64,000 bases of DNA from Varibaculum massiliense. Its GTDB lineage: Bacteria > Actinomycetota > Actinomycetes > Actinomycetales > Actinomycetaceae. Positions 1-64,000 of this stretch are shown piece by piece; the first letter of the stretch is position 1; every line of letters starts with the position of its first letter. The DNA is taken from NCBI RefSeq assembly GCF_900106855.1, contig NZ_FNWI01000004.1, forward strand, positions 1,240,001 to 1,304,000, written 5' to 3'. Made by a program: the position numbers and the translations under genes. The notes beneath the pieces were generated by a model. The model did no database searches and was not told the DNA's origin. It saw nothing but the letters and a program-made list of their open reading frames with translations.

Positions 1-1266
1 GTGCAAGAAAAAGGAACCCATCTGGATTTATGGCAGGATTCCTATGCTGCGCGAGCTCATAACCTGCGAGAATCCGAAATTCGCGCCCTCTTTTCAGTGG
101 TTTCCCGTCCGGAAGTGGTTTCTTTAGCAGGAGGGATGCCCAATATCCACGATTTACCGCTGGCAAAACTAGCCAATAGCGCCCAGCAACTGGTGCTAGA
201 ACATGGTGAACAGGCGATGCAATATGGTGGCGGGCAGGGCTGGGCGCCGCTGCGCGAAGCTATAACTGAAGTAATGGCCGAAGAGGGCATCCACGCTAAC
301 CCTGATAACGTAGTTATCACTACCGGCTCGCAACAAGCATTAGACCTGGTCACGCAGCTTTTCATTGAGCCAGGCGACGTGATTTTAGCCGAGTCGCCTT
401 CCTATGTGGGAGCCCTGGGAGTTTTTAATGCCTACCAGGCGGATGTGCGTCATATTGCCCTTGATGATCAGGGGATGATTCCGGCAGAGTTTGCCCGCGC
501 CGTTGAGCAGGCGCGCGCCGAAGGAAAACGTATCAAGTATCTGTACACCATCCCCAATTTCCATAATCCCGCCGGGGTATCAATGTCGATTTCGCGCCGC
601 AAGGAACTGGTGGAACTGTGTCGTAAATATGGGGTATTGATCTTAGAAGATAACCCTTATGGGCTTCTAGGCTTTGAGGGACAAACTATGACTCCCCTAG
701 TTGAACTTGCCCCTGACCTGGTAGTTTACCTTGGCTCATTTTCTAAAATCTTCGCTCCGGGCTTTCGGATTGGTTGGGCGTATGCGCCTTCGGCAGTCAG
801 GGACAAACTGGTAGTGGCCTCCGAATCCGCTATTTTATCGCCCTCAATGGTAGGGCAAATGGCTATTCATGCTTATCTGCGCGACTATGATTGGCGCGGG
901 CAGATTGACTCGTATCGGCAAATGTATCGAGGACGCCGTGACGCCATGTTAGAGGCTTTAGCTGATTACCTGCCGGAATGTCAATGGACGGTTCCCGAAG
1001 GTGGATTTTACACTTGGCTTACCCTGCCAGAGGGACTAGATTCCAAAGCTATGCTTACCCGGGCAGTTAGCGAACTGGTGGCCTATACCCCCGGCACCGC
1101 CTTTTATGCCTCTAACGAAGGTCACCAAAATATCCGCCTATCGTTTTGCTATCCCCCGGAAGACGAGATCCGTGAGGGCGTACGCCGCTTAGCCAAAGTG
1201 GTGCATCGGGAAATGGAGCTAGTGAGGTTATTTGCTTCCCAGCAGAAAGGTAACAGCCATGACTGA
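1..1266 (+). CDS. PLP-dependent aminotransferase, class I/II (MocR/2-aminoadipate type)
   Basis: A fold-type I aminotransferase of about 421 residues that would move an amino group between an amino acid and a 2-oxo acid in the cytoplasm. The substrate-loop start VSLAGGMPN (about residues 40-48), the central YLYTIPNFHNPAGVSMS segment and the Schiff-base lysine in GSFSK (K249) followed by the phosphate-binding arginine in FRIGW are visible. This pattern resembles 2-aminoadipate/branched-chain-type enzymes without the GntR domain of MocR. The GTG at the first base of the window fits the usual family length, but the true start could lie upstream of the window. Its stop overlaps the start of the next gene by 8 nt, so the two are probably translationally coupled. 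The exact substrate cannot be read from sequence. Confidence 0.85.
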   Translation: MQEKGTHLDLWQDSYAARAHNLRESEIRALFSVVSRPEVVSLAGGMPNIHDLPLAKLANSAQQLVLEHGEQAMQYGGGQGWAPLREAITEVMAEEGIHANPDNVVITTGSQQALDLVTQLFIEPGDVILAESPSYVGALGVFNAYQADVRHIALDDQGMIPAEFARAVEQARAEGKRIKYLYTIPNFHNPAGVSMSISRRKELVELCRKYGVLILEDNPYGLLGFEGQTMTPLVELAPDLVVYLGSFSKIFAPGFRIGWAYAPSAVRDKLVVASESAILSPSMVGQMAIHAYLRDYDWRGQIDSYRQMYRGRRDAMLEALADYLPECQWTVPEGGFYTWLTLPEGLDSKAMLTRAVSELVAYTPGTAFYASNEGHQNIRLSFCYPPEDEIREGVRRLAKVVHREMELVRLFASQQKGNSHD

Positions 1267-2221
1267 AAGTAAATGCTTAAAAGTTGCGATTATTACCGGA
1301 GGTCAGCTCCATGAGCGGGAAGTTTCGCTGCGTTCGGCAAATAGAGTAGCTACTCAGCTGCGCCAATACGGTCACCATCTGGAAATTCTGGAGCTAGATC
1401 GGGATCTGTTGAGCGAACTCAACGACTTTGCCCCCGACGTGGTTTGGCCGATTATTCACGGGCGTGAGGGCGAGGACGGCTCGCTTCAAGATTTGCTGGA
1501 GCTCAGCGGACTACCCTATGTAGGTTCTGGCCCTAAGGGTTGTAGGATTTCACTTTCAAAACCGGTAGCAAAATCGGTGGTGGAAAAGAACGGCTTACCT
1601 ACTCCGCGTTCAGTAGCCCTCCCCCAAATGCTATTTCGCCAGGTGGGAGCGGATACTTTACTGAGTGAAGTATCCAATCGCTTGGGTTATCCTCTAATGG
1701 TTAAGCCTTCTCGGGGCGGCTCCGCCATGGGAATTACCTACGTGGAGAACGAGGGCGCGCTACGTACCGCAATGGTAAACGCCTTCGCCTATGACGACGA
1801 GGTTTTAATTGAGCGCTTTGTTTCAGGGCGAGAAATCTCGGTTTCTATAGTTGAAGAAGCAGGCGCTCCTCGGGCTCTACCCCCGGTAGAAATCCGCACT
1901 GACGTTGGTAGATACGATTTTGATGCGCGTTATTTAACCGGACGCACCGAATTTTTTACCCCCGCGCCTTTAGATCCCGATCTTGATGACCGGGTCCGCT
2001 CCTTGGCTTTAGACTGTCACCGGGTTCTAGAGTTAGAGGATTTTTCTCGCATTGACATGATTGTGGATAAGGCGGGTAATCCTTGGTTCATTGACGCTAA
2101 TGTAGTACCCGGTATGACTGACACATCGCTTTGGCCTTTAGCAGCCCAGTCAGATTTAGGCTTTGGAAAACTTATCAATGTGATTACTTGCGAAGCTGCC
2201 ACTCGCGGTATCCGCGCCTAG
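1259..2221 (+). CDS. ddl: D-alanine--D-alanine ligase (ATP-grasp)
   Basis: ATP-grasp ligase of 320 residues that joins two D-alanines for peptidoglycan precursors. Visible features are an N-terminal VAIITGGQLHEREVSLRS loop, IHGREGEDGSLQ, GLPYVGSG, the ATP-grasp core KPSRGGSAMGI and the metal site region DMIVDKAGNPWFIDANVVPGMT. I chose the ATG at 1259, preceded by AAAGG at 1246-1250, rather than a longer start at 1232 that lies inside the aminotransferase gene. It overlaps that gene by 8 nt. It is convergent with parB. The canonical family motif is ENTxPGMT with serine or asparagine variants, and here it reads DANVVPGMT, so a related D-Ala-type ligase specificity is possible. A paralogue elsewhere in the genome cannot be excluded. 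Confidence 0.85.
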   Translation: MTESKCLKVAIITGGQLHEREVSLRSANRVATQLRQYGHHLEILELDRDLLSELNDFAPDVVWPIIHGREGEDGSLQDLLELSGLPYVGSGPKGCRISLSKPVAKSVVEKNGLPTPRSVALPQMLFRQVGADTLLSEVSNRLGYPLMVKPSRGGSAMGITYVENEGALRTAMVNAFAYDDEVLIERFVSGREISVSIVEEAGAPRALPPVEIRTDVGRYDFDARYLTGRTEFFTPAPLDPDLDDRVRSLALDCHRVLELEDFSRIDMIVDKAGNPWFIDANVVPGMTDTSLWPLAAQSDLGFGKLINVITCEAATRGIRA

Positions 2222-2332
2222 CTAGCTGTAACGCTGCGGTACTTTTCCCAAAAAAGCATTTTCAGATTTGCTCAAGCTTTGAATTGTTGACCTTTCATTA
2301 CAAGCGGGCGAACTAACTGGCGGAAGCCTTAC

Positions 2333-3496
2333 TTACTTGCGTTTATCACTAGCCTTCTCTAGCAAGCTAGTAATCCGCGCTAAATCAGCTTCATCTGCGT
2401 ATTCAATAACTAATTTACTGGTTTTCTTACCCGGTTTAATAACCACACGAGTATCCAAAATATCTGTCCAGCGTGCCTGCGCTAGCTCTTGACTAGCAGA
2501 AAGTTTGGGCTTGCTCCGCGAGGAAGTCCCCCGTCGCCTTGCCGCTCCGCGCACATTTCCCAGTGCCACAATTTCTTCAGTAGAACGTACCGATAGACCC
2601 TCGGCAATAATGCGATCGGCTAGGTATTCTTGATCTGCTGGATCACTTATCCCCAAGAGGGCGCGGGCATGCCCCGCAGAAAGCACTCCCGCAGCAACTT
2701 TCGGTTGCACGCTAGCTGGCAAACGTAACAGTCGCAAAGCATTAGTAATGGCGGGTCGAGATTTAGAGACCCTTTTTGAAAGTTCCTGCTGAGTACAGCC
2801 AAAATCCTCCATTAACTGCTGATAGGCTGCTGCTTCTTCCAAAGGATTAAGTTGAACTCGATGCAGGTTTTCGATGAGCGCATCCAATAACATCTTGTTA
2901 TCGCTGGTTTCACGAACGATAGCAGGAATCTGGTCTACTTTCGCCAGCTGACATGCTCGCAGCCGCCGTTCTCCCATGATTAATTCGTAAGCGTTTTTAT
3001 CGGTAGGATCTGTGCGCACCACAACTGGTTGTAATAGTCCTACTTCTTTTATTGAAGCAGCCAGTTCCGCAATTTCATCTTCGTCGAAGGTTTGGCGGGG
3101 CTGGGAGCGATTGGGATTTATTTTCTTAACTGCTATAAGTTCAAGTCTCGCCCCCGGTACCGGTACCAACGATGTTTCACGTGAAACATCGTCTTTCCCT
3201 TCACCTTTCTTTGACTGAGGTGATCGAACTTGCTTTACCTTGCGTGCTGCCAAATTTTCAGCTTTTTTTCGCTCAGTTTGGGGGCGCGAACTACGTAATG
3301 TTTCACGTGAAACAATTTTACGAGGTTCCAAAAGTTCCTTGGCGGAACCACCTTTGGGGGAGTGCCCGTGACCACCAAAAAAAATATCTGCCGGTCGAGA
3401 GTCAGTATCTGCTTTCACTTCTGCAGGTTTAGTTTCTACTGGCTCTGTGGGAATCAGCGCAGATAGCCCTCGCCCCAAATGCTTCTTTCTCGCCAT
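2333..3496 (-). CDS. parB: Chromosome-partitioning protein ParB (CTPase, parS-binding)
   Basis: Binds parS near the origin and spreads as a CTP-dependent clamp, acting with ParA in chromosome segregation. The 387-residue protein has MARKKHLGRGLSALIP at the N-terminus, which is the usual ParA-interacting motif. A low-complexity linker of about 100 residues follows, then the ParB/sulfiredoxin CTPase domain (about 120-215: INPNRSQPRQTFDEDEIAELAASI and the GERRLRA motif), an HTH (about 235-290: TQQELSKRVSKSRPAITNALRLL) and a C-terminal dimerisation region. Its start overlaps the parA stop by one base (TAATG arrangement). Both perfect parS sites of this window lie in the linker-coding part and are translated as VSRET near residues 61-66 and 103-108. 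Confidence 0.97.
   Translation of the reverse strand: MARKKHLGRGLSALIPTEPVETKPAEVKADTDSRPADIFFGGHGHSPKGGSAKELLEPRKIVSRETLRSSRPQTERKKAENLAARKVKQVRSPQSKKGEGKDDVSRETSLVPVPGARLELIAVKKINPNRSQPRQTFDEDEIAELAASIKEVGLLQPVVVRTDPTDKNAYELIMGERRLRACQLAKVDQIPAIVRETSDNKMLLDALIENLHRVQLNPLEEAAAYQQLMEDFGCTQQELSKRVSKSRPAITNALRLLRLPASVQPKVAAGVLSAGHARALLGISDPADQEYLADRIIAEGLSVRSTEEIVALGNVRGAARRRGTSSRSKPKLSASQELAQARWTDILDTRVVIKPGKKTSKLVIEYADEADLARITSLLEKASDKRK
3173..3188. promoter_or_regulatory. parS: parS site 1
   Basis: TGTTTCACGTGAAACA is a perfect match to the widely conserved 16-bp parS palindrome bound by ParB. Here it is embedded in a longer 20-bp palindrome spanning 3171-3190. It lies within the parB coding sequence, about 5 kb from dnaA. 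Confidence 0.95.
3299..3314. promoter_or_regulatory. parS: parS site 2
   Basis: A second perfect 16-bp parS, TGTTTCACGTGAAACA, 126 bp from the first. It is in the same reading frame of parB, so both sites encode the same pentapeptide VSRET. Confidence 0.95.
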
Positions 3497-4401
3497 TACG
3501 ATTTCTCCTCCCGGCTAACCAACTCATAAGCGGCATCTAAATAACATTTTGCACCTTTAGAGGCCGGTTGGTAAGTCAAAATGGATTCTTCATGCGAGGG
3601 AGCCTCTGCTAAAGCCACGTTACGGGGAATAATTGTTTCCATCACTATGTCGCCATAGTAGGCGCGTACCTCTTCTAAAACTCCTTTACCTAGCAAGGTG
3701 TTGGTGGTAACCATGGTAGGCAAAATCCCGGTAAATCGCAGGTGGGGATTAAGGCGAATAACCAACATATCAATGGTGTTAGTTAATTGAGTAAGTCCCT
3801 CCAAAGCCAAATATTCTGCCTGCAAAGGAACCAAGACTTCCTGCGCAGCTACCAAGGCGTTAACCGTCATTATCCCCAGCGATGGGGGAGAATCGATGAA
3901 GATATAGTCGAAATATTCGCCACCGCTTAATAATTGATGTACTGCCTCGGCAAGAATCTGTTGAAAATTAGTCCGCTCGTTTAGCTCTAGCTCTATACCC
4001 GCCATATTCATAGAGGCAGGTACTACCCAAAGATTCGGGATTTTCGCGTTTTGTACTAGCGCGTCTCGCAGAGCTGTTCCTTCGGTCATTACCTCGTAAA
4101 GGGAAAGCTGGCCTTCAACGAGGTGACGAAAACCTAGAGAAGAGGAGGCGTTTCCCTGCTGGTCAGCATCGATAACCAGAACTTTTAATCCACCTAAAGC
4201 CAGCGCCGCCGCTAGGTTCACCACCGTAGTAGTCTTACCGACACCGCCTTTTTGGTTCGCCACCGCAATTACCCGCGGTTTTTGGGGCGCAGGCAAAATA
4301 TCGGTTTCGCCGGGATTAAACGCACGCCTAGTAAAGCCGTTATCGTTTCCGCTATCTGCTTGCTCCACCATATCTGCATCTGCTAATCGATGCTTGCTCA
4401 T
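3496..4401 (-). CDS. parA: Chromosome-partitioning ATPase ParA
   Basis: Walker-type ATPase of 301 residues that binds DNA non-specifically and moves ParB-parS complexes. The deviant Walker A KGGVGKT is at residues 51-57 after VIAVANQ. The Walker A' segment VLVIDADQQGNASSSLG and the Walker B region FDYIFIDSPPSLGIMTVNAL are present. An N-terminal extension of about 40 residues precedes the ATPase core, as in other actinobacterial ParA proteins. It lies directly upstream of and one base overlapping parB, and 36 bp downstream of rsmG, so it is probably in one transcription unit with the rpmH-side genes. Confidence 0.97.
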   Translation of the reverse strand: MSKHRLADADMVEQADSGNDNGFTRRAFNPGETDILPAPQKPRVIAVANQKGGVGKTTTVVNLAAALALGGLKVLVIDADQQGNASSSLGFRHLVEGQLSLYEVMTEGTALRDALVQNAKIPNLWVVPASMNMAGIELELNERTNFQQILAEAVHQLLSGGEYFDYIFIDSPPSLGIMTVNALVAAQEVLVPLQAEYLALEGLTQLTNTIDMLVIRLNPHLRFTGILPTMVTTNTLLGKGVLEEVRAYYGDIVMETIIPRNVALAEAPSHEESILTYQPASKGAKCYLDAAYELVSREEKS

Positions 4402-4437
4402 TATGCCTCCAACAAGAGTTGTAAAAAGCTTGCCACC

Positions 4438-5091
4438 CTAGGGGCGCTTCGTTGCCATGATGATACGAGTGATTGAATCATCCATTAGGGAAGGTACTTC
4501 CTCTATATGTGCCGACTCTAGTTTAGCGGCTGCCAATTCCTCCCGAGCCTCTGTTAGTTCCAGGGGAGCTCGCTCGCCCTTAATCGCTAGCATCCGTCCT
4601 CCAGGAGCCACCAGTTTGCCCGAGATACGCACTAGTTTCTTCAGGTTCGCAACCGCCCGGGAGGTAACCGCAGAAAACTTTTGGTTAGGGGGTAAATCTT
4701 GGCTGCGAGAACGCAATACTTCTACGTTTTCTAGTCCCAGCTCATTCTTTACTTCCTCTAGCCATTTACTACGCCGAGCCAGAGGCTCGATTAAGTAAAA
4801 CTGCAGGTCAGGACGCATTATAGCTAACACTATACCCGGTAGTCCCGCTCCCGATCCCACATCAGCAACGGTTACATTTCTGCCCAGAGGCAAGAACTTT
4901 TCCGCCGCCGCGCAATTTAGCACATGCCGCGGCCAGAGCCGGGGGAGTTCGCGCGGACCTAATAGTCCGCGCAATTCACCTTGGTCTGCCAGCATCTGTG
5001 CATAGCGAGTCATAACCGTAAAAGAAGAACCAAAGAACTCTTTTACGTTCTCTCCTGGGAGCGCAAGCTCAAAATCTCCTGCTGCTGACAT
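4438..5091 (-). CDS. rsmG: 16S rRNA (guanine-527-N7)-methyltransferase RsmG
   Basis: SAM-dependent methyltransferase (217 residues, usual family length) that makes m7G527 in 16S rRNA. Loss of this enzyme gives low-level streptomycin resistance in other bacteria. The SAM-binding glycine motif VADVGSGAGLPGIVLAI (about 74-90) and the downstream FSAVTSRAVANLKKL region (about 139-153) are characteristic. It sits between jag and parA, the conserved actinobacterial and firmicute origin order. A 61-bp gap separates it from jag. Confidence 0.95.
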   Translation of the reverse strand: MSAAGDFELALPGENVKEFFGSSFTVMTRYAQMLADQGELRGLLGPRELPRLWPRHVLNCAAAEKFLPLGRNVTVADVGSGAGLPGIVLAIMRPDLQFYLIEPLARRSKWLEEVKNELGLENVEVLRSRSQDLPPNQKFSAVTSRAVANLKKLVRISGKLVAPGGRMLAIKGERAPLELTEAREELAAAKLESAHIEEVPSLMDDSITRIIMATKRP

Positions 5092-5152
5092 AGCGAAACC
5101 TAAATCAGTAAAACCAGCCCGCTAAGACCTAAAAGTCAGCGGGAAAGGCAAA

Positions 5153-5677
5153 CTATTCTTCTTCTGATTCCGGTCCGGTTTCGGTCGGATAAATAACTAC
5201 CGCCCGGTTCGGAGCTTGACCTTGCGAACCGGAATATACACCTTCACCAGCAGCTACGTCGTGACATACTTTACGCTCAAAAGGATTCATAGGCTCAAGG
5301 CGCACCGGTTCCCCGGTGGTTTTTGCCTTGGTTATCGCCTCTTCAGCGATAGCCCGCAATTCTTGTTTGCGTTCCTCACGATAGCCCACAATATCCAGCA
5401 TTAAGCGCGAATGTTCTCCGGTTTTTTGCGAGACTGCCAGGCGAGTTAAATCCTGTAATGCTTCTAGCACCTCGCCCTCTTTACCTACCAAACGCTTCAG
5501 GTCAGAAACATCTTGCGGATCCGCAACCACATCAACACTGGCGCGATCGTGTTCTACATCGATTTCTAAATCTCCGCCCAAATCCGCAATATCGAGCAGT
5601 TCTTCCAAATAATCGGCGGCAATATCGCCCTCTTCTTCTAAAGCTGCCACCCGGTCTGGGGATTCCTCTTCGCTCAT
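5153..5677 (-). CDS. jag: Jag/SpoIIIJ-associated RNA-binding protein (KH-R3H, also called KhpB/EloR)
   Basis: Single-stranded RNA-binding protein of 174 residues. A KH-like domain with the motif GKEGEVLEALQ (about 83-93) is followed by an R3H domain (ERKVCHDVA, then GSQGQAPNRAVVIYP). The family acts with KhpA in RNA control tied to cell wall growth. I set the start at the ATG 5677 (MSEEESPD), which has AGAGGAA upstream. A longer form from 5707 would begin upstream of that ribosome-binding site. It lies 36 bp downstream of yidC, the standard arrangement. Confidence 0.93.
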   Translation of the reverse strand: MSEEESPDRVAALEEEGDIAADYLEELLDIADLGGDLEIDVEHDRASVDVVADPQDVSDLKRLVGKEGEVLEALQDLTRLAVSQKTGEHSRLMLDIVGYREERKQELRAIAEEAITKAKTTGEPVRLEPMNPFERKVCHDVAAGEGVYSGSQGQAPNRAVVIYPTETGPESEEE

Positions 5678-5712
5678 GATACTTATTCCTCTCTTAACTA
5701 CCTGCAATAATC

Positions 5713-7086
5713 CTATCGGTTCTTCCGCCTATTTTTACCGGCATTATTCTTCCTGCGCGCCTGGCGGCGTTTCGCTTTTTCTTGTTCACTCAGCCCGCTA
5801 CCCTGACGGCGACGTTTGGCTTGCGCATCCCGCTGTGCGCGAGTAAGCCGTTTCGGTTGTGCCTGGGCATTGCGTACTCCCGGCTTTAATCCTTCCTGTT
5901 GTTCGGCAGCCTTTTTTTCTAGCGCCGTCATCATGCGGGACTTTTTAACCGGTTTCCTTGGTTTTTCTTCTAGTTCCAGGTCTTGAGCTTTCTTATGCAG
6001 CCTGTCCTGGGTTTCTTTATGGAGGGCGACACCTTCGCGCAACACTTCGCCATTTTCCACCTCGGCAAAGGGATCTTCATTACCTTGGCGATTAGCTTTA
6101 ACCTCGAGGCGTAAGCCCTTCGCTACGTCCTCGCCGCTTAGTCCCATTTCGGACAGCTTCTGGTTGTATTCCTTTAGAGTTTCCTCTTTAAATTTATCGT
6201 ATTTTACCTGGTGACGCCGCATTTGCTTATCATGAGCGGGGGAGCCGGGAGTGGGCAAATAATACATAACGAACATCTGCTGAATGAAGCTGACTACCAT
6301 GGTCACTACCAGGTAGACCAGCACCCCAATCTGCACGATAAAACCGAACCAGGCGGTCATCAGCGGCATCACATATACCATCATCTTCATCATCCGCATT
6401 TGCTGCGGATTGGAAGTGTTCATATTGCGCCGCATATTGATGAACTGTTGGAAGAACATCAACCCGCCATAGAGCAGCACGGAAATAATAATCAGGGCTT
6501 TTGTCGCAGTTGGGTCGGAGGCGGTGTTATTAAAAGTATCCGAAAGATAAACCCCAAAAACTGTAGATTTATCCATCTCTGCCGCCAGGGTGGAATCAAA
6601 CCCTCCGATATGAGCTCCCGGATGCTTAGCGATTAAAGGCATTTGCCAAAGTACCCGGTACAAAGCAGCCAAGATTGGCAATTGAATAAGCAACGGGAAA
6701 CACGATGCCATCGGGTTGACACCATATTCTTTGTACAAGGTCATGGTTTCTTGGCTCATCTGCTGCTTAGAAACCTGGTCGTTGCGTCCCTTATATTTTT
6801 CTTGAATCGCTTTGATTTGGGGCTGAATAGCACTCATTCCCCGGGTGGACTTTATCTGTTTAATAAACAGGGGAATAATTAGTAGCCGCACGAAAATCGT
6901 CAGCACCACGATCGATAGCACCCAGGTAGCACCAGGTCCTTCCGGTAACCCCAACAAAGTCAGTCCCTTGTGGATTCCTACTAGTACCCAGGCAGTCACC
7001 CACTTGAAGGGATATAAAACGGTGTCATACCAGCCGCCCGATGTGGGCTGGGTAGATGCCGCTAGCATCTGCGCATTTAGCAACAT
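5713..7086 (-). CDS. yidC: Membrane protein insertase YidC/Oxa1
   Basis: Integral membrane insertase of 457 residues. It has a first transmembrane segment near residues 50-75, the charged loop IKSTRGMSAIQPQIKAIQEKYKG, the conserved YGVNPMASCFPLLIQLPILAALYRVL hydrophobic core and further membrane helices to about residue 290. A long C-terminal cytoplasmic tail (about 300-457) is rich in Lys, Arg and Gln and ends KNNAGKNRRKNR, which suits ribosome contact. There is no large periplasmic P1 domain, as expected for Gram-positive YidC. It is flanked by yidD (12 bp gap) and jag. Confidence 0.96.
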   Translation of the reverse strand: MLLNAQMLAASTQPTSGGWYDTVLYPFKWVTAWVLVGIHKGLTLLGLPEGPGATWVLSIVVLTIFVRLLIIPLFIKQIKSTRGMSAIQPQIKAIQEKYKGRNDQVSKQQMSQETMTLYKEYGVNPMASCFPLLIQLPILAALYRVLWQMPLIAKHPGAHIGGFDSTLAAEMDKSTVFGVYLSDTFNNTASDPTATKALIIISVLLYGGLMFFQQFINMRRNMNTSNPQQMRMMKMMVYVMPLMTAWFGFIVQIGVLVYLVVTMVVSFIQQMFVMYYLPTPGSPAHDKQMRRHQVKYDKFKEETLKEYNQKLSEMGLSGEDVAKGLRLEVKANRQGNEDPFAEVENGEVLREGVALHKETQDRLHKKAQDLELEEKPRKPVKKSRMMTALEKKAAEQQEGLKPGVRNAQAQPKRLTRAQRDAQAKRRRQGSGLSEQEKAKRRQARRKNNAGKNRRKNR

Positions 7087-7098
7087 GGATTTGCTCCT

Positions 7099-7431
7099 TT
7101 ACTGTTTTACCCGGCTGAGTAGGGATGCATTATCTATCTTTGCCCAATGTTCTTGGAGTTCGCTTAAAGTCATCTGATGATAGGGCGCGCTTTTCCATTT
7201 TCCTTTTTCCGGGGGATAATCGACTCCCCCATCTGAAAGTGGATTACAGCGCACAAGGCGCCAAACACTAAGCAGACTTCCTTTAAGGGCGCCGTGTATT
7301 CGCACTGCCGAAAGCGCATAGTTACTGCAGCTGGGATAATACTTGCAGCGCGGGGGAAATAGGGGAGACAGGTAGCGCTGATAAAAGCTAACTACGAATA
7401 TTAGCCCCCTCTGCGCGATATTCCCACTCAC
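7099..7431 (-). CDS. yidD: Membrane protein insertion efficiency factor YidD
   Basis: Small protein (110 residues) of the YidD family. The signature cysteine-rich block FPPRCKYYPSCSNYALSAVRIHGALKGSLLSVWRLVRCNPL is complete and is preceded by a short amphipathic or hydrophobic N-terminus (IFVVSFYQRYLSPL). It is thought to help YidC-mediated membrane insertion. Its start overlaps the end of rnpA by 4 nt and it ends 12 bp before yidC, which supports one operon. The C-terminal tail after GGVDYPPEK is longer than in many homologues. Confidence 0.95.
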   Translation of the reverse strand: MSGNIAQRGLIFVVSFYQRYLSPLFPPRCKYYPSCSNYALSAVRIHGALKGSLLSVWRLVRCNPLSDGGVDYPPEKGKWKSAPYHQMTLSELQEHWAKIDNASLLSRVKQ

Positions 7432-7781
7432 TTTTTTCCCTTTCGCTGCGCCTTACTTAAAGCCTGATCTAGAGCGGCTCCTAGCTGCCTATAAGAAGCG
7501 GTTTTTGCTTTTCCAAGGGCGCGCACTACGGTTAGGCTTCCGCTGCCAAAACTTTCTATTCGCTGCGCGCTAAGTGCTCGCAAGCGCCGTTTAACTCGGT
7601 TACGATCCACTGCCCGGGGCAAAAACCTTTTAGGTACAACGAAACCGACCAGCGGCGCCGAAGTGCCTAACTGGTCGGGTAGGTGGTGCACCACCATCAG
7701 CTGATTTCCGGCGCTTATTCCCCGCCGAAAAACTAAGGAAAAATCGGCTGATTTTTTCAGGCGATTTGCCTGGGGCAACAT
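7428..7781 (-). CDS. rnpA: Ribonuclease P protein component
   Basis: Protein subunit of RNase P (117 residues), which supports the catalytic RNA in 5' maturation of tRNA. N-terminal LPQANRLKKSADFSLVFRRG and the RNR signature in VPKRFLPRAVDRNRVKRRLRAL match the family. The protein is strongly basic. It lies between rpmH (3 bp after its stop) and yidD, the canonical order. The catalytic RNA gene is not in this window. Confidence 0.95.
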   Translation of the reverse strand: MLPQANRLKKSADFSLVFRRGISAGNQLMVVHHLPDQLGTSAPLVGFVVPKRFLPRAVDRNRVKRRLRALSAQRIESFGSGSLTVVRALGKAKTASYRQLGAALDQALSKAQRKGKK

Positions 7782-7784
7782 GTT

Positions 7785-7922
7785 TTAAGCCGACAGTTCC
7801 TTGCGTCCCTTATTCCGACGATTAGCAATAATGGCGCGCCCTGCGCGAGTGCGCATCCTTGCCCTAAATCCATGTTTCTTGGCTCGGCGACGGTTATTCG
7901 GCTGAAAAGTCCGCTTTGTCAC
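7785..7922 (-). CDS. rpmH: 50S ribosomal protein bL34
   Basis: A 45-residue basic protein translated from a GTG start at 7922: [20 protein letters not shown] at the N-terminus, then a [20 protein letters not shown] end. This is the classic bL34 sequence. An AGGAG-type ribosome-binding site lies just upstream on the minus strand (complement of 7931-7935). It is the first gene of the rpmH-rnpA-yidD-yidC-jag-rsmG-parA-parB block reading away from the origin. Confidence 0.97.
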
Positions 7923-8055
7923 TGTAATTCTCCTAAATGTTCTTCGCTTACCGGAATAATAAGCTCCGGTATCTTAGGTTCCAGGCTTCTTAACCCTGGA
8001 TTAGACAACATAAGCAAGCCTACGCATAGCGCTTAGCCAGGTCAAATAGTTATTC

Positions 8056-8071
8056 AGTGGTTATAACCACT
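8056..8071. repeat. 16-bp perfect palindrome in the rpmH-dnaA region
   Basis: AGTGGTTATAACCACT reads identically on both strands. It sits beside the AT-rich stretch and could be an operator or an origin-binding-protein site. No matching family is assigned. Confidence 0.6.
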
Positions 8072-8216
8072 ATTTTTTCTTCCTCTTACCGAGCCTGTGG
8101 AACTTATAAAAATAACAAAGATGTAAGATGTTAATTTTCTATTTTCAAAAATTTCTATTTCCAAAGAGTTTTCGCACGCTATTGCCTTATTCTCCCTTAA
8201 ACTACAAGCGTGTAAG

Positions 8217-8225
8217 TTATCCACA
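8217..8225 (+). promoter_or_regulatory. DnaA box, perfect consensus
   Basis: TTATCCACA, the high-affinity DnaA box, about 105 bp upstream of the dnaA start. It is probably used in origin firing and/or dnaA autoregulation. Confidence 0.85.
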
Positions 8226-8330
8226 ATCTTTTCCCCAGGTTGGGGATAACCCGTTTTTATCCTAGAATCATCATTACCCCCAAAGTTGGGGAAATTCCTC
8301 ACAGTGATTTTAGAGATTTTGGAGAAATCG

Positions 8331-9743
8331 ATGTCTAGTTCGCTTCAGACAATCTGGCAAGACGCGATTAATAACTTAAAACAAAATCCTCAGGTGGGTC
8401 AGGCAGACCTGGCGTTTGTTCGCATGTCTAAACCCCTTACCACCTACGAAAACACCATCGTTATCGCTACCCCTAATGATTATTCAAAATCGATTCTAGA
8501 AACTCGTTTAGGTTCGTTTTTACGAAAGTACCTTTCCGAAGCTACTTCTCGGGAAGTTATTTTGGCGGTTTCAGTCGATCCCTCCCTAGATAATGGGGAG
8601 ACTATAAATCCCAATGAACAACAAGTGGTTGCACCCGCACCTAAAACTACCCAAAGTACTTCTGTAGAAAAAACTACAGTTTCCTCACCTAAAAAACCTT
8701 ACGATTCCCGGCTTAACTCTAAATACACCTTTGAATCTTTCGTTATAGGGGGTTCTAACCGTTTCGCTCATGCCGCTGCCATCGCGGTTGCCGAAGCTCC
8801 GGCAAAAGCCTATAACCCACTTTTTGTTTACGGAGGTTCCGGACTAGGAAAAACTCATCTACTCCACGCCATTGGAAACTATGCGCTCAAACTTTATCCC
8901 CATATCAAGGTGCGTTACGTAAATTCCGAAGAGTTCACCAACGATTTCATTAATTCAGTATCGGAAGGAAACGCGCACGAGTTTCAACGCCGCTACCGCA
9001 ATATCGATATCTTAATGATTGACGATATTCAGTTTTTGCAGGGTAAAGAACAAACCATTGAAGAATTTTTTCACACTTTCAACTCTTTACATAACGATAA
9101 TAAGCAGGTAGTTATTACTTCCGATGTCCCTCCCAAAAAGCTTGAGGGATTCGAGGAACGTCTGCGTTCACGCTTCGAATGGGGTCTACTTACCGATGTG
9201 CAGCCTCCCGATTTAGAAACTCGCATCGCAATTTTGCGGAATAAGATTCGCCAAGAGGGCGTGGGCGCGCCTCCGGAAGTCTTGTCCTATATTGCTTCTC
9301 GTTTTACTATTAATATCCGCGAGTTAGAGGGCGCGCTGCTAAGGGTTACTGCCTTCGCCTCCCTTACTAAACAGCCCTTAACCTTGCAGCTCGCAGAAAT
9401 GGTACTTAAAGATATTGTTTCTGACCCCAATGATCAAGAAATTACCCCAGCTTTAATTAAGGCTCAGACCGCCGGATATTTTGAAACCACCGTCAATGAC
9501 CTGTGCTCGCCTTCCCGTTCGCGTTCCCTTACCGAGGCTCGACAAATCGCCATGTATTTATGTCGGGAACTAACCGAACTATCTTTACCTCAAATCGGCA
9601 AAGAATTCGGAGGACGCGATCACACTACGGTAATGCACGCCAATAAAAAGATTACCCAGCTAATGAAATCTAAACCGCAGATTTTCGATCACGTCAATGA
9701 ACTAACGAATCAAATTCGACAAGCTGCTCGCCACGCAAAGTGA
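8331..9743 (+). CDS. dnaA: Chromosomal replication initiator DnaA
   Basis: AAA+ initiator of 470 residues that binds DnaA boxes and opens oriC. Domain I (about 1-90) is followed by a short Ser/Thr/Pro-rich linker. The AAA+ core has Walker A GGSGLGKT (about 168-175), Walker B LMIDDIQF (about 228-235) and a sensor region. Domain IV carries the DnaA signature [16 protein letters not shown] chose ATG 8331, which has GGAG at 8321-8324; a TTG at 8286 would extend it upstream without a ribosome-binding site. The linker is much shorter than in Streptomyces. Downstream there is 456 bp of non-coding DNA and then a PBP gene instead of the expected dnaN. Confidence 0.98.
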
Positions 9744-10199
9744 TGTACACAATAAGTTCCCTTTATTTGTCACTAACCTTAGGAAAATTTTGGGAATCTA
9801 TTTAACATTATTTTTCATTGCTACTACCAGTAGAACTACAAAAATGTAGTTCTCATGAGCACAGGTTAAATAGGGTTTCTCCACACCTGTGAATAAACCT
9901 GTTAATAATTGGGGATTTTTTCAAAGTTTCTGTGTATAGATACTTAAATAATTCACCGCTGTCCCCGCCTTCCCCAGAGAATCCCCAGTAAATCCTGATA
10001 ATATTAACAACCTCTATTTAGGTATTTACCTGCGGTTTTATCTGATAATTCCCTAAGTTCAAGTAAGTGATGACTATGAGAAGAAAAAATTTAAGATTCT
10101 AAAAATAACCAACAATAACTTTCCGCGTTAAAGCAGATAATCTGTCATTAACTATTAAATTAGTGCCGACCTGAGCGGTAGCTAGGTTAATCTGTAGCT
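9744..10199. other. oriC: Putative oriC segment, AT-rich region downstream of dnaA
   Basis: 456 bp without a credible gene, clearly AT-richer than the flanks. DnaA-box-like sites are TGTGAATAA at 9888-9896, which fits the relaxed consensus TGTGNATAA, and TGTGTATAG at 9931-9939 with one mismatch. AT-rich, TTAA-containing stretches occur around 9940-9955, 10000-10030 and 10085-10160. A perfect 9-bp stem-loop lies close to the dnaA stop. In actinobacteria oriC usually lies between dnaA and dnaN, so this is the positional equivalent, although dnaN itself is absent. I could find few strong boxes. Confidence 0.55.
9832..9853. terminator. Stem-loop after dnaA
   Basis: AGAACTACA (9832-9840) and TGTAGTTCT (9845-9853) form a perfect 9-bp stem with an AAAA loop, 88 bp after the dnaA stop. 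There is no T-tract after it, so it may be an imperfect terminator or an origin structural element. Confidence 0.45.
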
Positions 10200-12656
10200 A
10201 TGACCGAAAAACACTCCGCAGACAACGCCGGGTTAGGCGATTACGATTTTCCTTCCCGTAAGGAACGTCGTCGACACGAACGAGAACAAATTCAGGCGCG
10301 GGCTCAAGCGGATGTTACGCGTTCGGTGGCTCCTATTAATCCGGCTCGTTATGAAAGTAACCCCAAAAAGAAAGTATCTGCTGCTAAGAGTGTTTCCGGG
10401 CGGGGAAGAACTAATAGTGTTTCTGCAGTCCCTTCCTCTGCAAAGTTAAAACCGGCAGGTAAACCAGCAAAAAGTGTTAAGAAAAATAATGCTAAACCTA
10501 GAAGAAACAGTGTATCCCCGAAGAAAAATTCCGGGATGAAGAACGATCGTCGACCAACCAATTCGCGTCCTAGTACCTCAAGACCAGGTAATAAGAAAAA
10601 TTCGAAGGTAACTCGCCCAGGAAAAAATCCTAAAAGAGTGGGGGTGTGGATAAAAAGGATATTAGGAGTTATTAGCGGACTGATTTTAGTAGGAATCATT
10701 GCCGGATGTCTGACTTTCTTGATTTCCTACTATCGCCTGGAAGTTCCCGAAGCTCAAAAATTTGCGAATGCCCAGGTAACCACGGTTTATTGGGGTGATA
10801 ACGACACTATGATGGGAAAGTTTGCGGAACGAAATCGTACCATCGTAGATACTAAATCTTTCAAAAATTCCTATATTCGTGATGCCGTAGTTGCCAGTGA
10901 AGATCGTACCTTTTATGAAAATAGTGGCATTGATTTTAAAGGTATTGCCCGCGCCCTGTGGAATAACGTGCGGGGACGACCTACCCAAGGCGCCTCTACC
11001 CTTACCCAACAATATGTAGAAAATTACTACACCGGAAGAAATACGGGGTACACCGGAAAATTTAAAGAAACCATTCTAGCTTTGAAAATCAACCGGCAGG
11101 TTCCTAAGGAAAAGATTATTAACGACTATTTAAATACAATCTATTTTGGTAGGGGAACTTACGGGATAGAAGCTGCAGCTAACGCCTATTTTGGAAAGAG
11201 TGCTAAAGATTTAAATCTTTCCGAATCTGCACTACTGGCCGGGATTATTCCTGCTCCCAATGCTTGGGATCCTCTAGTTAGTCCCGAGCAGGCTAAGTCA
11301 CGCTGGAAGCGGGTATTAAACCTGATGGTTACTGACAAAATGATTAAACCAGCAGAAAGAGACGCCGCAACTTTTCCCAAGGTACAAGAAAAAAAGCCGG
11401 AAGCCACCTATTTTAAAGGAACTACCGGGTACTTATTGCAGCATGTGCGGCAAGAATTAATAACTGAAATTGGCTATACCGAAGACGAAATAGATCGCGC
11501 GGGGATTAAGGTTTACACCACTATTGATCCCGAAAAACAAAAAATGTTAGAGGACGCGGTAGGGACTTTGCCGGAAAATAAACCCCAGGGATTGCGGGTG
11601 GCGGCAATTTCAATAGATACCGCTACCGGAGCAGTTATTGCTGAGTATGGGGGAGAGGACTATCAAAAGATTCAGAGAAACGCGGTCACCCAAGATATTG
11701 CGCAAGCCGGCTCTACCTTTAAGCCTTTTGCCCTGCTAGCTGCGCTAGAACACGGGCATAAGTTAGAAGAAAAAATTAGCGGATCAGGACCGATGAAAAT
11801 TGGTGATACTTACATAGGTAACTATGGGGGAGCCTCTTATGGTCAAGTAGATCTTATTCAAGCGACAAAAATGTCTATTAATACTGCCTATGTCAGGCTT
11901 AACAGCGAAGTAGGAATGGATACCACCCGGCAGGTGGCTATTTCCGCGGGGTATCCCAAAGATACTGCCGGTCTGGATCAAGATGTGTTAGTTGGGGTCT
12001 TAGGCAGTAGTTCGCCTCATAATATTGATATTGCCAATGCCTATACCACCTTTGCCACCGGAGGAATACGCCGACCTGCCCACATTATCGCTAAAGTTAC
12101 CGACTCCGCTGGGAATGTGCTTTATGAGGCGGATACTACCGGAACTCGTCAGTTTGAAGAAGAAAATATTTCGGAACTTAATAAAGCGCTAGCTGCTGTT
12201 ACCGAAAGCGGAGGAACTGGAGCGACTGCAGGTAAACTGGGTCGGCCAGTAGCAGCGAAGACCGGATCTTCCAATGACAACCGGTCAGCTCAATTTGTGG
12301 GATATGTACCGCAGATGGTGACTGCGGTTTCTATGTATCAAGTTGGCGAAGATGGATCTGAACAATCAATTACTCCCTTCGCGGGAGTAAGAGAGGTTAC
12401 CGGAGGTACTTTACCTGCAAGGATTTGGTTGGCTTATATGAAGAACGCAGTCAAAGACTTACCTGTGGAGCCTCTGTTTTCCTATAAGGATAAAGACAAG
12501 GAAAATAAGATTGTTCCTAAGGAAAAATCAACTCCTTATCAAACTGCACAGGTACCTTCGCCGCCCCCTCCCCCTACGACCTCCCGACCCCTGATTGTAA
12601 CTAGTCAACCTGCAGAAAGTCCCTCTTCAGAGGAAAGTGAGCAACCTGAGCCCTAG
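10200..12656 (+). CDS. Class A penicillin-binding protein (bifunctional transglycosylase/transpeptidase)
   Basis: An 818-residue cell-wall synthase. A basic, Ser/Lys/Pro-rich cytoplasmic tail (about 1-145) precedes one transmembrane helix (IKRILGVISGLILVGIIAGCL, about 150-175). The glycosyltransferase domain shows VASEDRTFYENSGIDFKGIARAL and the QGASTLTQQYVENYY motif. The transpeptidase domain has the active-site SxxK in AGSTFKPFALL, SxN as SIN in TKMSINTAYV, and KTG in AAKTGSSNDNRSAQFVGY. The C-terminus is Pro/Ser-rich. The long acidic and basic tails are typical of actinobacterial PonA-type proteins. It occupies the slot next to dnaA where dnaN is normally found. The ribosome-binding site before ATG 10200 is weak. 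Confidence 0.93.
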   Translation: MTEKHSADNAGLGDYDFPSRKERRRHEREQIQARAQADVTRSVAPINPARYESNPKKKVSAAKSVSGRGRTNSVSAVPSSAKLKPAGKPAKSVKKNNAKPRRNSVSPKKNSGMKNDRRPTNSRPSTSRPGNKKNSKVTRPGKNPKRVGVWIKRILGVISGLILVGIIAGCLTFLISYYRLEVPEAQKFANAQVTTVYWGDNDTMMGKFAERNRTIVDTKSFKNSYIRDAVVASEDRTFYENSGIDFKGIARALWNNVRGRPTQGASTLTQQYVENYYTGRNTGYTGKFKETILALKINRQVPKEKIINDYLNTIYFGRGTYGIEAAANAYFGKSAKDLNLSESALLAGIIPAPNAWDPLVSPEQAKSRWKRVLNLMVTDKMIKPAERDAATFPKVQEKKPEATYFKGTTGYLLQHVRQELITEIGYTEDEIDRAGIKVYTTIDPEKQKMLEDAVGTLPENKPQGLRVAAISIDTATGAVIAEYGGEDYQKIQRNAVTQDIAQAGSTFKPFALLAALEHGHKLEEKISGSGPMKIGDTYIGNYGGASYGQVDLIQATKMSINTAYVRLNSEVGMDTTRQVAISAGYPKDTAGLDQDVLVGVLGSSSPHNIDIANAYTTFATGGIRRPAHIIAKVTDSAGNVLYEADTTGTRQFEEENISELNKALAAVTESGGTGATAGKLGRPVAAKTGSSNDNRSAQFVGYVPQMVTAVSMYQVGEDGSEQSITPFAGVREVTGGTLPARIWLAYMKNAVKDLPVEPLFSYKDKDKENKIVPKEKSTPYQTAQVPSPPPPPTTSRPLIVTSQPAESPSSEESEQPEP

Positions 12657-12824
12657 TCAAAAACGGAACAAGAAGCTGGGAAAAATCTGTAAAGTTTATT
12701 TTTTGTCAGCCGCATTATGGATGTGGAAAAGAATTTTTTGGGTGAAATACCAGAAAAAGAGGGGTTCATAACAAAGTTGATTATCGGCTAGAAAAAGCGC
12801 TTCTAACTGGGTTATCCTGTAGTG

Positions 12825-12838
12825 CGACCTTCGGGTCG
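12825..12838 (+). promoter_or_regulatory. UUCG-capped hairpin in the rpsF leader
   Basis: CGACC TTCG GGTCG forms a perfect 5-bp stem with a C(UUCG)G loop, a very stable RNA tetraloop. It lies about 60 nt upstream of rpsF. A sister hairpin precedes rpsR in the same operon. Confidence 0.55.
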
Positions 12839-12849
12839 ATAGCATATAC

Positions 12850-12891
12850 CCTCCTGCCACGGAAGGACCGTGGCCGTTAGACCAAAGGAGG
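12850..12891 (+). promoter_or_regulatory. Structured rpsF leader enclosing the ribosome-binding site (possible S6:S18 autoregulatory RNA)
   Basis: CCTCCT (12850-12855) can pair with the rpsF Shine-Dalgarno AGGAGG (12886-12891). Nested inside is a perfect 7-bp hairpin GCCACGG/CCGTGGC (12856-12862 and 12868-12874) with loop AAGGA. An unpaired arm CGTTAGACCAA follows. This would hide the ribosome-binding site and resembles the known class of rpsF leaders that bind the S6:S18 pair. The match to that class is inferred from position and topology only. Confidence 0.5.
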
Positions 12892-12900
12892 TGGGTTAAG

Positions 12901-13185
12901 ATGCGCAAATACGAGATGATGGTGATCCTGAATCCCGAAATCGACGAACGCACCGTAGCCCCGGCATTAGAGAAGCTACTCACGGTAGTTTCTACTAACG
13001 GGGGAAGTGTAGATGCGACCGATATTTGGGGAAAGCGTCGCCTCGCATATCAGATTGAAAAGCATTCTGAGGGGATCTATGCGGTCATCGATATGACCAC
13101 TACTCCGCAGATTGCCGAAGAGCTAACCCGGCAGCTAACGCTAAACGAATCAGTTCTGCGTACCAAGTTGCTGCGGCGCGATTAA
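12901..13185 (+). CDS. rpsF: 30S ribosomal protein bS6
   Basis: 94-residue bS6, beginning [19 protein letters not shown] and ending in the [10 protein letters not shown] region, with the central [24 protein letters not shown] block. It is the first gene of the rpsF-ssb-rpsR-rplI operon. A strong AGGAGG lies 9 nt before ATG, inside a potential leader fold. The 16-bp gap to ssb contains a GAGGAG ribosome-binding site. Confidence 0.97.
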
Positions 13186-13201
13186 GTTCGAGGAGAACAA
13201 A

Positions 13202-13774
13202 ATGGCTGGAGACACCCTGATAACGGTTATTGGGAATCTGACTGCAGATCCTGAGTTGCGCTATACCGCGCAATCGGTGCCAGTGGCCTCGTTTACCGTG
13301 GCCTCCACTCCCAGAACCTATAATCGCGCATCCGGACAGTGGGAAGATGGTACCGCCATGTTCCTGCGTTGTTCTGCTTGGCGGGAAATGGCTGAAAATA
13401 TCGCCGAATCTTTAACCAAAGGGATGCGAGTGATTGTTTACGGTCGCTTGCAGCAACGCAACTGGGAACGGGACGGACAGAACCGTTCCTCCTTAGAGAT
13501 TCAGGTAGATGAAATCGGTCCGTCCTTGCGTTATGCGCAAGCCCAGGTTACCCGGATCCCCCGTTCCAGCGGAGGATTCAATCAGGGAGGACAGGGCGGA
13601 TTCGCTTCTGGCGCTCCAGCTGCCAATTTCAATCAAGGTGGGGGATTTAACGGGGGCGCTGCTGCAAACCTGGGTACAGGTTCGATGAGTGCGGCGCAAC
13701 CGTCCGTGGATGACAATCCTTGGGCTGCTCCTGCCACCAGCGATAACGGCGAGGGTAACGAACCGCCGTTCTAA
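13202..13774 (+). CDS. ssb: Single-stranded DNA-binding protein
   Basis: SSB of 190 residues. An OB-fold domain (about 1-110: [64 protein letters not shown]) is followed by a Gly/Asn/Gln-rich linker and an acidic tip NEPPF, the protein-interaction tail of bacterial SSB. It coats single-stranded DNA and recruits replication and repair proteins. It lies between rpsF and rpsR, the usual place for the main SSB. Confidence 0.96.
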
Positions 13775-13787
13775 AATTTCAGGATAA

Positions 13788-13799
13788 GACCTTCGGGTC
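13788..13799 (+). promoter_or_regulatory. UUCG-capped hairpin upstream of rpsR
   Basis: GACC TTCG GGTC forms a 4-bp stem with a UUCG loop in the 44-bp ssb-rpsR spacer, just before the rpsR ribosome-binding site AAGGAG. It shares stem and loop sequence with the hairpin in the rpsF leader. Confidence 0.45.
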
Positions 13800-13818
13800 A
13801 CACCATTAAGGAGTAAAT

Positions 13819-14061
13819 ATGGCGAAGAAAGTTCTTCGCGCGAAGCCAATAAAGAAAAAGGCTAATCCGCTACGTAATATGCCGGTTGAAAAAATCGACT
13901 ATAAAGACACCCCGTTCTTGCGGAAGTTCATTTCCGATCGCGGAAAGATTCGTTCGCGCCGGGTTACCGGAGTTAGCGTACAGCAACAGCGCGCCATCGC
14001 TAAAGCAGTTAAGAATGCCCGCGAAATGGCGTTGCTTCCCTACACAAGTTCTGGTCGCTGA
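13819..14061 (+). CDS. rpsR: 30S ribosomal protein bS18
   Basis: 80-residue basic bS18 with [54 protein letters not shown], the family core almost in full. The N-terminus [21 protein letters not shown] has no zinc-binding CxxC pair, so it is probably a zinc-independent form. If so, a zinc-binding paralogue may exist elsewhere. AAGGAG lies 6 nt before ATG. It is followed after 15 bp by rplI. Confidence 0.96.
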
Positions 14062-14076
14062 TAGGAGGGTCTAGTC

Positions 14077-14538
14077 ATGGCAACAGCCAAAATTATTTTG
14101 AATATGGATGTACCGGGGCTGGGTTCTTCCGGTGACGTAGTAACCGTAGCTCGCGGCTATGCCCGCAACTACCTGGTACCGCGAAAAATGGCGCACCCTT
14201 GGACTAAGGGAGCCCAAAAGCAGATCGACGAAATGATTCGGGCGCGCCGGCGCCGGGAAATCTCTAACGTAGAGGATGCCCGGGCAGTGCGGGATGCGAT
14301 TGAAGCCCACAATACCGTGGTAGTTTCCAAGCGGGCTGGCCATTCCGGTCGTCTCTTTGGAGCAGTATCCGCCCAGGACGTGGTGGCAGCGGTTAAAGAA
14401 CAGATCGGGCAGACCATAGATCGGCGCAAGGTTATTATTGAAAAGCCGATTAAAGCGGTTGGAAAATATCAGATTCAAATCAATTTGCATGAAGATATTA
14501 GCGCCAAACTGTTTGTAAATGTTGAGGGTGGCAAGTAG
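14077..14538 (+). CDS. rplI: 50S ribosomal protein bL9
   Basis: 153-residue bL9. The N-terminal domain KIILNMDVPGLGSSGDVVTVARGYARNYLVPRKMA is followed by the long helix and the C-terminal domain (KAGHSGRLFGAVSAQDVV, then AVGKYQIQINLHEDISAKLFVNV). It is the last gene of the rpsF operon and is followed by a strong terminator. Ribosome-binding site AGGAGG is at 14063-14068. Confidence 0.97.
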   Translation: MATAKIILNMDVPGLGSSGDVVTVARGYARNYLVPRKMAHPWTKGAQKQIDEMIRARRRREISNVEDARAVRDAIEAHNTVVVSKRAGHSGRLFGAVSAQDVVAAVKEQIGQTIDRRKVIIEKPIKAVGKYQIQINLHEDISAKLFVNVEGGK

Positions 14539-14572
14539 TAGTCAACTACTGTCATAGCTACACTTTGCGGGG

Positions 14573-14614
14573 AAAAGTCGGGTGATCTTAAATATAAAGA
14601 TTGCCCGACTTTTT
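14573..14614. terminator. Bidirectional intrinsic terminator between rplI and the MATE gene
   Basis: AAAAGTCGGG (14573-14582) and CCCGACTTTT (14604-14613) form a perfect 10-bp stem around a 21-nt loop. A T-run on each strand can serve the rpsF operon and the convergent MATE gene. Confidence 0.8.
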
Positions 14615-14697
14615 CCTGCTTAGCTGGGGGAAAGCTTCAGCTACTTTCGCGGGCGGCAATAGCAAGATAGCTAGTTAAGAGGAAAAGCTCAGAACAT

Positions 14698-16011
14698 TTA
14701 GAGCCAAGCATCGCTGCGGATGCGTAGCCATAGAGAGAACGCCCTCCCGCCCATAAAAACGATTCCGTAGGCTGCCCAGATTCCAGCTAAAGCAAGGGAG
14801 CCGGCAGGTAAAAGACGTACCAATAAAATCGCTGGTAGATAGATAAGAAAAACTATCGCCATCGTTGCGGCCAAGTATTTACTGTCATCAGCACCAATCA
14901 GGTAACCATCATAAATGTAGGTGAGTGCAGCTAAAGGTTGCACTAGACCCACCACTATTAAGCCGACAGTGGTAACCGAGAGAACCTGAGGATCGGTGGT
15001 AAATAGCTGTGGTAAAAGCGGAGAGGCCGCTGCAAGTAAGAGTCCAATCAAGCTTCCACATCCTAGTGCCCAACGGTTTAAGCGTCTTATGAGGACGCGA
15101 ATTTGTTGTTTGTTGCCCTGTCCGAGAGCTTGCGCTAGCAGTGCTTGGGCAGAGATTGCTAAGGCATCCAAACCGAAAGCTCCCAGTACCCACAAGGTTT
15201 TTAGAATCTGATAGCCCGCCAAAGTGTTCGCCCCGAAACTAGCAGCCTGCCAAGTAGTGACCACAATCGAGGCTTGTAGGAACAAGGAGCGACAAACCAG
15301 GGGAATTCCGTGCAGGCCCGAGCGTAAAACTAGCTGCGGGTGAGGACGCGCGGACACTCCCTCCAAACGCAATTTCTTTATTATTACTATCCACATCCAG
15401 GTGGCCATGAAAAACTGGCTAATCGCGGTGCCTGCCCCCGCCCCGGCGACCCCCAGCGAGCAGCCGAAAATCAAGAATGCAGATAGCGGCACATTAAGGA
15501 TTGCCCCAACGGTGGTAACTAGCAGGGGAGTGCGGGTATCCAAGAGTGCGCGTAAAACTCCGGTAGCAGCTAACATTGAAAGCATCGCTATAAGTCCTGG
15601 AGCGGAAGCTATTAAGTAGTGGCTGGCAAACGCTCCAACCGCTGGTTGCGGATTAAAAATCCCCACAATTTGGGGAGCAAACATTATTAGGATTACTGCT
15701 AGTACTGTCCCTAGGGCTCCGCCTAGCCACATGCCTTGAATTCCTAGGCGCAATCCCTCACCCCGATTGCCAGCTCCGACTGCTCTCCCAGTGACGGCAG
15801 TGGTGGTATAGGCCAAGAATACGCAAATGCCCACAATTAAGGTTAGGACTGTGGATCCGATAGCTAGACCCGCCAATTCTAAAGTTCCCAGATGACCAAC
15901 CAAGATAGAGTCTGCCATGGTTAGCAGAGGTTCGGCGATGAGGGAGCCCAAAGCAGGCAGGGCTAAAGATATAATCTGCCGATTAAGGCTCTGTTTTGGC
16001 GCTTTATCCAC
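14698..16011 (-). CDS. MATE-family multidrug/DinF-like exporter
   Basis: A 437-residue membrane protein with twelve hydrophobic segments in the two-bundle MATE layout. N-terminal LNRQIISLALPALGSLIAEPLLTMADSILVGHLGTLELAGLAIGSTV is the family signature and resembles DinF-type members. It would export organic cations or metabolites using a Na+ or H+ gradient. I placed the start at GTG 16011: the upstream ATG at 16026 overlaps the GGGGGAGGA ribosome-binding site that serves this GTG. It is divergent from dnaB, with DnaA-box-like sites between them. Confidence 0.88.
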   Translation of the reverse strand: MDKAPKQSLNRQIISLALPALGSLIAEPLLTMADSILVGHLGTLELAGLAIGSTVLTLIVGICVFLAYTTTAVTGRAVGAGNRGEGLRLGIQGMWLGGALGTVLAVILIMFAPQIVGIFNPQPAVGAFASHYLIASAPGLIAMLSMLAATGVLRALLDTRTPLLVTTVGAILNVPLSAFLIFGCSLGVAGAGAGTAISQFFMATWMWIVIIKKLRLEGVSARPHPQLVLRSGLHGIPLVCRSLFLQASIVVTTWQAASFGANTLAGYQILKTLWVLGAFGLDALAISAQALLAQALGQGNKQQIRVLIRRLNRWALGCGSLIGLLLAAASPLLPQLFTTDPQVLSVTTVGLIVVGLVQPLAALTYIYDGYLIGADDSKYLAATMAIVFLIYLPAILLVRLLPAGSLALAGIWAAYGIVFMGGRAFSLWLRIRSDAWL

Positions 16012-16246
16012 GAATCCTCCCCCCATTTGTTATACACAACCAAAGAAAAACTCTGTTAATAGTTTCCCAGTTTGTTACCTGTTTATAAACTCGCGTTTAT
16101 TTATTACCCACAGCTATCTGGAAAATTTCCACAGGTTATCAACAGCATTTACACCAGTTGTGCTGGGTTTTCAACAAAGCATTTGGGTTTTCACTCCCGG
16201 TTTATGACAGAATTAATCAGCTAATAATCACGGTTAGGAGGCTAAG
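16012..16246. promoter_or_regulatory. MATE-dnaB divergent promoter region with DnaA-box-like sites
   Basis: A 235-bp non-coding region holding TTATACACA (16030-16038), which fits the relaxed box TTATNCACA. TTACCCACA (16104-16112) and TTATCAACA (16136-16144) each have one mismatch to TTATCCACA, and ATTTCCACA (16125-16133) has two. All are in the same orientation. This could allow DnaA to regulate dnaB or could hold DnaA away from oriC. Confidence 0.45.
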
Positions 16247-17572
16247 ATGGCAGATTTTGATCGCACTCCTCCCCAAGATATCGCTGCTGAACAAGCAGTT
16301 TTGGGAGCGATGATGCTCTCTAAAGATGCAATCGCCGATGTGACTATGACTATCACCGGCGAGGACTACTACCGCCCGGTGCATCAAACCATCCACGAAG
16401 TTATCCTGGATTTGTTTGGGCGCGGCGAGCCAGTAGATGCTGTCACTGTCGCAGGTCAGCTAAAACGTAACGGTGATTTAGAGCGAATCGGGGGCGCCCC
16501 CTATCTGCATGAATTAATTTCCGGGGTGCCTACCGCCGCGAACGCGGGATACTATGCCCGGATTGTGCGCGAGCGGGCACAGTTACGATCCCTGGTTCAG
16601 GCGGGTACTCGGGTGGTGCAGCTGGGCTATGCTGCCGATGGCGGGGACGTTGATGAACTAATTAACCAGGCACAAAGCGAAATCTATGCGGTCAGTGAAC
16701 GTGGCAATTCCGAGGATTATCGCCCAATTACCGAATTTCTAGATGAAACTGTGCAACAACTGCAAGAATTGGAAAAAAATGGGGGTTTTGCTTCTGGGGT
16801 ACCCACCGGTTTTTATCAGTTAGATAACCTCGCTCATGGGTTGCATCCCGGTCAGCTAATAATTGTTGCTGCCCGTCCCGCCATGGGTAAATCGACTTTG
16901 GCGCTCGATTTTTGCCGCAACGCCGCCATCCATAACAATATGACCTCGGTAATTTTCAGCCTAGAAATGGATGGTACCGAGATTTCTCGCCGTATGATTT
17001 CCGCAGAATCCGGAGTTTCCATGTCCCGGATGAGCTCTGGGGATTTAGAAGATGCGGATTGGACCAAGATTGCGCAGGTACTTTCGCGGTGTGCGCAGGC
17101 TCCCCTCTATATTGATGATTCCCCCAATCTCACCCTGCCGGAAATCCGCTCTAAGTGCCGGCGGCTAAAGCAACAAAATGATTTAAAACTGGTGGTCGTG
17201 GATTACCTGCAACTGATGAGTTCCGGTAAACGAGTAGAATCCCGCCAACAGGAAGTGGCCGAGTTTTCGCGTTCGCTAAAACTCTTGGCGAAAGAACTAG
17301 ATATTCCGGTAGTGGCAGTTGCCCAGCTGAACCGCGGTCCTGAACAGCGCACCGACCGAAAACCAATGCTTGCCGACCTGCGTGAATCTGGATCTTTAGA
17401 GCAGGATGCGGATGTGGTGATGCTGCTGCATCGTCCCGAAGCCTATAACCAGGATGACCGTCCAGGAGAGGCCGATATTATCGTAGCTAAGCATCGTAAC
17501 GGGCCGACCGCAACTATCCCGCTGACCTTCCTGGGGCGTCTGTCTAAGTTCGGAAATCCGGCTCGCGAATAG
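16247..17572 (+). CDS. dnaB: Replicative DNA helicase DnaB
   Basis: Hexameric helicase of 441 residues that unwinds the fork. The N-terminal domain starts TPPQDIAAEQAVLGAMMLS. The RecA-like domain has Walker A ARPAMGKST (about 205-213), Walker B LVVVDYLQLM, and the arginine-finger region LADLRESGSLEQDADVVMLLHRPEAY. No intein interrupts it, unlike dnaB in some mycobacteria. AGGAGG lies 7 nt before ATG 16247. The next gene, an MMPL transporter, is convergent, 39 bp away. Confidence 0.97.
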   Translation: MADFDRTPPQDIAAEQAVLGAMMLSKDAIADVTMTITGEDYYRPVHQTIHEVILDLFGRGEPVDAVTVAGQLKRNGDLERIGGAPYLHELISGVPTAANAGYYARIVRERAQLRSLVQAGTRVVQLGYAADGGDVDELINQAQSEIYAVSERGNSEDYRPITEFLDETVQQLQELEKNGGFASGVPTGFYQLDNLAHGLHPGQLIIVAARPAMGKSTLALDFCRNAAIHNNMTSVIFSLEMDGTEISRRMISAESGVSMSRMSSGDLEDADWTKIAQVLSRCAQAPLYIDDSPNLTLPEIRSKCRRLKQQNDLKLVVVDYLQLMSSGKRVESRQQEVAEFSRSLKLLAKELDIPVVAVAQLNRGPEQRTDRKPMLADLRESGSLEQDADVVMLLHRPEAYNQDDRPGEADIIVAKHRNGPTATIPLTFLGRLSKFGNPARE

Positions 17573-17611
17573 GGTAGGCAAATCGCCGTGCAGCTGAACC
17601 CGCGTCCTCCT

Positions 17612-20173
17612 TTAGCGTCCCGGAAGGGGCAGGCGCGAATGGAAGGAACTCAACCATTTGGGAGCCCACCAGTTAGCGCGCCCACAGATAGCCATAATCG
17701 CAGGTACTAGCCCCATACGTACTAAAGTAGCGTCAAGAGCGACCGCTACTGCCAGGGTGAACCCGATTTGTTTAATTGCCTGGATACCTCCGGTGGTGAA
17801 ACCTAAGAATACTACTAGCAAGATTAGAGCTGCCGAGGTAATAGTAGAGGCCGAATGGGTGAGCCCCTCACGAACCGCTCGTTTATTATCTGCGGTTTCG
17901 TCCCAGATTTCCTTAACCCGCGAAACCAAGAACATTTCGTAGTCCATTGATAAGCCAAAACCAAAACAAAATACGATTGCCACTACGTAAGATTCCACCG
18001 CCCCGAGGGAAGTGAACCCCAGAAGTTTTTCCCCGTGACCATATTGGAATACCCAAACCGCAATCCCCAGAGATGACATTAAAGAAACCATGTTTAACAC
18101 CAGGGCTTGCAGGGGAAGCAACAATGCTCCGGTCATTAGAAACAGCATCAAATAGGTGGTGAGAGCAACGGCGATAAATACGTAGGGCGCGTACTGAGCC
18201 AAGGTGTCTTGAAAATCTGTTTGCAACGCCGCCTGACCGGTAACCCAAGTTTTAAAGGGGGCCGGTAAATCGCGTACCTGCTGCATTTCCTGTTTCACTT
18301 GCGCAGCGAAGGCATCTTTTTCCTGTGTATAAACATCGATAGCAGCGTATTGTTTGCCATCGATTTTCAGGTCTTCGGCGGGGTTAATCCTCTTTACGTG
18401 AGAAAGTGGTTTTACCTTCTCCTCCGCCCAATGTTCTAGCTGCTGAGGAGTAGTTTTAGCGACCACCCGAATCTGGGGGTTAGCCGAGTCGGGGAAACGT
18501 TCCCACATATCCCATAGTGCCCCAATCTCGGGGATTGAGCGCGGCATAGATTCCACTGCGGAAGAACGCATTTCCATGTGGTACAAGGGAATCGACATCA
18601 CCACTAGAATCAGGGTCACTACTACTAGCACCGGCCATGGACGGCGGGTTACAAAAGTGGACACTTTACGGAAAATCGGGGAGGGGTCGTCCTCGGAGCG
18701 GGTATTAGGTTTGCGCAAGATATGGCGACGCACCCAGTTTACCCAGGTAGCAACGGAGGAAGGTGCAGCCAGGCTCGGTCCAAAAAGCATCATTAATGCA
18801 GGTAGTAGGGTCATATTGGAGAGCATCGCCAAAATAGTTACCGCTACTCCCCCGATTCCCATAAGACGCAGTAAAGGTAGCGGGAAAATACACAGCCCTA
18901 AAATCGCCATTGACACGATTAGCGCGGAAAAAAATACGGTAGCTCCCGCAGTGTCCATGGTTTTATCTAAAGCCTGCATATAGGGCTTACGGGTGGCAAG
19001 TAGCTGAGCGCGGTACTCTTTGCGAGAGAGAATCCGCATTCCCGAAGCATCTTCGCGGCGGGATCCCACCAAGATTTGGATGAAACGAGGATAAAAAATG
19101 AAGGTATCTTCCTCGCCATGGATTCCCCGTTTATGTAGTTCAGTTCGATAACGGGAAACGATTAGTAGTCCGTAGTCAATCGATAATCCTAGTCCCAGGA
19201 AAGACACAATATTAACTACGAAAGACTCCACGGTGATCAGGTAGGTCAGCAATAAAATCAATAGCAGGGTGATTCCGATAGCTGCCCCGGCCCCAATCAG
19301 AGGCATGAGGGCGGCTAACATTCCTCCGAAAACTATCGCCATAATTAACAGGGAAATCGGGATTGAAATTCCCTCCCCGCGCAACATATCTGCTTTTACC
19401 TGCCCATTAGCGGCGTCTTGGAGCCCGGTATTGTCTACCACATTAACTGTGGCGCGGATAGCGGACCCGGCGAAATAATCGGGTAGCTCACTTAGAACTG
19501 CAGCTACCTGATCACGTGCATCGGGATCTACCTGGTCATATCCGTCAGCCGCTAACTGCACATTGATAAGGAAAGTTTTATTGTCCTTAGCGATCATCTG
19601 TTTTAGCTGGCTGGTCTGGATAGTGTCCCACACTGGGGGGAGGTGAGATGCAAATTCTTTTTTCACTTCTCTCTCAGCGCGCTGGCGTGCCTTCTCCACC
19701 TGGCTGTAACTAGCGCCTTTAGCTTTGGCAATTTGCTCGGCTTGCGCTCTGCCTCGCTCCAGCGCCTGCGCTAGGGCTTCATCGGTAGCTGCTTGTGCCT
19801 TTTTCCCGGCTGGAAGTTGCGGATCAAAAGCGATAAAAGGGTCGGCAATCCCCTTCACTTTCTTTACCTTTAACAGGTCGGTATGTAAAGGGCGCAGCAT
19901 TTTAGCAATTTGCTCGGCATTTTTTTCAAGATTGTTGACCTCTACTACGGCAGTAACCGGATAAGTATCGCCGTGGGCACGCTCGTAAAGATCTTTCCCG
20001 ATTGCTGAAGGCGAGGAGGGACTGGCAGGTTGAGGGGTGATTAAACGTTCGAATAAGGGTTTCCCCCCGAACCCCGAAAATACTGCCACCATTGAAATGC
20101 AGACAGCTACTAACCAGATAGTTACGGTGAAGCCGGGGTGTTTACCCCACCAAAAGCGCTTCATCCGATTCAT
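17612..20173 (-). CDS. MMPL/RND-family membrane transporter
   Basis: 853-residue protein with the duplicated MMPL layout. There is one N-terminal transmembrane helix, a large extracellular region (about 45-270), five or six helices (about 270-470, including GLGLSIDYGLLIVSRYRTELH), a second extracellular region and a second helix set with FGFGLSMDYEMFLVSRVKEIWDE. The two G-x-S-x-D-Y motifs are the proton-relay signature of this family. Members export lipids or drugs. No partner gene is adjacent, so the substrate is unknown. The start at ATG 20173 has only a weak ribosome-binding site; M4 is an alternative. Confidence 0.88.
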   Translation of the reverse strand: MNRMKRFWWGKHPGFTVTIWLVAVCISMVAVFSGFGGKPLFERLITPQPASPSSPSAIGKDLYERAHGDTYPVTAVVEVNNLEKNAEQIAKMLRPLHTDLLKVKKVKGIADPFIAFDPQLPAGKKAQAATDEALAQALERGRAQAEQIAKAKGASYSQVEKARQRAEREVKKEFASHLPPVWDTIQTSQLKQMIAKDNKTFLINVQLAADGYDQVDPDARDQVAAVLSELPDYFAGSAIRATVNVVDNTGLQDAANGQVKADMLRGEGISIPISLLIMAIVFGGMLAALMPLIGAGAAIGITLLLILLLTYLITVESFVVNIVSFLGLGLSIDYGLLIVSRYRTELHKRGIHGEEDTFIFYPRFIQILVGSRREDASGMRILSRKEYRAQLLATRKPYMQALDKTMDTAGATVFFSALIVSMAILGLCIFPLPLLRLMGIGGVAVTILAMLSNMTLLPALMMLFGPSLAAPSSVATWVNWVRRHILRKPNTRSEDDPSPIFRKVSTFVTRRPWPVLVVVTLILVVMSIPLYHMEMRSSAVESMPRSIPEIGALWDMWERFPDSANPQIRVVAKTTPQQLEHWAEEKVKPLSHVKRINPAEDLKIDGKQYAAIDVYTQEKDAFAAQVKQEMQQVRDLPAPFKTWVTGQAALQTDFQDTLAQYAPYVFIAVALTTYLMLFLMTGALLLPLQALVLNMVSLMSSLGIAVWVFQYGHGEKLLGFTSLGAVESYVVAIVFCFGFGLSMDYEMFLVSRVKEIWDETADNKRAVREGLTHSASTITSAALILLVVFLGFTTGGIQAIKQIGFTLAVAVALDATLVRMGLVPAIMAICGRANWWAPKWLSSFHSRLPLPGR

Positions 20174-20370
20174 AATTTCAATTGTGCTGGTTTTAGGGCG
20201 CTTATGCAGCGAAATCGGATAGGGATTTGGAATAAAAGCAGTTCCGAAACAATTCGAGAAGTAACCAATCTAAATGCCAAGGTTTATTACAGTTTTAATA
20301 GCTGCTTGGCAAGTAGCAGTTAGCTTTCCGCAAATGGTTAGGGAATAAAAACATCTGCTCAGCACTTGTG

Positions 20371-21546
20371 CTAGAGACCAAAATCTTCCAGCCACTCGGG
20401 AGAGGGCATTACCCAATCTCCTCCTGCCTGTTTCTTTATCTGCGCGATTAATAGGTCAGCATCTTTAGATAATCTCTTTAAGCGGTCAGCAACTTTACGG
20501 TTATCGGAACCTCTTTGGGTAGCCTTCCAAGAAGATTGCCGGGCTTTTAAGGCTTCTTCGTTGCAGTAAACCAGCAGTTTTGCCGCCTCATCTAAAGAAT
20601 AATTTTCTTCTTTTTCCTGGTTGGCTTTAATCATTGCTAAAGCTAAGTTGTAGTTAACCTGGCAGCCCGCCAGCGCCGCCTGGGGCTCCGTCATTTTCGC
20701 GTCCAGCAGGAACGGAAGATGCCCGGAGGAGCGAAAAAGATAGGTATTGGCTTCCACCAGGTTACCGGTCTTTAGGTAACTGGTACCTAAGTTATAGTTG
20801 ACCAACCAACGATCAGCAACTAGCTGGGAACCGGTTTGGTGCATCCGTAAAGTTTGTGCCTGGGCGATATTTCCGGCCCGGTCAGCGCGCACTGCCTGTT
20901 GCTCTAAAAACCAGTTACGAGTTTGCAGCCCGGAAGCGGCTAATAGGGAGACCACCACTAAAGTGACGGGAATAATCCAGAAGCGGGAGCGTTTGGGGGG
21001 CTTTATTACCAGGTCTTGTCGGGTAGTTAGCGACTGCTGGTGCGCAGATAGGCGCATGTCAATCTGGTAAAGCGTATCGTGAAAGGAAGGCACCTCACTT
21101 AGAGGATAGCTGGTGGCAGTTGTCCCCGGATGTAGCAGCTGGGAAATCAAGGAAGCCATTTGCGGCCAGTCTGTCGCCAGTAGTTGCTGGGGGCGATAGT
21201 TAGCCCAACCGGCAGTGCGGTAATACTGTCTAGCCAGGTTAACTAGGATTTTTCCTAGAACAATTTGCCGAGTGTAGGGGTCTAAACTGTGGTAACGCCG
21301 ATCAGCTTCTAGAGAAAGTAGACGCTGACGATATGCCTTTAATAGCTGGCAGAGATTTTCTTGACGGCGGGCACTAAAAGTGAGGATGGGGGAGCGAGCG
21401 GCGCTTTGGTAAAAAACCAGTGTCCAGACAACTAGCAGCACCGCAACTATTATCATCGCGGCAGAACCCGCCAGCGCCATATAGGAATGCTCCATCAGGG
21501 GTTGGACAGGTAAGTTAACTGCTGAGTTTGGGTGCATAAGCCCCAT
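20371..21546 (-). CDS. Uncharacterised membrane protein with a TPR-like segment
   Basis: 391 residues that I do not recognise. One transmembrane helix is near residues 25-47 (AGSAAMIIVAVLLVVWTLVFY) and a second near 186-206 (FWIIPVTLVVVSLLAASGL). The stretch VNYNLGTSYLKTGNLVEANTYLFRSS with a later VNYNLALAMIKANQE resembles two TPR-type helical repeats outside the membrane. The middle region between the helices is charged and probably cytoplasmic. The layout reminds me of BatB/BatC-type aerotolerance membrane proteins, but there is no vWA domain or MoxR ATPase nearby. It follows the 67-residue ORF after 8 bp and probably shares its transcript. Confidence 0.75.
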   Translation of the reverse strand: MGLMHPNSAVNLPVQPLMEHSYMALAGSAAMIIVAVLLVVWTLVFYQSAARSPILTFSARRQENLCQLLKAYRQRLLSLEADRRYHSLDPYTRQIVLGKILVNLARQYYRTAGWANYRPQQLLATDWPQMASLISQLLHPGTTATSYPLSEVPSFHDTLYQIDMRLSAHQQSLTTRQDLVIKPPKRSRFWIIPVTLVVVSLLAASGLQTRNWFLEQQAVRADRAGNIAQAQTLRMHQTGSQLVADRWLVNYNLGTSYLKTGNLVEANTYLFRSSGHLPFLLDAKMTEPQAALAGCQVNYNLALAMIKANQEKEENYSLDEAAKLLVYCNEEALKARQSSWKATQRGSDNRKVADRLKRLSKDADLLIAQIKKQAGGDWVMPSPEWLEDFGL

Positions 21547-21554
21547 CCAATACC

Positions 21555-21758
21555 TTAGTTGCTTAGTGGTGAACGCGGATTTTTCCGCAAACCACTGGGA
21601 TAGCCCGATTCCGCGGGATACTGTGAGCCAGCAGGGCAGCCTGCCGGGGAATGGGGGGATTGATTATCGAATCCGTTACCAGATTGTCCGAGGAAAGAAT
21701 AGGGCGGATATCCCGAAGGCGGATTTCCAGGTTGACAGGAATTATCAGGGAACGGCAT
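21555..21758 (-). CDS. Small Pro/Gly/Ser-rich protein, unknown
   Basis: 67 residues, low complexity: many Pro, Gly, Ser, Tyr and Asn (NPPSGYPPYSFLGQSGNG, then SPAGCPAGSQYPAESGYPSG) and no membrane helix. GGGAG lies 9 nt before the ATG and the gene ends 8 bp before the 391-residue membrane protein, so it may be co-transcribed. Such tails are often fused to the N-terminus of actinobacterial membrane proteins, so a split gene is an alternative. An antisense ORF of similar length overlaps it, and coding status is uncertain. Confidence 0.4.
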   Translation of the reverse strand: MPFPDNSCQPGNPPSGYPPYSFLGQSGNGFDNQSPHSPAGCPAGSQYPAESGYPSGLRKNPRSPLSN

Positions 21759-21929
21759 TTCTTCTCCCGGCGAATTGAGTAAACAGTTCAGTTAGCTTTA
21801 TAGGTATAGAATCACTGCTACCAAGTTTAGGGTTAGCGTTGAATCCAAGCAATAATTCTGCAAGTCCCTCCCCAGGCAACAGGCATAATCTACAATTGTA
21901 AACAGAAAAAAATACCGGGAGGTATCACT

Positions 21930-22328
21930 ATGACGCAGGCGGCTCGGCCGGTACCCAGTGACCATGAGCTGGAAGCTCTTTTAGCCGATACGCGCGCGCT
22001 CCTAGCGGAAAAAGCTCGCTGGGAAGATGATCAAATAAATCGGGATTTAGATGTGTTACTACATAGGGTACGGGGAGTTAAACGAGGCTCGTATGCCCAG
22101 GCGTTACGCAGTCGTACCCAAAGCTGGCAGGAGCACTTTCGAAACAACGTCAGGAACGGGGCATATTCCTCAGGTCTACCCACCCCCGGTGAGCTACCAG
22201 ATAATTTCGTAGACGAGGACGCCGCTCCCGACCAACTAGCCGAACAGCTGGCGCGGACGGAAGCTGAAATCAGTGAGGGGCTATCCCTATCTGCAGAGGA
22301 AAACGAAGCTACAGGTGGTGGAGAATAG
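21930..22328 (+). CDS. Conserved-looking hypothetical protein
   Basis: 132 residues, charged and largely helical, with no membrane segment or recognised motif. Ala/Leu/Glu/Arg-rich helices predominate (DHELEALLADTRALLAEKARWEDD, then QLAEQLARTEAEISEGLSLS) and the end is acidic. GGGAGGT lies just before ATG 21930. It lies 69 bp upstream of csrA in the same direction and could be co-transcribed. Function unknown. Confidence 0.65.
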   Translation: MTQAARPVPSDHELEALLADTRALLAEKARWEDDQINRDLDVLLHRVRGVKRGSYAQALRSRTQSWQEHFRNNVRNGAYSSGLPTPGELPDNFVDEDAAPDQLAEQLARTEAEISEGLSLSAEENEATGGGE

Positions 22329-22397
22329 AAGTTTTCCGGCTAAGCGATGGATAAGCTCGATTTAGAAAAATATGTTTAACAACGGAGGAAAGCAAGG

Positions 22398-22616
22398 ATG
22401 CTAGTACTGACCCGCCGACGTGGCGAAGAGATTGTAATCGGCGACCAAGTGGTGATTACGGTAGTGGAATCTCATAAAGATAATGTCCGTATCGGGATTA
22501 GCGCTCCGCGCGAGCTCACTATTCGGCGGGGCGAGCTTCTGGATGAACCAGCCCGGGAGCGTTTAGGTTTACAAGGGCCCGGACCGGTCAATAAAACGGA
22601 AACTCCTAAACAATAA
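22398..22616 (+). CDS. csrA: Carbon storage regulator CsrA
   Basis: 72-residue RNA-binding translational repressor. MLVLTRRRGEEIVIGDQVVITVVE and the VRIGISAPRELTIRRGELL block are the complete CsrA fold and RNA-binding edge. It binds GGA-containing hairpins in mRNA leaders. A GGAGG is 13 nt upstream of ATG. CsrA genes are uncommon in actinobacteria and usually sit with flagellar genes and fliW; neither is visible here. Confidence 0.93.
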   Translation: MLVLTRRRGEEIVIGDQVVITVVESHKDNVRIGISAPRELTIRRGELLDEPARERLGLQGPGPVNKTETPKQ

Positions 22617-22706
22617 GTTTTCTATCTTTACCTACACCGGGATAACATCCTATTAGCTGGACTTAGAGTGCGCCCCCATAGGGCACCGAGTACGCTAAAA
22701 AATAAG

Positions 22707-22715
22707 TTATCCACT
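22707..22715 (+). promoter_or_regulatory. DnaA-box-like site upstream of pntA
   Basis: TTATCCACT has one mismatch to the DnaA box and shares the context AAGTTATCCAC with the perfect box upstream of dnaA. It lies 58 bp before the pntA start. It may be coincidental. Confidence 0.3.
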
Positions 22716-22773
22716 GTTAAAACGCGGATAAAAATGTATTGGCATTTGAAAAGCCAAACAGTAAGGAGTAACT

Positions 22774-24330
22774 GTGCGAATTGGAGTTCCTAAAGAGCCC
22801 ACGCCAGACCAAACTTTGGTCGCTGCCACTCCGGATACGGTAAAGAAACTCAGCAAACTGGGATATGAAGTCCTGGTTGAGCAGGGGGCAGGCGAAAAAG
22901 CCGCCTACCTAGATGAGCAGTATTTGGCCGCCGGAGCGCAAATCGTGGACACTCAGGCGGCCTGGCAGGCCGATATTGTAACTGTTCTAGATACCCCCCC
23001 TGCGAACTACCTGGATCTGATTAGGCCCGGGGCGCTGCTAATCGCCAGGATGGCACCTGCTCGACACCCCGAAACCGTAGATGCGCTGGTAGAAAGGGGG
23101 ATTACCGGGTTTGCGATGGACACGGTTCCGCGTATCTCTCGGGCGCAATCCATGGATGTGCTCTCCTCGATGTCGAATGTGTCCGGATATCGTGCGGTTA
23201 TCGAGGCGGCAGAAAGTTTCGGGCGCCTCTTTACCGGTCAGGTAACTGCCGCCGGGAAAATCCCGCCCGCCAAGGTCTATGTGATTGGAGTGGGGGTGGC
23301 CGGCCTCGCTGCTATTGGCACCGCCAACTCTATGGGCGCCCAGGTGAGCGCCACTGACGTGCGCAGTGAAACCGCGGAGCAAGCCGAATCGCTGGGAGCC
23401 ACCTTCGTTCCTATCCCCATCGCGCAGGAAAAATCGGATGACGGCTACGCCAAAGAAATGAGCGCCGATCAAGCAGATGCTGCCACCAAGCTCTACACCG
23501 AGCAGGCAGCCGCGAATGACATTGTAATTACCACCGCGAATATCCCCGGTCGCCGCTCGCCGCTGCTAATCACTAAAGAGGCAGTAGCGGCCATGGCTCC
23601 CGGTTCGGTAATCGTGGATATGGCGGCAGCTGGCGGCGGTAACTGTGAGCTGACCAGACCGGGCGAAAAAGTAGTCACCGAAAATGGGGTGACCATTATT
23701 GGTTACACCGATTTGGCCGGACGCCTACCTGGGCAGTCATCCCAGCTGTACGGACAAAATATTGTTAACCTGTTTAAGCTGATCACTCCCGAAAAAGACG
23801 GTAACTACGTCCTCGATATGGAGGACGAAGTAGTACGGGGGATTACGGTATCCAAGGGCGGGGAAAATATGTTTCCCCCGCCTCCAATCAAGGTGCACGC
23901 CGCTCCCGCCCCAGAGAAAACCGAGTCGGTCGCTGACGCAGCCGAGATGGCTCGCAAGAAAGCTGAAGCGGCAGCCTCGAAGAAGCGTAAACGTCTGCTG
24001 TGGGCAGCTGTAGGGATTGTTTTGGGACTGGCACTGATTGCCGCCACCCCCAAGCCGCTGATTCCCTATTACTTCATATTGATGTTGGCGATTGTGGTGG
24101 GCTTCTATGTGATTACCTCCGTTACTCACTCGTTACACACCCCGCTAATGAGTGAAACCAACGCCATCTCAGGAATTATTCTGGTAGGAGCGATTTTGCA
24201 GGTAGGCAGCGCTAATCCGCTGGTGTCCGCACTTAGCTTCCTAGCAATCTTGGTGGCATCGATTAACATCTTCGGCGGTTTCTCGGTGACCCACCGAATG
24301 CTGGCCATGTTCCGGGGGGAGGAGAAATAA
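22774..24330 (+). CDS. pntA: NAD(P) transhydrogenase subunit alpha
   Basis: Proton-translocating transhydrogenase alpha chain (518 residues). It moves hydride from NADH to NADP+ using the proton gradient. An NAD-binding domain I (about 1-380) starts MRIGVPKE and contains VYVIGVGVAGLAAIGTANSMGAQVSATDVR. A membrane part with about four helices (about 410-510) contains the TSVTHSLHTPLMSETNAISGIILVGAI region. The fused alpha1-alpha2 layout resembles E. coli PntA. GTG start with AAGGAG upstream. Three bases separate it from pntB. Confidence 0.95.
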   Translation: MRIGVPKEPTPDQTLVAATPDTVKKLSKLGYEVLVEQGAGEKAAYLDEQYLAAGAQIVDTQAAWQADIVTVLDTPPANYLDLIRPGALLIARMAPARHPETVDALVERGITGFAMDTVPRISRAQSMDVLSSMSNVSGYRAVIEAAESFGRLFTGQVTAAGKIPPAKVYVIGVGVAGLAAIGTANSMGAQVSATDVRSETAEQAESLGATFVPIPIAQEKSDDGYAKEMSADQADAATKLYTEQAAANDIVITTANIPGRRSPLLITKEAVAAMAPGSVIVDMAAAGGGNCELTRPGEKVVTENGVTIIGYTDLAGRLPGQSSQLYGQNIVNLFKLITPEKDGNYVLDMEDEVVRGITVSKGGENMFPPPPIKVHAAPAPEKTESVADAAEMARKKAEAAASKKRKRLLWAAVGIVLGLALIAATPKPLIPYYFILMLAIVVGFYVITSVTHSLHTPLMSETNAISGIILVGAILQVGSANPLVSALSFLAILVASINIFGGFSVTHRMLAMFRGEEK

Positions 24331-24333
24331 GAA

Positions 24334-25875
24334 ATGAGTAATGTGCTATTTGCGGTAACTCCCACCCTGGTTGCCAATGCTTCTAAGGGCGAATTTTGGA
24401 TTAGCAGGGGGCAAAACATTGCTTACCTGATTGCGGCGCTGCTGTTCATTTTGGCGCTCGCGGGTCTGTCAAAAAATGAGACCGCCCTGCGCGGTAACCG
24501 TTTTGGGGCAATCGGAATGTTGGTGGCAGTGGTCGCTACTATCGCGGTGGCGTTTCATAACGCGGGCGGACCTGGATATCAATCCACCCTGGTTACCGCG
24601 CTTTTGATCGCCGTAGCCATGATTGCAGGTGCAATTATCGGACTGTGGCGAGCCAAAACTATTCCCATGACCGGTATGCCGGAACTGGTAGCAATGCTGC
24701 ACTCCTTCGTAGGTTTAGCGGCGGTGCTGGTGGGCTATAACACTTTCATTCACATGCCCGGAGAGTTCAAGAAAGCGGGCGTAGATGCAGCTACCGCGAT
24801 TAACCCCGCCACGGTAGGGTTCCACCTCGGTGAAGTAGGAGTAGGGATTTTTATCGGCGCGGTTACCCTCACCGGTTCTATCGTCGCCTACCTGAAACTA
24901 TCGGGAAAGATTAAGGGCGCGCCCCTGACGCTGCCGGGACGAAACTGGCTGAACGCTATCGCCATTATCGTATCCATCGTGCTCATCGGAGTGATGGTGC
25001 GCGGCCCGCACCTGAGCGCTACCGCCATGACCTTGACTTGGATGCAGTGGATAGCCATTATCGTGATGACTATTATCGCCCTAGTGTTGGGGCTACACCT
25101 GGTGGCAGCGATTGGTGGCGGCGATATGCCGGTAGTAGTTTCCATGCTTAACTCTTACTCCGGTTGGGCAGCGGCTGCCGCGGGCTTCATGTTGGGTAAC
25201 AATATGCTGATCATCGCGGGTGCCCTGGTGGGCTCTTCTGGTGCCTACCTGTCCTACATCATGTGCAAAGCCATGAACCGTTCGTTCGTCTCCGTGATTT
25301 TGGGAGGCTTCGGCTCTGACGGGGGACCGGCGAAGGGGGCAGACACCGATTACGGTGACTACACCGAAACCAGTGCGGCCGAGGTCGCCCAAGCGTTAAA
25401 GGATGCCTCCAGCGTGATTATTACCCCCGGTTACGGGATGGCGCAGGCACAAGCCCAGTTCCCGGTAGCGGATTTAACTGCCAAGCTGCGCGAGGCAGGA
25501 GTAAACGTGCGGTTCGGAATCCACCCGGTAGCCGGACGGATGCCCGGACACATGAATGTACTGCTGGCAGAGGCCAAAGTTCCCTACGATGTGGTGCTAG
25601 AGATGGATGAGATTAACGACGACTTCCCCGATACTGACGTGGTGTTGGTGATTGGGGCGAACGATACTGTTAATCCCGATGCCACTAAACCGGGCAGCCC
25701 GATTGCGGGAATGCCGGTGCTGGAAGTGTGGAAGGCACGCCAAGTAGTGGTGTTTAAACGGTCGATGAATCCCGGTTATGCCGGGGTGCAAAATCCGCTG
25801 TTCTTTAACGAAAACACCGATATGCTCTTCGGTGACGCGAAAGCCTCGGTAGAAGAAATCGTGCGTAACCTGTAA
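24334..25875 (+). CDS. pntB: NAD(P) transhydrogenase subunit beta
   Basis: 513-residue beta chain. About nine transmembrane helices (residues about 30-310), including [16 protein letters not shown] and [48 protein letters not shown], form the proton channel. The NADP(H)-binding domain III (about 340-513) carries [19 protein letters not shown] and the [18 protein letters not shown] motif. An extra hydrophobic N-terminal segment precedes the core compared with E. coli. It is followed by a strong hairpin terminator. Together with pntA it would supply NADPH, for example for thioredoxin reductase encoded nearby. Confidence 0.95.
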
Positions 25876-25917
25876 GCCGATTCCCAAAAACGGGGTTTAA
25901 TACCTGAAAGCAAGGGG

Positions 25918-25963
25918 CGGGGTCGAAATAGCTTTCTCCTATTTCGACCCCGACCTCGTTTTT
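25918..25963 (+). terminator. Intrinsic terminator after pntB
   Basis: CGGGGTCGAAATAG (25918-25931) and CTATTTCGACCCCG (25939-25952) form a perfect 14-bp stem, followed after 6 nt by a T-run at 25959-25963. Confidence 0.75.
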
Positions 25964-25974
25964 AAGCTGCGGAT

Positions 25975-26006
25975 GGGGGGTGCTGCCCAGTCGGGCAGCA
26001 CCCCCC
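25975..26006. terminator. GC-rich 14-bp inverted repeat between convergent pntB and lmeA
   Basis: GGGGGGTGCTGCCC (25975-25988) and GGGCAGCACCCCCC (25993-26006) are exact inverted copies separated by AGTC. It lies 14 bp past the stop of the minus-strand gene and has no T-tract, so it is a likely terminator of that gene or an mRNA end-protecting hairpin. Confidence 0.55.
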
Positions 26007-26020
26007 ATAACTTCGCGGCT

Positions 26021-26737
26021 TTAAGAATTAGAATCTTTAGGCATCAAGATATTTTTACCCTCAAGTTTTAAGACCAGGTGATCAGCTTTAACCTGGGCAC
26101 TTTTTAGCTGCAAACTGGCGGGAACACCACTAATCGGGATATTTAATGTCGGCAAGAAATCCGGAAGTTGAATCCGGGTGGCTATTAGCGATGGCAACTG
26201 GGTTTTCAGTACGGTCGGTTTAACCACTAAAGTAGGGGAAACTCCATCCGGGCCGCCGTTTAGTTCGATTTGCCCGTCAGCGAGAATCTCTTGCCCCCAC
26301 TTGGTAGTGGAAAAAGTGAGTTTCCCCTGGCTCAAACGTACTTTCACCTCAGGAGCCTTTTGTGCCACTAGAGCAGATAGCGCTTCCCCACCTAAATCTG
26401 CCTGTATTTTTAACTGCCCAATCTTATCGATATCAAGACGAGTAGGACTAAGCTGCAACCCCTGAAGCTGAGCGGTCACATTAGTTACCGGCACTGCCCC
26501 GCCCTCGGACGCAATATCGAAACGGGGAATGGTTACCGCCACCTGATTAATATCCCCGCTGATTAGTGAGGTTAAGAAAGGTAAATCATTCACCTTGACC
26601 GTGGCATTTTCTGCGCCACGCCTCTCTAACGCTTGAGTGGCTTCGCTTTCCGTCCACCAGCAAGTAACCCGGTCTAAGACCCCCAATAGCAGGGCGAGCA
26701 CTGCTAGCACTATTACAAATCGCTTTAGAAATCGCAC
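26021..26737 (-). CDS. LmeA-family (DUF2993) phospholipid-binding protein
   Basis: 238 residues with an N-terminal signal anchor (FVIVLAVLALLLGVLDRV) and the DUF2993 fold: VNDLPFLTSLISGDINQVAVTIP and the LQLSPTRLDI region. The family's studied member, LmeA of mycobacteria, is a periplasmic protein that binds lipid and affects mannan elongation. It sits directly downstream of trxA in the same direction. Which lipid it binds is unknown. Confidence 0.8.
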   Translation of the reverse strand: MRFLKRFVIVLAVLALLLGVLDRVTCWWTESEATQALERRGAENATVKVNDLPFLTSLISGDINQVAVTIPRFDIASEGGAVPVTNVTAQLQGLQLSPTRLDIDKIGQLKIQADLGGEALSALVAQKAPEVKVRLSQGKLTFSTTKWGQEILADGQIELNGGPDGVSPTLVVKPTVLKTQLPSLIATRIQLPDFLPTLNIPISGVPASLQLKSAQVKADHLVLKLEGKNILMPKDSNS

Positions 26738-26831
26738 CTGTTCAGTATAAAGCGCTAGCGATTATTTCTGGGTAAAAGAATTGAGACCGTATCTGCCAGG
26801 CAGTCTTGCCTGCACTTTGGTGAAGGAAAAA

Positions 26832-27161
26832 TTATTTATCGATTTCTGCCTGTAGTGGACCCAGGAGTTCCCGTTTGGGGTTAGCTCCCAGAATGCCGCG
26901 AACAATCTCCCCCTGGTTGAACACCATGAACATGGGGATAGAGTTAATGCCATATTTGGCTGCCAGCTGGGGGTTCTCGTCGATATTTACTTTGACGACT
27001 TTAGCTTTCCCCGCAACCTCGGCGGCCACCTCATCTACTATCGGACCCATCTGGCGGCAAGGTCCGCACCAGGGTGCCCAAAAATCTACCAACACCGGGA
27101 GTTCAGATTTTAATACTTGCTGGTCAAAATCTTTTTCTGTAACTTCTAGGGGTTTTGTCAT
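26832..27161 (-). CDS. trxA: Thioredoxin
   Basis: 109-residue thioredoxin with VDFWAPWCGPCR (active Cys32 and Cys35), cis-Pro region INSIPMFMVF and GANPKRELL. It reduces protein disulfides with electrons from TrxB, 36 bp upstream. The gene order trxB-trxA is the common one. An AGAGAGGA-type ribosome-binding site precedes ATG. Confidence 0.97.
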   Translation of the reverse strand: MTKPLEVTEKDFDQQVLKSELPVLVDFWAPWCGPCRQMGPIVDEVAAEVAGKAKVVKVNIDENPQLAAKYGINSIPMFMVFNQGEIVRGILGANPKRELLGPLQAEIDK

Positions 27162-27197
27162 CTTATTTTCCTCTCTAAATGGTTAAGAATAATTCTG

Positions 27198-28118
27198 CTA
27201 GTCAGCTAGGGAACGTTCGGCATCCAGGGCAGCTCGGCATCCGGAAGCGGCAGCGGTAATTGCTTGCCGATAGGTGTGGTCGACTAAATCTCCACAGGCG
27301 AATACGCCGGGAACATTGGTGGCGGTACCGGGCAGGTCAACCCGCACATATCTGGATTCATCCAGATCTACCTGTTCTTTAACTAGCTGGGAGCGCGGCT
27401 CGTGACCAATCGCCACGAACACGCCGGTGGCGTCCAACGTGCTTTCTTTGCCGTCCACAGTCGACTGCAAGGTAATCGACTCTACTTTGTCTTCCCCATT
27501 AATCTGGGCAACAGTACTGTTCCAAGCGAAATCGATCTTGGGGTTAGCCCCAGCCCGTTCGGCCATAATCTGGGAGGCGCGCAGCTGATCGCGGCGATGA
27601 ATCACCGTTACTTTCTTGGCGAACTTAGTTAAGAATAGCGCTTCTTCCATTGCGGAGTCTCCCCCGCCGACGACCGCCAAATGCTGGTCTTTGAAGAAGA
27701 AACCGTCACAGGTAGCACAATAGGAAACTCCGCGTCCGGATAGTTCCACCTCGCCAGGCACATTCAGTTTGCGGTACTCCGAACCCATCGCCAAAATCAC
27801 GCGGCGAGCCTGATACTGGCCCTCGGAGGTAACCACCTGTTTTATCTCCCCCTCTAGGGAAAGCTCAAGGGCGTCCTCGTAAAGAATCTCGCAACCGAAA
27901 CGTTCAGCCTGCGAAAGCATATTCGCCATCAAATCCGGTCCTTGGATCCCTTCAGGGAAACCGGGAAAGTTTTCCACCTCGGTAGTGTTCATGAGGGCGC
28001 CACCTGCGGTTACTTCCCCAGCAATCAGCAGGGGATTAAGACCCGCACGGGCGGTGTAGATGGCCGCCGTATAGCCGGCAGGTCCTGAACCGATAATGAT
28101 AATGTCGCGTACCGACAT
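27198..28118 (-). CDS. trxB: Thioredoxin reductase
   Basis: 306-residue low-molecular-weight flavoprotein that passes NADPH electrons to thioredoxin. FAD-binding [21 protein letters not shown] (about 6-26), redox-active CATCDG (C134, C137), NADPH-binding [15 protein letters not shown] and the C-terminal [29 protein letters not shown] are all present. It is coupled with trxA. In many actinobacteria sigM lies between murJ and this gene; here 109 bp separates it from murJ with no gene between. Confidence 0.97.
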
Positions 28119-28227
28119 GAAGCCTCCTAGATTTTCCCGCTCCCGCAGTTACTAAAGCTATTTTCGCAGCTTAAAACCTTGCGCCGCAACCAGTTAACGC
28201 AGTAAGCGAAACCAGAGAGTTACCGGT

Positions 28228-31200
28228 CTAAGAAACTGAAATTTCGGAAATTTTAGCCCGATTCTTTCCAGTGTCATCTACCGGTAGTTCGGGGAACCAT
28301 AAAATTAAAGCATGCGCATTAGCTTTGGGATTAAGTTTAATGGTAACTTTCTCTTCAAAACTACTGGTAGCTAGGATTTTACCATCGCGAGGAAGCCCAG
28401 ATTTAGGTAGCGCGCGCACCTCAATCTTGCCGCCCTGAGAACCGGTCTTCAACTGAATCTGCGAGATATCGGCCTGTTCCTTGAAAGTAACCAGCACCCC
28501 GAATCCGCTACGATCTCCCAGTTTGGGATCCACAAAGTATCGAGATAACCAAAAGGTTCCTTCGTTGCCATCAATCATCCGGTCAGCAAGTTCTGGATGT
28601 TCAGTATCGTTACCTTCGGCATCAATAGAGGCTACCCCGGCAATTTCAGCTGGTTTAGTCGCAATAGCTGGCTTGACGGGCTGCTTGATAGTTTGCGTTT
28701 GGGAAGGCGAAGGCTTCGCTACCGGCGGGGTGTGGGTTGGCCAAAAAAGCAATACTGAAACCGAAACTACCAGTAAGATTACCATTCCAGCAAGGCTAGA
28801 ACGAATTATCCCGCGGGTAGCGTTGACCGGTTCTAAATCCCGGGGTGACAGTTCAGAAATCCGTTTTTTGCGCCGCTGTTCGCGCAACTGCTGTCGTTGC
28901 TGCCGCTTAGCTGCTTTTTCCGCCTCTCTAGCTACTTTCCGCGCCAATTTGGTCTGCTGTTTTGCGGCTTTTTTCGGATTCTTCACAGCTTTTTTATTTT
29001 TTGTTAAACCCATTGTGGGTGCTAGCTTAACTTTCGGGGTAGCCCCTGGTTCTGGGTTACCCGCGTCCGCAGTCGCGCTAGCTAGCGTAGGGATATGCCT
29101 AGCATCCTGCCCCTGTTTACCTGCACTTAATCGCCCTAAGAAATTGGGGGGTTGCGAAACAGCCCCTGCCCGGGCTTGTTCCGTACTTACCGCCTGCGGT
29201 ACCCAGGCATCGGAGCCGGCTTTTTCTTCCTGGGGATCAAGATTCATATCCTGCATTTCCGCCAGGGGAATAGCTTGAGTTCTGGCCGCCTCTTCGTAGG
29301 GGAGCTCGCGATGCCCCGGAAGCTTAGCTCCCGGAGGCAACACCGGTTTTATCGGGCGCTGAGAAGGAGAAACTTCCATAGCTAGTCGCTTAGCATCAGG
29401 CTTATCTTTCTCCGTATCTTCGTTCCTCGCGCCTAGTGAGCCGGGAATCTCCTCAGCATCTGCATGTTTCTTACCGGAATCCACAGTGGCCTCATCGTTA
29501 TCGGGTTTATCGCTGAAATCTTCACCTTCGGAAAACTTATTAGCTTCCTCAACGTGGTCATCATCGGTAGCAGTCTGGGTTTCCTTAAATGCTAAGGACG
29601 CCTCCTCCGCGATAGCTTCAGAATCCGAACCCGCAGTGGTTTCTCCCCTGGGGGAGTCCTCGCTTAGCCACTTCTGGACTGCTAATAGATTGGCTGCTCC
29701 CAATTGCTGCGCGATTGCTTGGCAAAGACGTGGGGAGGGCATCGCTGCTCCTGCCAAGGCAACCGCATCGAGGTCGACATCATCACCCTGGTGAAAATCA
29801 GAAGGCGGAAGTAGCTTCTCGCCTGCTTTTGCCTGTAAAAACTGGTCAGTTTTCCCGGAACACAGGAAATACAGCAGTTCCAATACCCGTTGACCATCTT
29901 CTATTTGTGCTGCCTTCAGGCGGGCAGGCGCGTTTTGATCGGCTACATCCAGGCGAATAATTACCTGTCCTGCTGGTGAAACCAAAATATGCGCGGGAGC
30001 GACCGCGCCATAAGCTAAATCTGCTTCATGTAGCTGTGCTAAAGCTGTGCTTACCTGTGAAATCAAGGAATGGATTACTTGCGGTGGCATTCCCGAGCCA
30101 ACGATTTCACTAAGGGGCCGCGCGGGGGTCGCCTGCAGTAATACCGCCTCAACCGGATGGGTGCAGCTCCAAATAAACTCTTGGAGACCGCTAGCGTTAA
30201 CCTCGCGCAAGCGCTGGTAGTAGTTGCGAGTTTTTTCCTGTTTACCTTGGAAAACTAGCAGTTCTGCGTTTTGACCGTTCTCAGCAGTGACCGTCCACAC
30301 CTCTTTTTCTGGTAAAAAATCACCCGCTAAACGTTGCCCCAAAGTTAAAACCTGGAAACTTTCTTGCCCGGGGAAATCTAAATGCATCCCGGGTTGGAGA
30401 TTGACGTAGCCATCGGGGTTGTAGCTGGCGGTGACCACCTGGGATTCGGGGTGCTTACTGGCCACTTGATCCTCATCTTCCTTGCTTAGTTCACCTGCAG
30501 GCGGCGAAAACGATTTCTCATCTTCTTTTATTGGCTGTTCTTGATTTTCAGTCATGGTGCGGGCTTCACCATCTGCGTCCCCCAGGTTGGGGGTATCTTC
30601 CCCCGATTTTATCTCGCTCGCTGCTACCTCGTCACCTGCCACTTGATTATCAGAGGTAGTGGCGGTTTGTTGTTCGAAAGCCCAAAGGCGCGGTAGAGGT
30701 TTACCAGGGCGAAGTTTCTTCCATATCGGAACCGCTAAAATTGCGAGGGCAGGGGAACGCCAAACCAGCAGTAGGCTCAAGTAGAGCACCGTCATAACTA
30801 GGCTAACTACGAAGCCCCGTGCCAAAGCACCAGAAATGTGGGTTAATGCCGGGTCGTGATCACCACCGGAAAGCGGACCCCAATAGTGCAATAGCAGCCA
30901 TCCGGCACACCCGGAACCGATTCCGGCCAAAAGTATTGTCCAGAGGGAACGCCACATTTGGCGGGTAAATTCTAAAGGTAAATGCTGAGTGTGTAGTCTT
31001 CTCAGGGTTAGTCCCACCCCAAATACGTATGAAAGCTGTTCGCCAGCTGCTGCTCCCATCACCCAGTACTGTGCGGGCAGGAAAATCACGGTTAATCCAC
31101 AAGCAACCAGGGTACATATCGTCATCGGGATTTGTACTAGGAAAGTGCTGCGGGCATCCGCAAATGCCAGCAATAGTCGCTGCGAAAGATTGAAAGCCCC

Positions 31201-32391
31201 CAGGAAGGGAATTCCGAGCGCCATTATCGCTAAAACCTGTGCGAAAACTCTAACTGAAGCAAGTGCGGTGGTAGGCATGATTACCTGCATGATGGGCAGC
31301 GCCAACACCACAATCAGCGCGGCACACAACATGGTGATTAATGAAACTCCCTGCTGGGTGGTCAGGAATTGTTTTCTTAGCTTAGAGATTTGCCCGACCG
31401 CCACCATGGCGCTCATCGAGGTAAATAGGGCAGTAACCACGGAGGTGACAATCATTGATTGGGGAATCATATACACCGTGTAGGCAGTGTTATAGGCGGT
31501 GGTAGTGGCAATAGTTACTTGATGTTTTACCGCGAAACCATTAGCGGCTGCCGCCACGTTAGATAAAGCTAAAAACCCGAGTTGCGCTACACACAGAGCT
31601 GAAAAAGCCCATATAGCGGTGCGGGAAACTTCCCCCAGACCGTAACCTCGAATGCCCCAAACTGGGCGCATCTTAAAGCCGGTACGTCGCAGGGGAATCA
31701 ACAAGATTAACGCCTGGATTACAATTCCTAGTGTAGAAATTCCCGCCAATAGGATGATTGGTTTCCCGGTCCAGACGCTGGGGTCGTGAGCCCAATCCGT
31801 TTCGGTGCCTAGCACTCGCCAGAAAATAAAAATTCCAGTAATTCCCACCACGTTGTTCACTACTGGGGCCCACATATAGGGGCCGAAGGAACCTTTAGCG
31901 TTTAGGAACTGCCCCCAAAGAGAATAAAGACCATAGAAAAATACCTGTGGCAGTGACCAGTAAGAAAAGGTAATCGCCAACTGTTTCCAACCGGGATCGA
32001 GTTTCGCGGCAAATAAGGTAACAAACAGGGGCGCAAGAGCTACACACACCAGGGTTAGCAGTAATAGACCGGTAGTAAATAGGGTGAGTAGCCGGTTAAT
32101 GAACTCGTCAGAATTTTTTCGTTGCAGCGCCCGCACAATCTGCGGTACCAGTACTGCCGAGAGAATTGAGGATGCCAGCAGGTTATAAATAATGTTCGGG
32201 AGGTTATTAGCGGCCTGGAAAGCATCATTAGCCCCCAGTGAGCCAATGAGGGCAATAAGCAGGGCTGCCCGCACGAAGCCGAGGAGGCGCGAGACCATTG
32301 TTCCCGCGACCATGATTCCTGAGGCGCGAGCTACATTAATTTTCTTGATGCCCTTGATTTCCGGGTCAGTTTTTTCGTCCTCGCTGCTCAC
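28228..32391 (-). CDS. murJ: Lipid II flippase MurJ fused to a pseudokinase and a discoidin-like domain
   Basis: 1387 residues. MurJ/MviN core (about 15-560, some 14 helices, start RASGIMVAGTMVSRLLGFVRAALL) flips lipid II. It is followed by an acidic linker and a kinase-like domain (about 690-860). That domain lacks the catalytic residues: the HRD position reads AYGAVAPAHILV and no DFG is visible. A long low-complexity acidic and then basic stretch (about 880-1195), a transmembrane helix (about 1199-1217) and an extracellular discoidin-like domain (about 1255-1387: LADRMIDGNEGTFWLSRYF, ISQIQLKTG) follow. This matches Mycobacterium MviN (Rv3910), whose pseudokinase binds FhaA when phosphorylated, so the same regulation is likely. 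It lies upstream of trxB and 16 bp downstream of DUF6049. Confidence 0.92.
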   Translation of the reverse strand: MSSEDEKTDPEIKGIKKINVARASGIMVAGTMVSRLLGFVRAALLIALIGSLGANDAFQAANNLPNIIYNLLASSILSAVLVPQIVRALQRKNSDEFINRLLTLFTTGLLLLTLVCVALAPLFVTLFAAKLDPGWKQLAITFSYWSLPQVFFYGLYSLWGQFLNAKGSFGPYMWAPVVNNVVGITGIFIFWRVLGTETDWAHDPSVWTGKPIILLAGISTLGIVIQALILLIPLRRTGFKMRPVWGIRGYGLGEVSRTAIWAFSALCVAQLGFLALSNVAAAANGFAVKHQVTIATTTAYNTAYTVYMIPQSMIVTSVVTALFTSMSAMVAVGQISKLRKQFLTTQQGVSLITMLCAALIVVLALPIMQVIMPTTALASVRVFAQVLAIMALGIPFLGAFNLSQRLLLAFADARSTFLVQIPMTICTLVACGLTVIFLPAQYWVMGAAAGEQLSYVFGVGLTLRRLHTQHLPLEFTRQMWRSLWTILLAGIGSGCAGWLLLHYWGPLSGGDHDPALTHISGALARGFVVSLVMTVLYLSLLLVWRSPALAILAVPIWKKLRPGKPLPRLWAFEQQTATTSDNQVAGDEVAASEIKSGEDTPNLGDADGEARTMTENQEQPIKEDEKSFSPPAGELSKEDEDQVASKHPESQVVTASYNPDGYVNLQPGMHLDFPGQESFQVLTLGQRLAGDFLPEKEVWTVTAENGQNAELLVFQGKQEKTRNYYQRLREVNASGLQEFIWSCTHPVEAVLLQATPARPLSEIVGSGMPPQVIHSLISQVSTALAQLHEADLAYGAVAPAHILVSPAGQVIIRLDVADQNAPARLKAAQIEDGQRVLELLYFLCSGKTDQFLQAKAGEKLLPPSDFHQGDDVDLDAVALAGAAMPSPRLCQAIAQQLGAANLLAVQKWLSEDSPRGETTAGSDSEAIAEEASLAFKETQTATDDDHVEEANKFSEGEDFSDKPDNDEATVDSGKKHADAEEIPGSLGARNEDTEKDKPDAKRLAMEVSPSQRPIKPVLPPGAKLPGHRELPYEEAARTQAIPLAEMQDMNLDPQEEKAGSDAWVPQAVSTEQARAGAVSQPPNFLGRLSAGKQGQDARHIPTLASATADAGNPEPGATPKVKLAPTMGLTKNKKAVKNPKKAAKQQTKLARKVAREAEKAAKRQQRQQLREQRRKKRISELSPRDLEPVNATRGIIRSSLAGMVILLVVSVSVLLFWPTHTPPVAKPSPSQTQTIKQPVKPAIATKPAEIAGVASIDAEGNDTEHPELADRMIDGNEGTFWLSRYFVDPKLGDRSGFGVLVTFKEQADISQIQLKTGSQGGKIEVRALPKSGLPRDGKILATSSFEEKVTIKLNPKANAHALILWFPELPVDDTGKNRAKISEISVS

Positions 32392-32407
32392 TTCCTCCTC
32401 CTTTAAC

Positions 32408-34567
32408 CTATTGTCGGTTCATCCGGGTGCCACGGCGGAAATTAAGAACCAGACCAACTAGGAAAACTGCCGCGGTGATGATAGTAAAACCCAGGAAAAT
32501 GCTATCTTCCCAGCCGCTACGAATCCGCAGGTTAATCCGTTGTTGGTCGCCAAGGACTAGATTACCTTGTTGCGGGAAAATCGCCACGTAAGCGCGGACA
32601 TTGCCGTTTCTGACTGCCGTAACCGGAATTTTCACAGTTTTTGACCCTTTAGGGGCAAGAGTCACTGCTACGGCAGATTTTGCCCGCAAGCGGGAGTCAG
32701 TCGGACGTAGTTGCAAACGTATGTTTGCCTCCAGCGGAAGTCGATTTGTAACTTTTATCGGTATTTGGGAATTGGTGGCGATGAGATTTATTCGGGAGGA
32801 GGATTGAATTTGCACTGACCTAGAAATAATCCCTAACTGCCTGCCAGCATTATTAAGCGCCTGATTTCGCTCCGCAGCAGTCATGGCTCTAGAAGTTGCG
32901 AGCAATAGTTGCTGGTTAACTGGGATAGTGATTCGCTGGGAGGACTGGGTAATCTGCTGTAATGATGAAAGCAGCTGGTTTCGTTCCTGGTTGAGCGTCT
33001 GGGTGCGACTGCGGTAGGAACTTCCGGCAACCCCGAGAGAAGATACCGGTGAAGAAGCTAGGGTATTAGCATTTTGTTTTTCAGCTAACGCCACGGGGGT
33101 GGGGTCGGCTGCCAGCGCTTTAGCTAGAGGAAGAGGATTTACCCAAGGGTCAGATAAGACCTTTGCCAAACGCTTTTGGGTTACCGCATTCGCAACGGCA
33201 CCATTGGGTAAAACCGCGTTTATTAGCCGCGGCTGGGCGGGGCGCTCGCTGGTTATCGCAGCCAGCAGCGCCCGCGCCAGTTGGGTGTTAGTGAAAGCCT
33301 CCCTGGGAGAATTATCTGCAAGCAGTCCCGATAAAACCCCGTAATCTGCCAGTAGGGCGCGTTTTTTCCCTTCCAGGTTTAGCTCAGCGAGCAGGTCAGG
33401 TTGGTAGTTGTAGTTACTGGTTAAGGTCAGATGGTCTGCCCCGGTGAAAAATACGCAACCTGCGGTGAGCTGGGTAGATTTATCCTCACAAAACTGGTCG
33501 GCGCGTTTTATCCAACGGGGATCCGCTAAGAACACGCTGCTAGGAGCCAGCTGTAGCTGTTTGCCTATAAGCGCACCCACCTGGCGATTCCATTTTGCCG
33601 TTCTAGCGAGCCCCTCCTCATCTAGCTGCACTAAATCGGGTGCCCCCCATAAATCAAGAGACAGACTAGCGCCCTTACTTTGCGCAGTTTTGAGGGCGGT
33701 CAGTAGTGCCGGATCCAGTCTTTCAGGGGCAGGTTTTTCTGGTAAAGGAGCAAACCTACCGGTCAGCAGGGGGGAGTCAGAATGAAGCAGCGCCGGATCT
33801 ACCACCCAAGTAACCCCAGTCGTGGACACATTATTGAGGATTTTTAGATTATCCCTGGCGCTCTGCAAGGCTTTGGGAGAAGGAATATCCCCTGGATCAG
33901 CGGCAGTCGCACCCCTGCCTGCACCCCCTCTTGCCAGCCATTTAGCCATTTCAGGGGAGGAGGCCGAAAGCGGGGCAACCACCGCTAGATCAGTTTTTGC
34001 CTCTGACTTGGGTGTTGGTGCATACAGCAGTAATGATCGTCCGGGAACAGAATCGGTATTCTTTATCCTATTCGCGCTGGCTAATGCCTGAATCCCCAAA
34101 GCCCCCAGCTTGCTTTGGCTGGCGGCAGGCAAAGTAGATATCGGGATTTCAATCTGGAAAGATACCGCGCTACCCGCCTTGATATTGCCGATATTTTTCT
34201 TGCCTGCAACATAAAACTGTCCCATTCCTCCACGGGAGTCCCTCTTAACCCAATCGCGGATATTGGTGGCGTTGGTTGCTAGGCGCGTGCCCGCTAAAAT
34301 CTGGACATTTACCTCTTCTAAAGGGGATGGGGAACTATTGGTAACCTGTCCTTTCACCGTGATTTTTTCATCTTTGCTGGCTGCGTCCTCGCTATAGGAA
34401 AGAGTGTCGGGGCTGATTGCAGAAATCGCGGTAGTTATTTTTCCTTCCTCATCGTTCTCGGCGGCTTTTGCGATTGCTATTTGAGCGGGGAAAATCGGAA
34501 GAAGCAGAAAACACGCATAGGTGATTATCGCCGCTAAAATCCTTGCCCCAATCCGCGAGGAAGACAC
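32408..34567 (-). CDS. DUF6049-family secreted/membrane-anchored protein
   Basis: 719 residues. A signal peptide (ILAAIITYACFLLLPIFPAQIAIAKA) leads to an extracellular part of about 650 residues and a C-terminal membrane helix (IFLGFTIITAAVFLVGLVLNF) with a short basic tail. It is the positional counterpart of mycobacterial Rv3909, always between the NUDIX gene and murJ. The function is unknown, but constant linkage with the flippase suggests a cell-wall assembly role. It ends 16 bp before murJ. Confidence 0.8.
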   Translation of the reverse strand: MSSSRIGARILAAIITYACFLLLPIFPAQIAIAKAAENDEEGKITTAISAISPDTLSYSEDAASKDEKITVKGQVTNSSPSPLEEVNVQILAGTRLATNATNIRDWVKRDSRGGMGQFYVAGKKNIGNIKAGSAVSFQIEIPISTLPAASQSKLGALGIQALASANRIKNTDSVPGRSLLLYAPTPKSEAKTDLAVVAPLSASSPEMAKWLARGGAGRGATAADPGDIPSPKALQSARDNLKILNNVSTTGVTWVVDPALLHSDSPLLTGRFAPLPEKPAPERLDPALLTALKTAQSKGASLSLDLWGAPDLVQLDEEGLARTAKWNRQVGALIGKQLQLAPSSVFLADPRWIKRADQFCEDKSTQLTAGCVFFTGADHLTLTSNYNYQPDLLAELNLEGKKRALLADYGVLSGLLADNSPREAFTNTQLARALLAAITSERPAQPRLINAVLPNGAVANAVTQKRLAKVLSDPWVNPLPLAKALAADPTPVALAEKQNANTLASSPVSSLGVAGSSYRSRTQTLNQERNQLLSSLQQITQSSQRITIPVNQQLLLATSRAMTAAERNQALNNAGRQLGIISRSVQIQSSSRINLIATNSQIPIKVTNRLPLEANIRLQLRPTDSRLRAKSAVAVTLAPKGSKTVKIPVTAVRNGNVRAYVAIFPQQGNLVLGDQQRINLRIRSGWEDSIFLGFTIITAAVFLVGLVLNFRRGTRMNRQ

Positions 34568-34568
34568 G

Positions 34569-35072
34569 CTAATCCTCTATTTCTAATAACTCGAGGGCGG
34601 TGGCCACGACTTTGCGTTCATTGGGATAAACCAGCACTTTAGAAACCATTTCTAGGGGTACCCAAGCCGCTGCCTCAGCTTCATGATCGGGATCATTATC
34701 GACGGTGATAGTGCCGCCAGTGGCTTCTAGCAGATAGTGATGCACTACTTTATGGATGCGCCTGCCCGCCCCGGCGAACCAGTAATCGATAGAAATTAGG
34801 GGAGCAACTATTTTTCCTATGATCCCGGTTTCCTCAAAAATTTCTCGCCGAGCGGCTTGCTGCGCGGTTTCGCCCTTCTCTAAATGTCCTTTCGGCAGAC
34901 ACCACTCGATTTCCCCATTACGGTTGCGACGTGCAATTAGCGCCACGAAAGCCTGGCGGTTTTCAACTTTTAATACCAACCCGCCAGCAGATGTTTCGTC
35001 AACAATTGGTAAAGAGCCGGAGCGGCGCGACCCTGCGCGGCGGCGGCGACGATACGAATTGCGAACGGACAT
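34569..35072 (-). CDS. NUDIX hydrolase (MutT4-like)
   Basis: 167 residues with a complete Nudix box (GHLEKGETAQQAARREIFEETGI, in GX5EX7REUXEEXGU form). The basic N-terminus MSVRNSYRRRRRAGSRRSG is notable. The family hydrolyses nucleoside diphosphate derivatives; the target here is not readable. Only one base separates its stop from the downstream gene's start. It is divergent from the CCA-adding enzyme, the arrangement seen around Rv3907c/Rv3908. Confidence 0.87.
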   Translation of the reverse strand: MSVRNSYRRRRRAGSRRSGSLPIVDETSAGGLVLKVENRQAFVALIARRNRNGEIEWCLPKGHLEKGETAQQAARREIFEETGIIGKIVAPLISIDYWFAGAGRRIHKVVHHYLLEATGGTITVDNDPDHEAEAAAWVPLEMVSKVLVYPNERKVVATALELLEIED

Positions 35073-35157
35073 ATCTTTAATGCTACCTTGCGCCCTTAGT
35101 AGGGGCTAACAACTTGCCACTTGGAAGAGTGGTCTAGTTTCTGGCAATCTGGAAACA

Positions 35158-36657
35158 ATGAATAAAAATCTGAAGTTAGCTACCAATTTGACCGGTTCGC
35201 CCGCAACCCAGGTGCAGCTACCGGAAAATGCGGCGGTCGCTCTAAAGAATATGCTCAGCGCCCTGGCGCATTTGCCGGCACAGATCCGCGAACTTGCTGA
35301 CTTGTTTACCGCCGAAGGTCAGGAGCTTTCCCTGGTAGGCGGGCCGGTACGGGACGCCATGTGTGGGCGAGAGCCTCACGATTGGGATCTAGCAACTTCG
35401 GCGCGACCAGACGAAACCGAACAGATTTTGAAAAACTGGGCGGGCAACGTGTGGACTATGGGCAAAGAATTCGGCACTATCGGCGCCCATAAAGCAGGTT
35501 TAACTGTAGAAGTAACCACCTATCGCAGCGATAAATATCAAAAGGACAGCCGGAAACCGGCAGTACAGTTTGGGGATACTTTAGAGGGCGACCTGACTCG
35601 CCGGGATTTCACGGTCAACGCAATGGCGCTGCGCCTGCCCGACCTAACCCTAGTTGACCCCCATCAAGGGATAGCCGATTTAGTTTCAGGGCAGCTACGC
35701 ACCCCGGTTTCCCCGGAACAGTCTTTCGATGATGATCCGCTGCGAATGATGCGAGCCGCCCGATTTGCTTCCCAACTTGATTTGGACGTAACCATGCCGG
35801 TGATGGCAGCTATGGAGAATATGGCTAGCCGCATCGAGATTGTTTCCCCCGAACGGGTACGCTCCGAACTGGAGGCCTTGATGGTGGGTAAAAATCCCCG
35901 CAAAGGCCTAGAACTAATGGTTTATACCGGGCTGGCGGCGATGGTACTACCGGAAGTGGCGAATCTGCGCGCTACCGTAGATGAACACGGTCGCCATAAG
36001 GATGTTTATGAACACACTTTGACCGTTGTTGACCAGGCGATAGCTTTAGAGACCGGACCAGAGGGGGAGGTACCGCGTCCCGATTTTATTTTGCGGTTCG
36101 CCGCCCTCATGCATGATGTGGGCAAGCCTGCCACCCGCCGGTTTGAAAGTAATGGCACAGTTTCTTTCCATCACCACGAAATCGTGGGGGCGAAGCTGAC
36201 CCGGAAACGGATGCGCGCCCTCCATTTCGATAAGCAAACCATTAAAGACGTAACCCTGCTAGTTTCCCTGCACCTCCGGTTTCATGGCTACGGGGAGCAG
36301 GCTTGGAGTGATTCGGCAGTGCGCCGCTACGTGGCTGATGCTGGAGAGATGCTGACCCGCCTGCATCGCCTCACCCGCGCCGATTGTACGACCCGGAATC
36401 GGCGCCGCGCCGCTCGCCTGGAACATGCTTATGATGACCTGGAAAAACGAATCGCCCAGCTGGCAGAAAAAGAGGAACTTTCCCGGATTCGCCCCGAACT
36501 AGATGGGGAAGAAATTATGCAGATTTTGCAGTTAAAGCCGGGTCCGCAAGTCGGTAAAGCCTATAAATACATGTTGAACTTGCGCCTAGAAGAAGGCGAA
36601 ATCGGTAAAGAGGCGGCGCGTGAGCGGCTGCTGGCATGGTGGGAAAGCCGGTCCTAA
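35158..36657 (+). CDS. cca: CCA tRNA nucleotidyltransferase
   Basis: Class II nucleotidyltransferase of 499 residues that adds or repairs the tRNA 3' CCA end. Head domain LVGGPVRDAMCGREPHDWDLATSA and RRDFTVNAMAL are the catalytic and template motifs; the HD domain HDVGKPATRRFE with HHHEIVGA follows. This layout matches the actinobacterial PcnA/Cca enzyme (Rv3907c). Neither tRNA gene in this window encodes CCA, so such an enzyme is needed. It is divergent from the NUDIX gene. Confidence 0.92.
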   Translation: MNKNLKLATNLTGSPATQVQLPENAAVALKNMLSALAHLPAQIRELADLFTAEGQELSLVGGPVRDAMCGREPHDWDLATSARPDETEQILKNWAGNVWTMGKEFGTIGAHKAGLTVEVTTYRSDKYQKDSRKPAVQFGDTLEGDLTRRDFTVNAMALRLPDLTLVDPHQGIADLVSGQLRTPVSPEQSFDDDPLRMMRAARFASQLDLDVTMPVMAAMENMASRIEIVSPERVRSELEALMVGKNPRKGLELMVYTGLAAMVLPEVANLRATVDEHGRHKDVYEHTLTVVDQAIALETGPEGEVPRPDFILRFAALMHDVGKPATRRFESNGTVSFHHHEIVGAKLTRKRMRALHFDKQTIKDVTLLVSLHLRFHGYGEQAWSDSAVRRYVADAGEMLTRLHRLTRADCTTRNRRRAARLEHAYDDLEKRIAQLAEKEELSRIRPELDGEEIMQILQLKPGPQVGKAYKYMLNLRLEEGEIGKEAARERLLAWWESRS

Positions 36658-36743
36658 GCTAACCACGCCCCTAAATGACTTTTAGAACCGTTTTTGCTAA
36701 AAGAGGAGCGCGCCGCGCCTGCCAAGTTCGGTAAGCTAAACAC

Positions 36744-37490
36744 ATGAATGCCGCAGCACCCTACCCCGGTTTCTTCATCTCCTTTGAAGGAGGGGACTAT
36801 ACCGGGAAATCTACCCAGGTGAAACTGTTAATGCAGGCGTTAACGACGCGGGGGGCGGCGGCTATTGCCACTTTCGAACCTGGCGGCACCTCATTGGGGC
36901 AAAGATTGCGCCGCGAAGTCATGCATGGCGAAGACCTTGACCCCTATACCGAGGCGTTGCTTTACGCTGCTGATCGGGCTTGGCACGCACAGACGGTAAT
37001 TAAACCGCATCTGCAGGCGGGCGAAGTGGTAGTTTCTGATCGATATTTAGATTCCTCTTTGGCGTATCAGGGAATAGGACGGGGTCTGGGGTTAGAAAAA
37101 ATTGAAGAAATCTCTCTGTGGGCTACCGGAAATTTGCGCCCTGACCTGACTATATTGCTTGATGGTGACCCGGAGGTGCTAGTGGCGCGGCGAACCGAGC
37201 GTCCCGACCGCATGGAGGCTGCTGGTGCCGAATTCCATCAGGCAGTGCGGCAAGCCTTCTTGCAGATAGCTGAGCGCGACCGGCAGCGGATAAAGGTTAT
37301 TGATGCTACCGCCGGAGTGCAAGAAATCCATCAGCAAGTCTTATCCCTGGTTAGCGCGGCTTTTGCGGCAAAGTCAAAAGCGGAGGGAGGCCGGCAAGAA
37401 AAACGAGATTTTGCGACCAAAGACTCCGCTGACCTGGCGGAAATAGCACAGAACATACGCAATCAGCAGGTAGGTTTGCGGCAGCTATGA
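36744..37490 (+). CDS. tmk: Thymidylate kinase
   Basis: 248 residues; phosphorylates dTMP to dTDP. P-loop ISFEGGDYTGKSTQVKLL, the ATFEPGGTSLGQRLR stretch, DRYLDSSLAYQGIGRGLGL and the LID-type arginines (ARRTERPDRMEAAG) fit the family. The P-loop has Tyr-Thr before GKS, where many homologues have Gly-Ala. A charged C-terminal tail of about 35 residues extends past the family core. Its stop overlaps the holB start by 4 nt. Confidence 0.93.
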   Translation: MNAAAPYPGFFISFEGGDYTGKSTQVKLLMQALTTRGAAAIATFEPGGTSLGQRLRREVMHGEDLDPYTEALLYAADRAWHAQTVIKPHLQAGEVVVSDRYLDSSLAYQGIGRGLGLEKIEEISLWATGNLRPDLTILLDGDPEVLVARRTERPDRMEAAGAEFHQAVRQAFLQIAERDRQRIKVIDATAGVQEIHQQVLSLVSAAFAAKSKAEGGRQEKRDFATKDSADLAEIAQNIRNQQVGLRQL

Positions 37491-38671
37491 GCGTATGGGA
37501 TCAGATAGTTGGGCAAAAAGCGGCGGTAGCGGTTTTCGAGGCTGCTGCCCGGGCAGCGAGGAACCTGCGGGAAGCAGGCAGTGATGATGCCGCTTTAGCT
37601 CGACAAATGGCACATGCCTGGCTGATTACCGGGCCTGCCGGGGCGGGACGTTCCGTAGCCGCCCTGGCGTTTGCAGCGGCTTTGCAATGCGAAGATCCCC
37701 AAACCCCTGGGTGCGGACAATGCCCCGAGTGTAAGCGCGTCCTTAAAGGCACCCATCCAGATGTTAAAGTGGTGACCACCGAACGCCTAATCATCAAAAT
37801 CGAGGAGATCGCTTCCTTGGTGACCCTGGCACAGCAGGCACCTGCCGGGGGAAAATGGCGAGTGATTTTGATGGAAGACGCCGATCGGATGGTGGAGCGC
37901 AGCTCGAATCTGCTGCTGAAAGCAATCGAAGAACCACCCCCGCGCACCGTGTGGCTACTTTGCACCACCCAACCCGGCGATGTGTTACCTACTATTCGTT
38001 CTAGGTGTCGCCACCTCAGCCTAGTTACCCCCAGTGTGGAGGAAGTGACGCAGCTACTGGTTGAACGGGAGGGGATTGCTCCCGAAACTGCCCGCCGAGC
38101 AGCGGCGATGTCTCAATCCCATATTGGGGTAGCGAAATCTTTAGCTCGCGATCCGGCAGAACTGGAGCGGCGCCGAAAAATTTTACTTTCTGCCACCACT
38201 ACTTCCAGCGTGGGTGAGGCAGCGCTGCTGGCGCAAAAATTGGTAGAAGCAGCGAAAGCGGATGCTAGTAAACGGGCGGAAGAAAAAGATCAGCAGGAAC
38301 TGGCGCAGTTGCGGCGCTCCCTGGGATATGACCAGGAGGGCACGCGTTTGCCGCCGGCTTTAAAAGCCCAGGAAACTGCGCTAAAAGCAGATCAAAAGCG
38401 CCGCGCTACCCGCTACCTGCGTGACAGTCTTGACCGGGTGCTGCTCAATCTTTTAGGTTTCTACCGCGATGTTTACCTGCTGCAGTGCGGGGCGCAGGTG
38501 CCGGTGATTAACCTTGATTTAGAGGAAACCCTGGTCAAGCTGGCACAAGGATCTTCGGCTGCGCGCACTTTGACGCGTATCGATGCAATCCGGAAGGCCA
38601 GGCAGCGCCTGGAGGCAAATGTGACCCCGTTGCTTACTATGGAAGCAATGATGATGGATTTAAGGCAGTAA
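37487..38671 (+). CDS. holB: DNA polymerase III delta' subunit
   Basis: 394-residue clamp-loader subunit of the AAA+ family. ITGPAGAGRSVAALAFAAAL replaces the classic P-loop, as is usual in delta', since it lacks ATP binding. A zinc-finger group C-x-C type (CEDPQTPGCGQCPEC) and the SRC motif TIRSRCRHLSL are present. The 5' start overlaps tmk by 4 nt and the stop abuts the next ATG, so the three genes are tightly coupled. tmk-holB pairing is conserved in many bacteria. Confidence 0.92.
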   Translation: MSVWDQIVGQKAAVAVFEAAARAARNLREAGSDDAALARQMAHAWLITGPAGAGRSVAALAFAAALQCEDPQTPGCGQCPECKRVLKGTHPDVKVVTTERLIIKIEEIASLVTLAQQAPAGGKWRVILMEDADRMVERSSNLLLKAIEEPPPRTVWLLCTTQPGDVLPTIRSRCRHLSLVTPSVEEVTQLLVEREGIAPETARRAAAMSQSHIGVAKSLARDPAELERRRKILLSATTTSSVGEAALLAQKLVEAAKADASKRAEEKDQQELAQLRRSLGYDQEGTRLPPALKAQETALKADQKRRATRYLRDSLDRVLLNLLGFYRDVYLLQCGAQVPVINLDLEETLVKLAQGSSAARTLTRIDAIRKARQRLEANVTPLLTMEAMMMDLRQ

Positions 38672-40240
38672 ATGATGGTCAAACGAAAACTATTCACGCT
38701 GTTAGCAACAACTTTTGCGCTTTGCCTAACCCTATCGGCGTGTGGGGTACCGATTAAACCCCACTCCAAATTAGCCCCTTCTGCTTCCTCTAGAACTAAT
38801 TCTTTAGCCGGAGAGGACGCTGCCATTCCCGCCGGACTGGAAAGCTACTATCAGCAAAAAATTTCCTGGGTACCCTGCGCGGAAGATGAGCTTAAAGATT
38901 ATCAATGCGGGCAGGTAAAAGTACCTTTGGATTACGCCGACCCTAAGAAGGAAGATATTGAGTTGGCGCTGGCTCGCAGCCAGGCAAGCGGGAAGAAATT
39001 GGGGAGCCTGCTGATTAACCCGGGCGGACCTGGTGGATCGGGGGTTGACCTGCTAGGAAACTCTGCAGATATGTTTTCTGATCAGGTGTTTTCGGCCTTT
39101 GACGTAGTGGGGTTTGATCCGCGGGGAGTTTCTCGCTCACACCCGATAGAATGCACCACGGATGCTCAAAAGGATGAATCTTTAGCCGAGAGCCTCGATC
39201 TTGGTACTGCCGCCGGTCGGGAACGTTCGATTGCCGATATGAAGGAGTTTGCTCAGCGCTGCCAAGAAAAAAGTGGTGACTTGGCACGGTATTTAGATAC
39301 GGTTTCTACGGCGCGAGATTTAGATATTTTACGGGCCGTCCTCGGGGATAAAAAACTTTCCTACCTGGGGTATTCTTATGGGTCGTTCCTGGGGATAACC
39401 TATGCGCAATTATTCCCGAAGAATGTGGGGCGCCTGGTACTGGACGGGATTTTGGACGGGTCGTATTCCTTTGGGCAGGTTTCCTTAGCGCAGGCGAAAG
39501 GTTTCGAGGAGGCATTCGGCAACTTTGCATCCTGGTGCGTGCGGGAAGGTAAGAATTGCCCCTGGAAAACTAAAGAGACAGGTCTGAAGCACTTGAAAGA
39601 GTTTTTCGCCGCTGCCGATGCCTCTCCGATTCCCACTGAAGATGCTTCTCGCCCCCTAAATGGGGCTTTAGCTTTTGGGGCGGCGATTGGGATGCTCTAT
39701 TACGAAACTCTCTACCCTTCGCTGCTAGAAGGGTTACAGGCGGCGTTTAAGGGCGATGGCACCCCACTCTTGCAGGTTTCGGATTTATTTAATGATCGCG
39801 GTTCTGACGGAAAATTTAAGGATAATTCCCAGGATGCTTTTATGGCGATTAACGGCGCCGACTATCCGGTGCAGGGAGATAAAAAAGAGTGGGACCAACG
39901 CGGGAAGAAGATTTTACGGGACTTCCCGATTATGGGGTCTTCGATGGCGTACGGAGAATACGCGCTTCAGGAGTGGCCGTGGCCTTCTGCCGCTAAACGG
40001 GAAAAAGTAAAAATCGAGGGGGCGCAACCCATATTGTTGCTGGGCAATACGGGGGATCCGGCGACTCCTTATGAGATGGCGCGTTCCGTACATAAGCAAA
40101 TCCCTAACTCGCGGCTTTTGACCTGGAAATCCTATTCCCACACCGCTTACGGTTTAGGGTCTGATTGCGTGCAAGATACCGTAGATAAATACCTGGTGGG
40201 CGGAGTTTTACCGGATAGTGATGTTACCTGTAATGATTAA
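38672..40240 (+). CDS. Secreted tripeptidyl-aminopeptidase-like alpha/beta hydrolase lipoprotein
   Basis: 522 residues. Signal peptide ending in the lipobox LSAC, so a lipoprotein anchored on the outer membrane face. The hydrolase shows the oxyanion loop NPGGPGGSG, nucleophile serine in LGYSYGSFLG, aspartate in NTGDPATP, and histidine in YSHTAYG. The C-terminal TAP-like domain matches Streptomyces tripeptidyl aminopeptidases and SlpD/E. It probably trims extracellular peptides. Two adjacent ATGs occur right after the holB stop. Confidence 0.85.
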   Translation: MMVKRKLFTLLATTFALCLTLSACGVPIKPHSKLAPSASSRTNSLAGEDAAIPAGLESYYQQKISWVPCAEDELKDYQCGQVKVPLDYADPKKEDIELALARSQASGKKLGSLLINPGGPGGSGVDLLGNSADMFSDQVFSAFDVVGFDPRGVSRSHPIECTTDAQKDESLAESLDLGTAAGRERSIADMKEFAQRCQEKSGDLARYLDTVSTARDLDILRAVLGDKKLSYLGYSYGSFLGITYAQLFPKNVGRLVLDGILDGSYSFGQVSLAQAKGFEEAFGNFASWCVREGKNCPWKTKETGLKHLKEFFAAADASPIPTEDASRPLNGALAFGAAIGMLYYETLYPSLLEGLQAAFKGDGTPLLQVSDLFNDRGSDGKFKDNSQDAFMAINGADYPVQGDKKEWDQRGKKILRDFPIMGSSMAYGEYALQEWPWPSAAKREKVKIEGAQPILLLGNTGDPATPYEMARSVHKQIPNSRLLTWKSYSHTAYGLGSDCVQDTVDKYLVGGVLPDSDVTCND

Positions 40241-40258
40241 GGTCGGAGATTTCAGAGG

Positions 40259-40777
40259 ATGAGCAGGGAAAATCCGGGGGCGAGGCGCCCAGCAGCTATT
40301 CTTATAGCCGATGGCGTTGCCATCTTTTTGGGGGGCATGGCAGGAACTTGGGCGCGCTGGGGCTTAGATACCTGCACCCTGTCGATTTCCAATAGCTATT
40401 TCACCTGGTCGGCGCTAACTTTTGGGGTGATTTTAGCGAATCTGGTGGGTGCGTTCTTACTGGGATATTTTAAGACTCGCGCTAATCGCAAAGGTACCCG
40501 TCTGCACCTTCTAGGTACGCGGATTAAACTAGGGATTACCACCGGATTCTTAGGGGCTTTCACCACTTTTTCGGCTTTTGGAATCGCGGCGGTTAGTGGC
40601 GAAAAAACTCCTTTGAACAGTAGTTTTTGGGCATTGAACGGAAAGTTTTACTCCGCGGCAGTCCTGGCTTTAATCCTGCTGGTAGTGGGAGTATTCTGCG
40701 CGGGGCTGGGATATCGCCTGGCTACCAAAGACTCTCCGGGAGGGCGCGCTAAGAGCGGGCGCGGGCAGGTACGCTGA
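40259..40777 (+). CDS. crcB: Fluoride channel CrcB/FluC, first copy
   Basis: 172 residues, four transmembrane helices. Conserved fluoride-channel motifs are present: AGTWARWGLD, the ANLVGAFLLGY asparagine, and GFLGAFTTFSAFG. An N-terminal extension of about 30 residues is non-conserved. Its stop overlaps the second copy by one base. Paired genes usually encode the two halves of a heterodimeric Flu channel. I found no fluoride riboswitch upstream. Confidence 0.9.
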   Translation: MSRENPGARRPAAILIADGVAIFLGGMAGTWARWGLDTCTLSISNSYFTWSALTFGVILANLVGAFLLGYFKTRANRKGTRLHLLGTRIKLGITTGFLGAFTTFSAFGIAAVSGEKTPLNSSFWALNGKFYSAAVLALILLVVGVFCAGLGYRLATKDSPGGRAKSGRGQVR

Positions 40778-41166
40778 TGAGTGGGTTAGGTTTTATGCTG
40801 GTGTTAGGGGCTAGTGGCGGAGTGGGGGCGCTTTGTCGTTGGGGTTTGGATGTGACCTGGTTAAAGCTAGAAAAACGCCATCCTGCCGGGGGAATTGCTC
40901 TGGTGAATGTGGTGGCCTGCCTGTTGGGTGGGGTGCTGATAGCCGCTGTGGTTGGCGGGAATCTGGAAGCAAATAGCCGGCTCTATACGCTTGTAGCCAC
41001 CGGTTTTCTTGGGGGGTTTTCTACTTTCTCCACTTTCGTTCTCGATATTTTTTCGGTCACCGAACGGGGAAACTGGCATCGCGCCTGGGGGGCGTTGCTT
41101 TTGGTGTGGGCGCTCTCGCTGCTGGCGGCGGCAGCAGGATTAGCTCTTGGCAGTTTTTGGTTTTGA
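40777..41166 (+). CDS. crcB: Fluoride channel CrcB/FluC, second copy
   Basis: 129 residues, four helices, starting ATGAGTGGG and overlapping the first copy by one base. Motifs GALCRWGLDVTW, VNVVACLLGGV and GFLGGFSTFSTFVLD are complete. It exports F- passively down its electrochemical gradient, together with the first copy. Confidence 0.9.
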   Translation: MSGLGFMLVLGASGGVGALCRWGLDVTWLKLEKRHPAGGIALVNVVACLLGGVLIAAVVGGNLEANSRLYTLVATGFLGGFSTFSTFVLDIFSVTERGNWHRAWGALLLVWALSLLAAAAGLALGSFWF

Positions 41167-41243
41167 TTTTTGAGAAAGTGGGAAATTTTCTGGTTCCGGT
41201 TCCGTTTTTTATGTGACATCCGCCGGAATCTGGGCAGGTGATT

Positions 41244-41272
41244 TTTAGATTTACCGAGGGTCTGCCTACAAT
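41244..41272 (+). promoter_or_regulatory. Putative promoter of tRNA-Pro
   Basis: TTTAGA (41244-41249) and TACAAT (41267-41272) with 17 bp between them match the -35 and -10 elements moderately well, and the -10 ends 12 bp before the tRNA. Confidence 0.4.
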
Positions 41273-41284
41273 ATGGGAGTTACG

Positions 41285-41359
<75 letters not shown>

Positions 41360-41370
41360 GAGCGAGACCG

Positions 41371-41404
41371 AAAGGGAGAGAAACGTCAGTTTTTCTCCCT
41401 TTTG
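41371..41404 (+). terminator. Terminator-like hairpin in repeat copy 1
   Basis: AAAGGGAGAGAAAC (41371-41384) can pair, with one mismatch, with GTTTTTCTCCCTTT (about 41389-41402), loop GTCA, ending in a T-run. It probably ends the tRNA-Pro transcript. Confidence 0.6.
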
Positions 41405-41460
41405 TGTTGAGCGAGGAAGGGGCCGTAGGCGTCCCGCCGAATACCCCGACGAACGAGCAC

Positions 41461-41494
41461 AAGAGGGAGAGAAACGTCAGTTTCTTTCCCTTTT
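41461..41494 (+). terminator. Terminator-like hairpin in repeat copy 2
   Basis: A purine-rich arm containing GGGAGAGAAAC and a pyrimidine-rich arm GTTTCTTTCCC with loop GTCA end in TTTT. There are more mismatches than in copy 1. Confidence 0.45.
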
Positions 41495-41551
41495 AGTGCG
41501 AGTGAGGAAGGGGCCGTAGGCGTCCCGCCGAATACCCCGACGAGCGAGCAC

Positions 41552-41585
41552 AAGAGGGAGAGAAACGTCAGTTTCTTTCCCTTTT
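41552..41585 (+). terminator. Terminator-like hairpin in repeat copy 3
   Basis: Identical hairpin sequence to copy 2, shifted by 91 bp. Confidence 0.45.
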
Positions 41586-41705
41586 AGTGCGAGTGAGGAA
41601 ATTTCCCCCATGTTGATACCGCTAAATAAGCAGTGGGAAAAACCTGGTATTTTAACCTAGAGATACAACTAGCTGTCACTTTTGAAGGTGGCAGGCGAAG
41701 ACAAT

Positions 41706-43793
41706 ATGGGACGGACGGTTTCTATGAGCGAATCTGTAGGTGAAACCCCAACTGAGCCGACATCCGCAATATCGGAAGATGGACAGGGTGAGGCAAAAGT
41801 AAACTTCCCAGTTTTCCTGGGATCATCGGCAGGTATCCTTGCCATCGCACTGTGGGCACTTTTTTCCCCCACCAGTGCCGCCGATGTGTTGGGGGTAGCG
41901 GTCGCGGCGATTTCCAAATGGTTCGGCTGGTTCTATATTGTACTTGCCGCCATCATTCTAGTTTTTGTATTTTTCCTCGGGTTTTCCCGTTACGGGGAAA
42001 CCCGGCTGGGACCGCCTAACTCGCGTCCGGAGTTTTCCACTTTTTCTTGGGCATCCATGCTGTTTGCTGCCGGTATCGGCACTGATATCCTATTTTTCTC
42101 GGTAGCTGGTCCGGTCAGCCAATATATACAGCCTCCGGTGGGGAAAGGGGAAACTATCCAGGCCGCCCGGGAGGCCACGGTCTGGACTCTTTTCCATTAC
42201 GGCATCACCGGGTGGGGAATGTATGCCCTGATGGGAATGGCGTTAGGGTATTTCGCCTATCGCCGGAAGAAACCACTCTCGGTACGTTCCGCGCTGCATC
42301 CAATTTTTGGTGACAAACTTGACGGTCCCCTCGGTCACACCGTTGATGGAGCCGCCATCCTAGGAACCATCTTCGGGGTAGCCACTACCCTCGGAATCGG
42401 GGTGGTGCAGCTAAATGTGGGGCTGCAAATCCTTTTCGGTATTGAGCAGGGGATCCCCGCTCAGGTGGGGTTAGTGATCCTAGCGGTAGCCATGGCTACC
42501 ATCTCTGCAACTACCGGAATCCATAAAGGAATCCGTTTCCTCAGTCAACTCAACGTGGTATTAGCCCTGTTCCTGGCAGCATGGGTTTTCATCACTGGAA
42601 GAACAGATTTTCTCCTTAACGCCATCGTGATGAACATCGGGGACTTCGTGTGGTCTTTCCCGCGCCGCGCCCTCGAAACCTTCGCCTACAATGACGTCAG
42701 TGCCTGGATGTCGGCTTGGACGCTGTTCTTCTGGGCGTGGTGGGTGGCTTGGGCATCCTTTGTGGGAATGTTCCTGGCGCGGATTTCCCGAGGGCGTACC
42801 CTGCGGGAATTCGTAGTCGGAACCATGCTGATTCCCTTCTCCTACGTCCTCATGTGGGTAGCTATTTTTGGTAACGCCGCCATCGACCTGATTCGCAGCG
42901 GAGATAAATCCTTCGCAGACGCCACTCTAAAAGCTCCCGAAATGGGTTTTTATCTGCTTTTGCAACAATGCCCGGCAGCGGTATTCATTATGGGTCTAGC
43001 CACCTTCGTAGGTCTGCTGTTTTACGTAACTTCCGCGGACTCGGGCGCCCTGATTATGGCGAACCTGTCTGCATTCCTCCCGACGGTACGCTCCGATGCT
43101 CCCGGTTGGCTGCGAATTTTTTGGGCGGCAGTAACCGGGCTGTTAACTATCGGGATGTTGATAGTTGGGGGCATCCCAGCGCTACAAAACGCCACCATCA
43201 TCATGGGACTGCCGTTCTCGCTAGTAATGATCCTAGTGATGATAGGCCTGGCCAGAGCCTTAAAACAAGATCGGCGTGCCCGGCAGTTGCGGGCGCACTC
43301 AGCCCGCAATATTTTGGCGGGAACCGGGTCTATTGCCGGGCGAATAGAAAGCAATTGGCGCGATCGGATTACGCGAACCTTCGGGCAGGTAACCCCCCTA
43401 GAAGCTCAGGTCTACCTGGATAAAGTGGCTGAACCGGCTTTGCGAGCCTTTGCCACAGAACTTAACGAACAGGGGATTCCCGCCGAGGTCGTCCGGGGAG
43501 ATAATGATCCCCTCGAGCAAGTAGATCTACAAGCCCGCATCTATGACCGTCTTAAATTAACTGCCTTCAAAGGTCCTGACCAGTTTGTTTACCGAATTTT
43601 GGCAGTAGATACCGCGAATACTATCTATGCGGGTTCTGCCCCCAGCACTCCCCGTTCTACCCGCCTGGAAGTACATTTGCCCGATAATGATCAAGATTAT
43701 GATGTGATGGGGTATTCGCGCAGCGCCATAATCCACGATGCTTTCGACCATTTCGACCGTTACCAGGACTATTGGCGAATCAATGATGCCTAG
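41706..43793 (+). CDS. BCCT-family betaine/choline/carnitine transporter
   Basis: 695-residue secondary transporter with about twelve helices. The tryptophan-rich motif WTLFFWAWWVAWASFVGMFLARISRGR, the segment after it and the GITGWGMYALMGMALGYFAYRR region identify the BCCT family. A hydrophilic C-terminal domain of about 150 residues (PLEAQVYLDKVAEPALRAFATELNEQGIPAE) is found in BetT-type proteins and may sense osmolarity. It would import compatible solutes. I prefer ATG 41706, close to GGCGAAG, over a TTG at 41682. ATG 41724 is another option. Confidence 0.9.
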   Translation: MGRTVSMSESVGETPTEPTSAISEDGQGEAKVNFPVFLGSSAGILAIALWALFSPTSAADVLGVAVAAISKWFGWFYIVLAAIILVFVFFLGFSRYGETRLGPPNSRPEFSTFSWASMLFAAGIGTDILFFSVAGPVSQYIQPPVGKGETIQAAREATVWTLFHYGITGWGMYALMGMALGYFAYRRKKPLSVRSALHPIFGDKLDGPLGHTVDGAAILGTIFGVATTLGIGVVQLNVGLQILFGIEQGIPAQVGLVILAVAMATISATTGIHKGIRFLSQLNVVLALFLAAWVFITGRTDFLLNAIVMNIGDFVWSFPRRALETFAYNDVSAWMSAWTLFFWAWWVAWASFVGMFLARISRGRTLREFVVGTMLIPFSYVLMWVAIFGNAAIDLIRSGDKSFADATLKAPEMGFYLLLQQCPAAVFIMGLATFVGLLFYVTSADSGALIMANLSAFLPTVRSDAPGWLRIFWAAVTGLLTIGMLIVGGIPALQNATIIMGLPFSLVMILVMIGLARALKQDRRARQLRAHSARNILAGTGSIAGRIESNWRDRITRTFGQVTPLEAQVYLDKVAEPALRAFATELNEQGIPAEVVRGDNDPLEQVDLQARIYDRLKLTAFKGPDQFVYRILAVDTANTIYAGSAPSTPRSTRLEVHLPDNDQDYDVMGYSRSAIIHDAFDHFDRYQDYWRINDA

Positions 43794-43979
43794 GATTGAG
43801 GAAATCCTAAGTTCGGCTGTGGCATTTTCTATTAGCTAACAGACTTTTCCGGTAAGCTGCAAGTATAGACGGGATTTTGGGGCGCCACTTTGGCTTCGGC
43901 ACCTGGCGCTTTCGAATCGGGCGATCCGTTAACTACTTGTGGTGTTAACTGCCGTCAGGATTTTAGAGAGGAAAGACAG

Positions 43980-44348
43980 ATGACTATTCCGGTACCGTTT
44001 CATAGATTGGCAGAGGCTATTTCCTGCTTCAACTCGGCCTCTTTAATTACTTTGCCCTACGGGGCGCATGTGAAAGTGCATACCGTAGATCCGCTATTAG
44101 AGGATGGGCGGCTAGTAATCAAGAACGCGAAGGATTCGGCGCTGCGCAATGGGGCGGCCAACCCGAATGTTACTTTGATTTGGCAAAGTCCCTATCCCCA
44201 CGGCTGGAGCCTAATAGTTGACGGTCAGGCTTGGGCAAATGGTCCAGATCTAATGATTGAGTACGAAAGTGGAATCCTGACTCGCCCGGGCTACCATAAC
44301 GATGGTCCCCAGTGGGTTTGGCAAGATGGGGAACGCCCGGCTCAGTAA
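43980..44348 (+). CDS. Small hypothetical protein, possibly FMN-binding split-barrel fold
   Basis: 122 residues with start ATG 43980, preceded by AGAGGAAAG. Beta-rich pattern with NPNVTLIWQSPYPHGWSLIVDGQAW, which resembles pyridoxamine-phosphate-oxidase-like or related split-barrel proteins, but no cofactor motif is clear. It is convergent with the P-type ATPase, 3 bp away. Not further assignable. Confidence 0.6.
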   Translation: MTIPVPFHRLAEAISCFNSASLITLPYGAHVKVHTVDPLLEDGRLVIKNAKDSALRNGAANPNVTLIWQSPYPHGWSLIVDGQAWANGPDLMIEYESGILTRPGYHNDGPQWVWQDGERPAQ

Positions 44349-44351
44349 CGT

Positions 44352-46607
44352 CTAGCTGAGGGCTTTCACCGGCTCAAAAGAGCGCAAGCGTAGGCTGTTT
44401 CCTACTACAAATGCCGAGGAACAAGCCATTGCGGCTCCCGCAAGCATGGGGTTAAGTAACCCCAGGGCTGCCAGCGGTATGGCGGCAACATTGTAGGCGA
44501 ACGCCCAAAACAGATTCCCTTTAATGATTTTTAGGGTGCGGCGTGAAAGCCGAATCGCATCTACCGCGGCCAGCAAATCTGGGCGCATCAAAGTAATATC
44601 GGCGGCTTGTATCGCCACATCGGTGCCGGAGCCCATCGCGATTCCTAAATCTGCTTGCGCGAGCGCGGCCGCATCGTTAACCCCATCACCAATCATGGCT
44701 ACGGTGGCGCCCCGTCCTTGTTTACGGAAAACTGCCACCACTTTGTCTTCCGGCTTAACCTCGGCGATCACCTCGGTAATGCCCACTTGCTTGGCTACTT
44801 GGTGAGCCACTGTTTCCCCGTCCCCCGTCAGTAGCACCGGGGTGAGTCCTAATTCCTTAAACAGCGAGATCGCCTGGGGGCTAGTTTCTTTTATGCGGTC
44901 AGCAACCCCCAACACTCCCTTCACTTCGCCCGCAATCGCTACCAGCACCGTGGTTTCCCCGCGGCTTCTGCTCTGGTTAAGTGCTGTGAGCATTTCTTCG
45001 GGGATCTTTGCGCCGGCATCACGAACGAACTGCTGGTTTCCCGCCAGAACTTGCTGCCCCTCAACGGTGCCGCGCACGCCTCCTCCAGCAGAGTTGGTAA
45101 AATCTGCCGGCACCTCGCTGCTAGGGGAGGTAAGTCCTTGCTCTCGGGCCGCGCGGGTAATCGCGCTGGCAATGGGATGTTCGCTACCGCCCTCTAAAGT
45201 AGCGGCAGTTTGTAAAATCTGGAAGTCATCGCGGGGATAAATACTGACTAACTCCATATTGCCACTGGTTACCGTCCCGGTTTTATCGAGGATGACGGTG
45301 TCGATTTGCCGGGTAGATTCCAGTATCTCCGCGCCCTTAATTAAAATCCCTAGCGAAGCCCCGCGGCCGGTTCCCACCAGCAACGCGGTAGGGGTAGCCA
45401 ACCCTAGGGCGCAAGGGCAAGCAATAATCAACACCGCAACCGCGCAGGTAAAAGCGGTAACCGGGGTTGAAAATATTAACCAGATCAGCAAAGTAAGCAG
45501 CGAAATCGCGATCACTACCGGCACGAAAACTGCGGAAATCCGATCTGCCAGGCGTTGAATCGGGGCTTTACCGGCCTGCGCCTGTTCTACTAGGCGGGTA
45601 ATCTGAGCCAGTTGCGTCTGTGAACCCACCCGCGTGGCGCGAACTACCAGGCGGCCATAGGTGTTGATCGTTGCGCCGGTAACCTGGTCACCTACTCCTA
45701 CCTCTACCGGGACTGACTCCCCGGTTAGCAAGGAATTATCGACGGCGCTGACCCCGGAGACTACCACTCCATCGGTAGCGATTTTTTCACCCGGCAGAGA
45801 AATAAATTCTTCACCTTCGCCAAGTTCTTTGATCGGGATCTTTACTTCCTGTCCGGCTCGCAGCGCGGTTACTTCTTTCACCCCCATTTCGGCGAGTGAA
45901 CGCAGTGCATCCCCGGCACGTACTTTGGCGCGTTTCTCAAAATAGCGTCCGCCTAGGATAAAAAGAGTCACCCCGGAACAAACTTCTAGGTAAATGTGGC
46001 TGGCAGCTTCCCCGGGGCTAGCGAGCAGCTGGAAATCATGGGTCATGCCTATCCGGCCAGCATCCCCTAAGAACAGGGCGTATAAAGACCAAATAAAAGC
46101 AGCTAAAGTACCCAATGAAATCAGGGTATCCATAGTGGTGGTGGCGCGACGGGCGTTGACAAACGCCGCATGGTGGAACGGGTAAGCTCCCCACAGCACC
46201 ACCGGAACAGTTAGAGCCAAAGACACCCATTGCCAATAGGGGAATTGCAGGGGCGGAATCATCGCCAAAGTTATTACCGGAGCCGCCAGGAGGGCGCAAA
46301 TAATTAGGCGGCGCCTAAGCCCTGCCAGTTCCTCCGCGTTGGTCTTCGGGTTTTCTTGCCCGTCTTCATTTTCCGAAGCCCCGCCCGCAAATGCGCTATA
46401 GCCCGCCTTTTCCACGGTTTTTATAAAATCTTTCGCGCCAAAATCACCACTTTGGGAAATAGTGGCTTTCTCAGTCGCATAGTTAACGGACGCGCTGACT
46501 CCCGGCATTTTATTGAGGGCTTTTTCAACATGAGCCGCACACGCCGCGCAACTCATCCCCCCAATTTTTAGTTCCAGGTTCTGGGGATTATCGATACTAT
46601 TAGCCAA
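44352..46607 (-). CDS. copA: Heavy-metal (copper-type) translocating P-type ATPase
   Basis: 751 residues. N-terminal HMA domain with [14 protein letters not shown] (CxxC), membrane motif [21 protein letters not shown], phosphorylation site DKTGTVTSG, and the hinge [31 protein letters not shown]. The HMA and CPC motifs point to Cu(I) export. The 3' end has [38 protein letters not shown], where CopA has MSxSS. A chaperone or CsoR-type regulator is not adjacent. Confidence 0.93.
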
Positions 46608-46731
46608 CTGCTACCTCCTGCGCCCTATCCTAACTGCTTCTTATATGCCTGGTAAATGACTTTTCCTCGGGGTGAAAAACCATCTGATTTCGCATTTAAC
46701 CATTGCTCACGCCAGAAAAATTGGTGAAAGA

Positions 46732-46751
46732 CTGCGGAAAAATACCCGCAG
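46732..46751 (-). terminator. Possible terminator of tRNA-Thr
   Basis: CTGCGG and CCGCAG form a 6-bp stem with a loop containing a T-run on the minus strand, 13 bp past the tRNA end. Weak by itself. Confidence 0.35.
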
Positions 46752-46763
46752 GTAGGAAACCGG

Positions 46764-46836
46764 AGCCGCTAATCGGACTTGAACCGATGACCTACGCTTT
46801 ACGAGAGCGTTGCTCTACCAGCTGAGCTATAGCGGC
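46764..46836 (-). tRNA. tRNA-Thr (anticodon CGT)
   Basis: Read on the minus strand: acceptor GCCGCTA pairs with TAGCGGC, D arm with AGCTCAGCTGGTAGAGC, anticodon stem ACGCT/AGCGT around loop CTCGTAA, and TPsiC arm with GGTTCAAGTCC. Discriminator T. CCA is not encoded. Confidence 0.92.
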
Positions 46837-46964
46837 AAAATGCCTTAGGCACCGTGTCAGTCTATCTAGCCTTCCCTCCGCTTTCCAAACTTTTCCACCA
46901 GGTAGAACGGTTATTTTCGCCACGCTCGAGGTGTCGGCAGCGTGGGAAGAAACAGAAATAAGGG

Positions 46965-49412
46965 TTACAGCTGGCGAATAGTTTGTTTTATCATCGCAAT
47001 CATGCCCGCCCGCACTGAAAGCGAATCCACTCCCGCCTGCACCAGCTTGCCTGTCCAAGCCGGATCAGAGGCCATATCTCCACATACGCACACCTCAATC
47101 GGTTTTTCAGCGCTATGTGCCAGCCGCACTACTTCACGGATTATTTCTACTACGGTTTCTCGTACCTCATCAGCCAGCTCTGCTACCTGCGAGTTTTCAC
47201 GATCCGCGGCGGCAACGTATTGACACAGATCATTGGTGCCTACCGACACAAAGTCGACTGCCGAAGTGAACTCTGCCATCCGCAGAGCAGCAGAGGGGGT
47301 CTCTAGCATTATCCCCAGTTCTAACGGGATTTCTACAGGACGGACATCCTCTTCCATTTCGAAAGTATCGGCGGTGATCTCTTCAAGCAGCGAACGTACC
47401 CAGTCCACCTGCCGCACATGATTAACCATAGGAATCATTACCCGCAGCGGTTTACCCAGTCCAGCAGCCTCTAAAGTTTGGTTAGCGTCCAGGACTGCCC
47501 CCAGCTGTTCGCGCACTAGGTGCGGGAATTTGCGCAGCAAACGCACCCCGCGCACCCCTAGGAACGGGTTTGGTTCCGGGGGTTGTTTAGCGAATGGTAG
47601 TGGCTTATCTGCTCCAATATCCCAAAGTCGAATAGTGGTTTGCCCCAGTTTGCGGGCAAGCCTCGCGTAGACTTCCGCCTGCTGCTTGCGGGAAGGCGCT
47701 ATTTGGTAACCGGCAAATAAAGTTTCGGTTCGTAAAAGACCGCACCCTTCGGCGCCTTTGATCGCCTCGGTAGCGGTAGACACGTTGACCAGTACCGGAA
47801 TTCGTTTACCAGAAGGGGTAAGTGCAGGTTCCTCCAGTAGCTCTAAGGCTTTGCTGGCGATGGCGACCCGCTCGCGAGCCAGCTCTATCCAGTGGGCAAA
47901 CACCCTGGCTTTGGGGTTAACTTCTAGGTGTTTAGTACGCGGGTCAAAAATAATAGTGTCCCCATCGTGAACTCCCCATTTCAGACCAGCATAGACCGGG
48001 ATTCCCCGGGCAGCGGCCACCATCGCGCCATGCCCGGTAGCGCCTCCACTACGGGTAACTACCCCCTCGATTTCCGGGGGCAAACTGGCTGCTAAAGGCG
48101 CATCAAGTTCGTCAACTACTAGCACCGCCGGGGTGGAATGTTTCTTAATCAGCTCATCGAGATTATCGAGTTCCTGACCGATTAACGCTTTCTTTAGTAG
48201 GCGCGATACCGCATTGAAATCGGCTGCCCGTTGCGCCAGGTAAGGGTCATCGAGTTTGCGCATCCTATTTGCTGCCGCCCTATAGGCTTTATCTACCGCA
48301 TTAAAGGCATTGACTCCGCCCGCGATTTCCTGGGCAATCTCTGTGCGCAACTCGGGGTCATCTACCAGTCCAATCTGCATTTTAATAATCGAATCTGACC
48401 CCAGCGAAGACAGATAGGCCTTAACCGCCTTCCGTGCGTTATTTACCGCCTCGCCCTCGTTGGGACTTACTCGATAAAACTCGGCGTCCTCTTGACCGCC
48501 TAGTAGCATCGCGTACCCGATAACAATCTGGTCGCCGTTGCGAGCCGGATCCCGCGGGGCAGAAACCTTCGGAGAAAGCCGCAAAGAAATGCCGTTAACT
48601 GCATTTTCGTTCTTCCCCCAGGAGGGGTCGGCAATCACCGGGGGGTCGATTTCTAATAGTGCTTGGCGAATAGCGCTGAAAATGTGTTGGGCATCGGGAT
48701 CTGAGGTACACAGCTCCAGGTTTTCGCCTTCGCCAATCCCCAGGGCACTCACCTGGGTTAGCGAGGCGGCGTTCACCGTGCGGAAAGCCCCACCTTTACG
48801 CGCATAAACTGCAGCTTTGGTAGCATCGAGGGCTCTAGCGATGGCGGCAGCGGGACGGGCGTGCATTCCGTGGGGATCAATAATTTTGAGGACGAGGATG
48901 GCGGCATCCGGGTCAGAAAAGGGATTTGCCCCTAAGGCTCTAGGGGTAGTAACTGCTACGGATTCTTCTTTGCCTGCAGAATCGGATTCTTCCTGCTCGC
49001 CAAGGTGGTCAATTTTTTCCGCTAAAGCTCCCCGCGCCTGGGCGGCAACTTGCTTCAGGTTGGCGCCTCTAGCTGCGCTTACCAGGGCAGCCACCAGCCC
49101 TTCCACTAGAGGGGCAGAGGAGATTAGGCAGCGATCAGCTAGGTCAGAATCTACCAGCTCTAGTGCCATCTGCGAACTGTGCAGCGCCGAACCTAAGTCC
49201 ACCAAAATCAGTACCCCGTCGGGGTTGTCGGCTGCTTCAATAGCTGCACTGATTTGCTGGGTATCAGTACCCAGCTCCAAATTTTCACCTTTGCGAATAC
49301 CTGCTGCCAACAGCACTTTAGGGGCAGTTTTGGTGCTGATCATCTGCATCGCTAACTCTTTGGCGGCAGCGGCTAACGCAAATGAATGCGACACCAGAAC
49401 CAGGGAAATCAT
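46965..49412 (-). CDS. dhaM: DhaM-type PTS fusion: EIIA-Man/DhaM + HPr + enzyme I
   Basis: 815 residues with three phosphotransferase modules. The EIIA-Man/DhaM domain (about 1-135) has MISLVLVSHS with His9, as in E. coli DhaM. The HPr domain (about 165-255) has DPHGMHARPAAAIA. The enzyme I domain (about 275-815) has the phospho-His motif GGATGHGAMVAAARGIP, GLLRTETLF, GTNDLCQYV, and CGDMASDP. It would pass phosphate from PEP to a dihydroxyacetone kinase DhaL. The start is ATG 49412, 5 nt after AAGGAG; an in-frame GTG six bases upstream overlaps the ribosome-binding site. dhaK and dhaL are not in this window. E. coli DhaM has a truncated EI domain, whereas this one is full-length. Confidence 0.92.
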   Translation of the reverse strand: MISLVLVSHSFALAAAAKELAMQMISTKTAPKVLLAAGIRKGENLELGTDTQQISAAIEAADNPDGVLILVDLGSALHSSQMALELVDSDLADRCLISSAPLVEGLVAALVSAARGANLKQVAAQARGALAEKIDHLGEQEESDSAGKEESVAVTTPRALGANPFSDPDAAILVLKIIDPHGMHARPAAAIARALDATKAAVYARKGGAFRTVNAASLTQVSALGIGEGENLELCTSDPDAQHIFSAIRQALLEIDPPVIADPSWGKNENAVNGISLRLSPKVSAPRDPARNGDQIVIGYAMLLGGQEDAEFYRVSPNEGEAVNNARKAVKAYLSSLGSDSIIKMQIGLVDDPELRTEIAQEIAGGVNAFNAVDKAYRAAANRMRKLDDPYLAQRAADFNAVSRLLKKALIGQELDNLDELIKKHSTPAVLVVDELDAPLAASLPPEIEGVVTRSGGATGHGAMVAAARGIPVYAGLKWGVHDGDTIIFDPRTKHLEVNPKARVFAHWIELARERVAIASKALELLEEPALTPSGKRIPVLVNVSTATEAIKGAEGCGLLRTETLFAGYQIAPSRKQQAEVYARLARKLGQTTIRLWDIGADKPLPFAKQPPEPNPFLGVRGVRLLRKFPHLVREQLGAVLDANQTLEAAGLGKPLRVMIPMVNHVRQVDWVRSLLEEITADTFEMEEDVRPVEIPLELGIMLETPSAALRMAEFTSAVDFVSVGTNDLCQYVAAADRENSQVAELADEVRETVVEIIREVVRLAHSAEKPIEVCVCGDMASDPAWTGKLVQAGVDSLSVRAGMIAMIKQTIRQL

Positions 49413-49621
49413 ACCCACTCCTTATAACCGGGATTTACCCTAATTTCCGCATGCATGTCCTCATTGTGTCACTTACCACTTTTTGACGCTAGGGTTTCTT
49501 TGAGCTAAGGGGAGCCGTAGCGTGTTTAGGAGTTGTTGTTGTGGGGTTGCCCAGGTCTGGTTTTCTGGCGAGATTCCTGTCCACAAATAGTTTCCGGCTT
49601 GCCCTATTTAGGCAGGTTTGT

Positions 49622-51040
49622 TTATTTTTGAGGGCGCTGTGGGGCTTTTAGGGGAGCCAGCAGAGCGAACCCTACCCCCAGTAACAGAGTAATCCCCAAA
49701 ACTCCAAAATGCTGGGAGCTAGCACCGGCGGGCACGAAAAGCTTCCCGATCCACACGAACAGGGCAAATAAGGTTGGAGACATAAAAGAAACCGCGCGCC
49801 CGGTGGTGGCGTAAAGTCCGAAAAGTTCGCCCTCGCGTCCTTTAGGAATAATCCGAGCCAGGAAGGAGCGGGAGGCCGACTGCACGGGGCCGACGAAAAT
49901 ACACAGCAACAGCCCGAAAGACCAGAAAATCTTGGCGCCCCCGTTATGGGCAAAAAAGAGGATTAGACCCAGGGTGGTCATGCAACCGAGAGAAAAAATC
50001 ATTACTTTTTTGGGACCGAAAAAGTCATCGGCCGCCCCGCAAGCGATAGTGGCGATTCCTGCTACTACGTTGGCGACGATTGCGAAAATCATTACCTGAC
50101 CGCCGCTTAGACCGAAAACGGTGGAGGCCAGGATGGCTCCGTAGGTAAACACCCCGGCGAGGCCATCTCGGAAAATCGCGGAGGCAATCAGGAAGCGTAA
50201 AATTTCGGGGGCGGTTTTTGCTAGACGTTTAATGGTTTCCCACAGTTCAATATAGGCGGCTTTAACTCCTGCCAAACCCCCAATAGGTTCTTGGTCTTGG
50301 GAATCGACCCCTGCCATAGTCACGGGATGGAGTTTCCCATCCGCGCCGCGGCGGCGTCCGGGCAGCGCCACAATCACCGGAATCGAGAACACCGCGAACC
50401 AGATGGTGGCAAAGACCATGGCGATCCGGATATTAAGGAAGTTTTCACCAGTTACCCCGAACCAGCCCACTTCGGGGGAGATGAAACCGACATAGAGCAC
50501 CCCCAGTAAAATAATTCCGCCTAAATACCCCATACCCCAGCCGATTCCGGAGACTTTACCCATGTTTTCTTTCGTGGAAACCCGTGCCAGCATGGCGTTA
50601 TAGTTTACTGATGCGAACTCAAAAAAGATATTTCCAAAAGATAGCAACGCTACCCCTAGCCACAGCGCTCCGGTTTTTCCGAGGGGAGAGGTGGGGTAGA
50701 CCGCGAACATTAGCGCCATGCAGATAGTGACTAGGGCAGAAAACAGTGCCAGCATCCGGGTGCCGCGCCCCTTATGGTCAGCGCGTTGCCCAGAAACTGG
50801 TGCTACCAGGGCAATCACCAGTCCCGCGAAAGCTAGACCAATCGATAAATCAGTGGTGGCGCGGTTTCCGGGGGCGAATAAATCTTTGGTGGTCAGGTAA
50901 ACGGTGAAAACAAAGGTGGTGGCCACCGCGTTGAAGGCAGCGGAACCCCAATCCCACAGCGACCAAGCTAATATTTTGCCTTTGGTGCGGTCATGGTTTT
51001 CTGCTGGTAAATGTTTCTGGTTGTCACCGTTGTCAGCCAT
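49622..51040 (-). CDS. MFS transporter, UMF1/Atg22-like
   Basis: 472 residues with about twelve helices. AWSLWDWGSAAFNAVATTFVFTVYLT and the later FFEFASVNYNAMLARVSTKENMGKVSGIGWGMGYLGG region are typical of the UMF1 family, which includes yeast vacuolar amino-acid effluxer Atg22. The substrate in bacteria is mostly unknown. It ends 203 bp from the DhaM start and lies 13 bp downstream of ispD in the same direction. Confidence 0.85.
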   Translation of the reverse strand: MADNGDNQKHLPAENHDRTKGKILAWSLWDWGSAAFNAVATTFVFTVYLTTKDLFAPGNRATTDLSIGLAFAGLVIALVAPVSGQRADHKGRGTRMLALFSALVTICMALMFAVYPTSPLGKTGALWLGVALLSFGNIFFEFASVNYNAMLARVSTKENMGKVSGIGWGMGYLGGIILLGVLYVGFISPEVGWFGVTGENFLNIRIAMVFATIWFAVFSIPVIVALPGRRRGADGKLHPVTMAGVDSQDQEPIGGLAGVKAAYIELWETIKRLAKTAPEILRFLIASAIFRDGLAGVFTYGAILASTVFGLSGGQVMIFAIVANVVAGIATIACGAADDFFGPKKVMIFSLGCMTTLGLILFFAHNGGAKIFWSFGLLLCIFVGPVQSASRSFLARIIPKGREGELFGLYATTGRAVSFMSPTLFALFVWIGKLFVPAGASSQHFGVLGITLLLGVGFALLAPLKAPQRPQK

Positions 51041-51053
51041 AATTTTTCTGCTC

Positions 51054-51827
51054 TCATTCTCGGTTCGAATTTTGCGCCATCCAGGTGGCTAGATGTAAAT
51101 CCAAGGGATAGGTGATTTTCATTGCTCGCCGCGACCCCGCTACAAAGTATTGTGGGTAACCCAGGTGTGTCACCAACATAGCATCATCTAGAGCTCCGCC
51201 TGTAGTATTAGTTTCCTCGCGTCCTTGCTGGTGAGCGGCAAAAATAACGTTTCCCGCAAATCCTTGTGGGGTTTGCACGCAGCGCAAGCGGGAACGATCG
51301 GGGGTGGCACCGGCAGGGGTAATTGCTACCTCTTGGCGGGTAAAGCTCTCGCCCGCGACTTCCCGTACGGTATCGACCAACTCGGTGGCAGGCACTACTG
51401 CGGGGCATCCGGATGCGACCGCCCTGCAAACCCGTTGGAACTGCTCTAGGGGGGTGAGGGCGCGTGCGGCGTCATGAATCAAAACGATTGCTTCTGGGTC
51501 ATTAGCGCACACCTGCCGGGCGCCTCTATCAAAACTCAATAGTCCTTGTAAACCCAGGTAGACAGAGTTTTGGCGAGTGGAGCCGCCGGCAACAACTTTC
51601 CAGGGGTAGGACAGGGAAGCCTCCCGGGCAACCTGGGTGAAAGTTTCCAGGTAGTCCCGAGGAGCAGTAATCACCACTCCTGCTAAACCTTCCAGGGGTT
51701 CGAGGGTGCGCAGAGCATGATGCAGCAGACATTCGCCAGCCAACTCTACCAGCGCTTTCGGCCCGGGATTACCTAGCCGAGTTCCGGAACCGGCAGCCGT
51801 CACGACGCAGTAGATGCTGCGCCCCAT
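51054..51827 (-). CDS. ispD: 2-C-methyl-D-erythritol 4-phosphate cytidylyltransferase
   Basis: 257 residues; third step of the MEP isoprenoid pathway. The nucleotidyl-transferase opening VVTAAGSGTRLGNPGPKALVELAGE and VLIHDAARALTPLEQFQRV, TPDRSRLRCVQTPQGF and DDAMLV are present. It follows carD by 17 bp, as in mycobacteria. The expected ispF partner is absent next to it. Confidence 0.92.
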   Translation of the reverse strand: MGRSIYCVVTAAGSGTRLGNPGPKALVELAGECLLHHALRTLEPLEGLAGVVITAPRDYLETFTQVAREASLSYPWKVVAGGSTRQNSVYLGLQGLLSFDRGARQVCANDPEAIVLIHDAARALTPLEQFQRVCRAVASGCPAVVPATELVDTVREVAGESFTRQEVAITPAGATPDRSRLRCVQTPQGFAGNVIFAAHQQGREETNTTGGALDDAMLVTHLGYPQYFVAGSRRAMKITYPLDLHLATWMAQNSNRE

Positions 51828-51844
51828 AACCAGTCCTTTAGCCC

Positions 51845-52360
51845 TTACTTGTTATTGACCCGGTCGTGTTCTACCTGGGCTTCTTCCATGATTTTATCGA
51901 GGCGATCGGAGGCGGCTTCCTCGTCCTCGTCCTTAGCTAGGGCGAGTTCGGAAATTAGGATTGCCCGCGCTTTAGCCAACATCCGTTTTTCCCCTGCAGA
52001 CAGCCCGCGTTCGTTGTCACGGAAAGTTAAATCCCGCACTACTTCCGAGACTTTCAAAATATCTCCGGTAGCAATTTTTTCGCCATTGGCCTTGTAGCGA
52101 CGCGACCAGTTGGAGGGCTCTTCAATATGAGGCTCCTGTAGCACGGCAAGCACTTCTTTGAGTCCTTCCTCGTCAACCACATCGCGAACCCCTACCATAT
52201 CCACATTTGCTGCTGGCACCTGGATAGTCATATCTCCATTGGTGACCCGGAGCATCAGGTAGGTGGTGTCTTCACCTTTGAGTTTGCGGGTAGTGATATT
52301 TTCGATCACCGCGGCACCGTGATGGGGGTAAACAACGGTCTGGCCGATTTCAAATGTCAT
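51845..52360 (-). CDS. carD: CarD-family RNA polymerase-binding regulator
   Basis: 171 residues. N-terminal RID/Tudor-like domain [20 protein letters not shown] (RNAP beta binding) and a C-terminal helical DNA-binding domain ([47 protein letters not shown]). It stabilises open complexes at rRNA and other promoters in mycobacteria. The carD-ispD arrangement is conserved in actinobacteria. Confidence 0.95.
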
Positions 52361-52556
52361 AACTTACAGGCTCCCAAATACAAATTTTCCGGACACCATT
52401 CTACCGCAAATCGGCTTTACCTGCTAAAGAGGCTTCTTTCCCGCAGCGAACAGGGGAAAACTGCATCCCCTGATATTTTGCGTGACGTATCTAAAAACCG
52501 GAGGTTTTGGCTTTTCCCGGCTGTTTGCCCTTTATGGTTCCGGCAGATTTATCCAG

Positions 52557-53720
52557 CTATTTATTCGCGGAAAGCCCGGAAATAGTGATGATAGCGGCCT
52601 CGGGCGGGCATGCTAGCCGCACCGGCGTAAACTTGGAGGTTCCTAAACCTCGGGAAATATGTACCGTAGTTTGCCTCGCTGCTGTCGGGTTTAAAATTCC
52701 CGCCTGGCTCCGAAGTACTTGCAGTTCAACTGGGGGATAGGTTTTTCCAAGACGTACCCGAGGCGTCGGATTCGGCACGGTGCCTATTCGCCAGGAATGG
52801 ACTCCTCCCGAATAGGAAAGCGGTAAATCAGTGTTATTGACTAAAGCCCCTAAGCCCGGCAGGCAAACCTGACCCCCGTGGGTATGCCCCGCCAGTACCA
52901 GGTCAGCTGCGCAAGCCGCATATTGGTCAAGGACACGGGCGTAGGGGGCATGGGTGAGGGCGAGACGAAAATCGGCTTTCCCCCAGGTATCAGGTACCTG
53001 TACCGCCTCGTCCCGTCCGATATGGGGATCATCGGTACCGGAAAGCGCTACGGATATCTCCTGAGCCGCTCGTCCTTGCCGCGTGGGAGAGGTAATCGTC
53101 AAGGTATCCACCTGATTATTGAGATCAGACCAACCTCCCGAGGTTAAGAACTCGCGGAATTCAGCAGTTGGAAGGTCGGGGACGCGACGAAGTTTTGGTT
53201 TCTTTTCCGGGAAAAAATAGTGTAATGGTACTTTGAACTGCCCCGAATAGTAGTCATTAGAACCAAATACAAAGGCTCCGGGCAGCTTCATTAAAGGGGT
53301 GAGGGCGCGTCGCAGCATTTCTAATCCCGAGGCGTCGCAAAAGTTATCCCCGGTTAAAGCCACAAAATCTATCTCGGTGAATTCTGCTAGAGAAGCCACG
53401 TATTTGGTTAGCCACTCGCTTTCTGACCAAAGATGCAGGTCAGAAAGATGGAGTATCCGTATTTGCCAGGCAGGATTTAGCTGCCGGTTTGCTATTGTAG
53501 CGGCAGATTCTTTACCGGTACATCTCCGCTGTGCCTGACAGCATCCACCCCGTAAATCCGGCAGGTTTCCGTCTATATACGAAGCCTCTTCTGGTTTTAA
53601 CCCCGACGTCCCGGGTGCTTTAAGTAGCTGATAGCGGCGCAACCGCGGGCGGCGTGCCTCCCAAAAAGGATAGGCTACCGCCGATAAAGCTAATGCTCCT
53701 AGGGCGCTGCGCTTCCTCAA
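52557..53720 (-). CDS. Calcineurin-like metallophosphoesterase
   Basis: 387 residues. Metal motifs in order: HLSDLHLW, ALTGDNFCD, FGSNDYYSG, LTHAPY and AGHTHGGQVC. The N-terminus has a short hydrophobic stretch. It sits directly downstream of the PBP gene (3 bp), the order seen for mycobacterial Rv3683 next to ponA2. It probably acts on a cell-envelope phosphoester, by context only. Confidence 0.88.
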   Translation of the reverse strand: MRKRSALGALALSAVAYPFWEARRPRLRRYQLLKAPGTSGLKPEEASYIDGNLPDLRGGCCQAQRRCTGKESAATIANRQLNPAWQIRILHLSDLHLWSESEWLTKYVASLAEFTEIDFVALTGDNFCDASGLEMLRRALTPLMKLPGAFVFGSNDYYSGQFKVPLHYFFPEKKPKLRRVPDLPTAEFREFLTSGGWSDLNNQVDTLTITSPTRQGRAAQEISVALSGTDDPHIGRDEAVQVPDTWGKADFRLALTHAPYARVLDQYAACAADLVLAGHTHGGQVCLPGLGALVNNTDLPLSYSGGVHSWRIGTVPNPTPRVRLGKTYPPVELQVLRSQAGILNPTAARQTTVHISRGLGTSKFTPVRLACPPEAAIITISGLSANK

Positions 53721-53723
53721 AAT

Positions 53724-55916
53724 CTAGTTTTCTCCTTCGTAGAAGGTTTCCGTGATTTCGGTGGTGCTAGGGCTGGGGGATCCTTCCTGGGATTCAGTCT
53801 TTTCTGGGCGGCGCGGCCCTTGGTTAAGAGTCTTGCCTTCCCGCAGGTTTGCCTGGGGGAAGCTGGCAGCAGGTAGCGACTGTACCGCTTTCGCCATGTA
53901 TTCCCTAAAGGTCATGGAGGGGACGGTACTGCCGTAAACCACCCCGTAGTAACTGCCATTAATTGTCATTCTCACCAAATCGCGGTTTCCACCCTGAGAA
54001 AAACCTACCCAAACAGCGGTCGCCAGATTGGGGGTTGCTCCTACTGTCCAGGCGGCTTTGGGGCCGTCAGTAGTTCCAGTTTTAGCCATAACTTGACGGC
54101 CGATGCTTACCCGACCTCCATAGCTATTAGCGGTAGAAACTAGCACTTGGGCAGTTTTATTAGCCACTGCTTCATCGATAGTGTGTTTGCAGTTCCCGGA
54201 AGGAACCTTCAGGTTTTTACCATTGGAATCGGTAACCTTTTCCAAGGCAATCGGGGTGCAGCGGTTTCCCCCAGAGGCAATAGTGCCAAAGGCGTTAGCC
54301 ATATTCAAAGGCGGAACCGAGGAGGCGCCAATAATGAAGGAGGGTCCGAAATCTTCTTTTATATTTGGGTCCCCGCTGACCGCCCCCATCTTTTGAGCCA
54401 TTTTGTAGATATCGCAAAGGTCAAGGTTAACGGCCATTCCCGCGTAGGTAGTGTTTAAAGATTTCTCGGTACCTTCAACTACCGAGGTGGCATAATTATT
54501 TCCCCCGGTAGCGTTCTTTAACGGCCAAGAGCCAGCATGTACCGGGCAGTTACCAGAAATCTTCCAGTCCTGAGCGGAATAATAGGTGCGTCCTCCCACT
54601 ACCGAGTAGGCAGAATAACCATTATCAAACCAGGTAGCTAAGGTTACCGGTTTATAGGAAGATCCTGGTTGGAAGCCCGCGCCCCCGCCGTGTGCCTTAT
54701 CTACCCCAAAAGAGGTTTCAGTTGCCCGGGGATGTTCCTCGTCCGGATTCCCATAAGGGGTGTTCTGTGCTAAAGCACGAACCTTTCCAGTACCAGGCTC
54801 GATGGAAGCTATCGCCACCGACAAGCCGGAGGAATCATTTTCAGGAATCCGGTTGAAAGCGGTATCGCTAGCGGCTTCCTGCATGGCGGAGTCCATAGTG
54901 GTGTAAATCTTGAGACCTCCGCGCAGCAGTAGCCGGGAGCGGTCGTTAACTGATTTTCCGAAAGCCGGATTGTTGTAGATTTCATTGACCGCAAAAGCAC
55001 AGAAATAGGAAGCTTTTCCAGCAGCAGCGCATCCCTGATGAAAATGCGAAACCTTCAGCATATCTTCGATTTTTACTGCCTTGGCTTCCTCGTATTGCTT
55101 ATAGGTAATCATCCGTTCCCGCAACATAGCCTTTAGCACCTGGTCACGGCGATTCTTACCCGCGTCGGGATGTACCGTGGGGTCATATTTTGCCGGGGAC
55201 TGGGTCATTCCGGCCAGCAGCGCGCCCTCCCCGAGGCTTAGATCTTTCGCGCCTTTCGAAAAATAGTAACGGCTAGCGGATTCCACCCCGTAAACCGAAG
55301 CCCCATAGGGGGCGATATTTAAGTACCCCTCTAATATCTGGTCTTTGGAAAGTTTCTTTTCGATGGCGAGGGCGTCTTTGGCTTCCCGCATTTTCCGGGA
55401 AATGCTCTGCTCGCGGGCTTTGCGAACCTCGTTCATATCTCCCGCGCGTAACCCCTTGTCGATTAAGGTGTTCTTGACTAGCTGCTGGGTAAGGGTAGAG
55501 GCACCTTGGGTATCACGACCAGCCAAGTTATTGACAATGGCGCGTGCCATCCCTTCCAGATCTACCCCACGATGTTCATAGAAGCGGTGATCTTCAATGG
55601 CGATGGTCCCCTTTTGCACCCAGGGGGACATATCTTTAAGTTTGACTACGATTCGATTCTCCGCATAAAAGCGGGCGATTTCTTTGCCGTCGTGCGAATA
55701 AAGTACCGACTGTTGGGAAGGCGGGGTGGGTTTGAACTCGCTGGGAATCTCGGTCATTGCGCTCATCCCTACCCGAGCTGTTAACCCGGCGATACCCACG
55801 ACGGGTAGGGACAGCCCGGCTAGCAGTACTGCTGCCAGAGCGATTAAAGCTGCCATCGCCGTCAGGGTACGGCGTAGCTGCTGGCGTGGCAGATAACGAT
55901 CGGTGCCTTTGTGCAT
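53724..55916 (-). CDS. Class A penicillin-binding protein (PonA2-like)
   Basis: 730 residues. One transmembrane segment (about 16-50), glycosyltransferase domain with IAIEDHRFYEHRGVDLEGMARAIVNN and QGASTLTQQLVKNT, and transpeptidase domain with SxxK in GSSYKPVT, SxN in KSLNTTYAGM and KTG in MAKTGTTDGPKAAW. The short Ser/Thr/Glu-rich C-terminus lacks a PASTA domain. It is divergent from whiB with an adjacent metallophosphoesterase, matching the ponA2 locus. It is the second class A PBP in the window. Confidence 0.93.
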   Translation of the reverse strand: MHKGTDRYLPRQQLRRTLTAMAALIALAAVLLAGLSLPVVGIAGLTARVGMSAMTEIPSEFKPTPPSQQSVLYSHDGKEIARFYAENRIVVKLKDMSPWVQKGTIAIEDHRFYEHRGVDLEGMARAIVNNLAGRDTQGASTLTQQLVKNTLIDKGLRAGDMNEVRKAREQSISRKMREAKDALAIEKKLSKDQILEGYLNIAPYGASVYGVESASRYYFSKGAKDLSLGEGALLAGMTQSPAKYDPTVHPDAGKNRRDQVLKAMLRERMITYKQYEEAKAVKIEDMLKVSHFHQGCAAAGKASYFCAFAVNEIYNNPAFGKSVNDRSRLLLRGGLKIYTTMDSAMQEAASDTAFNRIPENDSSGLSVAIASIEPGTGKVRALAQNTPYGNPDEEHPRATETSFGVDKAHGGGAGFQPGSSYKPVTLATWFDNGYSAYSVVGGRTYYSAQDWKISGNCPVHAGSWPLKNATGGNNYATSVVEGTEKSLNTTYAGMAVNLDLCDIYKMAQKMGAVSGDPNIKEDFGPSFIIGASSVPPLNMANAFGTIASGGNRCTPIALEKVTDSNGKNLKVPSGNCKHTIDEAVANKTAQVLVSTANSYGGRVSIGRQVMAKTGTTDGPKAAWTVGATPNLATAVWVGFSQGGNRDLVRMTINGSYYGVVYGSTVPSMTFREYMAKAVQSLPAASFPQANLREGKTLNQGPRRPEKTESQEGSPSPSTTEITETFYEGEN

Positions 55917-56102
55917 ATTACTACCCTACTTTGCCTGACCTGATTTCGGCACCTTCGAGGGAAGCTCTCGAGCAGATTGTGGGCAATCACCACCTGGTGA
56001 CCTAGTTAAGTTTTCCTCTCGTTTTCGTTTTGTATTTTTAGCAAAATGTAGGTACGGTCACATATATAGGCAATGTCGCCGCAAGAGTTCAAGGAGTGAA
56101 CA

Positions 56103-56432
56103 ATGAGTTTTAGCCAGGACGAGACGTGGGCTGCACGAGCTCTGTGTGCTTCCCAAGAACCAGATGCGCTATTTGTGCAGGGTGCGGCGCAAAGACAAGT
56201 TCGTACCCGCTGTTTTGCTTGTCCGGTACGTCTAGAATGCCTGGCGGATGCCCTACAATCGGAAGCCAATTATGGGGTGTGGGGCGGTCTCACCGAGAGG
56301 GAACGCCGGGCGATGCTGCGCTATTACGATGAGGTCACCGACTGGTGGGAGTGGCTGAACAGTTCTTCTGATGAACTTGCGGCTGAACTTCGCCAGCCCA
56401 CTACCCCCAATGTTTTAGCGCGGGTGCGTTAA
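56103..56432 (+). CDS. WhiB-family iron-sulfur transcription regulator (WhiB4-like)
   Basis: 109 residues. Four cysteines, C15, C37, C40 and C46 (RCFACPVRLEC), bind a 4Fe-4S cluster, and YGVWGGLTERERR is the WhiB signature turn. A tail of about 30 residues follows. The location between a PonA2-like PBP and a DUF4177-ridA pair equals the mycobacterial whiB4 site. It senses redox state and regulates genes; targets are unknown. AAGGAG precedes the start. Confidence 0.92.
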   Translation: MSFSQDETWAARALCASQEPDALFVQGAAQRQVRTRCFACPVRLECLADALQSEANYGVWGGLTERERRAMLRYYDEVTDWWEWLNSSSDELAAELRQPTTPNVLARVR

Positions 56433-56459
56433 GGGCAACGCTGCCGCTAGACTTAAGTC

Positions 56460-56621
56460 ATGACTAAATGGGAATATGCGACGATTCCACTACTGTCGCA
56501 CAATACAAAAGCGATTCTTGATAACTGGGGCGAAGACGGCTGGGAACTGGTCAGTGTAATTGCCGGTCCTAACGGTTGGGAAAACCCGGTTGCCTATTTG
56601 AAACGTCCTCGCAGCGAATAA
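56460..56621 (+). CDS. DUF4177-type small protein
   Basis: 53 residues, too short for many ORF finders: starts MTKWEYATIPLLSHN and has a GEDGWELVSVIAGP core, then VAYLKRPRSE. The WEY and GEDGWELV pattern fits the DUF4177 family. It ends one base before ridA, matching the Rv3678A-Rv3678c pair. Function unknown. Confidence 0.85.
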   Translation: MTKWEYATIPLLSHNTKAILDNWGEDGWELVSVIAGPNGWENPVAYLKRPRSE

Positions 56622-56622
56622 A

Positions 56623-57093
56623 ATGTCGAAAGTTTCTGACCGTCTAGTTGAGGCGGGATTATCTTTACCTCCAGTAGCGACCCCGGTAGCCGCCTATACT
56701 CCAGCGATTGCTCTGCAAGGTGCGGAAGGATTAGTGGTGCGCACCTCCGGGCAGATCCCGGTAGTGGATGGGAAGCTGGTGGCAATCGGTCTAGTGGGGA
56801 CGGAGGTTAGTCCCCAGGATGCCTACCGAGCCGCCCAGGTTTGCGCTCTTAACGCCCTGGCTGCGGGCGGGGAGGTTGTCGGCGGGGTGGATCAGTTAGA
56901 GCGGGTACTAAAAGTGACCGTGTTCGTAGCCTCTAGCCCCACTTTTACCGGTCAAGCAACGGTAGCCAATGGAGCCTCGGATACTTTCGGGAAGCTCTTT
57001 GACCAGCCCCATATCCGTTCGGCAGTGGGGGTTGCCTCCCTGCCGCTAGGAGCCCCTTGCGAGGTAGAGGTAGAGTTTCTGGCTCGCGCGTAA
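56623..57093 (+). CDS. RidA/YjgF-family protein
   Basis: 156 residues, larger than the 130-residue core of RidA. AGLSLPPVATPVAAYTPAIALQGAEGLVVRTSGQIPVVDG and VLKVTVFVASSPTFTGQATVANGASDTF are the family core. The positional glutamine/arginine catalytic pocket of deaminase-active RidA is not clear (SAVGVASLPLGAPCEVEV lacks the usual RxxVxVxxLP), so it may be a non-deaminating subgroup. It is probably co-transcribed with the DUF4177 gene. Confidence 0.85.
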   Translation: MSKVSDRLVEAGLSLPPVATPVAAYTPAIALQGAEGLVVRTSGQIPVVDGKLVAIGLVGTEVSPQDAYRAAQVCALNALAAGGEVVGGVDQLERVLKVTVFVASSPTFTGQATVANGASDTFGKLFDQPHIRSAVGVASLPLGAPCEVEVEFLARA

Positions 57094-57110
57094 AGGATAC
57101 GGCTACCCGG

Positions 57111-57461
57111 TTAGTTAGTTTTCTTAGCGCTGACAGTGGCGGTGCGACGCGCCGCCCAGTAGACGATTCCGGTAAAAATCGCGGTGCCTAGGGCGCAGAT
57201 AAGCTGTACAGAAATTGCGTGTTCGCCGGTGAGTGCGGCAATAGCGAATCCGTTGACCACGCACAGTACCGCACTAGCCCCTAGCAGGGGAGCTGCCGCG
57301 CGGTGAGCACGCTGCCAGATTTTATCATCCCTGGTGGTGGCGGCATTGACTATTCCGAAGCGGGAACCGCGGGGTAGACGGTGGCGGTGAAATAAAATTA
57401 GTCCCGCTGCCAGGTAGGCTGCCAGCAGCAGATAGCAGATCCCAATCGCCAAAGCCATCAT
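57111..57461 (-). CDS. SdpI-like small membrane protein
   Basis: 116 residues, three helices. RFGIVNAATTRDDKIWQRAHRAAAPL resembles the SdpI/DUF loop (R-T-x-x-T-x-x-x-D-x-x-W-x-x-A-H-R). SdpI is an immunity protein to a toxin in Bacillus; the function here is unknown. It follows the MFS exporter gene directly in the same direction. Confidence 0.7.
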   Translation of the reverse strand: MMALAIGICYLLLAAYLAAGLILFHRHRLPRGSRFGIVNAATTRDDKIWQRAHRAAAPLLGASAVLCVVNGFAIAALTGEHAISVQLICALGTAIFTGIVYWAARRTATVSAKKTN

Positions 57462-58955
57462 TTATTTATTCCCTTTCTCCGGCGGATTCACTTCAAACTT
57501 TAACGGATTTTCTCGCCGTTTTAAGGCGTCAGCTAGGGCAAACAGAAATGCAATGATGATGAAGGCGATTACCGCGCTCATCCCATAGCTAAACGCCCCG
57601 GTATAGGCTTCCCGAGCGGGGGTACTCCCGGGAGCCGCGTTGATGCTTCCCAGCCGGAGGTAAAAAGCTAAAGTAGCGCCGGCCAGCCCAATTGCTCCTC
57701 CTACTCGTTGAGCGGTTTGGGAAATCCCGCCAGCGGCACCCGCTCTACCGGGAGGCACTGAAAGCAGCGAGAGTGCTTGGGCGGGAGAAAAGATAATTCC
57801 CGAACCTAAACCTGAACAAAACATGGAGACTATTAGCAGGTAGGGAATGTTCCCGGGGGAAGCAGTTTGGGTTATTAACACCGTAACAGCCAAAGAAATA
57901 ATCACTAGGGCGCAAGCAATCACTAGAATCCAGCGTCCCCACTTTAGGGTTAGGCGTGAAGATTTAGCGGAGGCAATCGCGGAGCCTAGAGCCAAAGGGA
58001 TTTGTAAAAGTCCAGCAACCAGGGGACTTATCCCTAGACCTTGTTGTAAATACAAGGTGTAAATAATAAAAAGTGCCGTCCAACCCGCGCAGAAAGCAGT
58101 AAGTACTATCGTACCCACCATGTAGGAAGGATCTAGACGTAGGGAGCGGGGCATTACTACCGGGATTTGGCGTCTTTCTCGGAAGTTTTCTAGCGCCCAA
58201 AACCCTAAGAATCCTAGGGCTCCGCCCGGCAGTAACAGCCAGCGCCAGTTTCCCAGTCCCCCGCCGGGCATGGTGGCGTCGATGAAGGGATACATTACTG
58301 CTAAGAATGCGGCTGCCAGCACGAAAATTCCCGGCAAATCAAGGCGGGTGTCGCTAGCGGTGCGGGTGGGGTCAGGGTCAATAGTGCGGTAGGTGACGAA
58401 AATAATTACTAGGCATACCGGGATATTGATTAAGAATGCGGCTCGCCATCCCGCATTGGTACCCAGCAACGCGATTAGTACCCCGCCCATAGTGGGGCCA
58501 ATCGCGGTGGCAATCCCGATAATCATTCCGAAGGATCCGTAGGCACGGGCGCGTTCTTGCCCGTGGAAAAGTATTTGGATTAGCCCTAATACCTGGGGGC
58601 TGATAATCGCTGCCCCAACGCCGGCAAGTAGGCGCATCAAAATTAAAATCAGCGGGGTCGTAGCTAGACCCGCTCCTAATGAGGAAATCCCGAACACCAC
58701 TACCCCGATTACAAACAGGCGGCGATGCCCCCAGATATCCCCCATTCTGCCAGCCGGGATTAGCGCAATTCCAAAAATCAGGGTGTAGCCCGCCATAATC
58801 CACTGAACATCGTTGCTGGTTAGCCCCAGCGCCTTGGTCATGGAAGGGATGGAAACGTTCAGCATCGACACTGCCAGTAAGGTCAGGGCTGCCGCGGAAA
58901 GCAAGGTGTAAAGTGCGCGGTAGTGTTGGCGCTGGTCTGGCTGTGGATTATGCAT
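57462..58955 (-). CDS. MFS drug exporter, DHA2 (14-TM) type
   Basis: 497 residues, about fourteen helices. VSMLNVSIPSMTKALGLTSNDVQWIMAGYTLIFG and GRMGDIWGHRRLFVIG are the DHA2-family motif C/A signatures (EmrB/QacA). It would expel drugs or metabolites with H+. The downstream gene follows without a gap. Substrate unknown. Confidence 0.87.
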   Translation of the reverse strand: MHNPQPDQRQHYRALYTLLSAAALTLLAVSMLNVSIPSMTKALGLTSNDVQWIMAGYTLIFGIALIPAGRMGDIWGHRRLFVIGVVVFGISSLGAGLATTPLILILMRLLAGVGAAIISPQVLGLIQILFHGQERARAYGSFGMIIGIATAIGPTMGGVLIALLGTNAGWRAAFLINIPVCLVIIFVTYRTIDPDPTRTASDTRLDLPGIFVLAAAFLAVMYPFIDATMPGGGLGNWRWLLLPGGALGFLGFWALENFRERRQIPVVMPRSLRLDPSYMVGTIVLTAFCAGWTALFIIYTLYLQQGLGISPLVAGLLQIPLALGSAIASAKSSRLTLKWGRWILVIACALVIISLAVTVLITQTASPGNIPYLLIVSMFCSGLGSGIIFSPAQALSLLSVPPGRAGAAGGISQTAQRVGGAIGLAGATLAFYLRLGSINAAPGSTPAREAYTGAFSYGMSAVIAFIIIAFLFALADALKRRENPLKFEVNPPEKGNK

Positions 58956-59044
58956 TGGTTATAGCCTAAGGGGTGGCGAGGTGAAAGCGTTAGTGCATCT
59001 CGGTGCCTTCAGCGCTGCCCCAGTTAGCAACTTAGGAGGCCGGT

Positions 59045-59416
59045 TTGGGACGAAAAATTTCTGCGGAGGACGGGCGTGCCGCTTTAGCGGCTTGGAGGAC
59101 AGGAAGTGCCAGCCGGGCAGAGACCGGCACCGCGGTGCGCTATAGCCTGCAGGTTTTAGCTCAGCGTCACCCCGGGCAGGCGGTTGAGGTGCGGGTGCCA
59201 CCTTTTGGGGCAGTACAGATTGGCAGCGGAACCGTACATCGGCGGGGAACCCCGCCGGCGGTGGTAGAAATGAAAACTGATACTTGGCTAGCCTTAGCCG
59301 TTGGGGTTTTGACCTGGGAAAATGCGGTGAGCGCTAAACAGATTAACGCTACCGGGATAGGCTCGGATTTAACTGCTTGTTTACCGGTATTTTCCCCGCC
59401 GCGTCCTCTGTCCTAG
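59045..59416 (+). CDS. Sterol-carrier-like (SCP2-type) domain protein
   Basis: 123 residues with no membrane segment. AGQAVEVRVPPFGAVQIGSG and VVEMKTDTWLALAVGVLTWENAV followed by GIGSDLTACLPV match a small SCP2-like family found across actinobacteria. Start TTG 59045 is supported by AGGAGG 59034-59039. Function unknown. Confidence 0.75.
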   Translation: MGRKISAEDGRAALAAWRTGSASRAETGTAVRYSLQVLAQRHPGQAVEVRVPPFGAVQIGSGTVHRRGTPPAVVEMKTDTWLALAVGVLTWENAVSAKQINATGIGSDLTACLPVFSPPRPLS

Positions 59417-59556
59417 ATTTTCTGCAGGTTAGCAGGATTGAACAGACCAGGCTTCGCTAAGGGGAAAACCGGTGCCCAGGATAGAAATCGGTCCGTAACG
59501 TAGAATATGGTTACTAACAGGAACAGCTCTCAGCAATGGATAGGAGCGATTTGAAA

Positions 59557-60243
59557 ATGTCAGATTCGCAGCAACCCGTGCCTTCTACGCCGGGTTATCA
59601 TCCCGCACCGGGAACTCCGCCAGCTCACCGCCCAGTTTCGGGAGTCCCGGCAACTCCCGGATACCACGCGAATAAAAATACTGCAGGAGAGGGCACGAAA
59701 TGGGCATCTGTGAGTCAAGCCGAAACTAAGGTCGCTAGCTCCGGTGCGGATAATGCTTCCTCTGGCCAGGCCAGCACCGCTCCCTCCGATATCCCCCCTT
59801 CTCCGATTGCTGAAAAGGATGGGGACAACCAGAAAGCTCCCGGGGTACAGACCAAAGCAACCTCGGCTCGTCCGGGCTTGGGAAATCTGGTATCAAAGCT
59901 CTCTGACCAGGTACAAGCTTTAGTTAAGGGCGAGATTGAACTGGCGAAAGTTAAGGTCTCCAATATGCTCAAGCGCTCCGGGGTGGGAATTGCCCTCCTG
60001 GTAGTAGCCGGGGTACTTGCCCTCTATATGCTGGGATTCCTATTCGGAGCCGCTGCCTATGCCCTGGCGCTAATCGTGCCGATTTGGGCAGCGAAACTGA
60101 TTGTCGCCGGCATACTGTTGGTCTTGATAGTGATTTTTGCGCTGGTAGGCAAGGCTTCGCTGAAAAAAGGTTTGTCTGATAAACCAGATCCGCAAGCGGG
60201 AATAAAAGAAGGTATTGCGGCAGTAAAGAAAGGCTTGGAATAA
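59557..60243 (+). CDS. DUF1469-type membrane protein (phage-holin-like superfamily)
   Basis: 228 residues. A Pro/Ala/Thr-rich N-terminus (about 1-110) is followed by an amphipathic helix LVKGEIELAKVKVSNMLKRSGVG and two membrane helices (about 155-220: GIALLVVAGVLALYMLGFLFGAAAYALAL, LIVAGILLVLIVIFALVG). The domain is named holin-like, but the protein is a widespread actinobacterial envelope protein without toxin evidence. ATG 59557 follows AGGAG with a 10-nt gap. An upstream ATG at 59536 overlaps the site. Confidence 0.8.
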   Translation: MSDSQQPVPSTPGYHPAPGTPPAHRPVSGVPATPGYHANKNTAGEGTKWASVSQAETKVASSGADNASSGQASTAPSDIPPSPIAEKDGDNQKAPGVQTKATSARPGLGNLVSKLSDQVQALVKGEIELAKVKVSNMLKRSGVGIALLVVAGVLALYMLGFLFGAAAYALALIVPIWAAKLIVAGILLVLIVIFALVGKASLKKGLSDKPDPQAGIKEGIAAVKKGLE

Positions 60244-60245
60244 GA

Positions 60246-60527
60246 ATGGAACAACGCAGCGAAAGTCAGATTCAGGCGGAGCTCGAGGCTGCTCGCGCCG
60301 AGCTGAGCAGCACTGTCGAGGAGCTTTCCGACTATTTTTCGCCGAAAGCTAATGTGGAGCGGGCGAAGGCGGATGCCCAGCAAAGGGTGCGTGTCTTGGC
60401 GGGCAGGGCTCAAAACACGGTAGAACAGGCCGGTGCGGGTAAACCCGAGGCGATTAAGAAGGTGGCAGCGGTGGCTGGGGGCGCGCTCTTGTTGGGGGCG
60501 CTGCTAGTGCGTCGGATGTTAAAGTAA
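60246..60527 (+). CDS. DUF3618 protein
   Basis: 93 residues. SESQIQAELEAARAELSSTVEELSDYFSP is the signature, with a C-terminal hydrophobic helix (AAVAGGALLLGALLVRRML). It lies 2 bp after the DUF1469 protein; the two-gene pair is conserved in actinobacteria. Function unknown. Confidence 0.8.
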   Translation: MEQRSESQIQAELEAARAELSSTVEELSDYFSPKANVERAKADAQQRVRVLAGRAQNTVEQAGAGKPEAIKKVAAVAGGALLLGALLVRRMLK

Positions 60528-60705
60528 TCCCCAAGCCAAGCTATGCGAAGCGGAAGATTTTCCAGCGACTTCGTGTGCCGTGGAACTCAACCGTGGAATT
60601 AAATGGTCATAGCGCCCGCAATGCGGTATGTTTTTATACAGAACATTTAAGGAAAGTTTTAGGGTGCCTTAACGTACCCGTGATTATAGTGGAGGGGGTC
60701 ACGCC

Positions 60706-60906
60706 ATGGGGCGCGGCCGTCAAAAGGCTAAACAGACAAAAGTAGCGCGTAAGCTCAAGTATTACAGTCCCGAAACGGACTACGAGGCACTGCAGCGAGA
60801 GCTGCAGGCTAAACAGCGCGATCAATCCGCTGATGACAGCGGCGACGATTTTGAAGATTGGCGCGACCATATTCCGTCCGCAACTGACGACGACTGGTTC
60901 AAGTAG
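60706..60906 (+). CDS. DUF3073 protein
   Basis: 66 residues, MGRGRQKAKQTKVARKLKYYSPETDYEALQRELQA, a highly basic start and an acidic end; the full DUF3073 pattern seen across actinobacteria. Function unknown. The GGAGGG sits 10 nt before ATG. Confidence 0.9.
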   Translation: MGRGRQKAKQTKVARKLKYYSPETDYEALQRELQAKQRDQSADDSGDDFEDWRDHIPSATDDDWFK

Positions 60907-61049
60907 CCGTCTGGCTAGACGCTGCTACTAGCGGATCAAGGTTAGTGGCATTTAGCTATATGCACCGTAAACGCCAGAACCTGTCGGGAATCTAGTCTGT
61001 AAGCAGACTGCTTAGTGGTGATATTTGACTATATGTACTGGTTATAAGA

Positions 61050-63605
61050 CTAATCCGCGGAAGAGATTGCCTCTAGAATGGGCATTTTACGAGCGCGCCG
61101 CGCCGGAAGTAAGGCCGCCAAAGTTCCAACCAGCACCGCTAACAGGCAAATCCAACCCAGCGAGGTCCAAGGCACCTCAATAGTGGTGATTCCTTGATCC
61201 GATAAGTACCGGCACACAAACACCGCTAGTGAGACCCCGCCGCCTATCCCCAAAAGGGTACCTGCCAGAGTGATCAGCACCGACTCCACGGTTATCATTA
61301 GGGAAAGCCCCAGGGAAGACAACCCCACGGTGCGGATTAACCCCAGTTCTCTAAAGCGTTGCTGTACTGAAAGCGACAGGGTGTTCATAATCCCTAAAGC
61401 CGCTATTATCAGCGATAAGGCGAGCAGTGCGTAGAGAACTGCCAGCACTTGATCGACGGTAGCAGCCAGTTTATCGGCGGCTTGCTCTTGATTTTGCACC
61501 ACCATAAAGGGGTTGTCGGCAATCGTTTTTTCTACTGCGCGCTGTACTTTATCCCGGTCAGCCCCATTTTTAAGCTTAATGACGGCAGTAGCGGTGATAT
61601 CGGCTGCCATCGGTCCTAACTTAGCTGATAACGAATGGGGTAGCACCACATCCATAAATAAGAAACCGGTGTCTACGGTGGAGGCAATGGTTACAGTGGT
61701 TTGCCCACGAATCCCAACTACCTCAAAAGTGTCTCCCGGGGCGAGTCCTTGGGATTTCGCCCACGTGCGTGAAACGATAGCCTGCGGATCCTGAAGCGAC
61801 TGGGAATAATAATCAGCTATCGAACCAGATACCGCACTGATCCGACCATAGCGCTGGAACTGGGGATGGGTTACCTGCATCATGGTGTCAGCAGGATTCT
61901 TGCCGGGAACCAGCACTCGAAAAAGTGCCATGCCGGTCAGGGGGTCAACCCGCTTAACCCCGGGAACTTTGGCAACTTTGTCTATTAAAGTATTCGAAAT
62001 CGAGACTACTCGCGGCTCCGGGGCAATCATTAAATCGATATTTACCTGCTGTTTTACTATCGATTCGGTAGAGGATTTAGTGGAGGCCGCCAGGGTTGCT
62101 CCCACCGCAACCAGGGCGACCCCAATCATCAGGGCAGCTGCCGTGTTGGCAGTTTGTCGCAGGTTAGCTGTTAGGGTGCGCATCGCTAGGCGAGCATGAG
62201 GGCGCAGCCACCAAAGTAGCCCCGCTAGAATTCTCACCACGACTGCGGCCAAAGGGGTCACCAAAATCAGCATGGATAGTAAAAATAGGGCGGCACCGAT
62301 TCCTAGCCAAAGACCGCTTTTGCCCCCATCAGAGGAGGCCCAGATCAGCAGTCCCACAGCGACCGCCAGGACTACCGCCCCAATAATCGCGCGTGGCCAT
62401 ACCGGATTTTGAGTTTGGGTATTTTGCCGCATCGCCTCTACCGGAGGAGTTAGTGCCGCGGAGCGAGCCGGCCAGAGGGAACCGATTACCGTCACGATTA
62501 CTCCTACGGTTAAAGCCAGGAGAGTAATAGACCATGACCAGCCGATTTGTAGCATTTCGAAACCGGATTGCGTCAACCCCCAGGAAACCAGGCGGGTCAG
62601 CAAATAGCCTCCTCCCACCCCGATTAGGGAACCTAAAATCCCCACTAGTAACCCTTGGAAAGCGACCACGAAGAATACTTGCCCTCCGCTAGCGCCGATT
62701 GCCCGCAACATGGCGAATTGCGGTTGCTGGGCACGCACCATCATTTGGAAGGTGTTGGTAATAATAAACGCCCCTACAAATAGGGCGATTGCCGCGAATA
62801 CTAGCAAAAACACGTTCACAAAATCGAGGGACGTGGAAGCCGCGGTATTGATTTCCTCGTTATATTCCGCCTGGGTCATTACCTCTGCGCTACCCGAAAA
62901 CTCCTGGTTCAACGCGCTTCGAAGCGTTGTTAGAGACGCTCCTTTCTCAGCGGTGATAGCGATGGTAGTAGTTGCCGGGGGCAGAGGTTTTTGGGTCAGC
63001 GCTTCAAAGCCGTCCTCAGACACAAAAATATAGTTGGTAAAAGCTACTGGATCGGGGAAACGATAAATGCCGGAAACTTTGGCGGATTTTCCTTCGCTGG
63101 AAACATAAACTTTCAGGCTTTTACCAGTCGAGATTCCCAGGCGCTTAGCCGCAGATTCCTCTAAAGCAACCTCGGCGTTACCTTTGGGAGCCTCACCTTT
63201 AACTAGACGCGGCTGGGTGGAATGACCCGGATAAATCACCTGTAAAATCGAGACTTGCTCGCCTTTCCCCAGACGTTTACTGTCCTGGTCAGTCAGCATA
63301 CAAACATCTGTCAAATAGGGGTCAGCGTGTTTGACCCCGGAAACTTCCTTGGCCTGGCGCGCCGCCTTTACCGGCACACTTGATCGTACCGGTGCTTCTC
63401 CTTCCACTTTTTCGCCTTGCACCTTCCCTACCAGGTAATAGTCATAAGTATTGGCGGAAGAAATTAGGGAATTATAGGAATCAGAGAGGGTGGCGCGGAG
63501 GGCGAAAATCCCCGATAAGAAAGCTACCCCCAGCACTACCGCTAGCAGCGCCATCTGGAAACGCACCAGGTGGGCGCGCAGGTTCCGCCAAGCGATCCTA
63601 ATCAT
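61050..63605 (-). CDS. ABC transporter permease, FtsX/MacB-like
   Basis: 851 residues with four-helix FtsX-type units repeated: an N-terminal helix, a large extracellular domain, helices near 265-385 and 410-465, a second large domain, then three helices near 725-840. Sequence blocks: IRIAWRNLRAHLVRFQMALLAVVLGVAFLSG and AMRTLTANLRQTANTAAALMIGVALVAVGATLAAST. It couples with an ATP-binding protein, whose gene overlaps its start. The substrate is unknown; some such exporters move lipids or peptides. Confidence 0.88.
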   Translation of the reverse strand: MIRIAWRNLRAHLVRFQMALLAVVLGVAFLSGIFALRATLSDSYNSLISSANTYDYYLVGKVQGEKVEGEAPVRSSVPVKAARQAKEVSGVKHADPYLTDVCMLTDQDSKRLGKGEQVSILQVIYPGHSTQPRLVKGEAPKGNAEVALEESAAKRLGISTGKSLKVYVSSEGKSAKVSGIYRFPDPVAFTNYIFVSEDGFEALTQKPLPPATTTIAITAEKGASLTTLRSALNQEFSGSAEVMTQAEYNEEINTAASTSLDFVNVFLLVFAAIALFVGAFIITNTFQMMVRAQQPQFAMLRAIGASGGQVFFVVAFQGLLVGILGSLIGVGGGYLLTRLVSWGLTQSGFEMLQIGWSWSITLLALTVGVIVTVIGSLWPARSAALTPPVEAMRQNTQTQNPVWPRAIIGAVVLAVAVGLLIWASSDGGKSGLWLGIGAALFLLSMLILVTPLAAVVVRILAGLLWWLRPHARLAMRTLTANLRQTANTAAALMIGVALVAVGATLAASTKSSTESIVKQQVNIDLMIAPEPRVVSISNTLIDKVAKVPGVKRVDPLTGMALFRVLVPGKNPADTMMQVTHPQFQRYGRISAVSGSIADYYSQSLQDPQAIVSRTWAKSQGLAPGDTFEVVGIRGQTTVTIASTVDTGFLFMDVVLPHSLSAKLGPMAADITATAVIKLKNGADRDKVQRAVEKTIADNPFMVVQNQEQAADKLAATVDQVLAVLYALLALSLIIAALGIMNTLSLSVQQRFRELGLIRTVGLSSLGLSLMITVESVLITLAGTLLGIGGGVSLAVFVCRYLSDQGITTIEVPWTSLGWICLLAVLVGTLAALLPARRARKMPILEAISSAD

Positions 63606-64000
63606 GCTTTATCCTGGGGTTCTTGGAAAGATGCAATCGCGTCTTGCGAGGAATCCAGCAATGCTTCGGCCTTCTTAATCATGGCCAGCAGGCGCTGTTT
63701 TTCCTGGCTCAAGGTTTCTTCCGGAGTCCGCGGTATCGGACTGCTCTTGCCACTTTCCTTGTCTTTATTGGCGTTTTCGGCAGCTGAATCAGCGGCGTTA
63801 GCAGTTCTTCTCAGTGGGGTTTCCTGGGGGTATGCCGGCGAATTTGCCAGTTCGCTCTTTGCTTTTACCCCGCGATTTCGGAGGGAAATCTTGGAAGTTT
63901 CTCTCGAACTTACTGGGCTTTTAGCTGCCGTGGTTACCTGTTCTCCAGCGGGTGCTACCGCGCTTTTACCCGCGGGCGCGTCCTCCCAAAAACCGGAGGT
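63602..64000 (-). CDS. 3' end of a gene, probably the ABC ATPase partner
   Basis: An open reading frame enters from the window edge and ends TGA at 63602-63604, overlapping the permease ATG in ATGA. I can read about 132 residues: a Pro/Ser/Ala/Lys/Glu-rich tail and a helical end EKQRLLAMIKKAEALLDSSQDAIASFQEPQDKA. No ATPase motif is in view, so the identity rests on gene order: permeases of this type are usually preceded by their ATP-binding subunit. The charged tail is longer than usual for such ATPases. Confidence 0.6.
   Translation of the reverse strand, partial: TSGFWEDAPAGKSAVAPAGEQVTTAAKSPVSSRETSKISLRNRGVKAKSELANSPAYPQETPLRRTANAADSAAENANKDKESGKSSPIPRTPEETLSQEKQRLLAMIKKAEALLDSSQDAIASFQEPQDKA

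Follow-up and report, generated by a model that had tools for sequence, protein, structure and literature searches.

The dnaA locus and its downstream gap

We analyzed a 64-kb window of the Varibaculum massiliense genome (contig NZ_FNWI01000004.1, C4 of G000, positions 1240001-1304000), a region of 52% GC in an assembly of four contigs and 2.28 Mb. Its features are collected in Table 1. The names parA, rsmG, jag, yidC, yidD and rnpA were assigned from position, and the rplI-like gene, trxA and trxB are presumably what their names imply.

Table 1. Features around dnaA, in window coordinates
Feature	Position	Strand	Basis or remark
parB, parA, rsmG, jag, yidC, yidD, rnpA	2333..7781	-	left flank of dnaA; parB by TIGR00180
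DnaA-box-like pair upstream of dnaA	8217..8249		perfect TTATCCACA at 8217; TTATCCCCA on minus at 8241; pattern scans
dnaA	8331..9743	+	Pfam Bac_DnaA PF00308 and Bac_DnaA_C PF08299
oriC, apparently retained between dnaA and PBP gene	9744..10199		456 bp, 34% GC, skew minimum nearby
Inverted repeat AACTACA-AAAA-TGTAGTT	9832..9858		lies in a 25-base block (9834-9858) that does not vary among six species
Four DnaA-box-like sites	9877..9939		starts 9877, 9888, 9900, 9931; pattern scans
DnaA-trio-like block, candidate unwinding element with AT-rich DNA after it	10066..10113		AGTGATGA at 10066-10073
Class A PBP gene (ponA-like), new oriC neighbour	10200..12656	+	Pfam Transgly and Transpeptidase
Rest of PBP block, rpsF to dnaB	12901..17572	+ (MATE minus)	lies with PBP gene
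rpsF	12901-13185	+	PBP block
ssb	13202-13774	+	PBP block
rplI-like	14077-14538	+	PBP block
MATE transporter	14698-16026	-	PBP block
Five DnaA-box-like sites upstream of dnaB	16004..16144		densest such cluster in 144 kb scanned
dnaB	16247-17572	+	PBP block
trxA, trxB, murJ, DUF6049, NUDIX (minus), pcnA (plus)	26832..36657	-	second arm-switched block

The initial annotation had held that dnaA is not followed here by dnaN, recF or gyrB, and this was confirmed: dnaA gives way to a 456-bp AT-rich gap, with the class A PBP gene as the next gene. Using the proteins of the same genome as tblastn queries, we found no match for dnaN, recF, DUF721, gyrB or gyrA in the 64-kb window (E ≤ 1e-3). The assumption that dnaN directly follows dnaA in actinobacteria also stood, since 77 dnaA loci, out of 80 taken from titled records of mainly actinobacteria, showed this order; two of the others were at a contig end and one (L032) had no dnaN match. 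Of the 200 genomes sampled from the family, 198 gave a dnaA match (E ≤ 1e-40). To the left of dnaA, the parB-rnpA flank was unchanged, with the gene order of the outgroups.

The gap is similar in length to the family median for the dnaA-dnaN interval (463 bp), and the cumulative G-C minimum, computed over 144 kb, falls at window position 10229, where the GC skew switches. The box cluster adjoining dnaA consists of four sites within 63 bp, each differing from TTATNCACA at no more than one position; the window as a whole holds 46 box-like sites against 35 expected, a total reached by 5 of 100 shuffles. Across six species of the genus, the gap contains three invariant runs of at least eight bases and no others: the palindrome block, GTTTCTCCACA (9875-9885) and AGTGATGA. 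The arms of the inverted repeat measure 9 bp here (9832-9853); 3/6 species have 9-bp arms and the other 3/6 have 7-bp arms, and its core pattern occurred at one site per genome in each of three genomes searched. AGTGATGA ends 124-128 bp before the PBP start and is followed on its 3' side by 40 bases that are 72-88% AT. Comparable blocks precede dnaN in relatives, several of which have box-box-trio blocks by a search expression written after viewing the sequences; in this genus AGTGATGA, though invariant in all six species, lacks good adjacent boxes.

Because the box-like sites, the trio-like block and the local GC-skew minimum lie between dnaA and the PBP gene, the break is probably located in the last ~130 bp of the gap. 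The earlier claim that the origin region was rearranged at the oriC-dnaN junction is supported, with a refinement: judged from its sequence, oriC appears whole and still joined to dnaA, with the dnaN side alone exchanged.

Distribution of the junction and position of the dnaN block

The oriC|ponA junction was found in all nine sampled genomes of genera g1, g28 and g34, i.e., six of the own genus and three from two sister genera, and in none of the 31 other genomes read, which show the canonical order as far as dnaN. The three genera form one clade with a FastTree support of 0.998, and the same clade was recovered in an IQ-TREE tree computed without support values. An ordinary family trait is excluded, as the order is a trait of this clade; among 135 genomes of the family that list both genes, 127 have dnaA and dnaN adjacent. 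An assembly artefact fusing unrelated contigs at 9.7-10.2 kb would find some room in the four-contig state of our genome, and nothing else was found in its favour. Such a misassembly is effectively excluded, however, because all nine genomes share the junction; of the eight beyond our own (five of the genus, three of the sister genera), G011 and G028 are single-contig, and the ponA-rpsF-ssb-dnaB order runs on past the junction in six genomes (G000, G011, G044, G057, G034 and G028).

The dnaN, recF and gyrB genes were located in the full genome and are not lost. The sole dnaN match lies outside the window at C4:1202014-1203135; next come recF, a DUF721-like gene, gyrB and gyrA, all of them, like dnaN, on the minus strand, the block lying 45-60 kb to the left of dnaA on the other arm. 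In G044, G086, G103 and G057 it is likewise left and minus, on one contig with dnaA; the same side and strand hold in G011 and G028 when their records are taken as circular and read across the start. G034 and G068 have dnaN and dnaA on different contigs. In the clade dnaN lies 45-71 kb from oriC, as against ~2 kb ancestrally, and is thus origin-proximal but not equidistant. The gyrB-gyrA pair of G028 is on the right side, at +46 to +48 kb; as it is apart from dnaN-recF, the block was split or moved piecewise. Upstream of the displaced dnaN, TTATCCCCA is invariant in six species, and a DnaA-box-like site stands 48 bp ahead of a conserved TATAAT; dnaN now probably runs from its own promoter, with a putative transcript start about 100 bp ahead of the gene. 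A transporter operon is located upstream of dnaN.

In the outgroups G017, G074, G067 and G013, with exceptions, the sequence is rplI-ssb-rpsF-ponA, then pcnA-NUDIX-DUF6049-murJ-trxB, then parB to dnaA, then dnaN-recF-DUF721-gyrB-gyrA. Compared with these, dnaN-gyrA has passed from right to left, and ponA-dnaB and trxA-pcnA from left to right of dnaA. Across 44 genomes, ponA was adjacent in 9, left and minus in 27, right and plus in 7, and on another contig in one; it was never left and plus or right and minus (0/44 each). Within 300 bp upstream of dnaB, 13 of 14 genomes have 2-6 box-like sites and G013 has one, against 0.22 expected from the window rate.

The last finding bears on the location of the functional origin, which might have moved with dnaN or to the box cluster ahead of dnaB, leaving the dnaA-PBP gap as a relic. 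The conserved TTATCCCCA at the displaced dnaN would fit the former, and the five box-like sites at dnaB, against four in the gap, the latter. We consider both very improbable: relative to its minimum beside the gap, the cumulative G-C value is ~150 higher ahead of dnaB and ~1040 higher at dnaN, so that both sites are disfavoured on GC skew; the dnaB cluster is also present in genomes whose dnaB lies tens of kb away from oriC (e.g., G067 and G080), and the trio-like block sits in the dnaA-PBP gap.

A probable rearrangement across the origin

Against G080, of a sister genus, genes that changed arm also changed strand. Between G011 and G080, all 18 arm-switched pairs, in about six blocks, were flipped, and 32 of 37 same-arm pairs kept their strand; between G028 and G080, 8/8 arm-switched pairs were flipped. 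The rule was weaker against distant genomes (G011-G074, 16/21; G011-G030, 23/31) and absent between the outgroups G074 and G030 (5/11). A strand flip in all arm-switched genes is the signature of origin-spanning inversions.

With a probability of about 0.8, we favour the reading that inversions spanning the origin, in the common ancestor of the three genera, moved the dnaN block left and the ponA block right and kept oriC whole. The dnaN-recF-DUF721-gyrB-gyrA block, once to the right of oriC, would thereby have reached the left arm, and ponA-rpsF-ssb-rplI-dnaB would have passed from its ancestral place on that arm to the right side of oriC. One of the breakpoints would fall within the stretch of about 130 bp that separates the unwinding element from the next gene, and hence oriC would have remained whole and joined to dnaA. 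The moved blocks would still be directed away from the origin, on the leading strand, because each was inverted as it changed arm, and would have stayed origin-proximal with little change in dosage. That inversions were the agent, that at least three were involved for four blocks, and where exactly the break fell are what we infer from these maps.

A reversal search on the four blocks gave four steps with fixed flanks and three with swapped arms. Including g27 as an intermediate, with the ponA block already on the right and dnaN still adjacent, left the reversal total at 2 + 4, the same as without it; no intermediate arrangement on the inversion path was found among the genomes compared. A single inversion, with endpoints at oriC|dnaN and at ponA|pcnA or trxA|plp, was rejected, as 3-4 reversals are needed instead. 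That model predicts a whole-arm swap with the trxA-pcnA block beside dnaN or oriC, an arrangement that g1 does not have. In G028 and G057, murJ adjoins dnaN, partly fitting a single inversion; pcnA lies elsewhere in these genomes.

An inverted transposition would give an identical map. The dnaN block could have been excised and reinserted on the left arm in one such event, by a mobile element or illegitimate recombination, without any inversion across the origin. This takes fewer steps for the dnaN block alone, and the gyrB-gyrA pair split off in G028 shows that single pieces can move. We nevertheless regard it as unlikely, given that the arm change with strand flip extends to trxA-NUDIX, a copA-like gene, topA and a distal block (48-52 kb); repeated origin-spanning inversions fit the 18/18 flipped genes better than separate, randomly oriented transpositions.

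Comparison with known origin regions

The dnaA-oriC-dnaN neighbourhood is among the most conserved in bacteria, and the canonical Gram-positive origin reads rpmH-dnaA-oriC-dnaN-recF-gyrB-gyrA. Here, dnaA is kept together with its left flank and the oriC gap, whereas ponA-rpsF-ssb-dnaB replaces dnaN, recF, gyrB and gyrA to the right of oriC. The annotation rule that dnaN comes right after dnaA fails in the genomes of this clade. The contrast between a clade that lost the link and a sister genus that keeps it makes a natural experiment on whether the linkage is important to replication control or has simply been passed down. No separation of dnaA and dnaN in Actinomycetaceae appeared in the titles and opening lines of abstracts of the open-licence literature searched, and one may have been published elsewhere.

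According to a 2019 study (PMC6669920, citing Ogura et al., 2001), dnaA and dnaN of B. subtilis share one operon, and DnaN is depleted when overexpressed DnaA represses its own expression. Control may have been rewired in the present clade, an idea that we hold to be improbable. In that case, dnaN would be under DnaA again through the box-like site ahead of its TATAAT, with the invariant GTTATCCCCAG as a candidate DnaA site for the regained control; the PBP gene, followed within a few kb by ssb and by dnaB behind its own box-like cluster, would be influenced by DnaA bound at and near oriC, tying wall synthesis to initiation. As in the basal unwinding system with DnaA-trios (PMC6669920), box-like sites, a trio-like block and AT-rich DNA lie downstream of dnaA. 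Here, however, no good boxes were found directly beside the trio-like block, which is a candidate by sequence.

The rearrangement as a whole is likely to be an inter-replichore translocation specific to this clade. Such events are known, but this one is unusual in separating dnaA-oriC from dnaN. Inter-replichore translocation and origin-symmetric inversion are treated by Khedkar and Seshasayee (2016; PMC4889656), who cite high inversion rates around oriC. Genes change arm in both cases; in their account, symmetric events keep the distance from oriC and the strand bias, whereas here a breakpoint lies inside the dnaA-oriC-dnaN unit and dnaN has gone from ~2 kb to 45-71 kb.

The dnaA locus and the displaced dnaN block

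The initial annotation held that, in Varibaculum massiliense, dnaA is not followed by dnaN, recF or gyrB, and that the origin region has been rearranged at the oriC junction. The gene order bore this out: the right neighbour of dnaA is a class A PBP gene (here ponA), beyond which lie rpsF, ssb, an rplI-like gene, a MATE gene (minus strand; transporter) and dnaB, and no match to dnaN, recF, DUF721, gyrB or gyrA was found within the 64-kb window. All five were located on the same contig (C4), left of the window, with the dnaN start 45.2 kb left of that of dnaA. Both the observation and the reading of a rearranged junction are sound. The names dnaA, PBP, rpsF, ssb, dnaB, parB, dnaN, recF, gyrB, gyrA, pcnA, murJ and NUDIX were assigned by family match; other marker names, such as trxA, trxB, rplI, jag, yidC, rsmG and parA, were given on position and sequence.

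Features of the dnaA locus and the dnaN block (window positions unless prefixed C4, the contig)
Feature	Position	Strand	Remark
dnaA	8331-9743		family match
Four DnaA-box-like sites	9877-9939		in dnaA-PBP gap
Class A PBP gene	10200-12656		456 bp after dnaA; family match
gyrA	C4:1187944-1190610	minus	
gyrB	C4:1190623-1192647	minus	
DUF721-like gene	C4:1200003-1200716	minus	
recF	C4:1200661-1201977	minus	
dnaN	C4:1202002-1203135	minus	same contig as window
TTATCCCCA sites	2647, 3870, 8241, 8894, 39390, 47309		
TTATCCCCA site at dnaN	C4:1203277		

A five-gene peptide/nickel-type ABC operon lies directly ahead of dnaN, with purT and topA further towards dnaA. Within the block, DUF721 and gyrB stand apart, with the genes of a pst phosphate-transport operon and of a two-component pair between them (C4:1193030-1199062, or 13030-19062 of locus L002; minus strand). 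Five of the six Varibaculum genomes share this arrangement; the sixth, G044, yielded only a pstS match at that place.

Distribution of the dnaA-dnaN split

In order to determine how widespread this order is, 200 family genomes were searched with the V. massiliense DnaA and with TIGR00663 (dnaN). Among the matches listed, 135 genomes had both genes placed, and dnaN was directly downstream on the same strand in 127 of these, across a gap of 330-954 bp (median 463). The eight others were the six sampled genomes of Varibaculum (g1), G057 (genus g28) and G034 (genus g34), with dnaN on another contig than dnaA in G034 and in G068 of g1. Amongst the 65 remaining genomes, later junction reading found adjacency in, for example, G017, G024, G051, G058 and G080. 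In G028 (g28), whose dnaA was located as two pieces, dnaN lies ~52 kb left of dnaA on the minus strand, counted across the record start. In 40 chosen genomes whose junction was read, the PBP gene came next in nine, which comprise every sampled genome of g1, g28 and g34, and dnaN in 31. Amongst the genomes sampled, the split is a trait of these three genera and not of the family.

Amongst 80 dnaA loci from titled records, dnaN came next in 77, and the sequence ended too soon in two. The last, a Pseudonocardiales MAG (L032, JAFAUB010000108.1; dnaA 9518-11014), was the only one with downstream room yet no dnaN match, in ~9 kb; it may be a second case of the split, or the product of faulty binning or assembly.

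A tree of DnaA, DnaN, RecF, GyrB and GyrA (45 taxa, 2679 columns; 43 taxa contributed GyrB and 41 GyrA, with G057 lacking both and G068 lacking GyrA, and with one GyrB and two GyrA rows of <40% of length dropped) grouped g1, g34 and g28 with support of 0.998, with g27 as sister (0.986), then g30, g6 and g20 (0.998). The simplest reading is that the oriC-PBP junction arose once, ahead of the split of g1, g28 and g34.

oriC and DnaA-box-like sites

The dnaA-PBP gap appears, from its sequence, to have kept oriC whole. Over 144 kb, the cumulative G-C minimum falls at window 10229; against this counts the densest box-like cluster of the same 144 kb, which is not in the gap but ahead of dnaB (16004-16144). 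The only invariant runs of at least 8 bases in the gap across six species of the genus are a 25-base palindrome block, GTTTCTCCACA and AGTGATGA. The block, whose flanks diverge between the species, contains an inverted repeat (9832-9858) with an AAAA loop, its arms being 9 bp in three of the six species and 7 bp in the other three; its core pattern occurs just once per genome in the three searched and, as RNA, it folds better than shuffles (z -3.4). The repeat may be a regulator site or a transcript end.

AGTGATGA stops 124-128 bp short of the PBP gene, and the 40 bases after it are 72-88% AT. Using an expression written after the sequences had been looked at, we found trio-like blocks in 15 of 31 gaps before dnaN, the nearest starting 137-229 bp before it; the corresponding distance to the PBP gene is 131-137 bp in g1 and 142 bp in G057. 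The expression gave no block in G028, and G034 was read by eye. We read AGTGATGA as a putative counterpart of the DnaA-trio described in PMC6669920, although the match is short and neighbouring g1 sites are poor boxes. Were this so, the breakpoint would lie in the last ~130 bp of the gap.

The 300 bp upstream of dnaB carry two to six DnaA-box-like sites in 13 of 14 family genomes checked and one in G013, with 0.22 expected from the window rate. These sites are also present where dnaB is far from oriC (G067, G080) and hence predate the rearrangement. They suggest DnaA control of dnaB, the replicative helicase gene, in this family; alternatively, the cluster is possibly a DnaA-titrating site.

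The 207-bp gap upstream of dnaN contains GTTATCCCCAGTTTT and TATAATGGGAGACT, each invariant in six species; GTTATCCCCAGTTTT starts 48 bp ahead of a TATAAT, itself ~103 bp upstream of the dnaN start codon. TTATCCCCA occurs 38 times genome-wide, versus 22 for the reversed control, and is over-represented close to the origin, with six sites in the window versus 0.69 expected; seven of the 38, the dnaN site included, fall in the 84-kb stretch between dnaN and window 47.3 kb, bounds that were chosen post hoc. TTATCCCCA is possibly a variant form of the DnaA box in this lineage, and DnaA control of dnaN is only a proposal.

Block movements and probable inversions across the origin

The full outgroup order, seen in G067, is dnaB-MATE-rplI-ssb-rpsF-ponA, pcnA-NUDIX-DUF6049-murJ-trxB-trxA, parB to dnaA, oriC and dnaN-recF-DUF721-gyrB-gyrA. 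G074 has this order, but with dnaB reversed and MATE absent; in G017, dnaB is beyond the stretch read. In G013, an ABC operon lies between trxB and a PLP gene, and later placement put ponA at -34 kb; trxA was not found in G017 or G013. G005 has trxA to dnaB as one uninterrupted run on a single contig.

All three blocks are inverted in g1: that of dnaN is on the left arm, ponA-dnaB is immediately to the right of oriC, and trxA-pcnA is at +18 to +28 kb; in G044 alone, murJ-pcnA is on the left, with dnaN at -71 kb and gyrA at -91 kb. The right arm of G034 is the same as in g1. In g28, oriC is followed by ponA-dnaB as in g1, with dnaN on the left, and in G028 gyrBA is right of oriC (+46 to +48 kb). 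In this genus, murJ adjoins dnaN (G028 C1:1859680; G057 C7:71771), apart from its usual pcnA-NUDIX-DUF6049-trx block. In g27, dnaA-dnaN is intact, and ponA-dnaB is on the right at about +20 to +27 kb.

Across 44 genomes (one locus per genome, the best; in G176, a single copy of the two; some chromosome lengths rounded), the PBP gene was adjacent and plus in nine, left and minus in 27, right and plus in seven and on another contig in one. As it was never left and plus or right and minus, it points away from dnaA in 43/43. In G042, G046, G156, G166 and G175 (genera g4, g10, g15), with dnaA-dnaN intact, it is on the right, plus, 29-67 kb from dnaA; in these genomes the block has probably switched arm independently. 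In single-contig genomes, murJ, ponA and pcnA match near both ends of G176 (C1, near 1330-23716 and 2418141-2428485), perhaps because the overlap that closes the circle was left uncollapsed, and dnaA is in two frames in G028 (C1:418-1541) and G080 (C1:13-1442), perhaps through sequencing errors.

Gene pairs (reciprocal best, at least 35% identity, at most ~190 kb from dnaA, dnaA left out) were compared between genomes. For G011 (g1) versus G080 (g27), strand was flipped in 18/18 arm-changed pairs and kept in 32/37 same-arm pairs; the 18 genes form about six blocks and therefore represent about six independent cases. The corresponding values were 8/8 and 38/40 for G028 versus G080, and 13/14 and 37/44 for G028 versus G011. 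Older comparisons were noisier: 16/21 and 11/20 (G011-G074), 23/31 and 12/21 (G011-G030), 10/11 and 14/25 (G028-G074), 5/7 and 28/45 (G080-G074), 10/16 and 17/36 (G080-G030), and 5/11 and 22/30 (G074-G030). The pattern in the close comparisons is that of inversions across the origin. A reversal-path search on four blocks needed four steps, or three with arms swapped, so a single inversion is insufficient; total counts were equal whether or not g27 was taken as an intermediate.

Inversions linked to the origin, like translocations between replichores, have been described before (PMC4889656), and the dnaA-dnaN split is probably a clade-specific outcome of this known process. The case is unusual because dnaA-oriC has been parted from dnaN.
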